Assembly: GCA_026122225.1 (NCBI GenBank) | Contig: JANEZZ010001958.1 | Coordinates: 372,001 to 436,000 of the forward strand | Source of the DNA: Heloderma charlesbogerti | Lineage: Eukaryota > Chordata > Lepidosauria > Squamata > Helodermatidae | DNA length: 64,000 nt | Reading direction: 5' to 3' | Part shown: piece after piece, positions 1 to 64,000 of the stretch | Layout: each line of letters opens with the position of its first letter | Position numbering within the stretch: the first letter of the stretch is position 1 | Translations under genes and position numbers: made by a program | The notes under the pieces: model-generated | The model's database searches: none | What the model was told of the DNA's origin: nothing | What the model saw: the letters and a program-made list of their open reading frames with translations, nothing else

Positions 1-157
1 GCACACGTTTTGTGGGTTGAAGGTGGCGGGGACTTCGCCCCACATGCCTTTTGTGGGTTGGGGGGCAGGGGCTTCGTTCTGCAACAGATTTTGGGGGGCT
101 GAATGCACTGGCATTCAGCCTCACCAAGATTCGTCACAGAATTATCTGACATCCCTA
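1..157 (+). mobile_element. Family P hAT-like element, R-end fragment cut by window edge
   Basis: The stretch ends in an R-type terminus, CATCCCTA at 150-157. It is preceded by the F hairpin (GCACTGGCATTC centre near 110) and a GAATT..CTGA subterminal sequence. The L half lies outside the window, so neither the target duplication nor the length can be checked. The GC-rich part before position 90 is diverged from other copies. Confidence 0.75.
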
Positions 158-237
158 CTCAGGACTGCCCAATTTGGGGATGGGAGGCCTTCCCCTGTCA
201 CTGTCCCCCAGGCCGCAAAATTCCAGGTGGTTGAGGT

Positions 238-1213
238 TAGGGATGGCGGAGAATTTCTCCCCGAAACTTCGGGGGGCCGAGCACCAACGCGTTCGGCCCC
301 CCGAACAAGTTTCGGTGAGAAATCCTCCGCACCCCCCCCACCCCCCGCACCCCCCCCGGGACGGGACTTACCTTCCCTGAATGTCCCTCCCGGCGGCGGG
401 TCCGGCTGGCGGTTCGTCCGGTGTTCGAGCGGGGCGGGAGCGGCAGCCGGTCTTTCGACCGGCTGCCGCCCCCGCCATTGCAATGAAAGAAAAAAAAAAA
501 AAAGTCCCCTGATAGGCTACGTGACGATTCACGTAGCCTATCACGGCTAGATTTGCCAAGTCAGCTGTGATAGGCTACGTGAATTGTCACATAGCCTATC
601 CCGGGTGACTTAAAAAAAAAAAAAAAAAGTGTGTACGGATAATGGCGGCCCCCATAGGGAGCCGCCATTCCCGTTCCTTATTTGGTGGCTGTCGTCTACG
701 TAAATGTTTACGTAGACTACAGCGAAAATAAGGGCAACGCTATTTGCGTTGCCCTTATTTTCGCCATAGTCTACGTAAACATTTACGTAGACGACAGCCA
801 CTAAATAAGGAACGCGAATGGTGGCTCCCTATGGGGGCCGCCATTCGCGTACGCGCTTTTTTTTTTTTTAAAGTCACCTGTGATAGGCTACGTGACGATT
901 CACGTAGCCTATCATGGCTGACTTTGCAGATCTAGCCGTGATAGGCTACGTGAATCGTCACGTAGCCTATCAGGGGGCTTTTTTTTGTTTTTTGTTTACT
1001 TTCGCGTTCGCGGCCGGGCGAGGCGACGCGCCTCCTCCCTGGCCTGAATTTCGGCCGGGCGAGGCGGGAAGCCTCCTCCCCGGCCTGAATTTCGGCCAGG
1101 CGAGGCGGGAAGCCTCCTCCCCCCGGCCTGAACTTCGTGGGGGGAGCAGCGAAGCGCTCCCCCCCACCGCGAATGGCCTTCGACGACAGGTAAGTGACTT
1201 TCATCCACCCCTA
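238..1213 (-). mobile_element. Family P hAT-like element P1 (complete, 8-bp TSD)
   Basis: The element is flanked by a perfect 8-bp duplication GTTGAGGT at 230-237 and 1214-1221. Termini are TAGGGATGG and CCACCCCTA. The R end is on the left. In order come F, the S motif inverted at about 367-374 (ACTTACC), hairpin E around 441-475, paired A hairpins (508-600), C, B, D (about 735-765), B, C, two more A hairpins (878-976), a GC-rich repeat block, then S (AGGTAAGT at about 1189) and the L end. No transposase frame is present; the open frames through it are translations of hairpins and GC-rich repeats. Eight-bp duplication plus TAGGG termini point to the hAT superfamily. It is nearly identical to the copy at 52502-53307, which suggests recent amplification. 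Confidence 0.92.
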
Positions 1214-1852
1214 GTTGAGGTGAGTTGGCCTCAAAAGGTAATCCTTACCTTACAGCTGGGACCACAAAACCCTGAGCTGGAAGCCTCAGACATTACCAGT
1301 CGCCAGAAATGGGGCCTCTGAATGCTCACCAACCCTATTCCCCACCAAACAGGAATACCTGCCTACTTAGCAAATGTGACCAAATCAACGTAAATATTTA
1401 AATAAGACCCAAACCACTTGAAATCAACTCCCAATCCCACTTACAGTGTGACGCAGACACAAAGACACATAGCCAAAGCCAATCTGATTATAAGGCAGTA
1501 ATTCCTACTAGGCCCCCAGAAGGACAACCAGGATAACACACGCGGCATAGAATAACACACACAGCATAGAGGGTGGGAGGAAGGGAGCTGCGCTTCAAGG
1601 ATGGTGAAGGGAGGTAAACACAGCCTAAAATGACTGGTAAGCCCCTCCCAGTGGTTCCACTTCTGAATGCCAATGGTGTCCCTCTCTTCTCCCCCCCCCG
1701 CAAAATCCTTCCTGCAGCCGGGCAAGCTGGATGTGGGGGGAGGTACTTCCCCCCACTTTAGTAGATATTTCTTGCTGGAGGGCTCAGTGAGCGGTCCGGA
1801 AGCACCCTGCAGCCTCCCGCTGACCATGTGAGCCACCATTTTTATGGAGGAC

Positions 1853-2003
1853 GGGGAGTCTAGATTTTTGTGTATCTAATGTTGCACTCCACAGTGGCCA
1901 TAAAGGGCCATTTCCACAACTTTCAATACACAAAATGGGAAGAAATGGCCCTTTATGGTGGCTATTGAGCCTAACATTAGACACACGGAAGTCTAGAGTC
2001 CCC
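1853..2003. repeat. Imperfect inverted repeat of about 150 bp
   Basis: The left arm starts GGGGAGTCTAGA and the right arm ends TCTAGAGTCCCC. Arms of roughly 65 bp pair with a few mismatches (for example CCATAAAGGGCCATTTCC against GGAAGAAATGGCCCTTTATGG). The flanks carry text resembling family F3 (AAATGGCAGCTTG), so this is probably the core of an old hAT-like MITE, but I could not find its termini or a target duplication. Confidence 0.6.
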
Positions 2004-2279
2004 ATCTTCTGTAAAATGGCAGCTTGCATGGAGGATGGCTGGCTGTGGAGCGCTCCCAGATGGGTCCAGTAAGTCCAGGCAGCTTGCGCGGCTCAGTGGG
2101 CAGGGGTCACAGCTTGCCATGCTGTCTTCAAAGGGAATGAGCAGACTCCTAGACCCAGTTGGGCACCCATGACATCCCTAACTGTAGCTCCCCACCCCCA
2201 CCAAACTGGGACAAGGTGTCACAGAATCATTACTGAATCCTTTCAGGTCACTGGGGCCCTGCAATCTCCCAAGAATGCA

Positions 2280-2880
2280 ATGTGATGAAGCCAGGCCTTC
2301 TGAGTTATTCTGAGATCCCAGATTCCCATTTCCACTCAACGCACAGCCTCTGTCCCATCAGTGACTGCTGTAAATTACCCACAATTCATTGAAACCCAAA
2401 ACATGCTGCAGCAGAGATAAATGATGAAAGGGAGATTTTTATTTTTATTTTAAACGACGTATGCTCTTTTTTTCACCAGCTTAATAAATATTTTATTTTT
2501 CCCCACGGAATAGCGGGTCCTGTTTGGTTTGTGTAACATGCTAGTTTCCTCATGGGCCAAGTGAAATATGTATAGCGATACTGTGAAATGTGGAAAGGGA
2601 GGGGGAGACACAGGGCAACTCCAGCTCTGTTGTTTGTGGCACTGATCCAAAGTCTGACTGAGCGCTATCAGCTTTGGCACTTCTCCCGTCAAGCACTGTA
2701 ATGGTATATGCCGCTTTTCACTGCACAGTCTGTCATTATTACTGCTCGAAGAAATCCCTCTTCATGTGGAGAAAGAAATTGGCTGATAGTTTGCTTTTCT
2801 GGTCACATAACCTCCATTGTATAGAGTATTTTGTTACAGAGCTGTAACTGATTCTCCTCCTCCTTCTTGTGCCAGAGGTA
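2280..2880. other. Transposon-free island, possible conserved non-coding DNA
   Basis: No repeat termini, coding frame or low-complexity sequence is seen across about 600 bases between the hairpin at 1.9 kb and element P2. Composition is balanced, with TAAT and ATTA cores (for example near 2480 and 2735) and unusually intact-looking text around 2640-2760. A 30-bp match to 9121-9150 at 2533-2562 shows that at least part of it derives from an old repeat. Conservation is a guess from appearance only. Confidence 0.25.
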
Positions 2881-2915
2881 AAATGCTTCCCAAATTCTCC
2901 TCACCTGGATTTATC

Positions 2916-3882
2916 TAGGGGTGCATGAAAGTCACTTACCTGGTCTCGCAGTTTGCTTTGCGGTGGGGAGGAGGCGCTTCGCTGCTCCCCCTGAAGTTCA
3001 GGCCAGGAGGGAGGCTTCCCTCCTCGCCCGGCTGAAATTCAGGCCGGGGGGGAGGCTTCCCGCCTCGCCCGGCCGAAATTCAGGCAGGGGAGAAGCGCCC
3101 CGTCTCTCCGGCCGCGAACTTCAAAAGAAACAAAAAACAAAAAAACCCGCCCCTGTGATAGGCTACGTAACGATTAACATAGCCTATCACGGCTAGATCT
3201 GCAAAGTCAGCCGTGATAGGCTATGTTAATCGTCACGTAGCCTATCACGGGTGACTTTGAAAAAAAAAAAAAGCGCGTACGCAAATGGCGGCCCCCATAG
3301 GGAGCCGCCATTCGCATTCCTTATTTGGTCCCTGTAGTCTACGTAAAGATTTATGTAGACTACGGCGAAAATAAGGGCAACGCTACTTGCGTTGTCCTTA
3401 TTTTCGCCGTAGTCTACATAAATCTTTACGTAGACTACAGGGACCAAATAAGGAATGCGAATGGCGGCTCCCTATGGGGGCCGCCATTAGCCGTACGCAC
3501 TTTTTTTTTTTTTTTAAAGTCACCCGTGATAGGCTACGTTACGATTAACGTAGCCTAGGATGGCTGACTTTGCAAATCTAGCCGTGATAGGCTACGTTAA
3601 TCGTTACGTAGCCTATCACAGGGGCGTTTTTTTTTTTTTTTACTTTGCTTGTAATGGCGGCGGTGGCAGATGGTCGAAAGACCGGCTGCCGCCCCTGCCC
3701 CTGACGAAGACCTGCCGAACTGCCGCTGGGACCCGCCGCTGGGAGGGACATTCGTGAAAGATAAGTCCCATCCCGGGGGGGGTGGGGGGGTGGAGAAGCT
3801 CTCCCCGAACAACCTTCGGAGGACTGAATGCGTTGGCGCTCGGCCCCCCGAAGTTTCGGGGAGAAATTCTCTCCCATCCCTA
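2916..3882 (+). mobile_element. Family P hAT-like element P2 (complete)
   Basis: Left terminus is TAGGGGTGCATG with inverted S (ACTTACC) 20 nt in; right terminus is CCCATCCCTA. The 8-bp duplication is GATTTATC at 2908-2915 against GATTTCTC at 3883-3890 (7 of 8). Contents in order: L, GC-rich block, two A hairpins (about 3155-3255), C, B, D (about 3372-3412), B, C, two A hairpins (3525-3622), E (3668-3690), S (weak, near 3757), F, R. In this copy A has TTAATCG-type loops. The B outer arms read CCCTGTAGTC and GACTACAGGG, which pair across D. Confidence 0.9.
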
Positions 3883-4459
3883 GATTTCTCCCCAGATATA
3901 GGAAATGTGAAAAAACTTGGTAGGGTTTTTGAAGTGGAATTAATGTATTATTAATCTTCAATTGTTGCTTATGCCAGGACAGTGGAAATGGATTAGTTGT
4001 TCCCCGTTGGTTGCCAAACGTGTTGTATCACAGCTAAAGTTGCTGGAGAAATCTGCTTCAGACCCAAATGAGACCGAATGCCCAGGAATCTGACTTCCAG
4101 ATTCCTCAGTGGACCAGCCACAATTTACACATAAGGAGGTGCTTTTTGGCCACAACTGCCATAAACTATGCAATTTACCGCTGTAATTTCCCCGTGTTAG
4201 GCTAATGGCAGTCGCCATTAACATACTTCACCCTTTAGACAGCCAGAGAGCTGCCCCATGAACTGCAGTGGATGTGCCGGGCCTCCGGTGAAATCCACGG
4301 GGCCTTAGGCATCCTGGATTTCCCCACAGCAGACACCCCTCAGCCCAGACTGGATGTCAGAGGGTTTGCCCGTGCCTATTTGCAGCAATATAAAAGTAAA
4401 CACAATCCACCAATCCACCAACAGAAAGAAGACCTATCCTTTCTGACTATACATGAACT
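3883..4459. other. Unannotated interval, no gene seen
   Basis: I see no intact reading frame, RNA gene or recognisable repeat here. The text AATTTACCGCTGTAATTT near 4170 is ordinary AT-rich sequence. Confidence 0.4.
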
Positions 4460-4913
4460 TCGGGATGTCGTATGAATTCAGTTTGGGTGTCGAGCTTGGT
4501 GAGTTTCCACCAGCTCAGCTCCCCAGATGCCAGCTACAGATCCCCAAGCTTGCCCAACTTGGTGTGCACTCAGTCGGTTACGTTCATGGTTCCCCACTTG
4601 TCTGAGAGCCACCATTTTGTGCAAAATTGCAGGTAAGTTTTTTCGGGAAATTGCCATTTTCCACGATCAGATCAGACCACCTGGACTTTTGCGTAAATCA
4701 TGCTATTTAGAGCTGTCATTTTGAGCAAAATGGCAGTTTTCAGAAATAGCGTACCTGCGATCTTGTGCAAAATGGCAGCTTGGGAACAAGCAAGATGCTG
4801 TGAGGCACCTACAGACCATCTGGCAGCTTATCACACATGCATCCCAGGGTCAGGCAAACAGTGGGAGTCCAGCGAGTGTGAGAGGCAGGTGCAGGGGAGT
4901 TTACCCATCTCTA
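4460..4913. mobile_element. hAT-like MITE, family F3 (8-bp TSD)
   Basis: A perfect 8-bp duplication CATGAACT lies at 4452-4459 and 4914-4921. Termini are TCGGGATG (from TAGGGATG) and CATCTCTA. The interior repeats short palindromic words such as GTGCAAAATTGCAG, GAGCAAAATGGCAG and GTGCAAAATGGCAG. It starts with a CACCAGCTCAGC block shared with the copy at 39072-39520. There is no coding capacity. Confidence 0.85.
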
Positions 4914-5066
4914 CATGAACTAGTTGCATATTGATGATTACAGAATTAGATGCTGTAATATATAGCTTGGTAAGCTATATAGTAAGGCTGCACTGAACCC
5001 TATGCCTAGTCATAGGTAAAATGTTTTCTTTATGACACCCCTGTAAATTGAAGCTTGGGAAATGAG

Positions 5067-5870
5067 TAGGGATGTACGAAAGTCACTTATCTTGAACAAA
5101 ATTTGATTGGTGGTGGGGGGGAGGCGCTCCATCCCTCCCCCTGAAATTCTGGCCGGGGGGGGAGGCGCTCCGTCCCTCCCCCCCCCGAAATTCTGGCCGG
5201 GGGGGAGGCGCTCCATCCCTCCACCCCCGAATCCTGGCTGGCCGGGCTGCAAATGGTGGCGACCGTAGCTGCCACCGTTTGCGTCCCTGCAGTCAGCCAT
5301 GATAGGCTACGTACATGTTTACGTAGCCTATCACGGCTGAGTAAAAAAAAAACAAAAACCGCACATACGCAAATGGCGGCACCCATGGGCACCGCCATTT
5401 GTGTTCCTTATTTTGGCATGTCTAGTCTACGTAAACATTTACGTAAATGTTTACGTAGACTAGACGTGCCAAAATAAGGAACGCAAATGGCAGCGCCCAT
5501 GGGCGCCGCCATTTGCGTACGCACAGTTTTTTGTGTGTTTTTTTACTCAGCCGTGATAGGCTATGTAAACATTTACGTAGCCTATCACGGTATTTTTTAA
5601 AAATCTAGCCGTGATAGGCTACGTAAATCTTTACATAGCCTATCACTTTTTTTGTTGTTGTTGGTTTTTTTACTGGAAATGGCGGTGGCAGCCGCCAGTC
5701 GGAAGACCGGCCGCTGCCGCTGGAGCCACCGCCGCCAGGAGGATTCACCCAAGGTAAGTCCCGTCCCAGGGGGGCGGGGGGGCAGACCGTTTTGCCACCA
5801 ATTTCGGGGGGCCGAATGCGCTGGCATTTGGCCTCCCCGAGATTCGTGGAGAAATTCTCTGACATCCCTA
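5067..5870 (+). mobile_element. Family P hAT-like element P3 (complete, 8-bp TSD)
   Basis: Perfect duplication GAAATGAG lies at 5059-5066 and 5871-5878. The L end has a decayed S motif (ACTTATC). Three tandem GGGGGAGGCGCTCC blocks follow, then A (5298-5337), C with a CCCATGGGC centre, and a B-type core at 5420-5465 whose outer arms GGCATGTCTAG and CTAGACGTGCC pair. Then come C, two A hairpins, E, S (AAGGTAAGTCCC near 5753), F and R. It lacks D and one B, giving 804 bp. Confidence 0.92.
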
Positions 5871-5884
5871 GAAATGAGCTAAAT

Positions 5885-6740
5885 ATATGACTGCAGCATT
5901 TCAGATTGTGGGTTCCATTGACACTCTGCACTGTAGCCTTGGTTGCAGAGTTCTGTTATGGGTCAGATCTTTAGCAGGAGATATGTCAGGTTTCTCAAGA
6001 AAGCAAGACAGGAAGAGATCAGCACCATGGAAAGCTGCAAGAGGCTAAAAGTTGTCTGTAGGTTGCTCCAAGAAGAAAGATCAAGACTGAACCTTAAATA
6101 ATAGTTGAGCTGTTTTTAGGCTGGTTGACTCCACTTTCACATTGACTCTTAATGGCCTGTTTTAGCAGCTTCAATGGTGTGGAATTAGCTGTAGCATGCA
6201 AGTGTCATTAGTAGGGATGTGCAAACTCACCCCTGCCTGGGTTCTCCAGGCACTCACCAAGCTCCTAGACTGCACTTGAGTCCCTCCCACACTCAGCAAG
6301 CAGCCTGCACTCACCCCAGCAGCCTCATTGAGCTCCACAGTTGCCATTTTTTGAAAAATAAAATGGTGATCGCAAAAATGTGCATATTTGTGTATGTGCA
6401 AAAAGCTTCACTTTCACAAAGATGTGCATTTCGCTCATATGCGAATATGTGCATTTTTGCAATTGCCATTTTATTTTTTTAAAACATGGCAACCGCAGAG
6501 CTTGATAAGGCCACTGGGGTGCATGCAGGCCACTCGCCAAGCACGGGCAGGGGGTGAGTAGGGGGAGGGGCTCAATGAGTGGGCCTCAGGGGTGTGGGCA
6601 AGGGGGGTTCCGCTGGATTCCTGGATGGAATTGGGCACCTGCACCATCCCTAGTCATTAGCCGGAGTCCTTACAGTCTGAAGCTGGTACATCAATTTCTT
6701 CTGGATGTAAAGAAACCACCCTCCAGGATCTTTGTAAAAT
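5885..6740. repeat. Old dispersed repeat, copy 1 (interrupted by F2 element)
   Basis: 5885-6045 matches 7330-7480 (shared GAAAGCAAGACAGGAAGAGA and ATCAGCACCATG). 6085-6211 plus 6653-6740 matches 9012-9260 (shared CCTGTTTTAGCAG and TTCTTCTGGATGTA-like words). Similarity is moderate, so it is older than the hAT insertions. The F2 element at 6212-6652 interrupts it cleanly. I do not recognise the family, and no reading frame remains. Confidence 0.6.
6212..6652 (+). mobile_element. hAT-like MITE, family F2 (8-bp TSD)
   Basis: Perfect duplication GTCATTAG at 6204-6211 and 6653-6660. Termini are TAGGGATGTGC and CACCATCCCTA. The interior has inverted ATAAAATGG/CCATTTTAT arms around repeated GTGCAT-type words (GCAAAAATGTGCATATTTG). 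Relatives lie at 22307-22882 and 49612-50131. There is no transposase. Confidence 0.9.
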
Positions 6741-6841
6741 AGGACACATGGCCACCTACCCATAACTCTCAGGAGTGTCTTTTCAGAGGTAAAGGGACTG
6801 TTGTGAGAAGGATGCTACTGAGTGTATGACTCTTCCTACAG

Positions 6842-7301
6842 TAGGGATGTGCAAACCATGTGAACATGTCCTATTCACAACCCTGAATGTGAACACAAGC
6901 AGGAGCATGAGTCAGACAAGCGTGTGGCTGCCCGTTGCCTCCCCAAGCTGCCATTTTGAGTAAAAATAGAAGCTCTTCTTTTTTCATAAGTAACCATTTT
7001 CAAAAATGGTGGCTGTAAAGGACCCATTTATGCAACATTACAGGTGTAAAAGAGACAATGTATAATTTATAAACCTCTATGGCTGCCGTTTGTGAAAATG
7101 GTTACTTACGAAAGAAAAAAATATGAGTTCACCTTGTTACACAAAATGGTGGCTTGGTAAGGCAGTGGGTGGCCGTGCTTCATTTGCCTGCTGCTTACAG
7201 ACCACCTGCTGTTCACCACAAGTAGCAAGCAGGGGCAGGCAGCTGTTGTGGGTCCAGTGAGCAGAGTGTGAGGCAGGTGGAGGTGAGTCCATCCATCTCT
7301 A
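6842..7301. mobile_element. hAT-like MITE, family F3, diverged
   Basis: Starts TAGGGATGTGCAAACC and ends CATCCATCTCTA. A central inverted repeat pairs GTAACCATTTTCAAAAATGG with its inverse near 7082-7110. The flanks TCCTACAG and ATTGGGGA do not match, so the target duplication has decayed or the right boundary is slightly off. Confidence 0.65.
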
Positions 7302-7329
7302 ATTGGGGATGATAGTGAGTAACTATACT

Positions 7330-7480
7330 GTATCAGACCATGGGTTCTGATGATGCTCAGTGACGTTGCTTGGGTTCCAGGGTTCTACTTTGGATCATAT
7401 CTTTAGCAGAGGTTAGGCCAGCTTCTCAGGAAAGCAAGACAGGAAGAGATCAGCACCATGAAAAGCTCTGAGTAGGGATG
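7330..7480. repeat. Old dispersed repeat, copy 2 (partial)
   Basis: Matches 5885-6045, including AAGCAAGACAGGAAGAGATC at 7433. From 7480 to about 7790 I see nothing recognisable. Confidence 0.55.
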
Positions 7481-7789
7481 GGTGACTGAGCATTGTTTGT
7501 GGTCACCAGGATAATTTCTCCAGACAAAATTTTGCTGTTGATCTCAGGCCTGATTCCCGTTCATATTCAGTGCACATCAGGGCCTGCTCCAGTTGGACTC
7601 CCCCCACCCTCATAGAGCTAACTGACATCCATGGCCCTGTGAGGAAGAAGATGGAGCAAGAGAGCAGGCAAAGGGAGCATCAGGGCCTGCTCCAGTTGGA
7701 CTGCCCCTCCTTTGGGAGATGAGACGGGGGAACAGGGCCATCCCACCATCCCTGCTGACAGTTTACCTAATTCTTTTTTCTCCCCTCCC

Positions 7790-7919
7790 GATCGCCTTTT
7801 CCTTGTGTGTCGTGTCTTTTTTAGATTGTAAGCCTGCGGGCAGGGACTGTCTTCTTTGTTCATTGATTGTAAGCCACTCCGGGGGCCTTTTTTGGCTGAG
7901 GAGCAGGATAAAAATACAA

Positions 7920-7966
<47 letters not shown>

Positions 7967-7969
7967 ATA
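7790..7969 (+). mobile_element. LINE/SINE 3' tail ending in (AAAT)n
   Basis: The text GATTGTAAGCC...GGCAGGGACTGTC...GATTGTAAGCC followed by GGATAAAAATACAATAAATA is the common CR1/L2-type retroposon tail of reptiles. It ends in about 13 AAAT units (7917-7969). The same tail lies at 19685-19830 with the same downstream flank, so the two loci are paralogous and not independent insertions. Confidence 0.7.
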
Positions 7970-7983
7970 TTTGCAGTCGCCAC

Positions 7984-8796
7984 TAGGGATGTCAGAGAAT
8001 TTCTCCATGAATCTCCGGGAGGCCAAATGCCAATGCATTCGGCCCCCCGAAATTGGTGGAGAAATTCTCCGACACCCCCCATCCCCCCCAGGATGGGACT
8101 TACCTCGTGCAAATGTCCCTCGCGGCGGTGGGTCCCGGCAGTGGTTTGGCGGCGGTTTGGCGGCGGCCGGTCTTCCAACCGGCTGCCACCACCGCCATTT
8201 CTAAGTAAAGTAAAAAAAAAAAAAAAGTGATAAGCTACATAAAGATTTATGTAGCCTATCATGGCTAGATTTTCAAAGTCAGCCATGATAGGCTACGTAA
8301 ATCTTTACGTAGCCTATCACGGCTGACTTTGACAAAAAAAAAAAGAGTTTACGCAAATGGCAAAGAGCAGGGATGCAAATGCCACTACGCCATTTGCGCC
8401 CCTGCTGTTTCCATGATAGGCTACATAAGTATTTACGTAGCCTATCACAGTAAAGGCAGCCACACAAACGGTGGCCACTATGCCATTTGCATAGCTGCCT
8501 TGCAGGAGCACAAACAGCGTAGTGGCCACCATTTGCATCCCTGCTCTTTGCTGTGATAGGCTACGTAAATACTTACATAGCCTATCACAGCAGCCTGGCA
8601 GAATGTAAATGGCAGCTGCTACAATGGCCACCATTGTACAATGGAACTCCAGCTGTGGATGGCCTTGGCCGGCAGCTCCACAGAGCCTCTGTGGAGTGGA
8701 CCCGGCCAGGGAGGATTCCAGGGGGAGGGACAGAGAGCCTCCCCCCCACTGTGGATGCCCCTGCACGGAGCCAGGTAGGGGATTCATACATCCCTA
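7984..8796 (-). mobile_element. Family P hAT-like element P4, no TSD
   Basis: Begins R-type TAGGGATGTCAGAGAATTTC and ends L-type CATACATCCCTA. F, S (ACTTACCTCG near 8098) and E (GGTCTTCCAACC) are present, then four A-type hairpins (about 8226-8590) alternating with C-like AAATGG blocks. B and D are absent. Flanks GTCGCCAC and ACAAAATT differ. The paralogous locus at 19.8-20.0 kb has about 160 bp of other sequence in this position, so a deletion accompanied or followed insertion. Confidence 0.8.
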
Positions 8797-9010
8797 ACAA
8801 AATTGAACCTGGAAACACAAATTAAATGCGAGCACATGTCCAGCAATTTGCAAACATCTGGGGCGGACAAGTGCTTGTGCTTGTGATAGTGTCCAAGGCT
8901 TCAAACATGGCATGTTATGTGAGCAAAAAGAACGTTCTCATACATCTGAATAGTGCTGGGCTAGAAACCATACAGGAATGTCTTATGTTCCTCCAATAAG
9001 GATCAGATCA
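8797..9010. repeat. Segment paralogous to 20005-20225
   Basis: Shares long near-identical words with 20005-20225, such as TGTCCAGCAATTTGCAAACA, GGGCGGACAAGTGCTTGTGC and GAATGTCTTATGTTCCTCC. Together with the tail at 7790-7969 it forms one duplicated unit, split here by P4. There is no coding frame. Confidence 0.75.
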
Positions 9011-9011
9011 A

Positions 9012-9260
9012 CTGAGATTTAAATAGAAATGTAGTGGCCTTTAGGCTAGTTGGCTCTGTCTACACACTGATTGAGGCTTAGTCTCTTAAAAAGGCCTGCC
9101 CTGTTTTAGCAGACTCATGCTGTAACATGCTAGTTTCCTCATGGCCCAAGTCCTCAGAGTCTGGGGATGTGACCTCCTCTGGATGTAGGAAGCCAGCTAC
9201 TGGGGGCTTTCTGGAGAACTGGGTCTTGGGGAGGTGGAAGCCTCATGATGCCTTTCCATG
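9012..9260. repeat. Old dispersed repeat, copy 3
   Basis: Matches 6085-6211 and 6653-6740 at moderate identity. It includes a 30-base word at 9121-9150 that recurs with one mismatch at 2533-2562. Confidence 0.5.
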
Positions 9261-9284
9261 GTAGAGTCATCTCCCTGAACCATT

Positions 9285-9352
9285 AACCAAAGGATGCTGG
9301 TGGCTCCAATGTCCATAAGGAAGTGAATCCACTCTGGGTTTCAGTCAGAACT
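9285..9352. repeat. Half copy of the hairpin MITE found at 63.2 kb
   Basis: GTGAATCCACTCTGGGTTTC and AGTCAGAACT match one arm of the 63168-63365 inverted repeat. Only one arm is present, so this copy cannot form the hairpin. Confidence 0.55.
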
Positions 9353-9859
9353 CTAATGGATTTCTCCAAGGTATGGACCCTCCTCAGAGGACAAGGTGTT
9401 AGGATCATCTCAGTATGAGAGCTTGGGTCCCTGGTCCATGACAGTAACAACCAACTCTTAATAAGAATCAGAATGTGTATTAAAACAAAGCCCAAAAGGT
9501 ACCATTAAAAGAAGAATGTTTACAAATCCTTCCAATAGACTGCTGAAAAACCAATGAGAGCTTTCAAATCCACCCCATCGCATAGAAATGCAAGCAAAGA
9601 AGTGGAGAATTAAAGTTTGATTTCTCAAAAAGGGATTTTAAACATTCTTCACACCGCCACCCCCACCCCCTTGAAGATTGCTAGAAGGTTTCCTGGAGCG
9701 GAATTCTTTGAAATGGATGGCAAAGTTATTGCTGGTTCCAGTGGGCACCGGAGGAGAACGTGCAGTCTAATTCTTCCAAAGTAAATTATTTATAACCAGA
9801 GAAGCGAGGCAGACTGAAGTGGGAAATGATATTTTGTTTGCTGCAATGTTTCTGTCTGT

Positions 9860-10215
9860 TTGTCTGTCTTTCTCTGTCTCTCCCTCTCTTCCCCTTTCTG
9901 CTCTCTGAATTTCAGGAATAAGTGAATCAATTTCACCGTTGCAAATCTGCTTCTCTTTTTGTGCACTTGTCAAGATGGTTGACCTTTTATAAATACAAAC
10001 CCAGCCCTGCCTGTGTGTAATGGTGCCTGGAGGAATTGCAGGCAAATGTAAATGGCCCTCAGCCAACTCCATGTGTGCGGCTCACTCGGGCCTCTTAATT
10101 TATGGAAGTCTCATTAGCAAATGTAAAATGTCCACAGGAGAAAGCTGCCCTCATACGTCCCAATGGACTATTCCCAAGACTGATCTTTCTATGCATCATT
10201 AATAAAGAGCAAAGA
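9860..10215. other. Transposon-free island, possible conserved non-coding element
   Basis: The stretch around 10020-10215 carries no repeat text and has dense AT-rich homeodomain-like cores: TTAATTTATGG near 10096, CATTAGCAAATG near 10114, and GCATCATTAATAAAG near 10194. It follows a CT-rich tract (9850-9900). No open frame or splice pattern is convincing. Function is inferred from appearance only; 9360-9860 shows nothing recognisable. Confidence 0.3.
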
Positions 10216-10354
10216 GCTGCAGGACTTTTCACAACCTACATGGTGAACCATTTCGAGCCAGGCTGAAATCCTCCAAGGAGGAGTATTCTAATGTAACTGA
10301 GTAATAAAAGCAAAACGTCACATTGCTTAGCTTGCCAACGTCTCTCAATATGTC

Positions 10355-11257
10355 TAGGGATGTCAGAGAATTTCGCCATGAATCTCGGGGAGGCCGAATG
10401 CCAGCGCATTCGGCCCCCTGAAATCGGTGGCGAAACGGTCTGCCCCCCCCACCCCCCCGGGACGGGACTTACCTTGGGCGAATCTCCCTGGCGGCGGCGG
10501 CTCCAGCGGCGGTTCGGCAGCGGTTCAGCGGCGGCGGCTGCGGCTGCCGGTCTTCCGACCGGCTGCCGCCACTGCCATTTCCAAGTTTTAAAAAACAAAA
10601 TAACGTGATAGGCTACGTAAAGATTTACGCAGCCTATCACGGCTAGATTTTTAAAAAATACCGTGATAGGCTACGTAAATGTTTACATAGCCTATCACAG
10701 CTGAGTAAAAAAACCCAAAAAACCGCGCATACACAAATGGAGGTGCCCATGGGCGCCGCCATTTCCGTTCCTTATTTTGGCATGTCTAGTCTACGTAAAC
10801 ATTTACGTAGACTACAGCGAAAATAAGGGGAACACAAATAGCATAGACATAAATGTTTACGTAGACTAGACATGCCAAAATAAGGAATGCAAATGGCAGC
10901 GCCCATGGGCTCTGCCATTTGCATACGCGCGGGGGGGGTTGTTAACTCAGCCGTGATAGGCTACATAAACATTTACGTAGCCTATCATGGCTGACTGCAG
11001 GGACGCAAATGGCGGCTGCTACGGCCACCGCCATTTACAGACTCGGCTGGACAGGATTCGCGGCGGGAGGGATGGGGCGCCTCCCCCCCGGCCAGAATTT
11101 CACGGGGGAGGGACGGGGCGCCTCCCCCTGGCCAAAATTTCAGGGGGGAGGGACAGGACGCCTCCCCCCCAGCCAGAATTTCGGGGGGAGGGACGGAGCA
11201 CCTCCCCCCCCCACGAATCAAATTTTGTAAAACGTAAGTGACTTTCGTACATCCCTA
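10355..11257 (-). mobile_element. Family P hAT-like element P5
   Basis: R end TAGGGATGTCAGAGAATTTC on the left, L end TTTCGTACATCCCTA on the right. Contains F, S (ACTTACCTTGGG), E (GGTCTTCCGACC), two A hairpins (10602-10702), C with CCCATGGGC centre, B, truncated D, B, C, A, then four GC-rich GGGGAGGGACGG blocks and S (ACGTAAGTGAC). Flanks AATATGTC and AATGTTGC agree at 5 of 8, so the duplication is decayed. Confidence 0.85.
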
Positions 11258-11496
11258 AATGTTGCATGGACAAAACTGTTTCTCATTTTATAAAAAGACC
11301 ACCAGCTATATTGCTGGCTTTATAGAAAGGTATGTTATACCTAGCAAAACAACCACTTGGGTTGGGGGCAGAGTGACAGACCATACACTGCACAAATCCC
11401 CAAGGGAGTGAATACATGTCCCTCAGTGCACACAGCACAAGGAGGAATGGTCCCCCCCCATACCCTGGGGTCACTCTAATCCAGGGGTGCAGGACC

Positions 11497-11903
11497 TAAG
11501 AACATCAGAGAAATTGCAAAGAGAGCAAATGAGTTCAGATTTCTATGAATCCGATGCACGGATTCCACAGTGGACTGGCTTTTCCTGAGCTGCATGGATT
11601 CCGCAGACTTGTGGAGCATTTAAAAAAAATCCTGGAATTTTACGCAAATTTAGTTGTAGAAAAATATGTACAATTTTTAAAAAAACCTACAGGCTGAAAA
11701 TACACATTTCCCCCATAGGCTAAAGAATGAGAACGTGGGGGGGGGGATTTGTGCATTTTCGCACGTGCAAATTTGCGCGAATGCGAATCCAGGAAATTGG
11801 AAAAAAAATCTAATTCTGTCAATGAGCTGACGACGGAACGAAAGGCATCTGACAATCCATGAGATGCAGACAGAACAGATTTTACAAAACCCATACATCC
11901 TTA
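11497..11903 (+). mobile_element. hAT-like MITE, family F4, diverged
   Basis: Termini TAAGAACATCAGAG and CATACATCCTTA with flanks GCAGGACC and TCAGAACC (6 of 8). Interior resembles 25298-25704 (ATTTCTATGAATCCGAT, AACGAAAGGCAT) and, inverted, 28389-28817. The interval 11258-11496 before it shows no recognisable feature. Confidence 0.65.
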
Positions 11904-11925
11904 TCAGAACCCCAAATCCAGCCTG

Positions 11926-12040
11926 CTTGAGGAGTCTGGAGTTCTCAGGAGTCTTGAGGAGTTCTGGAGTTCTGAGTCTGGAGTTCTGAGGAGCTTGAGG
12001 AGTCTGAAGTTCCAGTAATCTGGAGTTCCCCAGATTACTA
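11926..12040 (+). repeat. Degenerate short tandem repeat
   Basis: Irregular repeats of words such as GGAGTCTGGAGTTCTGAG fill this stretch. It ends in a small palindrome (GTAATCTGGAGTTCCCCAGATTAC near 12016). It probably arose by local slippage. Confidence 0.6.
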
Positions 12041-12097
12041 CACACTCTTCCCTGACACCACATCCTTTCCCTTGGAAAATGCAATCCTGTACCATCA

Positions 12098-12430
12098 TAA
12101 GAACATAAGAAGAGCCATGCAGGATCAGAGCAAGGGTTTATCTAGTCCATCATTCTATCCCCCTGTAGCCAATCAGCTGCTAGTGGGAAATCCAGAAATA
12201 GGACCTGCTGTGGAGTACTTTAGTCCTGCTGCTAGTAATTCCCCCTTTGCCCCATTGCCTTCCCACAAAATTGCCCCCCAATATGCCACCCATAAATACT
12301 GTTTAATTTGTTTGAACTCTGATGATTCCAAAGCTATCTTATTTGTATATTTATACAAACTTTTCTACCCCACTTTTCAATGTAGATTCTCAGCAGCTTC
12401 CCAAATCATACTAAAAATTTGAATGTAAAA
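12098..12430 (+). repeat. Amniote interspersed repeat of the CATAAGAACATAAGAAGAGCC type
   Basis: The opening CATAAGAACATAAGAAGAGC followed by GCAGGATCAGAGCAAGG and ATCTAGTCCA is a familiar retroposon segment in reptile genomes. The remaining 200 bases are diverged. I cannot assign it to a named family without a library. P6 starts directly after it. Confidence 0.55.
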
Positions 12431-12432
12431 CA

Positions 12433-13460
12433 TAGGGATGTATGAAAGGTACTTACCTTTCGCGGATTATGTTTATGGTTTGGGGGGAGGCGTTCCATCC
12501 CTCCCCCCGGAATCCTCGCTGAGGGGGGAGGCGCTCAGTTCCTTCCCCCCCTGGAATCCTGGCCGGCCGGCTGTGCTCTGCAGCGATTCTGCAGAGCCGC
12601 CGGCCAGCTCCGCCAGCAGCCAGACATCCGCTGTGCTCCACTATGCTCTGCCGTGCTCCGCCAGCAGCCGGACATCAGCGACATCCGGCTGCTGGCTAGC
12701 AGGGATGCAAATGCTGGCGGCCGTAGCCGCTGCCGTTTGTGTCCCTGCAGTCAGCCGTGATAGGCTATGTAAATGTTTATGTAACCTATCACGGCTGACT
12801 TAAAAAACAACAACAACAACGCGCATATGCAAATGGCGGCGGCCACGGCTGCCACCATTTGTGTTCCTTATTTTGGCATGTCTTAGTCTACGTAAACATT
12901 TACGTAGACCAAAATGGCGAAAACAAGGGGAACGCAAATAGCGTAGATGCTATGCTATTTGCGTTCCCCTTGTTTTCACCGTCTTAGTCTACATAAATGT
13001 TTACATAGACTAAGACGTGCCAAAATAAGGAACGCAAATGGCGGCGGCCATGGCAGCCACCATTTGCGTACGCGCATTTTTGTTTTTTTAAAAAAAGTCA
13101 GCCATGATAGGCTACGTAAACATTTACGTAGCCTATCATGTTTTTTTAAAAAAACCTAGCCGTGATAGGCTACGTAAATCTTTACGTAGCTTATCACTTT
13201 TTTTGTTTTTGTTTTTGTTTTAACCTGGAAATGGCGGCAGCGGCAGCTGGTCGGAAGACCGGCCGCTGCAGCCGCCGCCGCCGCCGCACCACTGCCAGAG
13301 CCTTCACCGGAGCCGCCACTGCCAGGAAGATCTGCCCAAGGTAAGTCTTGTCCCAGGGTGGCGGGGTGGTGGCGGGCCATTCCGCCACCGATTTCGGGGG
13401 GCCGAATGTGCTGGCATTCGGCCTCCCTGAGATCCGTGGCGGAATTTTCGTACATCCCTA
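12433..13460 (+). mobile_element. Family P hAT-like element P6 (complete reference copy, 8-bp TSD)
   Basis: Perfect duplication GTAAAACA at 12425-12432 and 13461-13468; length 1028 bp. Order: L with S inverted (ACTTACC), GC-rich block including an internal CTCCGCCAGCAGCCGGACAT repeat, A (12751-12800), C (about 12820-12877), B (12883-12912), D (12920-12980), B, C (to 13075), A (13098-13141), A (13157-13200), E (GGTCGGAAGACC near 13249), S (AAGGTAAGTC near 13338), F, R. The outer flanks of the B hairpins, GGCATGTCTTAGTC and GACTAAGACGTGCC, pair across D. Local hairpins therefore sit inside a larger palindrome of about 250 bp. No coding capacity. Confidence 0.93.
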
Positions 13461-13555
13461 GTAAAACATAATCAAGCAAATGGTTTCATGCAAAAGGGTT
13501 AACGAACACACAAGGATGCCAATATCATGAGTAGATGTAATGTTAATCTGTGGCA

Positions 13556-13678
13556 GCTTTGCCCAGTCAGGGCCCACCTAGATGTTTTGGATATCAACTC
13601 CCAACTGGCCCAATCCACATGGCCTATGGTCAGGCATGCTGCTAGTTGGAGTCCAAAATATGAGGAAGCCTGATCTTT
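13556..13678. mobile_element. Small palindromic MITE relic
   Basis: CAACTCCCAACTGGCC...GGCCTATGGTCAGG...CTAGTTGGAGTCCAAAA is the reptile repeat whose intact form reads as an inverted ACAACTCCCATCA...TGATGGGAGTTGT unit. The arms are partly decayed. Confidence 0.5.
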
Positions 13679-15028
13679 GATATGCCAGAGTAATTATGTG
13701 CTCACCGTAAGAACTTTTATGAAGACAATGAAGTATATATTTCTCTCTGAAATCTGAGCTGTTCAGAGTTTGGTGGAACGTTTATTCAATTCTTCATTTT
13801 TCAATGGGAATACTAAGTCCAATTGTGCACACAGGAGGAGAACCACCACTATCACCAGCAGCCTGGTTGCCTCGCATTTGGATGTGCAGACAAGAAGAGA
13901 AGTCTTCCCAAGAGGGCCAGCCCGGGACATATCACTGCCTGGGACATATTGTGCCCCCCTTCCATGTACAGAAACTAGACAGACTGGCAACTGAATCGTA
14001 TTCCAACACTGGCTGTGGGAGAGCGCCCCACACCACAACATCTGAGGACAGCAGGCTAGCTTAGGGAGTGTGGGACAGGCCTCAAGGCACACAAAACTGT
14101 CCTCCAACAGAAAGAATGGTCTGGGGGCTCAGAAGGAATGGCTGACCCCCCCCCCAGAAACTGCTGCCTGAAGCAGCTCCCTCACCCTGTCTTATTGTAG
14201 GGCCAACCCTGCTTCCCAACCTGTGCCTTTGACAACTGCATGGCATTGGCAGCATAATTGCACTCCAAACTCCTGTTTAAGCTGCAGCAATAGGAAAACC
14301 TACATCAGTTGAATTTCTGTTGGTAGGCATCAGTTAAAGGCATCCAGGAACTTGGTTAACAATTATGTTGTTTAACTTGTTGATGAGATGTGAGTGTCTC
14401 TCTGTGTGTGTACTTCTGTGTGTCTAATCCCACTCATTTTTAATTGATGTTTTGCTGTATTATACTTTTGATTGTTATCAACACCAGAACCTCATTGTTG
14501 TTGGTGAAGGGTGGTATAGACTATGCTGAAATAAATAAATGATTCTGTAAGAGTTTGTAAAAATGACCAGCAAAATTGTGGACTCCTTTACAGGGAAATT
14601 CTAGTGGAGAAAGATGCTGAATAGTGCACTAATAGACGATGGATGGGCAGACTGGTGCCTAGTCCCACCACAATAATGTCTTGGATATTAGAGAAAATCC
14701 CTTTGAGCAGAATGTAAGATACAGACAGTAGAATAGTGAAGTAGGGTAGGGGTGTCAGTTCAGAATGGATTGAAAGGGAATACTCCTCTGACACAACTCA
14801 TAATTAACTGATGGAATTTGGTGGTGATGGTAAAGGGTTTAGACGGCTTTGGGGAAAGTAAATGTGGGGATTACATGTCTATCAATAGCTATTTGCTATG
14901 ATAGATAAATGGCATCTCTGTGTTCAGAGGCAAAATGACCACATCCTGGGGACAAATTACAAGGGAAGACCATTTTTTCCTTAACTTTGCTTAACTTTGT
15001 ACCCTGGTCTGGAATCCAGTTTTGTTGG
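13679..15028. other. No gene seen; one LINE tail relic at 14497-14541
   Basis: The text GAAGGGTGGTATAGACTATG...AAATAAATAAATG at 14505-14541 looks like a CR1/L2 3' tail. The rest, including C-runs near 14148, has no recognisable element or frame. Confidence 0.4.
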
Positions 15029-16290
15029 TAGGGATGGAGGAGAAATTCATTCCGGTCCTATTTTAATGAAGACTTGCCTAAATTTGCACTTTTGAACCAC
15101 TATGTGAATCGGAACTCAGTTATTCTGTGAACATTTTGTAACAGATAGGGGTGCACGAAAGTCACTTACCTGGTCTCGCAGCTTTTCGCGGTGGGGGGGA
15201 GGCGCTTCGCTGCTCCCCCCGCGAAGTTCAGGCCAGGGGGGGAGGATTCCCGCCTCACCCAGCCGAAATTCAGGCCGGGGAGGAGGCTTCCCGCCTCGCC
15301 CGGCCACGAACGCGAAAGTTAAAAAAAAAAACACGCCCCAGTGATAGGCTACGTGACGATTAACGTAGCCTATCACGGCTAGATCTGCAAAGTCAGCCGT
15401 GATAGGCTATGTAAATCGTCACGTAGCCTATCACGGGTGACTTAAAAAAAAAAAAAAAAAGCGTGTATGGATAATGGCGGCCCCCATAGGGAGCCGCCAT
15501 TCGCGTTCCTTATTTGGTCGCTGTAGTCTATGTAAATCTTTACGTAGACTACAGCGAAAATAAGGGCAACGCAAATAGCGTTGCCCTTATTTTCGCCGTA
15601 GTCTACGTAATCTTTACGTAGACTACAGCAACCAAATAAGGAACGGGAATGGCGGCTCCCTATGGGGGCAGTCATTATCCGTAGGCGCTTTTTTTTCTTT
15701 TTTTTTAAGTCACCCGTGATAGACTACGTGATGATTTACGTAGCCTATCACGGCTGACTTTGCAGATCTAGCCGTGATAGGCTACGTTAATTGTCACGTA
15801 GCCTATCACGGGGGCGTTTTTTTTTTTCTTTTATTGGAATGGCGGCGGCGGCAGACGGTCGAAAGACCGGCTGCTGCTCCCGCCCTGGACGAAGACCCGA
15901 CGAACCGCCGGCCAGACCCGCCGCCGGGAGGGACCTTCGGCAAAGGTAAGTCCCATCCCGGGGGGGGCGGGGGGCGGAGAATTTCTCCCCGAAACCTGTT
16001 TGGGGGGCCGAACATATTGGCGCTCGGCTCCCCGAAGTGTCGGGGAGACATTCTCCTCCATCCCTAGTAACAGAGTGCTCCAATACTACTACTACTGCTA
16101 CTACTAATAATAATGACACAAAATATAACTAGGGAAAATGACATTCATTATATTAAGACAATTTCTTGCAAAAATGTGTATATTAGGCAAAACGCATAAA
16201 AATGCATGGATTTAGACAATTGTGTACAAAGATGCTTATGAATTTCCATGCACGCTTTTTTTTTAAAAAAGTGAATTATTAGTCTGACCT
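15029..16290. mobile_element. hAT-like relic, family F8, split by P7
   Basis: Starts TAGGGATGGAGGAG at 15029 and resumes after P7 at 16067. Words such as TATTAGGCAAAACGCATAAA at about 16180 recur at 41940-41960. The right terminus is not clear. A short (TAC)n/(TAA)n tract lies at 16086-16112. Confidence 0.45.
15146..16066 (+). mobile_element. Family P hAT-like element P7 (complete, 8-bp TSD)
   Basis: Perfect duplication GTAACAGA at 15138-15145 and 16067-16074. L TAGGGGTGCACG, S inverted, two GC-rich blocks, two A hairpins, C, B, D (AACGCAAATAGCGTT near 15570), B, C, two A hairpins, E with a GAAA loop (15858-15871), S (AAAGGTAAGTCCC near 15941), F, R. Close to P2 and P9. Confidence 0.93.
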
Positions 16291-16301
16291 TAGCAGGGAA
16301 C

Positions 16302-17782
16302 TAGGGGTGTACGAAACCCCACTTACCTGGCTCCACCAGGTTCTGCGGGGGGGGGGGGAGGCACTCCATCCCTCCCTCCGGAATACTGGCTGGCCAGCTG
16401 CACTCTGCGGGGATTCCGTGGAGCTGCCGGCTGGCTCCACCAGCAGCCAGACATCCGGCCGCTGGCTAGCAGGGATGCAAATGGCGGCTGTTGTAGCTGC
16501 CGCTGTTTGCGTCCCTGTATTCAGCCGTGATAGGCTACATAAAGACTTACGCAGCCTATCACGTCTGGGTTAAAAAAAACAACGCATACGCAAATGGCGG
16601 CGGCTACGGCTGCTGCCATTTGTGTTCCTTATTTTTGGTTGTCTTAGTCTACGTAAATATTTACGTAGGCTAAGATGGCAAAAATAAGGGGGAACGCAAA
16701 TAGCGTAGTGGGCGCTATTTGCGTTCCCCTTTATTTTCACCATCGTAGTCTACGTAAATATTTACGTAGACTAAAGGTAAAGATAAAGGTGTCCCCAACC
16801 AGTCGTGTCCAACTCTAGGGTGTGGTGCTCATCTCCATTTCTAAGCTGAAGAGCGAGCGCTGTCCGAAGACGCTTCCGTGGTCATGTGGCCGGCATGACT
16901 GAGCACCGAGGTGCACGGAACGCTGTTACCTTTCCCGCCGAAGTGGTACCTATTTATCTACTTGCAATTTCTTGCTTTCAAACTGCTAGGTTGGCAGAAG
17001 CTGGGACTGAAGACAGGAGCTCACTCCATCACGCAGCACTCGGGTCTCGAACTGCTGTCCTGCTGACCTTCCGGTCTGCAGTTCAGTGTCTTAATCACTA
17101 AGCCACCATGGCCCCCAAAGGAAAGTTTCCTCCTGTGCAAGCACCGGGTCATTACTGACCCCTAGAGGGACGCCGCTTGCACTAGCGTTTTTGTGGCAGA
17201 CTATAGCGGGGTGGTTTGCTATTGCCTTCCCCAGTCGTGACTACCTTTTCCCCCAGCAAGCTGGGTCCTCATTTTACCAACCTCGGAAGGATGGAAGGCT
17301 GAATCGATCTGAGCCAGCTACTGGGACCCAGTTTCCACTGGGATCGAACTCAGGTCGTGGGGAGAGCTTTGGTTGCTATACAGCCGCCTACCACTCTGCG
17401 CCACACGAGGCTCTTAAGACTACGACGGCCAAAAATAAGAAACACAAACGGCGGCAGCTGTACCGCCGCCATTTGTGTATGCATTTGTTTTTTTAAACCC
17501 AGACATGATAGGCTATGTAAGTCTTTACGTAGCCTACCACAAATCGGCGGGGGGAAAGACTGCAAATGGCAGCGGCGGCAGCCGTTCAGAAGACCAGCCG
17601 CCGCCAAAGCCGCCGCTGGAGCCACCGCCATCCAGAACATCCGCCCCAGGTAAGTCTCATCGCAAGGGGGATCCGTGGGGGGGCAGGAGGGTGGCAGGGC
17701 ATTCTGCCACGGAGTTCGTGGGGCTGAATGCACTGGCATTCGGCCTCACCGAGATCCGTGGCGGAATTTTCTGACATCCCTA
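16302..17782 (+). mobile_element. Family P hAT-like element P8 with inserted SINE (8-bp TSD)
   Basis: Perfect duplication CAGGGAAC at 16294-16301 and 17783-17790. Without the SINE at 16774-17416 it is about 835 bp. Contains L, S inverted, GC-rich block, A (16525-16562), C, B, D, B cut by the SINE, C, A, E (TCAGAAGACC near 17585), S (CCAGGTAAGTCTC near 17646), F, R. Confidence 0.92.
16774..17416 (-). mobile_element. Tandem pair of tRNA-derived squamate SINEs
   Basis: Unit one (16774-17113) has the common squamate text GGTCATGTGGCCGGCATGAC and CTGCTAGGTTGGCAGAAGCTG. It ends in an inverted tRNA-like head (CACTAAGCCACCATGG). Unit two (17116-17416) has CCTCGGAAGGATGGAAGGCT, GGGATCGAACTCAGG and CTGCGCCACA, again an inverted tRNA-like head. 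Both lie on the minus strand. AGACTA at 16768-16773 and 17417-17422 is the probable target duplication inside a B hairpin of P8. Exact SINE family names would need a repeat library. Confidence 0.75.
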
Positions 17783-18062
17783 CAGGGAACAGACCCGTTT
17801 TATGAAGAGCTAAAGAATGTGGGGATGAATTCAAGTGTCTCCTTTACATAGGATCTAAAGCAGCCTTTGAAATAGGCCAAGATCAATTGAATGCCCTATG
17901 CAAATTCAGACGGAGACACTTTTGTATGGGGGAAATAATGTGTTTCATCTGATGTGAAACAAACAAAAATGTGCACTGAGCACTTCCAAGAAAGGGCAAA
18001 GATGCTGCAGAGTATGCTGCCCCAACATTTACAATGTTAGGATACATCCACACGAGCACACA

Positions 18063-18305
18063 CTATCACATTTTTTATTTATTACATGTATATCCAACCA
18101 TTTTCCCCCTCTTGCAAGGAAACCAAGGAAGCTTTTATGGTCCTCTTCCTCTCCTTCCCCCTCCCAACAACCCTGTGAGGTAGATTAGGCTGAGAGTCAG
18201 TGACTGCCCCAAAGTCACCCAAGGAACTTCATGGATGAGTGGGGATTAGAACCCAGATCACCTGAGTCCCACCCCAACATTTTAACCACTACACCACACT
18301 GCCTG
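18063..18305 (-). mobile_element. tRNA-derived SINE
   Basis: The minus-strand SINE shows an inverted tail (TTTTTATTTATTACATGTAT), a conserved body (CAACCCTGTGAGGTAGATTAGG) and an inverted head (GGGGATTAGAACCCAGATC, CCACTACACCACACTG). The head corresponds to a B-box-like region. Relatives lie at 20515, 42160, 58838 and 60366. 17791-18062 shows nothing recognisable. Confidence 0.75.
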
Positions 18306-18433
18306 TCTTCTTTTGGGATAGCACATCCTTGTTTGAAGGGTGGGGTAGAAATCACCACAATAAGTAAATATGGCTGCAATCCTATTTGCACATATCTGGC
18401 AGCAACTCCTTCTGAATTCAGTGGGGCTCCCAT

Positions 18434-19286
18434 TAGGGGTGGACGAAAGTCCCTTACCTGTCGTCGAAGGACGTTCACGGTGGGGGGGAGGTGCTTTGCT
18501 GCTCCCCCCGCGAAGTTCAGGCCGGGGGGGGAAGGCTTCCCGCCTCGCCCCGGCCGTAATTCAGGCCGGGGAGGAGGCTTCCCGCCTTGCCCGGCCGCGA
18601 ACGCAAAAGTTAAAAAAAAAAAAAACGCCCCCTGATAGGCTACATGACGATTAACGTAGCCTATCACGGCTAGATCTGCAAAGTCAGCCGTGATAGGCTA
18701 TGTCAATCGTCACGTAGCCTATCACGGGTGACTTTAAAAAAAAAAAAGCGCGTACGCTAATGGCGGCCCCTATAGGGAGCCGACATTCGCGTTCCTTATT
18801 TAGTCGCTGTAGTCTACATAAACATTTACGTAGACTACAGTGACCAAATAAGGAACGGGAATGGCAGCTCCCTATGGGGGCCGCCATTATCCGTACGCGC
18901 TTTTTTTTTTTTTTAAGTCACCCGTGATAGGCTACGTGACGATTGACGTAGCCTATCACGGCTGACTTTGCAAATCTAGCCGTGATAGGCTACGTTAATC
19001 ATCACGTAGCCTATCAGGGGGCATTTTGTTTTTTTTTCTTTTATTGCAATGGCGGCGGCGGCAGCCGGTCGAAAGACCGGCTGCTGCTCCCGCCCCGCTC
19101 GAACACCTGCTGAACTGCCGGCCGGACCCGCCGCCGGGAGGGACATTCGACGAAGGTAAGTCCTGTCCTGGGGTGTGTGTGGGGGGTGGGGGGTTGGAGG
19201 ATTTCTCCCCGAAACTTGTTCGGGGGGCCGAACACGTTGGCGCTCGGCCCCCCGAAGTTTCAGGGAGAAATTCTCCGCCATCCCTA
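18434..19286 (+). mobile_element. Family P hAT-like element P9 (complete)
   Basis: Duplication GCTCCCAT at 18426-18433 against GCTCACAT at 19287-19294 (7 of 8). L TAGGGGTGGACG, S inverted with CCTTACC, two GC-rich blocks, two A hairpins, C, a single B core (18808-18840), C, two A hairpins, E with GAAA loop (about 19065-19080), S (AAGGTAAGTCCTG near 19155), F, R. D is missing, so one B replaces the usual B-D-B. Confidence 0.92.
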
Positions 19287-19684
19287 GCTCACATACAGTA
19301 TGAGTAGCTGTACACTGTATTATGCAAATAATGTGCGAATAATATGAAAATAATGTACACTGTACATTATTTTCCTCCAAGGAGACATGAACATTTTATC
19401 CCCACCACAAAGCTGAGAGGAAGTCAGCCTGAGAGAATGTGTCTGAGACGTTCATCCAAGTGTCTTGGACTCAAGAGTCTAATGATCACTACATCACAAT
19501 GAGTCTCAAAGAAACAGAGTTCCCTAGGACTGGGGAGAAGTTTGTTTGGCTTGCCTTTGTAAGTGAACCCACCTAACTTGCACTTCCCAGAGCAATATGT
19601 GGATCAGAACACCGTTATCCTTCAGACTGTGAAGTTCCCCAAATTTTGCAATGCAGTTCTCAGCTTGAAAATGGCATGGAAAAA

Positions 19685-20225
19685 TGCCTTTTCCTTGTGT
19701 GTCGTGTCTTTTTTAGTTTGTAAGCCTGCAGGCAGGGACTGTCTTCTTTGTTCATTGATTGTAAGCTGCTCCGGGAGCCTTTTTTGGCTGAGGAGCAGGA
19801 TAAAAATACAATAAATAAATAAATAAATATTTGCGGTCACCAGTCACTCTTATGCAAACGGGAATATTGCGCAAACCGAGAAGCGATAGAAAGTGAGATT
19901 TGCACACATTTCCACACATTTCCTAATGTGTGCAACCTCCCTCCATAGACTAAAGTGGGGCTGATTCAGTCAACAGGGAAATTTGTGCAAAATAGGAAAC
20001 GTGCACAAAATCGAACCGGGAAATGCAAATCAAACGCGAGCAAATGTCCAGCAATTTGCAAACATTTGGGGCGGACAAGTGCTTGTGCTTGTGATAGTGT
20101 CTAAGGCTTCAAACGTGGCATGTTCTGTGAGCAAAAAGAACATTCTCATACATCTGAGTAGTGCTGGGCTAGAAACCTTACAGGAATGTCTTATGTTCCT
20201 CCAACAAGGATAAGATCAACTGATT
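19685..20225. repeat. Segment paralogous to 7790-9010, without P4
   Basis: The LINE/SINE tail (19685-19830) and 20005-20225 match 7790-7969 and 8797-9010. Between them lie about 160 bases (19845-20004) that P4 replaces in the other copy. This middle part includes TTTGCACACATTTCCACACA and resembles an old hAT-like MITE. 19295-19684 shows nothing recognisable except F8-like text near 19570-19640. Confidence 0.7.
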
Positions 20226-20435
20226 AGGGAAGTTGGGGAAAACTGACTTCAAATTTTTGTGTGGATTTTCTTTTTATAAAAAAACCCAAACAATCAGACT
20301 GATGAGGAAATTAAACAGAATACATTTATGACTGAATGCATGTGAAAGTGGCATGGACTGGAAATAGACTGATTTGTCCATCCTGTGAGGTTCCACAAAC
20401 CTACTGTGAACGATTAACATTTGCCCTCTCATTCC

Positions 20436-20440
<5 letters not shown>

Positions 20441-20472
<32 letters not shown>
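20441..20472 (+). repeat. (TG)n microsatellite
   Basis: About sixteen uninterrupted TG units. Confidence 0.95.
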
Positions 20473-20475
<3 letters not shown>

Positions 20476-20514
20476 CCAGGCCTTAGTAATTCCCTCAGTC
20501 CTTGAATCTGCTCA

Positions 20515-20744
20515 ACACCTTTTTATTTATTTATTATTACATTCATATCCTGCCTTTTTTCCTCCTGCCAGGAACCCAAGACAGCTTACATAATCCCTCT
20601 CCTCTCCATTTTATCTTCACAGCAACCCTGTGAGGTAGAGCCAGTGACCAGCCCAAAGTCACCCAGTGAGCATCATGGCTGAGTAGGGGCTAAAATCTGG
20701 TTTCCCTAGTCCAACACTCTAACCACAACACCACTGGCTCCATT
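20515..20744 (-). mobile_element. tRNA-derived SINE
   Basis: Inverted tail TTTATTTATTTATTATTACA, body CAACCCTGTGAGGTAGAG, and inverted head ending CTAACCACAACACCACTGGC. Same family as 18063-18305. Confidence 0.75.
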
Positions 20745-20786
20745 TGGCACATTTTCAGAAGAAGGGGGAGATAGATGAGCATTTTT

Positions 20787-21492
20787 TGCGTCCTTCCAGG
20801 CTGCCGTGATAGGCTACGTAAGTATTTACGTAGCCTATCACAGCATGCCCCCCCAAAAAAACAGCGTACGCAAATGGCGGCAGCTATGGCGGCCACCATT
20901 TGCGTTCCCTATTTTTTTCCGTTCTAGCCTACGTAAATATTTACGTAGGCAATTACAGTGAAAAAAGAGGAACCGCAAATAGCGTAGTGAGCGCTATTTG
21001 CATTTCTTCTTTTTTTGCCGTAATTGCCTATGTAAATATTTATGTAGGATAAAATGGCGAGGAAAAAAAAGAACGCAAATAGCGCCCACTACGTTATTTG
21101 CAGTTCCCTTTTTTTTCGCTGTAATTGCCTACATAAATATTTACGTAGGCTAGAATGGCAAAAAATAGAGAATGCAAATGGCAGCCTCTGTAGCTGCCGC
21201 TATTTGCGTACGCTGGGTTTTGGGGGGGGGGGTTAGCTGTGATAGACTATGTAAATTCTTACGTAGCCTATCACAGCTGAAAGGACAGCAATAGCGGCTG
21301 CAGCAGCCCGGCCACGGCCGGCCAGGAGACCAGCTGCCGCCGCATCAACCACATCTGTCTCAGGTACGTTCCATCCTGGGGGATTCCACGGGGGCGGGGG
21401 ACAGGAGGCCATTCTGCCACGGATTCCGGGGGGCTGGATTCTACAGAATCCAGCCTCACTGGAATCCGTGGCAGAATTCTCTGCCATCCCTA
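20787..21492 (+). mobile_element. Family P hAT-like element P10, L end missing
   Basis: Begins inside the element (GCGTCCTTCCAGG then A). The equivalent point is internal in the copy at 54055-54919. A, C, three B-type hairpins whose outer arms are ATTGCC/GGCAAT or TAGCC/GGCTA, D-type AACGCAAATAGCG blocks, A, E-like GGAGACCAGCTGCC, S (CAGGTACGTTCC, one base off), F, and R ending 21492 are present. There is no TSD because the left half is gone. Confidence 0.8.
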
Positions 21493-21661
21493 GATAATAT
21501 ATGACTAAACTAGACCTGTTGCCTGAGCTCTTTGCAGGTTTTCGACTTACTATAATGAATTGTTATTATTTTCAACTCAAGTCTGCCTTCTCCTAAAGAT
21601 CAGGGATAAAGCTGATCCTGGAATGAAACAACAACAAACAAGCAACAACCCACATTCAAAC

Positions 21662-22095
21662 TAGGGATGTCAGAGGAATCTGTTTGGGGGATGGAGCTCA
21701 ATGTGTTTTTGTCAGCTAGGCCCCTTGGAGTTCTATCCATCTTCTGCTAACTGGCCTGAGTCAGGCTAGTAAGCAGATTTTCCTTTTAAAAAAATGTATA
21801 AACATTTTTAATAAAACGTCTGGAAAGTACAGCCACAATTTGCACAAATTACACAAATCTTAATGGCAATTTGTACAAATTATACAAGTTATGCACATTA
21901 GGCAAATCTTGACTGCAATTTGCACAAATCTATTCCTGCAAATTGTGGGCAACGACCCCCCACCCCCAAAAGAAAAAGTTCCTAGAGTTTGGGGAAAACC
22001 CATGGCTTGGCTTGCAAGTGCAAGCCAAGTTGGATGGGCAGCAGGAGTCGGTTGAGCCCCCAAAGGGCCAGATTTCCAAGCAATAGACATTCCTA
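21662..22095. mobile_element. hAT-like MITE, F3-related (8-bp TSD)
   Basis: Perfect duplication ATTCAAAC at 21654-21661 and 22096-22103. Termini TAGGGATGTCAGAGG and GACATTCCTA. Centre is a run of CAATTTGCACAAATTACACA-like words. Confidence 0.88.
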
Positions 22096-22306
22096 ATTCA
22101 AACTGAAGATATCATAAGTAGAATTGCACATCATACCATTTGTTCTGCAGTTTTGCATATGAAGCAATGGAAGGGGATTGTTAAGAGCCTTTTATCCCCA
22201 AGCAAAAGTTACAATGTGTCTGCTGTGCATACACACATATGATTAGTAATGACAATGAGTGTACAGTACAACTGTTCTTACCAAAACCATCCATGCATGG
22301 GAGAAC

Positions 22307-22882
22307 TAGGGATGTGCAAGCTCACCTCTGTCCAGGTTCTCCAGACTCCTGCCCAGCCCCTGCCCTTGCTCGCTGGTCCTTGGACTGTGCTCAAGCCCAT
22401 CCCACTCTCAGCAAGCAGCCTGCACTCACCCCAGTGGCCTCATCAAGCTCTGCAGTCACCATTTCTAAAAAAAAAAAGAGGTGATCACAAAAATGCACGT
22501 TTTTGTATGCACAAAAATGCGCATTTTGTGAATGTGCATATTCTCATGTGTGAAATGTGCATTTTTGCGAAGGCACACATTAGTGTATGTAAGAAAATTT
22601 TCATTTTTCATAAAATACACATTTTTGTGAATATGTGAAATAGACACATTTGTAAAAATGTGCATTTTTACATGTGTGCAAATTTACACATTTTTGCGAT
22701 CACCATTTTATTTCTCAGAAAATGGTGACTGCAAAGCTTGACAAGGCTGCTGGGGTGAGTGCAGGCCATTTGCCACACACGGACAAGGAGTGAGCAGGGG
22801 CTCAGCGAGTGGGGCCTTGGGGTGTGGGCAGAAGCAGGTCTGCCGAATTCCCGGACTGAATCAGGCACCCGTGTCATCCCTA
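22307..22882 (+). mobile_element. hAT-like MITE, family F2 (8-bp TSD)
   Basis: Perfect duplication GGGAGAAC at 22299-22306 and 22883-22890. Termini TAGGGATGTGCAAGCTCACC and GTGTCATCCCTA. The core (22465-22720) is an array of imperfect CACAAAAATGCGCATTTTG palindromes between inverted GGTGATC-type arms. It is longer than the 6.2-kb relative through extra core repeats. Confidence 0.9.
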
Positions 22883-22986
22883 GGGAGAACCCAAAGAAAT
22901 CTAGGATGGTGATCATGTGTCCACTTGTAGAAGCATACAGTTTTGTGAACTGTAGAATCTTTGGTAAGTGCATTACTGTGTACAAC

Positions 22987-23218
22987 AGGGGGGAGCAGCA
23001 CAACCTGCAGGCCACATGTGATCCTCATTGCCCCCAGCACCCCAAAATTTGGGGAGGAAGAAATGGTATCTATAATACTATGGAGTTCCAAAAAAGGTCA
23101 CATGTAGCTTCCAGGTAGACTACATTTTATCCTTTTAAGGTCAAATGTAGCAGCTACAAACACCATTTTTTTCTTTAAACAAATGTTTTCTCTGGATCAA
23201 CTCTGGCCCACAGGGGGG
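22987..23218. mobile_element. Possible Charlie-like hAT MITE relic, F9
   Basis: Starts CAGGGGGGAGCAGCACAACC and ends near CCCACAGGGGGGAGG; the text ACCTGCAGGCCACATGTG fits the CAGGGGTGGGCAACC type of hAT terminus. It is degraded, with no clear duplication. Confidence 0.35.
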
Positions 23219-23980
23219 AGGGGTGTATGTCTAAGGAAAAAATGCCCCCAGACCTCAAAACACTGCCCACCAGACACTACAGTGAGCAAATTGAAATCCT
23301 GGCCAAAATTTTGAACTTATGCATATATATTATTCACTTCACTTCACTTCAATTATTATTTTTCACGATTTATACTTGTGAAGGATCCTGCTATAGGGCA
23401 TGCAGTTAGACCTCGAGCTATTCTGGCTCCGTGATTCAAATGTTGTATGTTTAGCGATGTGAGAACTCACTTGCGCCTGCCCAGAGCAGGTGCTTCCATA
23501 GTCTCTGCTGCCATCTGCCCCTGCAAGCTGGGCTGCATGAGCCCTGGAGGGCTCGGCAAGCTGTCCAGAAACTTCCCCCAGCTCCCGCTCCTCGATGCGA
23601 GCTGACAGTTTTACGCCAGAAGGGCGTTCGCATCAAGGCGTGGGCAGCTGCAGGGGTGTCCCCACTGCCACCACTGTAGTGGGGGGGATGGGTAGGTACT
23701 CCCATCCCCTCCCCCCACTCCTGCTACAGCAGGGGTGGTGGCAAAAGGCAGGCTGGTTGTTTTATGTCAATGTAAGAGACTTACATAACACAACCAGCCT
23801 GTCCCTCACCTCCGCCGCCACTATGGTCACTGTAACAGGGTGGCGGTGGGGGGGGGAGAGGATAGGTGCTTCCGTCTTCCCTCTGCCCCCACGTGCTACA
23901 GCAGTGGTGGCAAGGACAAGCTGGTCATTTTACATAAGTCTCTTACACTTACATAAAATGACCAGCCTGTTCTAGGGATG

Positions 23981-25292
23981 TGTCAGGGTTGTATCTGAGA
24001 CCACAGAGTCCCAAAGCAGCTCTGATTCTGAGGAGGAGATACAATCCATGGGGGAGGAACTCTCTCAGACTTCAGAGGTGCAGCTGGAGGGGGAGCCCCC
24101 CCCACCTCTCACATCCCTGGGAGTGACAGCGAACCAGGCGTGGAAAGGGAGGGACAACCTGAACTTGTAGACACGTGAGGCACAAGCGAGAGATCACAGG
24201 GCCGAGCTTCAGCACTCAGGCCAATTGGCTCGATGTCAACAGCTGCACCCAGAAGTGTCATGGGAGAGGGGGAGATTGTCCCCTCCCACCCCTTAAGTTC
24301 AGAGAATTGCCACCCTTTTCACAAACGGAGATCAACCGACGTACTAACTCTTTGTACCCCTAGATGGCTGTTCCTTTGTAGTTTCTCTGAGTCTCAAGCA
24401 ATTAGCATCTGTATGCCTCATTAGGATAAATTAGGGATGTACGAAAGTCACTTACCTTTTGGACAGGGTGATTCACGGTGCGGAGGAGGAGCTCCGTACC
24501 TCCCCCCGAAATCCTAATCCAGCCGGCTCCGCTCCGTGGAGATTCCACAGAGCCACCGGCCGGGGCCACCCGCAGCTGGACATCCGGCCACTGGGCAGCC
24601 TTCCAGGAAAAAAAAAACCGCGTACGCAAATGGCGGCGGCTACAGTGGCCGCCATGTGTGTTCCCTTTTTTTTGCCGTTTTAGCCTACGTAAATATTTAC
24701 ATAGGCAATTACGGTGGGAAAAAAAAAGAACGCAAATAGCGCCCACTATGCTATTTGCGTTCTCCTTTTTTTCACCGTAATAGCTTATGTAAATATTTAC
24801 GTAGGCTAAAACAGTGAAAAAAAGGGAACGCAAATGGCAGCCGCCATAGCCACCACCATTTACGTACATGGTTTTTTGTTTGGGGGGCTTTTTTCCTTGC
24901 CATGATAGGCTATGTAAGTATTTCTGTAGCCTATCACGGCAAAGGCAGCTACGCAAATGGCGTGGTGGCCGCCATTTTAGTCCGCAGCAGCCGGCCGAGA
25001 GACCAGCTGCCGCCGCCGCCAGAGCCACCGCCGGAGCTGCTGCCACCGGAACATCCACCCCAGGTAAGCTTCGTCCCGGGGGGGATTCTGCGGGGGGGGC
25101 AGGGGTGGGAGGCCGTTCTGCCACAGGTTTCGGGGGGCTGAATGCCAGTGCATTCGGCCTCACTGAAATCCGTGGCGGAATTCTCCGCCATCCCTAGGAT
25201 AAATGGAATTAAAGCCTTGGAAAGCAGCCCTTTTGTCTGAGTGTTGATTTTGGCTATTGGAGTATTCAGGAGGCAACAGGGGAACCTTGACA
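23981..25292 (+). mobile_element. Solo LTR of about 539 bp, interrupted by P11
   Basis: Starts TGTCAGGGTT and ends AACCTTGACA, so the ends are inverted (TGTCA...TGACA). A 5-bp duplication GGATG flanks it (23976-23980 and 25293-25297). Removing P11 and its extra 8 bases leaves 539 bp, matching the 541 bp of the LTR at 25779-26319. Text near the 3' end (TTAAAGCCTTGGAA, TTTTGTCTGAGTGTTGATTT) also occurs at 62130-62175. A solo LTR is usual after recombination between two LTRs; no internal retroviral or gypsy coding sequence is present, so the superfamily is undecided. Confidence 0.82.
24432..25196 (+). mobile_element. Family P hAT-like element P11 (complete, 8-bp TSD)
   Basis: Perfect duplication GGATAAAT at 24424-24431 and 25197-25204. 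L, S inverted, short GC-rich block, C, B-type hairpin with GCCTACG...GTAGGC arms, D, B, C, A (24898-24945), E with a GAGA loop (25000-25015), S (CCAGGTAAGCTTC near 25060), F, R. It is the innermost level of the nest. Confidence 0.93.
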
Positions 25293-25778
25293 GGATGCTG
25301 GAGAAATCTGAGACAGATTAAAACGAGCTTGGATTTCTAAGAATCCGATCTGCGGAATCTGCTGTGGAGAGCCCCCCTCAGATTGTGCAGAGTCCGTGGA
25401 CTTCCGGATGATTTTTTTCACTTTCCTGAAAGTTATGCATATAAATTCATAGGAAAATGCATACGTTTATGCTGAGGAAACAATGAATGAAATGGAGGAC
25501 AATATGCTAAATATTAGGCACTCAATTATGTAATTATTTACGTAAATACTTATGTAAATATTTACATAATTATTTGCATATTTTTCCGCATGATGAAAAG
25601 AAAAATATTTGCATCCATCTGTGGGCAGACAATGGAACAAAAGGCATATGACAATCTGCAAAACACAGACAGAGCAGATTTTACACAGTCCGTACATCCC
25701 TAGCCTGCTCCTCGTCTCTGACACAGGGACGAGAGGGGAAGAAGGGAGTACCTCTCCTCCTTCCCCCATCCTTGCTAC

Positions 25779-26319
25779 TGTCAAGATTCCCTTAGCCCCC
25801 ACTTTACTTCAACGCCCAAACATACACAGATGAGAGGCTTCAGTCTATAGCTTTGAATCTATTACTTCACAGGGTCATACAGATGCAAATTCTCAGCTCT
25901 CCATCTGCAAAGGAATGCCTTCAGGGGATTCAGATGGGATTTATGAGAGTTGCCCACCGTTTGAAGAGGGAGGTGGTCTGGCTAGCCAGACTTAAGCGGG
26001 GGAGGTCCCTGTCTTCTTGTGAGTCCTCTAAGCGCAGCTTTTCATGCAAGGCCAGTCGGGTAGACCATCTAAGTTCCACCCCTGCCTTCTCTCCCTTTGC
26101 TCTGCATCTGTGTCTAGCATCTATTAGGTCATTTTCCCCAAAACCCATCTCCTCCTATTCACTGCTTCTCACGGGGGGGGGAGCGGGTAAGGAGGGACCC
26201 TCATGCTCAGCCTACTCTTATCTGGACTACCCTGAGAAAACACCTCCCTCATATCTGACGGTTCTCCTTCAGAATCTGAACTGCTATCCAACTCCCTGCG
26301 CTCAAAAACACTCCTGACA
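25779..26319 (-). mobile_element. Solo LTR of 541 bp, second copy, opposite orientation
   Basis: Read on the plus strand it starts TGTCAAGATTCCC and ends ACTCCTGACA. GCTAC flanks it at 25774-25778 and 26320-26324. Its reverse complement aligns with the LTR at 23981-25292 and with 61943-62214. No internal region is present. Confidence 0.82.
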
Positions 26320-26773
26320 GCTACAGTGTCCGCAGGGAGGAGCAGGCTGGTGGTTTTATGCAAGTCTCTTACACTTATGTAAAATGACCAGCCCGTCCCC
26401 CATGGAAGCCACCACCATGGCTGTAGCAGAGATGAGCGGGGATGAAGGCAGTGCCTCTCCACCTTCCCCCATCCTTGCTACAGTGGCAGCAGCAAGGAAC
26501 AGGCTGGTTATTTTACATAAGTGTAAGAAACTTACATAAAACGACCAGCCTGTCCCACACCACTGCTCCTGCAGCAAGGGGGTGCTCCCTTCTTTCCCTC
26601 TCAGTGATAGGTGGCTCACTGAGGGACCAGATGCCTGCACTCTTGCCCGACTCAGCATGCGGAGAGTCAGGCAAGAGCTCAGGTCCACGAACTGGTGTCC
26701 AGTGGGCTGAACTGGCGATTTCTAGCCAGGCTTTGAGTCCCAGCTAGACGCTCGTCCCATCCCTATGTATGTT

Positions 26774-27157
26774 ACCAACTTCTGGACTACCAGGTTCATA
26801 AAGGCTGCTGGTGATCAATGTGCATTCCCCAAAGGTACCAACTGCCTGAAAATTCAGCATGTCTGTCAGCACTTATGTCTGGCCTTGAATGTTTCTTTCC
26901 TTATTCCTTTTCAAATCCCATGGGTAAAATATGATGTCGTAAATTCAATAAACACAAGCCAAATCACGGAAGCACAATCTATCGTTTAAGGAGAAATCCA
27001 TTGCCTTTCATGCGTTTCCCTAAATCTTGATTGAAATTGAGTTATACTTCCTGTGATATAAAAGGATTTCCATTGAGCTGTATACAGTGACAACACAAAC
27101 TCTTTTTTTCTTGAGTTCTTGACAGTAAATTGAGGATTGTAGGGCATTACATTTAGA
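26774..27157. other. No gene or repeat recognised
   Basis: AT-rich, balanced text without termini. It includes AATTCAATAAACACAAGCC near 26943 and GATATAAAAGG near 27055. It may be host DNA, perhaps conserved, but I see no direct support. Confidence 0.3.
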
Positions 27158-27655
27158 TAGGGATGTGCGAATCAGCAAAACCCAATCTTGCCAAAGTGCT
27201 CCAAATTTGATCTTGAAGCTTTTTCAGACTAGAGAATGGCCATCGTGGGGAAATCCAGCCAATTTGGGGTTTGCTGGATTTCCTGGATTGGCTTACATTT
27301 CCAAACTGAGCCATGGACGTTTTCCTGAAATCCTGGAACTTGCACAAATTTCAGGCATAATTTGCTCAATTTGTGCAAATTGCAGCCATAGTATGTCTAA
27401 CTTTGTGCAAATTTCAGGTGTGATTTGTGCAAACTAAGCCTATTACAGCTGAAACTTGTGCAAATTAAGGAAATTACACCTCCAAATTTTGAAAATAGTT
27501 ATTTGGGAGGGGGCACCTGAAAATCCTTGAGCTGGTCTGACTCAATATATATTGAGTCAGGGCAGCTTGCAGGTAAGCAACATGGAGTCTGGGGGACTGA
27601 GCTGCTGAAAGCTTTGTGAACTTCACCCCCTGGATGGATCCCTCTGGTATCCCTA
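27158..27655. mobile_element. hAT-like MITE, F3-related
   Basis: Termini TAGGGATGTGCGAATC and GGTATCCCTA. Core repeats TTGTGCAAATTGCAGCC-like words around 27345-27470. Flanks CATTTAGA and GTCCAGAA do not match. 27664-27840 contains a partial F6-like piece ending CACACATCCCTA near 27831. Confidence 0.6.
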
Positions 27656-27861
27656 GTCCAGAAACTAGTTCATATCAGATTGCCACCTCCATTTCCCCCT
27701 TTTTTGCATGAAAATCCATGTGTATTTCCCCACATGTATGCATCAGTTGTGGACATCCCTGAAATGAATACATTCTTCTCCCATTGATTAAAGTGTATTG
27801 TGAGCTAAAATTAATTTCTCACACATCCCTACTCCTGTTCACCACTGCAATCTGCTTGTTC

Positions 27862-28319
27862 TAGGGATGTCGGAGAAATCTGCCACAGACTCTAGTGAGG
27901 CTGGATTCTTTGGACCCATGGGCGCCGCCTTTTCCATACGCGTTTTTTTTTTTCAAAGTCACCCGTGATAGGCTACGTAATGATTTACGTAGCCTATCAC
28001 GGCTGACTTTGGAAATCTAGCCGTGATAGGCTACGTAAATCGTTACGTAGCCTATCACGGGTGTGTGTTGTTGTTTTTTTACATTTACTTTGTAATGGTG
28101 GTGGCAGCAGCCGGTCAGAAGACCGGCCGCCGCCCCCGCCCCCGCTGAAATGCCGCCGAAACGCTGCCGGGACCCGCCGCCGAGAGGGACATTCGAAGGA
28201 GGTAAGTCCCATCCCGGGGAGGGCGGGGGGGGGAGAATTTCACCGCCAATTTCGGGGGGCCGAATGCATCCCTATGAATGAATCCCGAGATTCGTGGAGA
28301 AATTCTCCGCCATCCCTAG
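27862..28319. mobile_element. Family P chimeric element P12 with two R-type ends
   Basis: Left end TAGGGATGTCGGAGAAATC and right end AAATTCTCCGCCATCCCTA are both R-type. The left arm jumps from the R-end GGATTC block straight into a C fragment (CCCATGGGCGCCGCC), then two A hairpins (27964-28058), E (GGTCAGAAGACC), S (GAGGTAAGTCCC near 28199), F, R. Flanks GCTTGTTC and ATGAGAGT do not match, as expected if it arose by recombination or deletion. Confidence 0.75.
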
Positions 28320-28388
28320 ATGAGAGTAGTTTGTGTGTGTGTCTGTGGAGGGGGGGTGTAATTTAGGATTGTGTGACGCATGGGAAAC

Positions 28389-28817
28389 TAGGGATGCACA
28401 GATTTTGTAAAATCCATTCTGTATCTTTCTCAGGGATTGTCAGGTGCCTTTTGTTCCATCGTAAGCTCATTGATAAGATCAGAATTTTTACAGCTTCCCA
28501 AATCTGTGCAAATTCACACTTGTGCCAAGGTGCACTTGCAAAAACACTTAACCCCCTCTCACATGTGTACCCACTCCCAAATGTGCTTTTCATGCTTTAG
28601 CCTATGGAAGAAATCCCCATTTTCAGAATTTTTAACATACTTTTCTATGACTGAATTTGCGTACGATTCTGGAAAGTTACCAAAAAACAAAACAAAACAC
28701 CTGTTTGCAAGTCTGCAGAGTCTGTGTGATTTGGAAAAAGCCATTCCGCTGTGGAATCAATTGGTTATAGAAAGCCAAACTCATTTGATTCCATTGTGGA
28801 TGTCTCTGTCATCCCTA
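28389..28817 (-). mobile_element. hAT-like MITE, family F4, inverted
   Basis: Termini TAGGGATGCACAG and CTGTCATCCCTA. GATTTTGTAAAATCC and AGGTGCCTTTTGTTCCATCG are the inverse of the F4 3' region at 11820-11895. Flanks TGGGAAAC and GGTGATAC agree at 5 of 8. Confidence 0.65.
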
Positions 28818-29109
28818 GGTGATACAGAGTTTTAGATATTTGCCCTCTCCACCCCCATGCAAATGTAGAGGTGTATTGAAATGTTTTCCTTGGCACTGTT
28901 CATTGTAACTGAGAGTGATGTCTCTGTGTATGTGCGGGGGGATTTCAGGATTGTATGACCCGTGGGATGCTCCCTCTGTGGCCTGTTCCTTTGTTAAGCA
29001 CTGAGCCATAGGCAGCTACGAGAATGGATCCAGGCCTTGGGTGAGACTGAGACATGAAGAACCAAGCCAGAAGTCAGAGCTAAGGAACACACAGATTAGA
29101 AAGAGAGGC

Positions 29110-29275
29110 CCTTCTCATTTGCCCACCCCTGAGAGCAGTTAGGTGGGTGACCACACATGAGAGGGCCTTCTCCCCAGTGGCCCCACACCTTTGGAACAAG
29201 TTTCCATTGGAGGTCCACCATGATTCGTCATTGTAGGCTTTTAAGAAGGCCTTGAAAATGTATTAATTCACCAAG
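29110..29275 (+). pseudogene. L2/CR1-like ORF2 C-terminal relic
   Basis: GAGAGGGCCTTCTCC...GTGGCCCCACACCTTTGGAA corresponds to the conserved LINE C-terminal RAFS-VAP-LWN motif. It is followed by text encoding the AFKKAL-type tail. It is short and frameshifted. 28826-29110 shows nothing recognisable. Confidence 0.55.
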
Positions 29276-29327
29276 ACAAGCTGTTGATGCTCTTTTATGC
29301 AGTTGTTGCTGGTTTTATTGCTGGCTC

Positions 29328-31244
29328 TAGGGATGTCAGAGAATTCCGCCACAGATCTCAGTGAGGCTGAATGCCAGTGCACTCGGCCCCCCGAACTCCG
29401 TGGCGGAATGGCCTGCCCCCCCGCGGATCCCCCCCCAGGATGAGACTTACCTGGGGCGGATCTTCCAGGCGGCGGCAGCAGCACCGGCGGCAGTCCCCCC
29501 CCCTCGCATGAACTTCGGGGGGAGAAGCGAAGTGCCTCCCCCCCACTGCAAAGCAAGCTTCGAGGACAGGTAAGGGACTTTTGTCCATCCCTAGGCGGAG
29601 GCGGCTGCAGCGGCTGGTCTTCCAATCAGCTGCCGCCGCCGCCATTTGCAGTCTTGTAAAAAAAATAAAATAAAACGACATGGTAGGCTACGTAAAGATT
29701 TACGTAGCCTATCATGGCTGGGTTTAAAAAAAAAAAAAGGATGTGATAGGCTATGAAGATATACGTAGCATATCATGGCTGTAGGGATGGACGAAAGTCC
29801 CTTACCTGTTCTCGAAGCTTGGTTCGCGAGGTTCAGGCGAGGGGGGGGGCACCCCGCCTCACCCAGCCAAAATTCAGGCCAGGGGGGGAGGCGCCCCATC
29901 CCTCGCCGGTGAAATTCAGGCCGGGTAGAAGCGCCCCGTCTACCCGGCCGTGAAAAAAAAAGTAAACACACACACACACACCCATGATAGGCTATGTAAC
30001 GATTTACATAGCCGATCAAGGCTAGATTTCCAAAGTCAGCCGTGATAGGCTATGTAAATCGTCACGTAGCCTATCACGGGTGACTTTGAAAAAAAAAAAG
30101 CGCATACACAAATAGCGGCAGCCCATAGGTGCCGCCATTTGCATTCCTTATTTTGACATGTCTATTCTACATAAAGATTTACGTAGACTATGGCGAAAAT
30201 AAGAGCAACGCAAATGGTGGCGCCCATGGGCCACTGCCATTTGCGTACGCGCTTAGTTTCCCCCCAAAGTCACCCGTGATAGGCTACGTGACGATTTATG
30301 TAGCCTATCACGGCTGACTTTGGAAATCTAGCCATAATAGGCTACTTAATTGTTACATAGCCTATCACGGGGGTGGGTGTTTTTTTTTTACTTTACTTTT
30401 TTTATTTGCAATGGCGGCAGCAGCAGCCGGTCAGGAGACCGGCCGCTGCCCCTGCCCCTGACGAAACGCAGCCGAACCGCCGCCGGGACCCGCCATTTGG
30501 CCACGGTAAGTCCCATCCTGGGGGGGGGCGGGGGGCCAGTGGAGAATTTCCCCACCAATTTTGGGGGGCCGAATGCGTTGACTCGGCCCCCCAAAGTTTT
30601 GGGGAGAAATTCTCGGCCATCCCTACATGACTGGGTTTAAAAAAAAAAACGCGTACGCAAATGGCGGTGGCTACAGCTGCCGCCATTTGCGTTCCTTATT
30701 TTTGGCCGTCTTAGTCTATGTAAATATTTACATAGACTATGACGGCAAAAATAAAGGGGAACGCAAATAGCGTAGTGGGCCCTATTTGCATCCCTTTTTG
30801 ATTCACCGTTTTAGCCTACGTAAAGATTTACGTAGGCTAAAACGGTGAATCAAAAAGGGACGCAAATAGCGCCCGCTACGCTATTTGCGTTCCCCTTTAT
30901 TTTCGCCGTCATAGTCTATGTAAATATTTACGTAGATTAAGATGACCAAAAATAAGGAACGCAAATGGCGGCAGCTTAGCCACTGCCATTTGCGTACGCG
31001 TTTTTTTTTTTCTTTCTCCAGAGCCCTCCGCGGCCGGAAATCCATCTGCGGACAGCTCTGGCCTGGCTGGGTCTGGCCGGCTCCTCTGCGGAGCTGCCGC
31101 GGAGCACAGCCGGCCCTTGAGGATTCTGGGGGGGGGAACGGATTGCCTCCCCCCCATCGAGGTTTCCAGGGGGAGGGACGGTACACCTCCCCCACCACCA
31201 TCAACATAATCTGCAGAAAGGTAAGTGACATTCATTCATCCCTA
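29328..31244 (-). mobile_element. Family P hAT-like element P13, host of P14 (8-bp TSD)
   Basis: Perfect duplication GCTGGCTC at 29320-29327 and 31245-31252. R end left, L end right (S GGTAAGTGACATTC at 31220). At 29497-29593 it carries a partial foreign P L-end block that ends CATCCCTA inside the GC-rich region. E, two A hairpins, then P14. After 30634 come C, B, D, central hairpin G (30806-30852, arms CCGTTTTAGCCTACG, perfect), D, B, C and a GC-rich block. This is the clearest copy with a G centre. Confidence 0.9.
29782..30625 (+). mobile_element. Family P hAT-like element P14 nested in P13
   Basis: Duplication CATGGCTG at 29774-29781 against CATGACTG at 30626-30633 (7 of 8). The target lies just after an A hairpin of P13. 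L TAGGGATGGACG, GC-rich block, two A hairpins, C, short B region, C, two A hairpins, E (GGTCAGGAGACC), S (ACGGTAAGTCCC near 30505), F, R. Confidence 0.9.
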
Positions 31245-31302
31245 GCTGGCTCTTACTATTACTTTTACTGCTTTTTTATTGTTTTTATGTTTTGATCATT
31301 TT

Positions 31303-32100
31303 TAGGGATGTCAGAGAATTCCGCCATGGATCTTGGTGAGGCAGAATTCCAGTGCATTCGGCCCCCCCAAATCTGTGGCAGAATGGCCTGCCCCCCCTGC
31401 CCCCCGCGGATCCTCCCCGGGACGAGACTTACCTGGAGCAGATCTTACGGGTGGTGGCGGCTTCGGCTCCGCCATTTCCAGGCTTGTGAAGAAAAAAAAA
31501 GACATGATAGGCTATGTAAATCTCTACGTAGCCTGTCATGGTTGGGGGTGGGTATAAAAAAAAAAAGTGTACGCAAATGGCGGCAGCTATGGCTGCCGCC
31601 ATTTGCATTCCTTCTTTTTACCGTCTTAATCTACATAAATATTTATGTAGATTATGACGGCGAAAATCAAGGGGAATGCAAATAGCATAGTGGGCTAAAA
31701 GATTTACGTAGGCTAATACGGTGAATGAAAAACGCCCGCTACACTATTTGCGTTCCCCTTGATTTTCGCCATCATCGTCTATGTAAATATTTACATAGAT
31801 TAAGATGGTAAAAAGAAGGAATGCAAATGGCGGCTGCCATAGCCGCCATTTGTGTACGAGGTTGGTTTTTTTTGTTTTTTTGTTTCGTTTTTTTTCCCAA
31901 AGCCCTCCGCAGCCGGAAATCCAGGCCTGGCCGGCTGTTCCGCGGAGCTGCCGCAGAGCACAGCCAGCCGTTCGAGGATTCTGGGGGGAGTAACGGAGCA
32001 ACTCCCACCCCGGCCAGGATTCTGGGGGGAGGGACGGAACGCCTCTGCCCCCCACCATCAACATAATCCATGAAAGGTAAGTCACTTTCGTACATCCCTA
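31303..32100 (-). mobile_element. Family P hAT-like element P15
   Basis: R end TAGGGATGTCAGAGAATTCC, L end TTTCGTACATCCCTA with S (AAGGTAAGTCAC near 32076). E is reduced; A (31503-31541), C, B, D, a degraded G, D, B, C and GC-rich blocks follow. Flanks are ATCATTTT and AGATTCATTTT, so the duplication appears shifted or altered by small indels. Confidence 0.85.
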
Positions 32101-32105
32101 AGATT

Positions 32106-32213
32106 CATTTTTAATATTGTAACAGTTTTTACTCATTTTATTGCTGTGAGCTTCCTTGGGAGGGTTTCTACCCTGAAAGGTGGCCACGAATTTTTAAATA
32201 AATAAATAAATGC
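32106..32213 (+). mobile_element. LINE 3' tail relic
   Basis: TATTGCTGTGAGCTTCCTTG...AAATAAATAAATAAATG has the typical CR1/L2 tail form. 32214-32427 holds (ATCA)n remnants and otherwise nothing clear. Confidence 0.5.
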
Positions 32214-32427
32214 CTCAATCAATCAATCAATCTAGAGCTGGGAAAACTGCTGCTGGGGAAACTGCAGCTGCTCAGGCAAAGTCCTAGTGCAAACAGGTAG
32301 CCTGTTATATATGTCTAGGAGTCCCTACTGGCCAACCAGGGTAGGCAGGGCCAGTGCATACCCCCCCCCAAAGGCCAGGAAGAGGCTCCAAAGTGCAGTT
32401 TTGGAGGCTAACCACATAGATCAGCTA

Positions 32428-32606
32428 CATGGAACCAATCACCTGGGGGGGGGGCTCTCCCACACTGGAGGCATTCAAGACGAAGCTGGACAGCCATCTT
32501 TCAGGGATGCTTTGACCTGGACTCCTGCACTGAGCAGGGGGTTGGACTTGATGGTCTTGTAGGCCCCTTCCAACCCCACTATTCTGTGATTCTATCATTC
32601 TATTAT
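32428..32606 (+). mobile_element. CR1 LINE 3' end
   Basis: CACACTGGAGGCATTCAAGA, GCAGGGGGTTGGACTTGATG and CCCCTTCCAACCC, followed by ATTCTGTGATTCTATCATTC, is the diagnostic CR1 3' UTR with its octamer tail. Only the tail is present, as in most 5'-truncated CR1 copies. Confidence 0.88.
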
Positions 32607-32618
32607 CTCTTCTCAATC

Positions 32619-32830
32619 ATCCCAGAGTGCAGGACACAGAATAATGGGCTCAAGTGACAGGAAGCCAGATTCCGGCTGAACATCAGGAGAAACTTCCTGA
32701 CTGTTAGAACAACACGACAATGGAACCCATTTCCTAGGGAGGTGATGGGCTCTCCTACACTGGAGGCATTCAAGACAAGGCTGGACAGCCATCTGTCAGG
32801 GATGCTCGGGCACCTGCCGAGGACCCACAC
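32619..32830 (+). mobile_element. CR1 LINE 3' UTR fragment, second copy
   Basis: AAGCCAGATTCCGGCTGAAC, AGGAGAAACTTCCTGACTGT and CTACACTGGAGGCATTCAAG are CR1 3' UTR text immediately upstream of the tail region. It lacks the octamer end and breaks near 32815. It may be a separate insertion or a duplication with the preceding copy. Confidence 0.8.
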
Positions 32831-33013
32831 TCCAGCAGGGACCCACGGGCAAGAGGCCCTTGGACTTGTTCCTCTTCTTCACCAGTGCAACCTGCTTCTT
32901 CACACCTCTCACTCTGGCCCAGACAATGGTGGTGGTGAGAAGGAGGAGCAGCAGATGCCACAGCCTCCTTGTTCAACAGCATTCTGCCTGTCAAGCAAGC
33001 AATGATGAGAAAG

Positions 33014-33050
33014 GGGAGGAGGAGCAGGAGGAGGAGCAGGAGGAGGAGAA
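33014..33050 (+). repeat. GGA-rich purine tract
   Basis: GGAGGAGGAGCAGGAGGAGG-type repeats. 32840-33260 otherwise shows no recognisable gene or element. Confidence 0.85.
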
Positions 33051-33265
33051 TGGCATCTGGTGCCAATGGCGCTGAGAAGGGAGAGTCATTTAGGCAGGAG
33101 GGCCCATTGAAGGTGTTTTGCCCAAGGGCCCTCAAAAACCTGGAGCCAACAATGGGTGGGGCCATCACTCCATGGATGGAGAGCTTGTGGATAGGGGTAC
33201 CACCCTAAGGGAGGAGTGCAAAGGGCCTCACAAAACCTGGCAGTGTCTCTACACACCCCTACATC

Positions 33266-33510
33266 AGGGGAGGGCAGCCTCTGGCCTGCAGGCCTAACCT
33301 GGCCCATGGAGGGTTAAGCACATGCATCCATACCTGTGCATATATGTGCCTGTGCATTGAATCTCCCTAGTTGGTACCTTGTCCTCCATTTTGTAGCTCT
33401 GATAACTGCACCTCCATTCTGGCAGCATGCACACCACCCATTCTAAGGGTTCACATTCTATTTGTGCACTATCAGAATTATCACTATTAAAACAATGGAG
33501 CAGCTGCCTC
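33266..33510. mobile_element. Possible Charlie-like hAT relic, F9
   Basis: CAGGGGAGGGCAGCCTCTGG and CCTGCAGGCCTAACCTGGCC fit the CAGGGGTGGGCAACC terminus and the GGCC-rich subterminal region of such elements. The right end is unclear. 33511-34235 holds short AT-rich frames that I could not assign to any family. Confidence 0.4.
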
Positions 33511-34423
33511 TGATATCTTTCTTTTTTGAGACCTGGAAAATGAGCCTTTGGATCATGATTGTTTGACTTTATGGCTGGCTTCTTGGATCACCTCCCAGCA
33601 TAGCTTGTTACTTGCATGCAGATAGACAATTTCTAATCATATAGGGATGATGGACAGATTGCTGCTCTCTTTTATTGCATTTTTCAATATCATGGCAGCT
33701 GAACAGGTTTACAGGCTGGAGAACTTCACGATGGCCCATGTTCAAGAGAATAGCTATAGATTTGGTACCGATAACCAAATCATCTCTCTCATCATGTGGG
33801 ATGTCCCAAATTCCATGCCAATTTTGCTTTCCCATTTTAAGGCCATAATTAACACAGGTCTTTCCCCACGTGGCATATGGCATGAAGCAAGTCTTCATGA
33901 GCTTTCTCAAAATAACATCTTTCCAGCTCTGCTAATATAAACTGTAATAGTTTATTTTAAATTATAACTCTTTTTAACTTGCAAGGGATCTGTGTGGCTT
34001 GATTGTATCAAAGGTAGAATTATGGCTTGTGTCAGAGATGGTAGGGTTGTGGGCAGGTACTACTGAATCTAGAACCTGGAGCGTGTGTTCTCCAGTGTAG
34101 GGCTCACAAGATCAGTTTTGAGAGCTGGAGCCTGAAGTGTATTGAGCTTAGGCAAAAAAAAGAAAAAAGCCAGATTCCTAAAATGTAGAATCAGGGGCCA
34201 TAGCCCAGTGATAGAAAATGACTTTTGTTGTTGTTGTTATTTATTTATTTATTTATTTATTTCATTTCTATACCGCCCCATAGCCGAAGCTCTCTGGGCA
34301 GTTTACAAAAGTTAAAACATTAAAATACAATATAAAATGTTTAAAAAACATTTACATAAAAACATAACTAAAATCAACATATAACTAAAATCAACTTTGA
34401 ATTAAAAACATTTTTTAAAAAAT

Positions 34424-35545
34424 ATTGTTGTTGTTGTTCAGTCGTTAAGTCATGTCCGACTCTGCGTAGGGATGTACGAAAGTGACTTACCTTTCGCGGA
34501 TTATGTTGATGGAGGGGGGGGAGGTGTTCCGTCCCTCCCCCCGGAATCCTCGAATGGCCGGCTGTGCTCTGCGGCAGCTCCGTGGAGCAGCCGGCCAGGC
34601 CCGGCCAGGCCAGAGCCGTTCGCAGCCAGATTTCCGGCTGCGGAGGGCTCTGGGTAAAAACAAAACAAAACACCGGGTACGCAAATGGCGGTGGCTACGG
34701 CCGCCGCCATTTGCGTTCCTTCTTTTTGGCCATCTTAATCTATGTAAATATTTATGTAGGCTATGACAGCGAAAATAAAGGGGAACGCAAATACCGTAGC
34801 AGGCGCTATTTGCATCCCCTTTTCATTCACCGTTTTAGCCTACGTAAATCTTTATGTAGGCTAAAACGGCGAATCAAAAGGGGACGCAAATAGCACCCGC
34901 TACGCTATTTGCGTTCCCCTTTATTTTCGCCGTTATAGTCTACATAAATATTTACATAGATTAAGAGGGTAAAAAGAAGGAACGCAAATGGCGGCGGCCG
35001 TAGCCGCCGCCATTTGCGTATGCACTTTTTTTTAAACCCACCCCCAACCATGATACGCTACGTGTTTTTTTTTTTTCTTCACAAGCCTGGAAATGGCAGC
35101 AGCAGCAGCTGGTCAGAAGACTGGCCACCACCACCGCCAAAGTCACCGCTAGAGCCACCGCCGGAGCCGCTGCCGCCCGGAGGATCCGCCCCAGGTAAAT
35201 CTCATCCTGGGGGGGATCCACGGGGTGGCGGGGGGGCAGGCCGTTCCGCCACAGATTTCGGGGGGCTGAATGCACTGGCATTCGGCCTCACTGAGATCTG
35301 TGGCGGAATTCTCTGACATCCCTAACTCTTTGTGACCCCATGGACCATAGCACGCCAGGCCTTCCTGTCCTCTGCTCTCTCCCAGAGTGTGCTCAAGTTC
35401 ATATTCATTGCATCGGTGATGCTATCTAGCCATCTCATCCTCTACCATCCCCTTCTCCTTTTGCCTTCAATCTTACCCAGCATCAGGGTCTTTTCCAGTG
35501 AGTTTTCTCTTCGCATTAGGTAGCCAAAATATTTGAGCTTCAGTT
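34424..35545 (-). mobile_element. BovB (RTE) 3' fragment, split by P16
   Basis: TTGTTGTTGTTGTTCAGTCG at 34427 and GTGACCCCATGGACCATAGC at 35332 are the inverted BovB 3' end, as in the longer copy at 47103-48825. P16 splits the sequence ACTCTTCG of that motif. Only the last 250 or so bases of BovB are present. Confidence 0.85.
34467..35324 (+). mobile_element. Family P hAT-like element P16 inserted in BovB
   Basis: Duplication ACTCTGCG at 34459-34466 against ACTCTTTG at 35325-35332. The BovB copy at 47.1 kb has ACTCTTCG at the empty site, so each duplicate differs from it by one base. Order: L, S inverted, GC-rich, C, B, D, hairpin G (34831-34870), D, B, C, remnant A, E (GGTCAGAAGACT), S (CCAGGTAAATCTC), F, R. 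Confidence 0.93.
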
Positions 35546-36119
35546 TTAAAAAATATATCCAACAATAAAACACAGCTTAAAACAACACTGCTTAAAATAG
35601 TGTACAGAAGTCAGCAAAAGGAGCAAGAGTTCTCAAAAGGGAAGGCCTGCTGGAATAATAGCATCTTTCATGCCTGCTTAAAAACCTTCAGTGAGGTCAG
35701 CAGGTGCATTTCAGCCGGCAGGTCATCCCACAGCTGAGAGGCGGTGAAGGAAAAGGCCCTCTTGCGTGTGGATGCCAGTCTCGTGTTAGGCAGCCTCAGC
35801 AGAGAGCCCCCAGAGGGCCTTAGATGGCAGACTGGGACATGGAGGAGAAGGTGCTTTTGCATGTAGAAGGTCTCAAGTTCAATCCCAGGCACATCCTGGT
35901 AAATTACTATAATGTAAATAGAAATACAATGCATCTCGCCATAGCTGGGAAGATGGTGACTAGGTGACTTGTGTGCTTGCTGTCCAGGTATGGTGGTTGT
36001 GCAGCTTCAAGGGCCAGCTCTTCCTTCTAATGGTCCTTTGTCTTCAAACTGGACAGCTCTTCGAACAGGCAATGCCTTCAAAACGGGACAGTCCTCTGGC
36101 AGTCCATCAAAAAGAGGAC

Positions 36120-36833
36120 TAGGGATGTACGAAAGTCACCTTTTCGACGAGGCGATTTGCGTTGGGGGGGAGGCACTCCGCACCTCCCCCCGAAATCCTT
36201 CTCTGGCCGGCTCTGCTCTGCAGAGATTCCATGGAGCCACTGGCCGGGGCCTCCCACAGCTGGAAATCCGGCCGCTGGGCAGCCTTCCTTCCGGAAGAAA
36301 AAACAACAACCCGTAAACACAAATGGTGGCAGCTATGGCGGCCGCCATTTGCGTTCCCTTTTTTTCGCAGTTTTAGCCTACGTAAATATTTACATAAGCT
36401 ATTATGGTGAAAAAAAAGACGAACGCAAATAGCGCCCACTACGCTATTTGCATTGCCCTTTTTTTCGTTGTAATAGCTTATGTAAATATTTACATAGGCT
36501 AAAACTGTGAAAAAAGGGGAATGCAAATGGCGGCCGCCATAGCTGCCACCATTTGCATACGCGGAGTTTTTTTTTTTTCTTGGCTTGCCATGGTAGGTTA
36601 CATAAATACTTACATAGCCTATCATGGCAAAGGGCAGATGGCAATGGCGGCCGCGGCAGCCGGTCGAAAGACCAGCCGCCGCCGTCCGGAACATCCGCCC
36701 CAGGTAAGCCTCGTCCTGAGGGGAATCCACAGGGGGGCGGGGGGGCAGGCTGTTCCACCATCGATTTCGGGGGGGCGAATGCCAGTGCATTCAGCCTCAC
36801 TGAAATCTGTGGCGGAATTCTCCGCCATCCCTA
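36120..36833 (+). mobile_element. Family P hAT-like element P17 (complete, 8-bp TSD)
   Basis: Perfect duplication AAGAGGAC at 36112-36119 and 36834-36841. L lacks the usual ACTTACC (reads GTCACCTTTTC). C, B with GCCTACG arms, D, B, C, A (36588-36628), E with GAAA loop (36663-36676), S (CCAGGTAAGCCTC near 36699), F, R. It sits about 30 bases upstream of recognisable L2 copy A. 35936-36119 is an unassigned old repeat with GGACAG-type words. Confidence 0.93.
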
Positions 36834-36869
36834 AAGAGGACCATCCTCTCTAGAAGAGGGCACATGGCA

Positions 36870-38950
36870 AACCTTGGTCTGGCCAGTCCAGAAGCTTCAT
36901 ATTGCCTACCAATTAGAAGGATTGATGTTGTACAACCATCATGATGATCAGACATGGGCTAGAGCTGTATCTTCAGCCTATCACGTGGCGGTGAAGGCAG
37001 CAAAAAAGGAATATTATGCTGCCTCCATCGCGTCTGCAGAGTGCTGTCCCAGGAGGCTGTTCCAAGTGGTCCGGAGCCTGGTCGGTCCTGTGGCTCCTGA
37101 ACCACTGGAGCATTCTAAGGCCTCCTGTGAGGCCTTGGCAAGGCACTTTGCAGATAAAATTGATCAGATTAGTTGTGTTACTCTGCATGCTATGGATACA
37201 GTTAGTGAGCAAGAGGAGGCCTGTGGCAAACCGGTTTTGTGAGATCGGTTCCAGATTCTTCCTCTGATGAAGTGGACAAGGTGCTTTCATCTGTAAGGCT
37301 GACCACCTGCTTACTTGATCCTTGCCCATCTTGGCTCATTATGGGCTGCAGAGAGAGACTGGGTGAGGGGATCAGGGCGGTGGTGAATGCCTCCCTTGAG
37401 GAGGGAGTGATGCCATCAGCCCTCAAGGAGGCAGTGATAAGACCGCTCTTAAAGAAGCCCTCCTTGGATCCCCAAGTTCTGAACAACTTTCACCCAGTCT
37501 CGAATCTGCCATTTTTGGGCAAGGTGATTGAGCGGGTGGTGGAGATGCAATTGAAGTCACACATGGAAGAAATTGATTATCTAGACCCATTTCAGTCAGG
37601 CTTCAGGCCTGGGCATGGGACAGAAACGGCCTTGGTCGCCTTGGTGGATGAAATGAGGAGGGCTCTGGATAGGGGTGAATGCTCCTTCCTTGTTCTCCTT
37701 GACCTCTCAGTGGCTTTTGATACCATTGACCACGGTATCCTCCTGGACTGCCTGGAGGGGTTGGGTATTGGAGACACCGTATTGCGATGGTTCCGGTCCT
37801 TCCTCTCCGGCAGGTACCAGAGGGTAGCACTGGGAGAGGAGGTTTTGGACTCGTGGCCACTCACTTGTGGGGTACCACAGGGTTCCATCCTCTCCCCGAT
37901 GCTATTTAACATCTATGTGAAGCCGCTGGGAGCTATCATCAGGAGGTTTGGGGTGCAGTGTCATCAATATGCAGATGACACGCAGCTCTACCTCTCGTTC
38001 AAATCTTCACCAAGGTTGGCCGTAGAATCCCTGTCCAAATGTCTGGAGACGGTGAGTGGCTGGATGGGGAGGAATAAGCTGAAGCTGAACCCTGACAAGA
38101 CCGAGGTACTTTTGGTGGGAGACAAGATGAGGCTGGGGGATGTTGACCTGGTGTTGAATGGGGTATGGCTACCCTTGAAAGACCAGGTCCACAGCTTGGG
38201 GGTCATTTTGGACTCCCAGTTGTCCATGGAGGCTCAGGTGTCAGCTGTGAGCCAGACAGTGCTGTATCAACTCCATTTGATACGGTGGCTGCACCCATTC
38301 CTTCCCGTCCACCTGCTCCCATCGGTAGTACATGCCCTGGTCTCCTCTCATTTAGACTACTGTAATGCGCTCTACATGGGGTTACCCTTGAAGACGGTTC
38401 GGAAGCTGCAGCTGGTACAGAATATTGCAGCTTGCCTGATTAAAGGCAGCCGCCGGCGAGATCACATCACTCCAATGCTGAAGGAGCTGCACTGGTTACC
38501 AGTTGTTTTCCGGGCCAAATTCAAGGTGTTGGTTTTGACCTTTAAAACCCTATATGGTTCCGGCCCAGCCTATCTTAAGGAGCGCCTCCAGCAGCACCAG
38601 ACAGGCCACTTAACAAGATCAGCCTCAGATGGCCTTCTCTCTGTCCCATCAGCCAGGACAGCTAGACTGGTGGGGCGGGGACGAGGGAGAGGGCCTTTTC
38701 TGTGGTGGCCCCCACTCTGTGGAACTCCCTCCCTAGGGAACTCTGCCATGCCCCCTCTTTAATGAGCTTCTGTCATGCATTAAAAACGTGGTTGTTCAGG
38801 CAGGCATTTGGGGTGGGTTAGGGTATTTTAGAAAATGTTTTTACTGTAGAATTTTATTGTTTTAAACTGTTTTATTGTACGCTGTACATCGCCCAGAGTG
38901 GCTGGGTGACCAGCCAGATGGGCGATTAATTAATTTATTAATAAATAAAA
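36870..38950 (+). mobile_element. L2-type LINE copy A, 5'-truncated
   Basis: Carries the region upstream of the reverse transcriptase, the RT domain, the C-terminal domain and a 3' UTR ending ATGGGCGATTAATTAATTTA with an ATAAATAAA tail. The endonuclease is missing, as in typical 5' truncation. It aligns end to end with the 3' half of copy B at 52381-58204. L2 rather than CR1 is chosen because the 3' end is short and AT-rich, without CR1 octamers. Confidence 0.88.
36874..38840 (+). pseudogene. L2 ORF2 reverse transcriptase, frameshifted
   Basis: This encodes a non-LTR reverse transcriptase, which would copy its own RNA at a nicked target. A first frame (36874-37242, about 120 codons) runs into a stop. 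It continues after a frameshift near 37240 as a 507-codon frame (37239-38762). RT motifs seen there: FRPGHGTETA near residue 123, LLDLSVAFDTIDH near 155, GVPQGSILSPMLF near 210, the catalytic YADD at about 244-247, and LKLNPDKTE near 285. A second frameshift near 38675 moves the conserved AFS-VAP-LWNSLPRE motif out of frame. The YADD box is intact, but the gene is dead. Confidence 0.9.
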
Positions 38951-39071
38951 AAATAATTGAAACACAGTTTAGGGGAAGGGTGTAACTCAGTGGCAAAATA
39001 CATGCTTTACTTGCAGAAGGTTCAATCCCTGACATTGTTGAGGAAGCAATGGGCAAAACTCCTGTCTGAAA

Positions 39072-39520
39072 TAAGGATGTTGGAAGAAGAATCTGGTTGG
39101 GAGGTAGAGCTCAGTGGGTTTTCACCAGCTCGGCCCCCCAGACTCCATCTCGCACATCTCTGGGTTTGCCCAAGTTGACACATGCCAAGTTGAGCAAGCA
39201 CGTGGTTTCCCACTTTTTTAATATGTGCAAAATCATGGGTATATTTGTAGAAATCATGATTTGTGCTAAATGGTGGCCGTAAATAGTGGAATTTGCAAAA
39301 AAAAGTGCTATCTACAGCCTCCATTTTGCACAAATTGCAATTTCTGCAAATATGTATGCCCACAATTTTGTGCAAAACGTGGCTCGCAGATTTTTTTAAA
39401 AAGCAGGACAGATCCCAAGTTTCAGGAACTGACCTGCTGCTCAGCTCACAAATGCTTGGGGATACCGTGGGGATCTGTCCAGCCAAAGCCAACAGGATTT
39501 CCCCGTGACAGCCATTCCTA
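39072..39520. mobile_element. hAT-like MITE, family F3 (8-bp TSD)
   Basis: Perfect duplication GTCTGAAA at 39064-39071 and 39521-39528. Termini TAAGGATGTTGG and AGCCATTCCTA. Shares the CACCAGCTCGGCCCCCCAGA block and the CATTTTGCACAAATTGCAAT core with F3 relatives. 39529-39956 shows nothing except a short retroposon end (GGACCAATGGTCTGATGCAG at 39936). Confidence 0.87.
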
Positions 39521-39956
39521 GTCTGAAAACCTGGAGATCTGCTGCTGGTTAGTGTAGGCAGTACTCTGTTTGGAGGGCTGTCCTGTCCAGGTCTGCTTTA
39601 AAGATAAAGCACCATAATAAGGGAGAGCAGCAGGGTCGTTGAAGTGGCCCATCCTCTTTTAGCACCTGGCTAGCAGACTGAGCAATACACACACAGGTCA
39701 CCTAGTGGTTGCATCTTCCTCACTCTGGTCAGTTGTACTGTACTTCTCTTGGGATGATACTATTACCCACCCAGCCACCTATGTGACTATGTCTATATAC
39801 ACATACAGGTTATCAAAAGCAAAGTTTAAGCAGACCTATGCCTTCTTCTGTCCTTGGGGCTGGGGGATGTATGCATTTCTCCTTTGTTGGTCATGTGCAA
39901 GTGACCACCCTAGACAGTTCACACAATTCTAAGATGGACCAATGGTCTGATGCAGT

Positions 39957-40434
39957 TGGGGATGTGTGAATGAGTAGAACATGAGCATGCCGAAGTTCTC
40001 TGAATTCCATCTCGAAACTCGTTCCAACTTGAGCCCGTATCAGATCACAAGCTTTTTTCCCCTTTTTGCATGAGAATCAGTGAGCATTTTCATGCATATT
40101 TTTCCCAAATGTACATATCACTTGCGCACATCTTTGAAATGTAAACATTGTGTATTTCAAAAATATGAACTTTTTCCTGCATTTTTTAAAAAATGTACAC
40201 ATGCTGCTGAACACATTTGTTTTGGTCCTTGGACCACATTCAAAGCTTGGAAATATGCAGACTTTGACTGGAGATTGTGTCTGAGTGTTCAGAATGGAAG
40301 GGAAGAACTGGGTAAATCCTGATAAATCCTGATAAAAAACTGGGTAAATCCTGATAAATCCTGATAAAAAACTGGGTAAATCCTGATAAATCCTGATAAA
40401 AAACAAACTGAAATGAATTTCTCATACATCCCTA
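39957..40434. mobile_element. hAT-like MITE, family F6
   Basis: Termini TGGGGATGTGTGAATG and CATACATCCCTA. Interior AT-rich with GCATGAGAATCAGTGAGCAT and CATATTTTTCCC words, partly shared with 27664-27840. Flanks GATGCAGT and GTATGTGA do not match. Confidence 0.6.
40306..40401 (+). repeat. Minisatellite, three copies of a 32-bp unit
   Basis: Three consecutive identical units starting AACTGGGTAAATCCTGATAA at 40306, 40338 and 40370. Each unit holds two ATCCTGATAA subunits. It lies inside the F6 element. Confidence 0.92.
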
Positions 40435-40441
40435 GTATGTG

Positions 40442-40472
40442 AGTGTGTGTGCGTGTGTGTGTGTGTGTGTGT
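40442..40472 (+). repeat. (GT)n microsatellite
   Basis: Nearly pure GT dinucleotides immediately 3' of the F6 element. From 40473 to about 41860 I see no gene; some F8-like words occur at 41860-42060. Confidence 0.9.
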
Positions 40473-42159
40473 ATGAATGAGAAAGATAGAAAGGCTCACA
40501 GCAGAGTATTCAAAAACTATATTCTGAGCTAAACATTTTGGCTTCCACCCTCATCAGTAGCTGTGCTGTTAAATGGATACCAGGAGTGGCAGTTTGGATT
40601 GTCTGAAGATGAAAGTTCCTTAGGAGAAAAAACAGAGGTATGGCTGGTATAATGTTTATGAATTGTCCTCCAGATTAAGACCATTGGGACTAAGAGTTCT
40701 CAGTCTACAGATCCAGAAATTTCCCTTTTGTTAAGCACGTCAGTGTCTTTTGTTAGTTCTATTCAAAGCAACTGTAAATCTGAGAGACTATGTGCAGGAG
40801 AGTTGAAATGTCTTCCAACAGGCTGCTCCAGGTTTTTTGTTTTTGGTAAAAATGACAGAATTGGAGCTGTGCAACCAGATCTCTCCAGTAAGGTCAGAAT
40901 TCAGTCAAGTCTGTGAAGCTCTTGTTTTCCTTTGGAAAAACTTCTCAGGGGACCATTATCTCTCTGCCTGGAGCCCCCCTACCAGACCTTGATCTGAAAA
41001 AGATGGACCTCCAACCCCAACCCCTTCTAGGGCTTTCCTCTCTTGACATCAGCCTGGGGAGAAACATCAGTTGTTTTATAAAAATACCACAGTTAGCATG
41101 TTACTGAAATTACTATGTAAGACTACCACTTGCAATGTAGCCTTTACAACCGTGCAGCTAGGGCTGGGCTTTGGGTCCAAAGTCTACCTCCACCCAAATG
41201 ACCACCCAGAGAGCAGCAGATGCTTACTCCATTTTATTCCTATAGTCATGATGGGACGATGATTTAAGTGAGTTTGCAATGCAAAACTGTGCATGTGCAC
41301 AAGTTACATTACGGTGCTTAAAAAAAAAGAAAAATCAGGATTGGCAAACAGTTGTGTTGCTATTGCTCTAATATATCAGGAATGGAGAAGCAGCTGTAAA
41401 GCATAGAACAGTGGATGGAGGTGGCAGGGGGAAGAATGTTAGTTGTGTGAAGGGGTCCCCACAGGACTGTGGAGTCCAGGGTCTAAAATTCCCAGTTGCA
41501 CCTTAATGCAACCTGATATGGGATTTATAGCAATTTACAACAAGGACATATGAATGCAGCAACTGCTGAAATGGGCCATTTGAGCAGTTTCCTGCCAGAA
41601 GAAGAGTTGATTTGTTTTGTTTTTTAAAAAAATATTATCATAATGCTGTTTGAATTTGGAACTTGAATCTAAGCACATGAGCTAGTTATCTTCTCTCAGC
41701 CTAAACAACCTCATAGTGTTGTTGTGAGGATACAACAACTTTCCAGAAGTCTCAGAGATTGTCACCGTTAAAGAACTTACCTAATTTCTCACTTCTGAAA
41801 AAATAAGGAAACTGACATTCAGTTATCCTTTGAAATTTGCACTTCTCCAATACAAACATGCATCCAAAAATAGTATATTAGGGAAGGGTGCATACACACA
41901 AAGACCATTATGTTAGGATATTTACTTGCCTAAATTGTCTGTATTAGGCAAAAAGCATTAAAACTGCATGTATTAGTAGAAATGTGTACATTCAAATATG
42001 TGTAACAATCCATGCAAACTTTTTTTAAATAGAAGAAATGCTTAAAGTTTAGGGTGAACCAAACTTAAGACTGGAAAAAGAGAAACTGAAAGAAACTGGA
42101 ATGAATTATTCATCCACCTGAACCTTTTAAACTTGACATCCCTGGAACTGAACCAATGT

Positions 42160-42350
42160 GACTGGGACTTGGGAGGTCCCCACTCAGCCATGAAGCTCAT
42201 TGACATTGGGTGACTTTGGGCCAGTCACTGACTCTCAGCCCAACCTACCTCACAGGGTTGTTGTTGTGAGGATCAAATGGAGAGGAGGACCATATAAACT
42301 GCCTTGGGTTCCTTGAAAGAAGAAGGAAGTTAGGATATAAATGTAATACA
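42160..42350 (+). mobile_element. tRNA-derived SINE, plus strand, 5' part decayed
   Basis: CCAGTCACTGACTCTCAGCC, CCTACCTCACAGGGTTGTTG and GGATATAAATGTAATACATA are the plus-strand body and tail of the SINE seen inverted at 18063. P18 starts right after its (CATA)n tail. Confidence 0.7.
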
Positions 42351-42360
42351 TACATACATA

Positions 42361-42868
42361 TAGGGATGTACGAAAGCCACTTACCTGTTCGCGGATTATG
42401 CTGATGCTGGGGGGAGGTGTTCCATCCCTCCCCCCAGAATCCTGGCTGGGGGAGGAGGCGCTCTGTCCCTCCCCCCTGGAATCCTGGCCGGCCGGCTCCG
42501 CTCTGCAGGGATTCTGCGGAGCCCCTGGCCGGCTCCGCCAGCGGCTGGACATCCGGCCACTGGCTAGCAGGGATGCAAATGGCGGTGGCCGTAGCTGCCG
42601 CCGTTTGCGTCCCTGCAGTCAGCCGTGATAGGCTACGCAAATGTTTACGTAGCCTATCACGGCTGATTTAAAAAACTACAACAACGCACATACGCAAATG
42701 GCGGCGCCCATGGGTGCCGCCATTTGCGTTCCTTATTTTGGCATGTCTTAGTCTACGTAAACATTTACGTAGACTAAGACGGCGAAAATAAGGGGAACGC
42801 AAATAGTGTAGATGCTACGCTATTTGCGTTCCCCTTATTTTCGCCGTCTTAGTCTACGTAAATGTTTA
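42361..42868 (+). mobile_element. Family P half element P18 (L half only)
   Basis: L TAGGGATGTACG, S inverted, GC-rich blocks, A (42624-42666), C, B, D (AACGCAAATAGTG) and then half of the next B hairpin, ending AAATGTTTA at its centre. Everything beyond (C, A, E, F, R) is absent. The break falls at the symmetry point of a hairpin. Confidence 0.85.
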
Positions 42869-42927
42869 AATGTCACCTTTTTTTTGGCTACAGCTACAGA
42901 CGTGACTAGCTTGGGCAGCCTGAAAAC

Positions 42928-43544
42928 TAGGGCTGTGTAGGGACCCCCCGATCTGACTCGGAAGTTGCTTCATGGCTTCCGAGGTGGGCCCAATCCAGCT
43001 CGGGAAGATTTGGGGTGCCCCAAACCCACCTCAGTTCCAAACCTGAAACAGGTCCCCCCCATGCCCCCACGCCACCCCACAGCTCCTCACCTGGGCCGCT
43101 GCCTCCTCTGTCACTGCCACCATCTTCTCCATGGCACCGCCTTCTCCATGGCGCCGCCTTCTCCATTGTGCTGCCTTCTCCAGTACACACTGCTGCTGTC
43201 TTTGCCACCGTCGCCACCACCTCTGCCACCTTCTGAGGCCTGGATGCGCGGCGACTCTTCTTCCAGGGAGTCGCCATTTAAAAAAGGTGCCATTTAAAAA
43301 AATCAGGAGGTGGCAGGGCGGTGGCAGCAGGGCAGCGATGGCAGCAAGGAGACGGCATCTCAGGTAAGGAACTGGAGGCACTGAGGGGGGGGGCTAGGCC
43401 AGGGGCCAAAGCACACCAAGCCCCCGACCTGCTCCGGGCCACTTCATGCCCCCTCTGCTTCGCCTCAGAGGGGCACAATGTGGCCTGAAGCAGCCCGCTT
43501 CGACTTGGGCCTCGGGCCTCAGGACAAAGCAGTGCACAGCCCAA
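42928..43544. mobile_element. hAT-like element, family F7 (8-bp TSD)
   Basis: Perfect duplication CTGAAAAC at 42920-42927 and 43545-43552. Inverted ends are TAGGGCTGTG and CACAGCCCAA. The interior is GC-rich with CACCGCC and CCACCG repeats and inverted AAATGGCGACT/AGTCGCCATTT text near 43270. The open frames here are proline- and alanine-rich repeats, not a protein. Confidence 0.88.
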
Positions 43545-43959
43545 CTGAAAACAGCTGAAAATAACCCACAGGAAGTAGAAAACGCACAGACACATGGTCA
43601 CATGGACATGTGAATCATCATTTAGTCCCCAACATTCTGAAGGCTTGAGATAAATAACTGGGGATTATATATATTTTAAGTTTATCCGAAGCTAAAAAGG
43701 GGGGGGGAGTGGGGGAGAATAGTTTCAAAATTGACCATGGCTGCTGGATATGCTGCTTATGTCTCAGGATACATTTGCAGTGGGTTTATTGGCTATTGGT
43801 CTTCATCAATTCCTCTCACCCCACCGCTTCCACTGCCACCACACCACCCACTTTGCAATCTTCTAATTGGATCCCCATGTCCAAATCCAGCTCTCTTAAT
43901 CAAAAGGTAAACAAAATCAATCTTTTTTCTTTTCTTTTCTTTTTTGCTTTCCCAAATCC

Positions 43960-44200
43960 AAGTGAAGCATTTAGTCCTAAAGCAATGAAAGACTTTTTTT
44001 CCGGAAAGCTCTGTCAGAGAGCTGCCATACTAAATTGGTTAACCTTTATCACTGAAAGCCGGCCTGATTGTTGCCAAGATTGCCTCCAATAATCTCCCTT
44101 TTTGTTACACCATAAAAGGCTTTATTTCTCCCCAAACCATTCAATCAATGAAATTGATGGTAATGAAAATTGTTTTCCGAACCACCAGGGCCTCGTGTTC
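43960..44200. other. Transposon-free island, possible conserved non-coding element
   Basis: Between the F7 element and P19 the text shows TTGGTTAACCTTTATCACTG near 44035 and CCAATAATCTCCC near 44085. AATCAATGAAATTGATGG follows near 44143. No repeat family or gene structure is seen in 43553-44400. Being conserved is only a suspicion. Confidence 0.3.
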
Positions 44201-44414
44201 TTCTCCAGCATGAAGATATTATGCAACATTTGTTCTGAAAGTACAATTCTTTGTCGGGGATTCAGGAAGAGAGAAGGATGAGGAGTTGCTGGATATTCTG
44301 ATCTTAAACATAATGCTGAGAAAATAGTGATTCTATATTTAGTTAGCAGGATTTAGCTTTGTCTTTAATTATTTGACCTCTTTCTTCCTCTCTTGCCATG
44401 GTTTTGCATGTGAT

Positions 44415-44455
44415 AGGGAGGAGGAGGAGGAAAAGGAGAAGGAGGAGGAGGAGAA
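44415..44455 (+). repeat. GGA-rich purine tract
   Basis: GGAGGAGGAGGAAAAGGAGA-type repeat just upstream of P19. Confidence 0.85.
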
Positions 44456-44503
44456 GCCCGCACAGAAAACAACAGTCTGATTTGGGAAATACTGTGGAAA
44501 TGG

Positions 44504-45309
44504 TAGGGATGTCAGAGAATTCCTCCATGGATCTCGGTGAGGCCGAATGCCAGTGCATTCGGCCCCCCGAAATCTGTGGCAGAAAGGCCTGCCACCCCCC
44601 TGCCACCGCCCACGGATCCCCCCCAAGACGAGACTTACCTGGGGCTAGGGATGGACGAAAGTCCCTTACCTGGTCCCGCAGCTTGCTTCGTGGTGGTGGG
44701 GAGGCACTCCGTTCCTCCCCCCAAAATTTTTGGCAGGGGGGAGGCGCCCCATCCCTCCCCGCCGAAATTCTGGCCAGGGGGGATGCACCCTGTTCCTCTG
44801 GCTGCAAATCCTCCTTGCCGGCCGGGACGCAAATGGCGGCGGCCATAGCCGCCGCCGTTTGCATCCCTGCAGTCAGCCATGATAGGCTACGTAAATCCTT
44901 ACGTAGCCTATCACGGCTGACTTTGGGAAGAAAAAAAAGCGCCATCCCTACCTGGGGCAGATCTTCCGGGCGGTGGCGGCTCTGGTGGCGGTGGCGGCAG
45001 CTGCGGCGGCTGGTCTTCCGACTGGCTGCCACCGCCGCCATTTGTCTTGTAAAAAAAAGAAATGTTGTGATAGGCTACGTAAAGATTTATGTAGCCTATC
45101 ATGGCTGGGTTAAAAAAAAAACGCATATGCAAATGGCGGCAGCTACGGCCGCCACCATTTGCGTTCCTTATTTTTGGCCATCTTAGTCTATGTAAATATT
45201 TACATAGACTATGATAGCAAAAATAAAGGGGAATGCAAATAGCGTAGCGGGCACTATTTGCATCCCTTTTTGATTCGCCGTTTTAGCCTACATAAAGATT
45301 TACATATCA
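44504..45309 (-). mobile_element. Family P half element P19 (R half), host of P20
   Basis: R end TAGGGATGTCAGAGAATTCC, F, S (ACTTACC) with P20 inserted next to it, E (GGTCTTCCGACT), A (45067-45105), C, B, D, then half of hairpin G. It stops at TAAAGATTTACAT, which is the G symmetry point. The L half is absent. Left flank GGAAATGG has no partner on the right. Confidence 0.85.
44646..44950 (+). mobile_element. Miniature family P element P20 nested in P19 (8-bp TSD)
   Basis: Perfect duplication CCTGGGGC at 44638-44645 and 44951-44958. Only 305 bp: L TAGGGATGGACG, S inverted (CCTTACC), GC-rich blocks, one C-like hairpin and one A hairpin (44880-44915), then directly GCGCCATCCCTA. The E, S and F modules of the R side are deleted, yet it transposed. 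This indicates that the terminal octamer region is enough on that side. Confidence 0.93.
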
Positions 45310-45849
45310 AGGAGCATCCCCATGCTGCAAACCTGCTTTCACAAAGAAATTCAAAGGAGAAGAACATTTCGGAGAAATTCTCATGATTGGGGTTCAGGGT
45401 TCTTGTATTTACCTTAACTATGTGTGTGAATGCCTTGTATCCATTGTACAATCATATCCTGGCAGCTTGTAGTCTCCTTGGCTTCCCACACTTCAGTTAA
45501 AGCCCAGGTGAAGACTCTCCCATAGGGATTTTTCAGATCAGGAAGTGCAGGCAGTCTGGGAGGCTGCAGAGCAATGGAGAGATGTATAATACAGAGATAA
45601 AACACACACAGAGAGACCACCACCTTGGCCAGTTCACAGTGGTTGATTTCACTCAGAAACACCAGCAAAATAAATACAAAATACAAAATGCTTTAAGAAT
45701 GAGGCAGAACAATGGAAGCCTCTTTTGTGGGTGAAGAAAGCTTTCAGGAAATTGGAGGACAGATTTTGGCATAACACTAGTACCACCTGTTCTCTGAAGC
45801 TAGGCACAACACCCCCCCTTCTGTCATGTTCCATCTGGGAATCTGTCAT
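45310..45849. other. No gene or repeat recognised
   Basis: Ordinary sequence with no termini and no convincing frame. It follows directly on the broken end of P19. Confidence 0.4.
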
Positions 45850-46117
45850 CTAAATCTATATAATCTAAATAGACCACTTATGCCTGTAATATTGTGCAAA
45901 TGGTCTTATTTACAGCCACCATTTGCATAAAAAGCTCCTTTACTTAAAAGAACAAGCAGCCATTTCCCACAAAATGGGGGCTCAGTGAGGGAGTGGGAAG
46001 CCACGCATCACTCACCAGGCACCCATGGACCACCTGCAGCTCACAGCCCATGCTGAACAGGGTCAGGTGGCCAGCAGGCATCCATCAAGTGGACCCAGGT
46101 AAATTCGGCCATCCCTA
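45850..46117. mobile_element. hAT-like MITE, F3-related, right part
   Basis: Ends CGGCCATCCCTA at 46117 and shares TGTGCAAATGG..TTATTTACAGCC and ACCACCTGCAGCTCAC text with 6842-7301 and 59241-59628. The left terminus is not identified. Confidence 0.5.
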
Positions 46118-46151
46118 CTCCAGATAAAGTTTGCTAGAGTATAGTTCAGTG

Positions 46152-46630
46152 TAGGGGTGTACAAAACCCTACTTACCTTGCTCCTCTGGGGTCCACAGGG
46201 GGGGGAGGCAATCCCGTCCTCCCCCCGGAATCCTCCCCAGCCAGCTCTAATCCGTGGTGTGTCTGCGGAGCCGCCAGCTGGGCCGATCTGCAGCTTGGCT
46301 GCTGCGGACGCAAATGGCGTCCTGTGTAGGGGACGCCATTTGCATCGCTGCTGTAGCCATGATAGGTTATGTAAATATTTACATAGCCTCTCACAGCTAA
46401 AGCAGCGATGCAAATGGCATCCCCTACACATGATGCCATTCGCGGCCGCACACCGGAGCAGCGCCCAGCAGTGGCTGGTCCAGGCCCGCCAGAGGCAGGT
46501 AGGATCTGGTCCATGGGGACTTCGTGGGGTGGCGGAGGGGATTGCTCCATTCCGCCATGGACTCTGGGGGACCAGATTCTAAAGAATCCGGCCTCGCTGG
46601 AGTCCGTGGCGGAATTCTCCGCCATCCCTA
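46152..46630 (+). mobile_element. Family P short element P21 (8-bp TSD)
   Basis: Perfect duplication GTTCAGTG at 46144-46151 and 46631-46638. Length 479 bp: L TAGGGGTGTACA, S inverted (ACTTACC), GC-rich block, a C-type hairpin with AAATGGCGTCC arms, one A hairpin (46357-46402), a second C, AGGTAGGATC in place of S, F, R. B, D and E are absent. It resembles the nested copy at 61167-61910. Confidence 0.92.
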
Positions 46631-47102
46631 GTTCAGTGTGTTCCCTTTAGGGATGTCAGAGAATTCCACCATGGATCTCGATGAGGCCGAATGCCAGTGC
46701 ATTCGGCCCCCCAAACTCCGTGGCAGAATGGCCTACCACCCCCCCCGCCACCCCATGGATCCTCCCCGGGATGAGACTTACCTGTGGAGGATCTTCCGGG
46801 TGGCGGCGGCTCCGGCGGCGGCTTTGGCAGCGGCGGCTTCAGCAGCGGCAGCAGCGGCTGGTCTTCTGACCAGCTGCCACCGCTGCCATTTCCAGACTTG
46901 TAAAAAAAAAAAAAGACGTGATCGGCTATGTAAAGATTTATGTAGCCTATCATGGTTGGGTGGGTTTAAAAAACAAACAAACTGCGTACGCAAATGGCGG
47001 CGGCTATGGCCGCAGTCATTTGCGTTCCTTATTTTTGCCGTCTTAATCTACGTGAATATTTACATAGACTACGATGGTGAAAATAAAGGGGAACGCAAAT
47101 AG

Positions 47103-48825
47103 TGTTGTTGTTGTTGTTCAGTCGTTCAGTCGTGTCTGACTCTTCGTGACCCCATGGACCATAACACGCCAGGCCTTCCTGTCCTGCGCTCTTTCCTCGA
47201 GCATGCTCAAGTTCATATTCATCGCATCGGTGATGCTATCTAGCCATCTCATCCTCTGCCGTCCCCTTCTCCTTTTGCCTTCAGTCTTTCCCAGCATCAG
47301 GGTCTTTTCCAGAGAGTTTTCTCTTCGCATTAGGTGGCCAAAATATTTGAGCTTCAGCTTCAGTATCTGTCCTTCCAATGAGCACTCAGGGTTGATTTCC
47401 TTTAGGATGGACTGATGTGACCTCCTTGCAGTCCAGGGGACTCATAAGAGTCTTCTCCAGCACCACAGTTCGAAAGCATCAACTCTGGTGCTCAGCCTTC
47501 CTTATAGTCCCCCTCTCACAGCCATACATTACTACTGGGAAAATCATAGCTTTGATTAGATGGACCTTTGTCGGCAAGGTGATGTCTCTGCTTCTTACTA
47601 TGCTGTCTAGGTTTGCCATAGCTTTCCTCCCAAGGAGCAAGCGTCTTTTAATTTCATGGCTACAGTCACTGTCTGCAGTGATCTTGGAGCCCAAGAAAGT
47701 AAAATCTGTCACAGCTTCCATTTCTTCCCCTTCTATATGCCAGGAAGTGATGGGGCCAGATGCCATGATCTTCATTTTTACTGACTGTATAGAGCTTCTC
47801 CATCTTTGGCTGCAAAGGACATAATCAATCTGATTTCGATACTGACCATCTAGTGATGTCCATGTGTAGAGTCGTCTCTTGTGCTGTTGGAAAAGAGTGT
47901 TTGCTATGATCAGCGTGTTCTCTTGGCAAAACTCTATTAGCCTTTGTCCTGCTTCATTTTGTACAACAAGGCCATGCTTACCTGTTATCCCGGTGATTTC
48001 TTGACTTCCTACTTTAGCATTCCAATCCCCTATGATGAAAAGGACATCTTTTTTTGGTCTTAGTTCTAGAAGTTGTTGTAGGTCTTCATAGAACCGATCA
48101 ACCTCAGCTTCTTCGGCCTCAGTGGTTGGGGCATAGACTTGAATTACTGTGATGTTGAATGGGTTGCCTTGGATTCGTACTGAGATCATTCTATCATTTT
48201 TAAGATTGTACCCCAGTACTGTTTTTCCCACCCTTTTGTTGACTATGAGTGCTACTCCATTTCTTCTAAGGGATTCTTGCCCACAGTAGTAGATATGATG
48301 GTCACCTGAATTAAATTCACCCATGCCTGTCCATTTTAGTTCACTGATTCCCAAGATGTCAATGTTCAGTCTTGCCATCTCATGTTTGACCACCTCCAGC
48401 TTACCTTGATTCATTGATCTGACATTCCAGGTTCCTAGACAATATTGTTCTTTACAGCATTGGATTTTCTTTTCACCACCAGACACATCCACAGCTGAGT
48501 GTCCTTTCGGCTTTGGCCCAGCCGCTTCACTCTTTCTGGCGCTACTTGGAAATACCCTCTGCTCTTCCTCAGTAGTATATTGGACACCTTCCGACCTGAG
48601 GGGCTCATCTTCCGGCGTCATCTCTTTTAGCCTTGTGATACGTTCCATGGGGTTTTCTTGGCAAGAATACTGGAGTGGGTTGCCATTTCCTTCTCCAGTG
48701 GACCACATTTTGTCAGAACTCTCTGCCATGACCTGTCCATCTTGGGTGGCCCTGCATGGCATAGCTTATGGCTTCACTGAGTTACGCAAGCCCCTTCGCC
48801 ACAACAAGGCAGTGATCCTTTTTGA
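47103..48825 (-). mobile_element. BovB (RTE-clade) LINE, internally deleted
   Basis: The 3' end on the left shows the BovB hallmark GTTGTTGTTGTTGTTCAGTC followed by TGACCCCATGGACCATAACA. The body encodes the BovB endonuclease and the C-terminal region, with most of the reverse transcriptase missing. It is inserted in a D module of P22, with about 15 bases of P22 lost at the junction. BovB is characteristic of squamates and ruminants, which supports a squamate source together with the other repeats. Confidence 0.92.
47118..48762 (-). pseudogene. BovB ORF2 with endonuclease-to-C-terminus fusion
   Basis: The upper 427-codon frame (48762 to 47479) opens with a BovB-type leader. An exonuclease-endonuclease-phosphatase domain spans residues 108-328: TWNVRS with N113, E141 in SELKWTG, GDWNAKVG with D246 and N248, and NQIDYVL with D313. 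Directly after SIQSVKMK (328-331) it jumps in frame to the C-terminal TDFTFLGSKIT and MYGCE region. This removes the SDH catalytic motif and the whole RT palm. A further frame (47378-47118) holds the LKYFGHLMRR...KSQTRLND tail, separated by a frameshift. It cannot be active. Confidence 0.9.
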
Positions 48826-49393
48826 TTCACCGTTTTAGCCTACATAAATCTTTACGTAGGCTAAAACGGCAAATCAAAAAGGGACACAAATAGCGCCCGC
48901 TACGCTATTTGCGTTCCCCTTTATTTTCGCCATATTAGTCTACATAAATATTTACGTAGACTAAGACAGCCAAAAATAAGGAACGCAAATGGCGGCGACT
49001 GTAGCTGCCACCATTTGCGTACGCGGGTTTTGGGTTTTTTTTTTAACCACCCAGCCATGATAAATCTTTACGTAGCCTATCACGTCGTGTTTTTTTTTTT
49101 AAACCCAGCCATGATAGGCTACGTAAATCTTTACGTAGCTATCACGACTTTTTTTTTTAACAAGACTGGAAATGGTGGCGGCAGCAGCAACCAATCAGAA
49201 GACCAGCCTCCACCGCCGGAGCCGCTGCCAGAGCTGCCGCCACCCGGAGGTTCTGCCCCAGGTAAGTCGCGTCCCGGGGGGGATCCGCAGGGGGGTGGGG
49301 GGTGGCAGGCCATTCCACCATGGAGTTCAGGGGGCTGAATGCACTGGCATTTGGCCTCACCGAGATCCGTGGAGGAATTCTCTGACATCCCTA

Positions 49394-49611
49394 TTCCAGC
49401 GCCTCCCGAAGACATTGTTCTTTCAATAGGCCTTCCTTGCATGACCAACCGTGGGTTGTTGAATCCCACTTCATTGGGATTTGTCTTTTAAAAATGTTTT
49501 AACTTTTTTAACTCTTTTAACTAATGTTTTATTCTTATGTTGTTCACTGCTCCGAAATCTTCTGATGACGAGCATTATATAAATATTGTAAATAAATTAA
49601 ATAAATAAATA
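49394..49611 (+). mobile_element. LINE 3' end relic with (AAAT)n tail
   Basis: CCTCCCGAAGACATTGTTCT...GGCCTTCC resembles the LINE C-terminal coding end. TGTTCACTGCTCCGAAATCT and TATATAAATATTGTAAATAA form the tail. Confidence 0.55.
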
Positions 49612-50131
49612 TATGGATGGTGCAGGTGCCCGATTCCATCCAGGAATCTGGTGGAACTCCCCCACCCCCACCTGCATCCCCAAGCACTGCTCACTCACAC
49701 CTGCCCCGACTCGCCTTCTGCCCATGCTCAGCAAGCAGCCTGCACTCACCCCAGCAGCCTCATCGAGCTCCATAGTCGCCATGTTTTGAAAAATAAAATG
49801 GCCATCGCAAAGATGCACATATTTGCATATGCACAAAATGCACATTTTTGTGAATGTGCGTATTTGTGCCTGCGCAAAAATGAGCATTTTCTCAAAATGG
49901 GCATTTCACAAGCACGCAAATGTGTACATTTGCAAAAGGTGCATTTTTGCAATTGCCATTTTATTTTTCAATAAATGTTGACTGCGGAGTTTGACGAAGC
50001 TGCCCAGGTGAATGTGGGCTGCTTGCTGAGCACAGGGGTGGCTCAAGAGTGGTCTGGGGACTGGCGAGCAGGGGCAGGGGCTGGGTGGGTGCTCAGGGAA
50101 CCCGGACGGCAGGTGGGTTCACCCATCCATC
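49612..50131 (-). mobile_element. hAT-like MITE, family F2, inverted
   Basis: Starts TATGGATGGTGCAGGTGCCC and ends GGTTCACCCATCCATC, the inverse of 6212-6652. The core has AATGCACATTTTTGTGAATG-type palindromes between ATAAAATGG and CCATTTTAT arms. Flanked by AAAT and (AC)n (50131-50151), so no duplication can be read. Confidence 0.72.
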
Positions 50132-50310
50132 CACACACACACACACACACATACATATGGCACTGCACATTATAAGTTGGGTCCAGACCCATTTGGACAA
50201 GTTGGACAAAACCCATTGAAATGGATGGGACTTCAGTTAATCGTGACGGAGTCTAAATTCAACCCAGTGTATTCAACATCATGCATTGATTTAACCCTGA
50301 GAGAGAATGC

Positions 50311-52050
50311 TAGGGGTGCACGAAAGTCACTTACCTGGTCTCGCAGCTTGCTTCGCGGTGGGGGGGAGGCGCTTCGCTGCTCCCCCCGAAGTTCTGGCTG
50401 TGGGGGAGGCTTCCCTCCACGCCCGGCCGAAATTCAGGCTGGGGAGAAGCACCCCGTCTCCCCAGCCGCGAACTTCAAAAAAAAAAAAAAAAACGCCCCA
50501 TGATAGGCTATGTAACGATTAACGTAGCCTATCACGGCTAGATCTGCAAAGTCAGCCGTGATAGGCTACGTTAATCGTCATGTAGCCTATCACGGGTGAC
50601 TTTGGAAAAAAAAAAAGTGCGTACGCAAATGGCGGCCCCCATAGGGAGCCGCCATTCGCGTTCCTTATTTGGTCCCTGTAGTCTACGTAAAGATTTTTTT
50701 GCGTTGTCCTTATTTTCGCCGTAGTCTACGTAAATCTTTATGTAGACTACAGCGACCAAATAAGGAACGCGAATAGCAGCTCCCTATGGGGGCCGCCATT
50801 AGCCGTATGCGCTTTTTTTTTTTTTTAAGTCACCCATGATAGGCTACGTGACGATTAACGTAGCCTATCATGGCTGACTTTGCAAATCTAGCTGTGATAG
50901 GCTATGTTAATCGTTACGTAGCCTATCACAGGGGTGGGGTTTTTTTTTACTTTGCTTGTAATGGCGGCGGCGGCAGCCAGTCAAAAGACCAGCTGCCGCC
51001 CCCGCCCCTGACGAAGACCTGCTGAACCACCGCCAGGACCGGGCGCCGGGAGGGACATTCGTGAAAGGTAAGTCCCATCCCAGGGGGGGGGCGGGGGGCG
51101 GGGGGGCAGAGAAGTTCTCCCCGAACAACCTTCGGAGGACCGAATGCGTTGGCGCTCGGCTAGGAGTGCACGAAAGCCACTTACCTGGTCTCGCAGCTTT
51201 TTTCACGGTGGGGGGGAGGCGCTTCGCTGCTCCCCTCGAAGTTCAGGCCAGGGGGGGAGGCTTCCCGCCTCACCCGGCCACAAAATAAAAAGTTTAAAAA
51301 AACAAACAAACCGCCCCGTGATAGGCTACGTGATGATTAACGTAGCCTATCATGGCTAGATCTGCAAATCTAGCCGTGATAGGCTACGTTAATCGTCACG
51401 TAGCCTATCACGGGTGACTTAAAAAAAAAAAAAGCAAGTACGCAAATGGCGGCCCCCATAGGGAGCTGCCATTCGCGTTCCTTATTTGGTCGCTGTAGTC
51501 TACGTAAATCTTTACGTAGACTACGGCGAAAATAAGGGCAACGCAAATAGCTTTGCCCTTATTTTCGCCGTAGTCTACGTAATCTTTACGTAGACTACAG
51601 CGACCAAATAAGGAACGTGAATGGCGGCTCCCTATGGGGGCCGCCATTAGCCGTACGTGCTTTTTTTTTTTTTTCTAAGTCACCCGTGATAGGCTACGTG
51701 ACGATTTACGTAGCCTATCATAGCTGACTTTGCAAATCTAGCCGTGATAGGCTACGTTAATCATCACGTAGCCTATCACGGGGGTGGTTTTTGTTTTTTT
51801 TACTTTTATTGGAATGGCGGCGGCGGCAGCTGGTCAAAAGACTGGCTGCCGCCTCTGCCCCTGTCGAAGACCTGACGAACTGCCGCCGGGACCTGCCGCC
51901 GGGAGGGACATTTGGGAAAGGTAAGTCCCGTCCCGGGGGGGGTGGGGGGTGGGGGGTATGGAGAATTTCTCCCCGAAACTACTTCGGGGGGCCGAACACG
52001 TTGGCACTCGGCCCCCCGAAGTTTCGGGGAGAAATTCTCCCCCATCCCTA
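50311..52050 (+). mobile_element. Family P composite P23 (two L halves, one R end)
   Basis: Unit a (50311-51160) starts TAGGGGTGCACG and runs through A, C, B, C, A, E (loop CAAA), S (AAAGGTAAGTCCC near 51065) and F, but lacks its last 45 or so bases. Unit b (51161-52050) starts TAGGAGTGCACG and is complete, ending CCCATCCCTA. Flanks are GAGAATGC (50303-50310) and GGAATGC (from 52051), one base short of a full duplication. Unit b was probably inserted in unit a, then homologous R ends recombined. Confidence 0.85.
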
Positions 52051-52380
52051 GGAATGCAGGTATCCTCCCTCCTTGGCCCATTCCTCCGCTAGTTATTTGG
52101 ACCATCTAAGAGCTTCCTTATTTATATATTTCAGGAGCAGAGGCTGCTTGAGCTTGAGGGTGGGAGTGGTAAAGTGCAATCTTTCAAACTTAGCATTTGA
52201 ATGGGCCATAAAATTAGTACACCACCAAGCCTATTTATCAGAGCACGCAAAAAAAACAACAACCCTCCATTATCCAAAACACTGTTTCTCTACAACTTGG
52301 TTATACAGCCATGTATGGCAGCAGTAATACTCAGACATGATTTATGAGAATTGCCAGTGGGCTATTCATTAATGAAATAT
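52051..52380. other. No gene recognised
   Basis: Short host-like interval with ATTTATATATTTC near 52120 and (AC)n at 52386-52396. Nothing else identifiable. Confidence 0.4.
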
Positions 52381-52396
52381 TTTAACACACACACAC

Positions 52397-54054
52397 CTTG
52401 AACTAAGGACATCATCCGGAGCCCATCAAAATCCATGGAACCTCCATGACATGATCCTGGATGAGGGTGTAGACCTGGCATGTATTTCAGAGACCTGGCT
52501 GTAGGGATGGCGAAGAATTTCTCCCCGAAACTTCGGGGGGCCGAGCGCCAACGCGTTCGGCCCCCCGAACAAGTTTCGGTGAGAAATCCTCCGCACCCCC
52601 CCCGCACCCCTCACCCCCCCCGGGACGGGACTTACCTTCCCTGAATGTCCCTCCCGGCGGCGGGTCCGGCTGGCGGTTCGTCCAGTGTTCGAGCGGGGCA
52701 GGAGCGGCAGCCGGTCTTTCGACCGGCTGCCGCCCCCGCCATTGCAATGAAAGAAAAAAAAAAAAACACGTCCCCTGATAGGCTACATGACGATTCACGT
52801 AGCCTATCATGGCTAGATTTGCCAAGTCAGCTGTGATAGGCTACGTGAATCGTCACGTAGCCTATCCCGGGTGACTTAAAAAAAAAAAAAAGTGTGTACG
52901 GATAATGGCGGCCCCCATAGGGAGCCGCCATTCCCGTTCCTTATTTGGTGGCTGTCGTCTACGTAAATGTTTACGTAGACTACGGCGAAAATAAGGGCAA
53001 CGCTATTTGCGTTGCCCTTATTTTCGCCGTAGTCTACGTAAACATTTACGTAGACGACAGCCACTAAATAAGGAACGCGAATGGCGGCTCCCTATGGGGG
53101 CCGCCATTCGCGTACGCGCTTTTTTTTTTTTTACTTCCGCGTTCGCGGCCGGGCGAGGCGGGAAGCCTCCTCCCCTGCCTGAATTTCGGCCGGGCGAGGC
53201 GGGAAGCCTCCCCTCCCCGGCCTGAACTTCACGGGGGGACCAGCGAAGCGCTCCCCCCCACCGCGAACGGCCTTCGACGACAGGTAAGCGACTTTCGTCC
53301 ACCCCTACCTGGCTGGCCGAGGCCACTGCTCCAACTCTTGTGGCCATGTGTCCAGCTGGATTTTTGTACACACAGCAGCTGAGGGCTGGGGATCGGGGAG
53401 GGGGAGTGGCTGTTATCTACAGAGAGTCCTTGGTTTTCACCAAACCCCCACTCCGGGAGACCAAGGTTGCTGAGTGCATGTACTGGAGGTTGGGCCCAAA
53501 GGGCAGTCTGGGGATTCTGCTTGTGTACCGTCCACCCTGCTGCACGACTGACTCCCTGGCTGAGGTGCTTGAGGTGGTCTCTGATGTGCATGTGCAGTCC
53601 CCTAACTTATTGGTGTTGGGGGACTTCAACGTACATTCAGAGGCCATCCTCACAGGAGCACCTTAGGACTTCATGGAGACCATGGCTTCCTGGGATATGC
53701 ACCATATTCTAGCTGGGCCCACCCATATAGCCGGTCATGCATTAGACCTTGTGTTTGTTTCTGGAGAAGCAGGGAGTGATCTGGAAGTCAGGGGTATATC
53801 GACCACCTCCTTGTCATGGTCAGATCACTATCTGGTGTCGTTAGACTTCTCGGTTCCACAACCCCTCTGCAGGGATGGAGGACCCATTAAAATGGTCCAC
53901 CCCAGGTGTCTTATGGATCCAAATGGATTCCAGAATGTGCTTGGGGATTCTCTGGAGCACGCCTACGGCCACTCAGTTGAGACCCTGGTGGGTGGGTGGA
54001 ATGCAGCAATCACTGGGGCATTAGATTGGGTGGCTCCGAAACGCCCTATCCCCC
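52397..54054 (+). pseudogene. L2 endonuclease domain, interrupted
   Basis: The piece before P24 encodes the DLACISETWL motif of the LINE endonuclease. The frame resumes in phase after P24. GGGVAVIYRES follows near 53395, LLVLGDFNVH near 53615 (catalytic Asp and Asn), and WSDHYLVSLDF near 53820 (the SDH motif). An in-frame TAG at 53664-53666 kills it. After APKRPIPL the sequence meets P25 at 54055. Confidence 0.88.
52502..53307 (-). mobile_element. Family P hAT-like element P24 in L2 (8-bp TSD)
   Basis: Perfect duplication CCTGGCTG at 52494-52501 and 53308-53315, splitting the L2 endonuclease codons for TWL. R end TAGGGATGGCGAAG, L end CCACCCCTA with S (CAGGTAAGCGAC). Close to P1 base for base. 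It lacks the A-A pair between two T tracts that P1 has at about 868-985. Confidence 0.94.
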
Positions 54055-54919
54055 TAGGGATGTACGAATCCCTTACCTGTTCTGGTCGGGGCATCCACTG
54101 GGGGGGGATCCACTCCGTCCCTCCCCCCAGAATCCTCGATGGGGGGGAGGCAATCCGGTCCTCCTCCCCCCCGGAATCCTGCCCAGCCAGCTCTGCTCTG
54201 TGGCGGCTCCGCAGAGCAGCCAGCCAGGGCTGTCTGCAGCTGGACTTCCGGCCGCGGACAGGCTGCTGCGGATGCAAATGGCGGCCACCATAGTGGCCAC
54301 CATTTGCACCCTTCCAGGCTGCCATGATAGGGTACATAAGAATTTACGTAGCTTATCATGGCATGCCCCCTCCAAAAAAACGGCGTACGCAAATGGCGGC
54401 GGCTACGGCGGCCGCCATTTGCGTTCCCTATTGTTTGCCGTTCTAGCCTACGTAAATATTTACATAGGCCATTACGGTGAAAAAAAAAGGGAACTGCAAA
54501 TAGTGTAGTGGGTGCTATTTGCGGTTCCCTTTTTTTTTCGCCATAATTGCCTACGTAAATATTTACGTAGGCTAGAATGGCGAAAAATAGGGAATGCAAA
54601 TGGTGGCTGCCATAGCTGCCACCACTTGCGTACGCTGGGGTTTTTTGGGGGGGGGGTAGCCATGATAGGCTATGTAAATTCTTACGTAGCCTATCACAGC
54701 TAGAAGGATGGCAATGGCGGCAGCAGCAGCCTGGCCATGGCTGGCCAGGAGACCAGCCGCCGCTGCCGCCGCCGGAGCCACAGTCAGAGCTGCCGCCGGA
54801 ACTGCTGCTGCCAAATCCTCCACATCAGCCCCAGGTAAGTGCAATCCTGGGGGATTCCGCGGGGGTGGCGGGGGGGCAGGAAGCCGTTCTGCCATGGATT
54901 CCGGGGGGCTGGATTCTAT
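54055..54919 (+). mobile_element. Family P element P25 in L2, R terminus deleted
   Basis: L TAGGGATGTACGAATCCC, S inverted (CTTACC), GC-rich blocks, C, A, C, B with GCCTACG arms, D, B, C, A, E (GGCCAGGAGACC), S (CAGGTAAGTGCAATCC near 54833) and the start of F. It breaks at GGATTCTAT directly onto L2 AATCTGCCATTTT. One deletion removed the R terminus together with about 650 bases of L2. Confidence 0.87.
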
Positions 54920-55172
54920 AATCTGCCATTTTGGGGCAAGGTGATTGAGCGGGTGGTGGCGATGCAGTTGAGGGCACACTTGGAAGAAGCTGATTATCTA
55001 GATCCATTTCAGTCAGGCTTCAGGCCTGGACATGGGACAGAAATGGCCTTAGTCGCATTGGTGGATTATATGAGGAGGGCTCTGGATAGGGGTGAATGCT
55101 CCTTCCTTGTTCTCCTTGACCTCTCAGTGGCTTTTGATACCGTTGACCATAGTATCCACCTGGACCCCCTGG
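54920..55172 (+). pseudogene. L2 reverse transcriptase, N-terminal part
   Basis: Encodes GKVIERVV, FQSGFRPGHGTE and LLDLSVAFDTVDH (the RT motif with the first catalytic Asp), in phase with copy A. It is cut by P26 at 55173. Confidence 0.88.
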
Positions 55173-57033
55173 TAGGGATGTCAGAGAATTCTGCTACAGA
55201 TCTCAGTGAGGCCAAATGCCAGTGCATTTGGCCCCCCGAAATCTGTGGCAGAACGGCCTGCGACCCCCCCGCCACCCCGTGGATCCCCCCCGGGACGAGA
55301 CTTACCTGGGGCGGATGTTCCGGGCGGTGGCGGCTGTGGCGGCGGCGGCTGGTCTTCCGACCAGCTGCCGCTGCTGCCATTTGCAGTCTGGTCGCCTGTG
55401 CCTTCCCCCCCCCAGAGGTGATAGGCTATGTAAAGACTTACGTAGCCTATCACATCCCGGTTAAAAAAACTAGGAATGTCAGAGAATTTCACCACAAATC
55501 TCGGGGAGGCCGAATGCCAGTGCATTCGGCCCCACAAAATTGGTGGCGAAACGGTCTGCCCCCCCGGGGCGGGACTTACCTTGGGCAAATCTACCTGGTG
55601 GTGGCGGCGGCGGCACCTTCGGCCGCGGTTCAGCAGCGATGCGGCAGCGATGCGGCAGCGATGCGGCAGCGGCGCGGCAGCGATGCGGCAGCGGCGGCTA
55701 CAGCGGCCGGTCTTCCAACCAGCTGCCGCCGCCACCATTTCCAAGTAAAAAAAAAAAAAAACATGATAGGCTACGTAAAGATTTACGTAGCCTATCACGG
55801 CTAAATTTTAAAAAACACCGTGATAGGCTACGTAAATCTTTACGTAGCCTATCAAGGCTGAGTTAAAAAAACAACAACAACTGTGCGTATGCAAATGGCG
55901 GCGACCATGGGCGCTGCCATTTGCATTCCTTATTTTGGCACGTGTAGTCTACGTAAACATTTATGTAGACTACGGAGAAAATAAGGGGACCGCAAATAGC
56001 GTAGCGTCTACACTATTTGCGTTCCCCTTATTTTCGCTGTAGTCTACGTAAATGTTTACGTAAACTACACGTGCCAAAATAAGGAACACAAATGGCGGCG
56101 CCCATGGGCGCCGCCACTTGCATACGCACGGTTTTTTTTTTTTTAACTCAGCCGTGATAGGCTACGTAAAGATTTACATAGCCTATCACAGCTGACTGCG
56201 GGGACGCAAACGGCAGTGGCTACGGCCACCACCATTTGCAGTCCCAGCCGGCCAGGATTCGCGGCAGGAGAGACGGGGTGCCTCCTCCCCAGCCAGAATT
56301 TGGGGGGGAGGGACGGGGCACCTCCCCCCCCTGCCAGAATTTCGGGGGGAGGGACAGAGCACCTCCCCCCCACCGCGAATCAAATTTCGTCACAGGTAAG
56401 TGACTTTCGTACATCCCTAAAAAACCCAAACAAACAGCGTATGCAAATGGCGGCAGCTACGGCCACCGCCATTTGCGTTCCTTATTTTTCGCCACCTTAG
56501 TCTATGTAAATATTTACATAGACTATGATGGCGAAAATAAAGGGTAACGCAAATAGCATGGTGGGCACTATTTGCATCCCTTTTTGGTTCACCATCTTAG
56601 CCTATGTAAATATTTACGTAGGCTAAAACGGCAAATCAAAAAGGGACACAAATGAAGCCCACTACGCTATTTGCGTTCCCCTTTATTTTTGCCATCATAG
56701 TCTAAGTAAATATTTACGTAGGCTTAGATGGCGAAAAATAAGGAACGCAAATGTCAGTGGCCATAGCCGCCTCCATTTGCGTATGCATTTTGGTTTCTTT
56801 GGTTTTTTTACACAGAGCACTCCGCGGCCGGAAATCCAGCTGCCGACGGCCCTGGCCTGGGCCTGGCCGGCTGCTCCATGGAGCCGCCATGAGCACAGCC
56901 AGCCGTCGAGGATTCCGGGAGGGAGGACCGGATTGCCTCCCCCCCGTCGAGGATTCTGGGGGGAGGGACAGAACGCTTCCCCCCCACCATGAACAGAATC
57001 CATGGAAAGGTAAGTGACTTTTGTTCATCCCTA
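55173..57033 (-). mobile_element. Family P element P26 in L2, host of P27 (8-bp TSD)
   Basis: Duplication CCCCCTGG at 55165-55172 against CCGCCTGG at 57034-57041 (7 of 8); copy A has CTGCCTGG at the empty site. R end left, F, S (ACTTACC), E (GGTCTTCCGACC), A, then P27. After 56428 come C, B, D, hairpin G, D, B, C, GC-rich blocks, S (AAGGTAAGTGAC at 57008) and L. Confidence 0.92.
55471..56419 (-). mobile_element. Family P element P27 nested in P26
   Basis: R end TAGGAATGTCAGAGAATTTC, L end TTTCGTACATCCCTA with S (ACAGGTAAGTGAC near 56393). It sits in the A-rich stretch after an A hairpin (flanks AAAAAAAC and AAAAACCC, about 6 of 8, low complexity). Its GC-rich block has a small tandem array of GCGATGCGGCA units (55635-55690), unlike other copies. 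Then E, two A, C, B, D, B, C, A. Confidence 0.87.
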
Positions 57034-58096
57034 CCGCCTGGAGGGATTAGGGATTGGAGACACCATATTGTGATGGTTCCTGTCCTTCCTTTCCAGCAGG
57101 TACCAGAGGGTAGCACTGGGAGAGGAGGTTTCGGACCCGTGGCCACTCACTTGTGGGGTGCCACAGGGTTCCATCCTCTCCCCGATGCTATTTAACATCT
57201 ATGTGAAGCCGTTGGGGGCTATCATCAGGAGGTTTGGGGTGCAGTGTCATCAATATGTGGATGACACGCAGCTCTACCTCTCATTCAAATCTTCACCAAG
57301 GTTGGCCATAGAATCCCTGTCCAAATGTCTAGAGACGGTGAGTGGCTGGATGGGGAGGAATAAGCTGAAGCTGAACCCTGACAAGACCAAGGTACTTTTG
57401 GTGGGAGACAAAAGGAGGCTGGGGGATGTTGCCCTGGTGTTGAATGGGGTACGGCTACACTTGAAAGACCAGGTCCACAGGCTGGTGGTTATTTTAGATT
57501 CCCAGCTGTCCATGGAGGCTCAGGTGTCAGCTGTGAGCCAGACAGCGCTGTACCAACTCCATCTGATACGGCAGCTGCGCCCCTACCTTCCCGACCATCT
57601 GCTCCCATTGGTAGTACATGCCCTGGTCTCCTCTTGTTTAGACTACTGTAATGCGCTCTACGTGGGGTTACCCTTGAAGATGGTTCGGAAACTGCAGCTG
57701 GTACAGAACGCGGCAGCTCGCCTGATTAAAGGCAGCTGCCGGCGAGATCACATCACTCCAGTGCTGAAGGAGTTGCACTGGCTACCAGTTGTTTTCTGAG
57801 CCAAATTCAAGGTGTTGGTTTTGACCTTTGAAACCCTATATGGTTTTATATATCTCAAGGAGCGCCTCCAGCAACACCAGACAGGCCGCTTAACAAGATC
57901 AGCCTTGGATGGTGTTCTCTCTGTCCCATCAGCCAGGACAGCTAGGCTGGTGAGGATGAGGGAGAGGGCCTTCTCTGTGGTGGCCCCCACTCTGTGGAAC
58001 TCCCTCCCTAGGGAACTCCACCATGCCCCCTCTTTAACGAGCTTCCACTGTGTATTAAAAACATGGTTGTTCAGGCAGGCATTTGGGGTGGGTTAG
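57034..58096 (+). pseudogene. L2 reverse transcriptase, C-terminal part
   Basis: GVPQGSILSPMLF near 57157, then YVDD at about 57255 where copy A has YADD, then LKLNPDKTK, and the AFSVVAPTLWNSLPRE motif near 57970. A TGA at 57797-57799 interrupts the frame where copy A reads CGG. The end is otherwise more intact than copy A. Confidence 0.88.
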
Positions 58097-58204
58097 GGTA
58101 TTTTTTATGATGTTGTTATTGTAGAATTTTATTGTTTTAACTGTTTTGCTGTTGTATGTTGCCCAGAGTGGCTGGGTGACCAGCCAGATGGGTGATTAAT
58201 AAAT

Positions 58205-58247
<43 letters not shown>

Positions 58248-58248
58248 C
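58205..58248 (+). repeat. (GATA)n microsatellite at L2 tail
   Basis: About eleven GATA units grown from the ATAAATTAGATA end of the L2 tail. Confidence 0.95.
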
Positions 58249-58289
58249 CTCTGATGGAGACATAGCTTACACCCTGAAGCTTTTTTTTT

Positions 58290-58690
58290 AAAATATGATT
58301 AATACATGCCGGGATCAATACTGCTGATGCACCTTGAAATGATGGAAGCAACTCTAATTGCTATTGAAACTTTGCGAGAAAGGAGGGAAAGGAAGAGGGG
58401 TTTTTTAATCAATTGTGATTAGTCAAGTCAATAGTTAAGAGCTCTTGTCGAGGTGATAGGATTTATTGACCCATTTCTGCCATCTTGGCCCTTCTTTAAC
58501 CAGTGGATTGATAACATGTGGGATACATCCTCTGCCATTTCATTTTATGGCTCATTAAGCAAACATAGCCAATAACCCTCCCTTCCTTTTTGGCATAAGA
58601 AGATTTTTTTTAAAAAAAAAACTTATGTGCTGCTAATGATGCTGAAATTAGGAAAGGCAAGTATTTGGCATGCAAAAGGTCAAAGCAAGC
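58290..58690. other. Transposon-free island, possible conserved non-coding element
   Basis: Between L2 copy B and the SINE no repeat is seen. Notable text: AATCAATTGTGATTAGTCAA near 58408, TTTAACCAGTGGATTGATAA near 58494, and ATGGCTCATTAAGCAAACAT near 58546. Homeodomain-like ATTA cores are dense. No coding frame. Confidence 0.3.
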
Positions 58691-58837
58691 ATTAACAGAC
58701 TACTTAGCTGTACTCAGACAAACGTAAGCAGATTCCTGAGGCATGTAATGCATGCAGAAGGCTGTCAAAGAGAAGAGTGGATCCCATGCAAAAGAGAGAC
58801 ATTTGAGGTCATCCAAACCCATTGTGCTATCTGTAAT

Positions 58838-59088
58838 TATTTTATTTATTTATTTATTTATTGCATTTATAGCCCACCTTTTTCCTCTTGCAAGGAACCC
58901 AAGGTGGCTTACATTATCCTCCTCCTCTCCCCTTTATCCTCACAACAACAACCCTGTGAGGTAGCTTGGGCTCAGAGTCTATGACTGAGAGTCTGTCGCA
59001 GTGAGCTTGCATGGCTGAGTGGGGACTAAAACCCAGATCTCCTGGCTCCCAGTCCAACACTCTCACCACTACACCACGCTGGCTACTA
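58838..59088 (-). mobile_element. tRNA-derived SINE, most complete copy
   Basis: Inverted tail TTATTTATTTATTTATTGCA, body CAACCCTGTGAGGTAGCTTG, inverted B-box-like region (GGGGACTAAAACCCAGATCT), and head CTCACCACTACACCACGCTG. This copy shows the whole unit, about 250 bp. Confidence 0.8.
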
Positions 59089-59240
59089 AAAGGCTGGCTA
59101 TTATAACAGGGAGGTATGCATATGGAGAGCCTGCCATTATAAGCATCTTTTGAGGTGTGGGCTGGAATGCAAAGTACATCCCTCTCACTTATGCACTCAT
59201 CCCTGCAGAATCCCCCCAGGAAGGGCATGTTACCTGTAGT

Positions 59241-59628
59241 TAGGGATTATGTGGGAGTCCAAATGGGGTGGAGTCTAACAGACTCCTCCCCTGCCCCTGT
59301 CCAGCCTCCCAGACCCCAACCACTGTGCCATTCCATTTTGCACATTTTGCACTTTGTTTATGACTGTTTAGACCATTTACACCAGTAACGTTGTGTAAAT
59401 GGGCCTCTTTATGGCCACCATTTATGGAAAAAAACAGCCTTTATGGAAAAGGCCAAGCCGCCATTTCGCACAGAAAGGTGGCTCAGCGGAGGAGCAGGAT
59501 GCCGGGCACCACTCACCACATCTGCGGACTGCCTGGCAGCTCACCACACATGGCAAGAAGGGTCAAGCACCAGCGGGCGTCCGGCAAGCGGTGAGCGGTG
59601 CGGGTGGGGATGAGTCCGCCCATCCTTA
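59241..59628. mobile_element. hAT-like MITE, F3-related
   Basis: Starts TAGGGATTATGTGGGAGTCC and ends GCCCATCCTTA. Shares TTTACACCAGTAACGTTGTG and GTAAATGGGCCTCTTTATGG text with 45.9 and 62.2 kb. The flanks do not match. Confidence 0.6.
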
Positions 59629-59654
59629 TATGCATGCTTCGCACCCATTCCCAG

Positions 59655-60063
59655 GTATTTAAAATAACAATAATAATATTTATTTATTTATTTATTTATT
59701 TCTATACCACCCCATAGCCGAAGCTCTCTGGGCGATTCACAAAAATTAAAGCCAGACAATGAATCACAATGAAACAATTTAAAATATATAGAACATTAAA
59801 ACCACAATATAACAATACAACCACAATAAAACCTAGCAGCAGTGCAGGAGTTTAAAATACAGATTTAAAACAGCAAAGCTAAAAGTTCAGAAAGCTAAAA
59901 TGCTAAAATGCCTGGGAAAGTAAAAAGGTCTTCACCTGGAGCCAAAAGGAACACAATGTAGGTGCCAGGAGAACCTCACCAGGGAGCTCATTCCAGAGCC
60001 GGGGTGCCACAGCAGAAAAAGCCCTCCTCCTAGTAGCCACCCGCCTCACTTCCTTGGCAGGGG
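59655..60063 (-). mobile_element. LINE 3' end relic, minus strand
   Basis: TATTTATTTATTTATTTATT and CCACCCCATAGCCGAAGCTC are an inverted tail. CAGAGCCGGGGTGCCACAGC further on reads back as the LINE C-terminal SAVAPRLWN motif. Same family as 34236-35935. Confidence 0.72.
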
Positions 60064-60303
60064 CTCATGGAGAAGGGCAGTGCAGAGAGGAGATTTTTAC
60101 TGACACTTCAGTATGTGGGGACAGGAAGCTTAACCCTTCATTCCCCACTGTCCCCAGCCGCAAACTGTAATTGGCATTATAAACAAAAGCACCCAGTGTC
60201 AACAATGGGAGCTTTGGAATGCTGCTGGAGTGGGAAGGGTTAAACCTCCCCTCCCTGCATGCTGCAATCCTGATAATGCCCCCTCCCCTGTGCTGAGTAT
60301 TGA

Positions 60304-60329
60304 ACACACACACACACACACACACACAC
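60304..60329 (+). repeat. (AC)n microsatellite
   Basis: Thirteen AC units. 60066-60300 shows no recognisable feature. Confidence 0.92.
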
Positions 60330-60365
60330 GTATGGTTGCTAATCACACAATAAAAGTAACCTCTG

Positions 60366-60453
60366 ATTTAGCTCCCAGTGGCAGGTCTGGCTGAGTAAGG
60401 ACTGGAAGCTTGGTCCAAATCCAACTCTCTGATCCACTTCACCACATTGGCTC
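60366..60453 (-). mobile_element. SINE head fragment
   Basis: GGCTGAGTAAGGACTGGAAG and CTGATCCACTTCACCACATT match the inverted head of the SINE at 58838. The body and tail are missing. Confidence 0.55.
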
Positions 60454-60922
60454 TTACTGAATGCTTGAATACTCCTTCATGAGAAACAAACCTACGCCTT
60501 CGTATGAAGAAGGCTGTCCTCGAATCCTCCCACACCCAGTGCCTTAGCATCCCTAATTAAAAAATCCCTGAGCAAGCGAACAGTTCAGACCTCAGCTGTA
60601 ATGTAGTGGTAAATTTTGAACAGCAGTCCCTGTAGCCACAAGGAGGGACCCAAAATGCAGTGCAGCTTTGTTGGTCCATATCAACAAGCCAGTTTTAGCC
60701 ATTTTCCTCTTCACCAGGAGCAGGCCTTTTTGAAAGTTCTTGGGTCTTCACTGCCCATTCAAGACCCCCCCCCAAAAAAATACTTTGCATTGCAAGAGAG
60801 AAAATACGGTGTTCCTGGAAAAATGCATTTTCCCTGAGCTACTGTGAAGATTGCAACTAAGTTCACAGAAAACAGGGAGGTCTGACTGGGGGAGGGCGGA
60901 AGAGTAGATGATAACAGCATCA

Positions 60923-60949
60923 ATTATTATTATTATTATTATTATTATT
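60923..60949 (+). repeat. (TTA)n microsatellite
   Basis: Nine ATT units. 60456-60922 shows nothing recognisable. Confidence 0.92.
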
Positions 60950-60988
60950 GCCCGTGCTTCACCCCTTTGAACCTGGCTTCACTCCACC

Positions 60989-61942
60989 CAGGGATGTACG
61001 GAAGTCACTTACCTTTCCACAGGGGTGATTCATAGTGGGGGGAGGCGCTCCGCACCTCCCCCCGAAATCCTAACCTGGCCTGCTCTGCTCCGCGGCAATT
61101 CCGCGGAGCCACCGGCCGGGTGCATTCGCAGGCGCCTGGAGCCTGCGGATGCAAATGGTGGCAGCTTAGGGATGTTAGAGAATTCCGCCACAGATTCCAC
61201 GGGGGCCGAATTCCAGTGAATTCGCCCCCCCCGGAATCCGTGGCAGAACAGAGCAACCCGCCTCACCACCCCGTGAAAGCCCCGAGAAACGGAGCTCCTG
61301 CTGCAGCTTCGGCTTTGGCTCTGGCAGCAGCTCCGGCAGCGGCTCCGGCTGCTGCCGGGCTGCTATAGACGCAAATGGTGTCCTGAGTAGGGGACGCCAT
61401 TTGCGTCCCTATGGTAGCCCATGATAGGTTACGTAAATATTTACATAGCCTATCACGGCTAAAGCAGGGACGCAAATGGCGTCCCCTACGCCATTTGCGT
61501 TCCCGTTTTCTCCGTGATAGGCTATGTAAATATTTACATAGCCTATGACGGCTAAAGCGGGAACACAAATGGCATAGGGGATGCCATTTACGTTCCCACT
61601 TTAGCCATGATAGGCTACGTAAATATTTACATAGCCTATCATGGGCTACCATAGGGACCCAAATGGCATCCCCTACTCAGGATGCCATTTGCGTCCGCAG
61701 CAGCCTGGCAGCGGCTGGAGGCCCCGCTGCGGGTTGGCCCGGCCAGCAGCTCTGCAGCCTGGCCACTCTGTGGCCAGGCCAGGCAGGATGCCGGGGGCAG
61801 GAATGGATCACCTCCCCCCTCGTCGAGGATTTCGGGGGGAGGGACGGAGCACCTCCCTCCCACCGTGGATGTCCCTGGATGAAACCAGGTGAGTGTTTCG
61901 TACATACCTACGGCAGCTACAGCGGCCCCCATTTGTGTTCCT
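60989..61942 (+). mobile_element. Family P element P28, host of P29, R half missing
   Basis: L CAGGGATGTACGG, S inverted (ACTTACC), one GC-rich block, then the first half of a C hairpin (GCAAATGGTGGCAGCT) where P29 is inserted. The other half resumes at 61911 (CGGCAGCTACAGCGGCC, ATTTGTGTTCC). It ends where LTR-like sequence begins near 61943; the R half is lost. Confidence 0.8.
61167..61910 (-). mobile_element. Family P element P29 nested in P28
   Basis: Duplication TGGCAGCT at 61159-61166 against CGGCAGCT at 61911-61918 (7 of 8). R end TAGGGATGTTAGAGAATTCC; L end GTTTCGTACATACCTA with AGGTGAGT in place of S. The middle has three A-type hairpins (about 61422-61460, 61512-61550 and 61606-61645). 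They alternate with C-type hairpins of AAATGGCGTCC form, giving a regular ladder of palindromes. Confidence 0.92.
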
Positions 61943-62214
61943 GTTGTGTTTTTCTTCCTTACAAGATAGAGGCAGATCTCCCCTATCTTAAGTTAGGACA
62001 GCAAGCTCACCTGTTCCTCAGATGGTGGGCAACTTTCGTAGTTTTCCTTTGACCTCCCTGAAGGTATTTCCTCTGTAGACTGTGGGTCACTGACAATTAG
62101 CATCTGAATGACCCATTGAATGCAGTGGGTTAAAAGCCTTGGAACTGAAGTCTCTTGTCTGTGTTTTGATTTGGCTTTTGAAGTTTTACAGTGGGGGCAA
62201 AGGGAAACGTGACA
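61943..62214 (+). mobile_element. LTR fragment, third copy
   Basis: GATGGTGGGCAACTTTCGTA, TGAAGGTATTTCCTCTGTAG, ATTAGCATCTGAATGACC and the end AAACGTGACA align with the 3' part of the two solo LTRs at 24 and 26 kb. The 5' part is missing. No internal sequence follows. Confidence 0.7.
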
Positions 62215-62460
62215 AATAGGCCCTTTACAGCTGCCAATTGTGCAACATCACCCACCCAGAAGCAGCTGAACCGCCACTGTTGCCCCAAATGGCAGCTTGC
62301 TAGGAGGACGGGCCAGCTGCTGGGCATTCGCTGAGCCATGAGGCACTCACCGAGTGGGCCCACAAGCGCCCCATGGTTCGGGGAGCATAGTCCAGGTGGG
62401 TGGGCAAGGGGGAGTCCATCAGAGTCCAATCCCCTCCCCGTGGACTCTCACGGCATCCCC
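62215..62460. mobile_element. F3-related hAT-like relic
   Basis: TAGGCCCTTTACAGCTGCCA, CCAAATGGCAGCTTGCTAGG and GGGGGAGTCCATCAGAGTCC resemble the right half of F3 elements. No termini are readable. 62461-63107 shows no gene or repeat. Confidence 0.4.
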
Positions 62461-63107
62461 AAGAGGGAGAGGCAAGATATTAACAGCAGAAGAAACATGG
62501 GAAGGAAAAGGCAAGTAGAGAAACCTTAGATCCCTTCAGTTACTGGGAACCCCACTGCGGTAAGAGACATGCTGTAGAGCTGGTCAGCCATAGTGTGTGG
62601 TGTGATCCTTGCCCAAGGAGAGGTTAATCATTATGAGCTCCCTTGGGGCTTTGTATATCGTATCCCTTGCATGGGTTCCAATATATTTTGCCAACTCATG
62701 CTTACATCACTATCACCTGAAGGTCACATCAAATCACACCTGTGATTTGGCTACATTCCAGAACTGATCTGGCAGACTAGCTGGGGGATACACAGTTTCA
62801 AGGTTATATACTTCAATCATGAGTGATCTGTTGTTACATATGACTGGTATCCCTGATTAATTCATTTGTTACACTTGGCGATCTTGCCTTGAACACCCCC
62901 CCCCCTAAATTTCCCCCTTAGAGCACAGAAGAAAGTTCAGCCACAGAGGATGAACAGAAGGGAAGACTCAGGCATGGAGATTTGAACATGGGGGAGCCAT
63001 TATCAAGCACCACTGTCACCCTCCTGGTGATCACAATAATCTTCCAGAATGGGTCCCCCTGCAACCCAGTCTGAGACCCTGAAGACTCACTGCACCTTGC
63101 TTTAGAT

Positions 63108-63634
63108 CAGGGATACATGACGTGGTGCCCATGAGCACCAATGTGCCCCTGGACACAACAGAGGCTGGTAGCTCCGATTTCAGTGGGGCTGTGAATCCAT
63201 AGTGGGTTTCAGTCAGAACCAGCCAGAACTGTATCCAAGGTGCTGAACCATATCCCCAAAATAGCTACAGCACCTTGGGTAGCTCATTTAAAGTTCTGGC
63301 TGGTTCTGACTGAAACCCAGAATGGATTCACAACCCCACTGAAATTGGAGCTACCAGCCTTCTTTGGTGCCCACTGAGATACCCTACTTCTCCCTTTTTA
63401 AATTTTTTTTTAAGGATGTTTATATTTTCTTACTAGCAGCAGCAGGGATTCCTGCAATGCGAAGTGGAAGATTCTAGCTACTGCCATCTTAATTTCCCAT
63501 TAATGCTTCTGGGCTGGTTACTTGTCCGTTGTAACTACCCCTGCCCAACCATGGCAGCCATTTCACAGTTGTGCCCAGGACAGTTTATCCGATTTCCAAA
63601 TGTGCCCACAGGCCTAAAAAGTTGCCTACCCTTG
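63108..63634. mobile_element. Hairpin MITE with arms of about 72 bp, probably hAT-like
   Basis: Outer ends CAGGGATACATGACG and CTACCCTTG fit hAT termini; flanks CTTTAGAT and GTGGAAAT agree poorly. Inside, 63168-63240 pairs with 63289-63365 almost perfectly. Arms begin GAGGCTGGTAGCTCC and end GGAGCTACCAGCCTTC, with TTTCAGTCAGAACCAGCCAG facing its inverse. The spacer is about 50 bases. 63635-64000 shows nothing recognisable. Confidence 0.65.
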
Positions 63635-64000
63635 GTGGAAATGATGGAGAGCCCAGTGGTCTGTCTCAGTGTAAGACAAAGGGATATGTTCATATAAGTC
63701 TATGCAGATGAAGCTTATGACTTGGGGACTAGAGTATCACCAAATTTCAGCTAAAGTGAAATTTTCAGCTGACCTTTGAGGTTCCTGTTAAAGGAGTTCC
63801 AGAGGGAGAAAAAACAACATTTGCTAAAACCGATCATGAAATTGTCAGGGGGCTTCCTGAGTTCCCAACTATCAACGAGGCAAGGAGGTGGCCTCCAGGT
63901 AGTTTCATTTGTACTTCATTATCTCCCCTATCTAGCACAGAAAGTTTTAATGCCAGCAGATAACCTACCTCACATTCAGCTGCCACCCATAACCCAGGTG

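Follow-up and report, generated by a model that had tools for sequence, protein, structure and literature searches.

Family P of the Heloderma charlesbogerti genome is best read as a large non-autonomous hAT family that would be moved by a BED-type transposase of the same genome, many of its hairpin cores being putative pairs of a transposase-binding motif multiplied by inverted duplication; judged from the sequence, we regard this reading as reasonably probable. The family was analysed in the window, i.e. the whole stretch of 64,000 nucleotides (contig JANEZZ010001958.1, positions 372,001 to 436,000). The copy under study (12433-13460, 1028 bp) has the ends TAGGGATG...CATCCCTA and is flanked by GTAAAACA/GTAAAACA, an 8/8 duplication. 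Pairing of its terminal inverted repeats extends over 15 nt, and the long palindrome is internal. Features of this copy and the other copies of the window are collected in Table 1.

Table 1 Copies of family P in the window and anatomy of the focal copy (positions in the window; x/8, matching positions of the target-site duplication)
Feature	Position	Strand	Duplication or remark
P copy	238..1213	-	8/8
P copy	2916..3882	+	7/8
P copy	5067..5870	+	8/8
P copy	7984..8796	-	0/8, no duplication
P copy	10355..11257	-	5/8, no duplication
Focal copy: left target-site duplication GTAAAACA	12425..12432	.	
Focal copy: alpha terminal inverted repeat TAGGGATGTATGAAA	12433..12447	+	93% complementary to 13446-13460
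Focal copy: ACTTACCT (minus strand: AGGTAAGT), outward 5' splice-site-like motif just inside alpha end	12451..12458	-	CTTACC in 21/26 seed alpha ends
Focal copy: G-rich hairpins of alpha end	12479..12563	+	two units GGGGGGAGG..CCTCCCCCC
Focal copy: hairpin GCCAGCAGCCGGACATC..GACATCCGGCTGCTGGC	12660..12696	+	copy positions 228-264
Focal copy: C-type hairpin	12699..12748	+	GCAAAT..GCCGCC family
Focal copy: A-type hairpin around CTATGTAAATGTTTATGTAA	12749..12800	+	
Focal copy: large palindrome	12758..13138	+	381 bp; arms 12758-12946 / 12950-13138, 189 nt each, 85% complementary
Focal copy: C hairpin	12827..12864	+	left arm of large palindrome
Focal copy: B hairpin, left	12883..12912	+	
Focal copy: D hairpin	12911..12985	+	palindrome centre
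Focal copy: B hairpin, right	12980..13017	+	
Focal copy: C hairpin, right	13032..13069	+	
Focal copy: A-type hairpin	13103..13140	+	
Focal copy: A-type hairpin	13162..13197	+	
Focal copy: GGCGGC..GGTCGGAAGACCGG..GCCGCC hairpin	13232..13277	+	
Focal copy: GGTAAGT, outward 5' splice-site-like motif near beta end	13340..13346	+	
Focal copy: beta-end hairpin	13379..13445	+	
Focal copy: beta terminal inverted repeat TTTCGTACATCCCTA	13446..13460	+	
Focal copy: right target-site duplication GTAAAACA	13461..13468	.	
P copy	15146..16066	+	8/8
P copy	16302..17782	+	8/8; 1481 bp, longest
P copy	18434..19286	+	7/8
P copy	24432..25196	+	8/8
P copy, split by nested copy 29782-30625	29328..31244	-	8/8; further alpha end at 29593
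Nested P copy inside 29328-31244	29782..30625	+	7/8
P copy	31303..32100	-	3/8, no duplication
P copy	34467..35324	+	6/8
P copy	36120..36833	+	8/8
Mini copy, 305 bp	44646..44950	+	8/8; bare CATCCCTA end, without beta hairpin; alpha half and two hairpins (C-like, A-type)
P copy, 479 bp, few hairpins	46152..46630	+	8/8
Two abutting P copies, head to tail (50311-51160 and 51161-52050)	50311..52050	+	no duplication found
P copy	52502..53307	-	8/8
P copy, split by nested copy 55471-56419	55173..57033	-	7/8
Nested P copy inside 55173-57033	55471..56419	-	6/8
P copy, behind another alpha end at 60989	61167..61910	-	7/8

Two end types were distinguished, alpha (TAGGGRTGnACGAAAGTCACTTACC...) and beta (TAGGGATGkCrGAGAATTyC...), and a profile was built from 26 ends of each. 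Searching the window with these profiles (E up to 1e-2) detected 27 ends of alpha type and 28 of beta type, which fits the figure of about 30 copies in the original prediction. Twenty alpha/beta pairs were formed, with duplications matching at 8/8 in 10 cases, 7/8 in 5 and 6/8 in 2, and the other 3 pairs were without duplication (5, 3 and 0 of 8); 718 unrelated left x right combinations, taken as control, yielded 8/8 never, 7/8 once and 6/8 six times. The 12 perfectly duplicated copies counted originally were slightly too many, 10 being 8/8, or 11 with the mini copy 44646-44950. This mini copy hints at a very small requirement at the beta end or at a deletion after insertion, and the extra length of copy 16302-17782 is probably inserted sequence. 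The copies form several lineages, with identities of 52-97% among aligned bases, and three copies (29782, 55471 and 61167) lie within or behind others. In the abutting pair, the second copy begins exactly where the beta remnant of the first one stops, and the segment 27862-28318 has a beta-type end at each side with no duplication (2/8).

The assumption that all TAGGGATG pairs make up one family was rejected, as the sequence that follows the octamer is unrelated in 6212-6652, in 22307-22882 and in several more. The two named elements (TAGGGATGTGCAA...) carry 8/8 duplications, lie outside family P and possibly belong to other hAT families. Ten of the 20 window open reading frames of at least 150 aa, chosen for overlap with complete or partial P copies, gave no Pfam match at E 0.01. 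Long open frames at 37239-38762, 47479-48762 and 57158-57799 resemble what we take to be pieces of CR1-type and BovB-type LINEs.

Abundance was estimated on a 70-kb sample composed of twenty pieces of 3.5 kb, taken at round positions from seven contigs known from earlier matches. Sequence similar to 22 window copies covered 6.2% of it, with 860-1207 bp of P-like sequence in four pieces, 32 bp in one and none in fifteen; the window reached 37.5% by the same measure, a value inflated by the queries coming from the window. Counted by ends, the sample held 16 (7 alpha and 9 beta, E up to 1e-3) in 70 kb vs the 55 (E up to 1e-2) in the 64 kb of the window. P is several times denser in the window than in the sample, and the high local density noted originally was supported. 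Rough extrapolation gives a copy number of the order of 10^5, and with 6.2% of the sample the family may form a sizeable part of the genome.

Autonomous partners were sought by a whole-genome search of the 2.30-Gb assembly for the hAT dimerisation domain, in which 150 of 871 candidates were scored; open frames of at least 870 aa were found in 17 of the 150 scored matches. Four loci were retrieved and then extended. Homology between C235 and C1330 starts with TAGGGATGTCAGAGAAATTCTC, a left end of beta type, and the right end of C235 is an alpha end reading TTGGGG, one change from TAGGGG. A site TAGGGATGTACGCTG, about 330 bp behind the hAT domain, had been considered as the autonomous right end and was rejected, copies being still alike beyond it. 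The best-read copy, A235 (at C235), comprises 9387 bp with beta on the left and alpha on the right, flanked by CACAACAC/CACAACAC (8/8). A second, diverged lineage is represented by A356 (at C356; 10,377 bp, AGTAGGGC at either flank), whose beta end is identical to three P copies at 23/23 bases; its right end had no match to P.

Seven autonomous copies were read at both ends, with duplications of 8/8 at C235, C356, C3039, C3046 and C2152, of 7/8 at C2955 and none at C1330 (4/8); among those of A235 type, 4/6 were perfect. For C3039, C3046, C2955 and C2152 the two ends only were read, the transposase match between them being known from the domain search. Seven of eight further right ends were alpha, and C1779 gave none. 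C3046 lies within a P-type beta end. At L060:69-92, an autonomous copy has inserted into a P-type element at its beta end, with the 8/8 duplication ATTCCGCC.

The 879-codon frame of A235 matched PF05699 Dimer_Tnp_hAT with 60.6 bits (cut-off 21.4) and PF02892 zf-BED with 23.2 bits (cut-off 20.6); in the A356 frame, zf-BED stayed below the cut-off (18.1 vs 20.6). The A235 frame aligns with the Hermes transposase through tsDtWt, tDnasN and aseRlFs, and the two aspartates and the glutamate in these regions are presumably the catalytic triad. Its five closest relatives are squamate proteins, the best one 42% identical (Sceloporus), followed by proteins of frogs and others. In three squamate homologues (P0001, P0003, P0004) PF02023, which we take to be SCAN, is joined to the BED/hAT transposase, and in two of the three also PF01352, presumably KRAB; these are possible host-transposase fusions. 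The autonomous element further contains a tandem-repeat region (L039:463-1266, L040:273-1241) and a further upstream open frame of 235 aa (L039:1283-1987), for which no Pfam match was obtained at E 0.01.

Because both of its ends are common to elements with open hAT-transposase frames, family P belongs to the hAT superfamily as far as sequence can show, and the hAT membership proposed originally was upheld when autonomous copies that encode a hAT transposase and have ends of these types were found in the same genome. Duplications of 8 bp were present at 17/20 pairs (at least 6/8), at 5/7 autonomous copies (8/8) and at an empty site described below. The terminal inverted repeats of hAT elements begin with (T/C)A(A/G)NG, and TAGGG stands at both ends of P. 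Their duplications can be biased to nTnnnnAn, a preference neither universal nor defining; the 17 P duplications of at least 6/8 do not show it, position 2 being T in 4/17 and position 7 A in 6/17 by hand count. Superfamilies with 8-bp duplications also include P, Merlin and Zisupton, and the duplications by themselves do not decide between them and hAT. A non-hAT origin was rejected on account of the alpha and beta ends on elements with open hAT-transposase frames, and would require all of these to be chimeras; its probability is negligible.

The palindromes of family P can be traced to the autonomous alpha end. The last ~385 bp of A235 represent one half of the hairpin array, and P1-type copies carry this half together with its inverted duplicate: positions 3-426 of e15146 match A235 9385 to 9004, and positions 429-685 match A235 8999 to 9249. 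The same layout was observed in e238, e2916 and e51161, and e52502 has a shorter form. As the P1 copies match the A235 end twice, the second time inverted, the C-B-D-B-C palindrome is the alpha-end array of the autonomous element duplicated in inverted orientation, D being the turning point. In seven further autonomous alpha ends, the stretch from A235 8999 (up to 9052-9076) was matched twice, so part of the palindrome is already in the autonomous element. On its beta side, P resembles the autonomous elements in the outermost 22-29 bp only, and the sequence beyond them had no match in A235 or A356. At L041, an autonomous copy is split by a P1-like copy of 972 bp; L039 provides the empty site, with exactly 8 bp (2112-2119) duplicated. 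The element L032:872-1396 runs from beta to beta and is fully palindromic, its 12-bp flanks also being inverted copies of each other; it is either an inverted duplication or a fold-back assembly artefact, and L003/L004 (one contig), L033/L034, the C817 pair and the C2449 pair may resemble it.

Hairpins were counted in 22 copies, i.e. the 20 alpha/beta pairs and the abutting copies 50311 and 51161. They numbered 180, compared with 0.8 for the summed means of dinucleotide shuffles (5 shuffles of each copy), and seven control stretches of the window contained 1, 0, 0, 1, 0, 2 and 0. The description of elements built of hairpins with a large palindrome was confirmed by these counts and by the 85% complementarity of the 189-nt arms, and that of a branched-cruciform design holds for sequence capacity and co-varying arms only. 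The A and B hairpins are a single family, of which 61 distinct examples were collected by searching for a GTAAA..TTTAC centre with up to one mismatch. They share the core CTAYGT..ACRTAG, and their outer arms vary between lineages in a compensatory manner. Conservation at core positions 2-6 from the centre is given by construction, these being imposed by the search pattern; outside it, position 8 was conserved in 59/61 and position 9 in 60/61. An invariant core was weakened as a proposal, being partly imposed by the pattern and with P1 A-type units differing. Scanning viral contigs for the hairpin core gave 0 matches.

Covariation in the arms was compared with 300 shuffles. Position 11 (G-C 27, T-A 23, C-G 7) was paired in 57/61 hairpins vs a shuffle mean of 23.4 and a maximum of 38, position 17 in 54 vs 36.5 and position 20 in 41 vs 28.6. 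Pairing exceeded all 300 shuffles at positions 11, 15, 16, 17 and 20, and at positions 18, 19, 21 and 22 of the 61 A/B hairpins it did not rise above the shuffle maximum. For the beta ends, RNAalifold on 27/28 sequences (27862 left out) predicted 16 pairs, 7 of them with double change. Such compensatory changes, together with the hairpin excess, would fit selection on the hairpin structure itself, either as cruciform DNA serving as transposase or repair substrate or as hairpin RNA entering small-RNA pathways. However, arms that arose by inverted duplication yield the same signature without selection, pairing at positions 7-16 is inflated by the admission rule (at least 6/10 pairable among these positions, 17 and 20 being outside the filter), and no Rfam family attained its gathering score anywhere in the window; selection on structure is in our view unlikely.

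A different feature of the hairpins is the motif CGTAA/TTACG. In the two left 500-bp and two right 1-kb ends of both autonomous lineages (A235, A356) it was counted 5 times on the left (1.0 kb in total) and 16 times on the right (2.0 kb), vs twice in 16.8 kb of interior. Over all autonomous ends, CGTAA ranked second after AAAAA among the 512 strand-collapsed 5-mers, and first (17 vs 2) when the hairpin-bearing right end of A235 was left out; the motif had been picked after viewing ends and hairpins, and the ranking of all 5-mers was done afterwards as a check. The excess at the left ends alone was weaker against the random-genome rate (5 matches, P about 9e-4). Among the 61 units of the form CTAYGT..ACRTAG in copies of the window, 37 contained CGTAA/TTACG, often as an inverted pair, and 24 did not, including P1 A-type units with CTACGTGACGATTCACGTAG; 56 held the shorter CGTA/TACG. 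The Hermes motif AAGT, counted 31 times over 3 kb of autonomous ends and 108 times over the 16.8 kb of interior, showed no clear concentration towards the ends and was thereby weakened as a candidate for a general subterminal motif.

By analogy with characterised hAT elements, we infer that the cores may serve as double sites for BED domains, multiplied in the array. According to PMC10368747, two subterminal repeats forming a quasi-palindrome are bound cooperatively by the BED domains of Hermes, Tol2 carries the perfect palindrome AAGTACTT directly after the terminal inverted repeat, and Tol2 and Ac require 150-200 bp of each end. In family P, a BED-type hAT transposase supplied in trans by elements of the same genome (e.g. 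A235, 9.4 kb) would move the copies, and many hairpin cores would be inverted pairs of the putative subterminal binding motif CGTAA/TTACG, recognised cooperatively by BED domains. The nested design would have grown by inverted duplication through template switching during gap repair, and short elements rich in binding sites and spreading well would be the outcome. The few-hairpin copies 46152 and 44646 are perfectly flanked, which suggests that few hairpins suffice for insertion and most are dispensable for it, unless the 305-bp copy was deleted later; if functional, the array would thus raise the frequency of mobilisation and not be essential. Against this docking reading, the outer arms are complementary well past the motif, which binding sites alone need not require.

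The palindromes might instead be functionless by-products of aborted gap repair after hAT excision with template switching, the spread of the family being owed to good ends. This would agree with the P1 copies being inverted duplications of the autonomous right end, with the perfect duplications of few-hairpin copies, and with defective copies of P elements, which PMC4168063 traces to abortion, slippage and template switching in repair. It accounts less well for the A/B-type cores still shared by lineages just 52-77% identical and for the concentration of CGTAA at autonomous ends without P hairpins (A356); we consider it possible, if rather doubtful.

Each copy could also be a mobile CpG-island promoter of bidirectional type, with transcripts that would exit through a 5' splice site close to either end and be spliced into neighbouring host genes. 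Outward GGTAAG-type sites, good 5' splice sites by sequence, were present near the alpha end in 18/22 copies and near the beta end in 19/22, and AGGTAAGT was found 15 times on one strand and 14 times on the other in the 22 copies (random genome 0.13 per kb). Within the window, CpG observed/expected was 0.91 inside P vs 0.24 outside, and CpG transitions were 2.8-4.0 times as frequent as other C/G transitions (three subgroups, 15/22 copies; no background control). The GGTAAG-type motif contains AAGT, the Hermes BED motif, and the lack of a clear concentration of AAGT at autonomous ends weakens the view of these sites as BED repeats. On the other hand, the CpG density may stem from the copies being young, and the site at the alpha end also falls within a palindrome close to the terminus, AAGTCACTT, resembling that of Tol2. 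Taken as an explanation of the design, the promoter is quite improbable. An extended version, in which P would be a 'super-substrate' docking array that titrates and out-competes the autonomous element and in addition a CpG-rich mobile bidirectional promoter with outward splice sites wired into host genes, likewise appears unlikely to us.

Why one non-autonomous family beats its parent is an open question, and here parent-type and parasite-type copies coexist in one genome, the P1 copies differing from the parent's end mainly by the inverted duplication of that end. Should the palindromes be arrays of binding sites, the winning feature would be visible in the sequence and testable across copies of differing hairpin number. 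Among the literature matches listed, from a search that lay outside Repbase and Dfam, no description of a palindromic-array design in a non-autonomous hAT element was recognised.

Tol2 and Hermes make 8-bp duplications. Both are similar to P in their hAT ends and in palindromic AAGT/ACTT-type repeats just inside the terminal inverted repeat (PMC10368747). Of the seed alpha ends of P, 9/26 read AAGTCACTT and 16/26, those 9 included, fit AAGTNVCTT; the 70 kb of random genome contained 3 exact occurrences of AAGTCACTT. P differs from Tol2 and Hermes in that its palindromic units repeat across the whole ~0.9-kb element and are nested in a 381-bp palindrome, and in being non-autonomous and of high copy number. 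The Ac terminal inverted repeat, (C/T)AGGGATGAAA, resembles TAGGGATGTACGAAA of P, and Ds ends carry splice sites, whereas the subterminal motif of Ac/Ds differs from that of P and a palindromic array is, to our knowledge, not a feature of Ds. For Ac, a need for at least 200 bp at each end and cooperative binding are stated in PMC10368747. Galileo and Foldback-like elements (P superfamily) share with P long inverted repeats extended by internal repeats and defective copies formed by aborted repair and template switching (PMC4168063). They belong to another superfamily, and the long inverted repeat of P is internal and not terminal, pairing of its terminal inverted repeats being 15 nt instead of making up most of the element as in Foldback. 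hAT MITEs such as Mar of Drosophila have 8-bp duplications. Mar is, like P, a non-autonomous hAT element with terminal inverted repeats (PMC3517528). Unlike Mar, P is hairpin-structured and has an autonomous partner identified.
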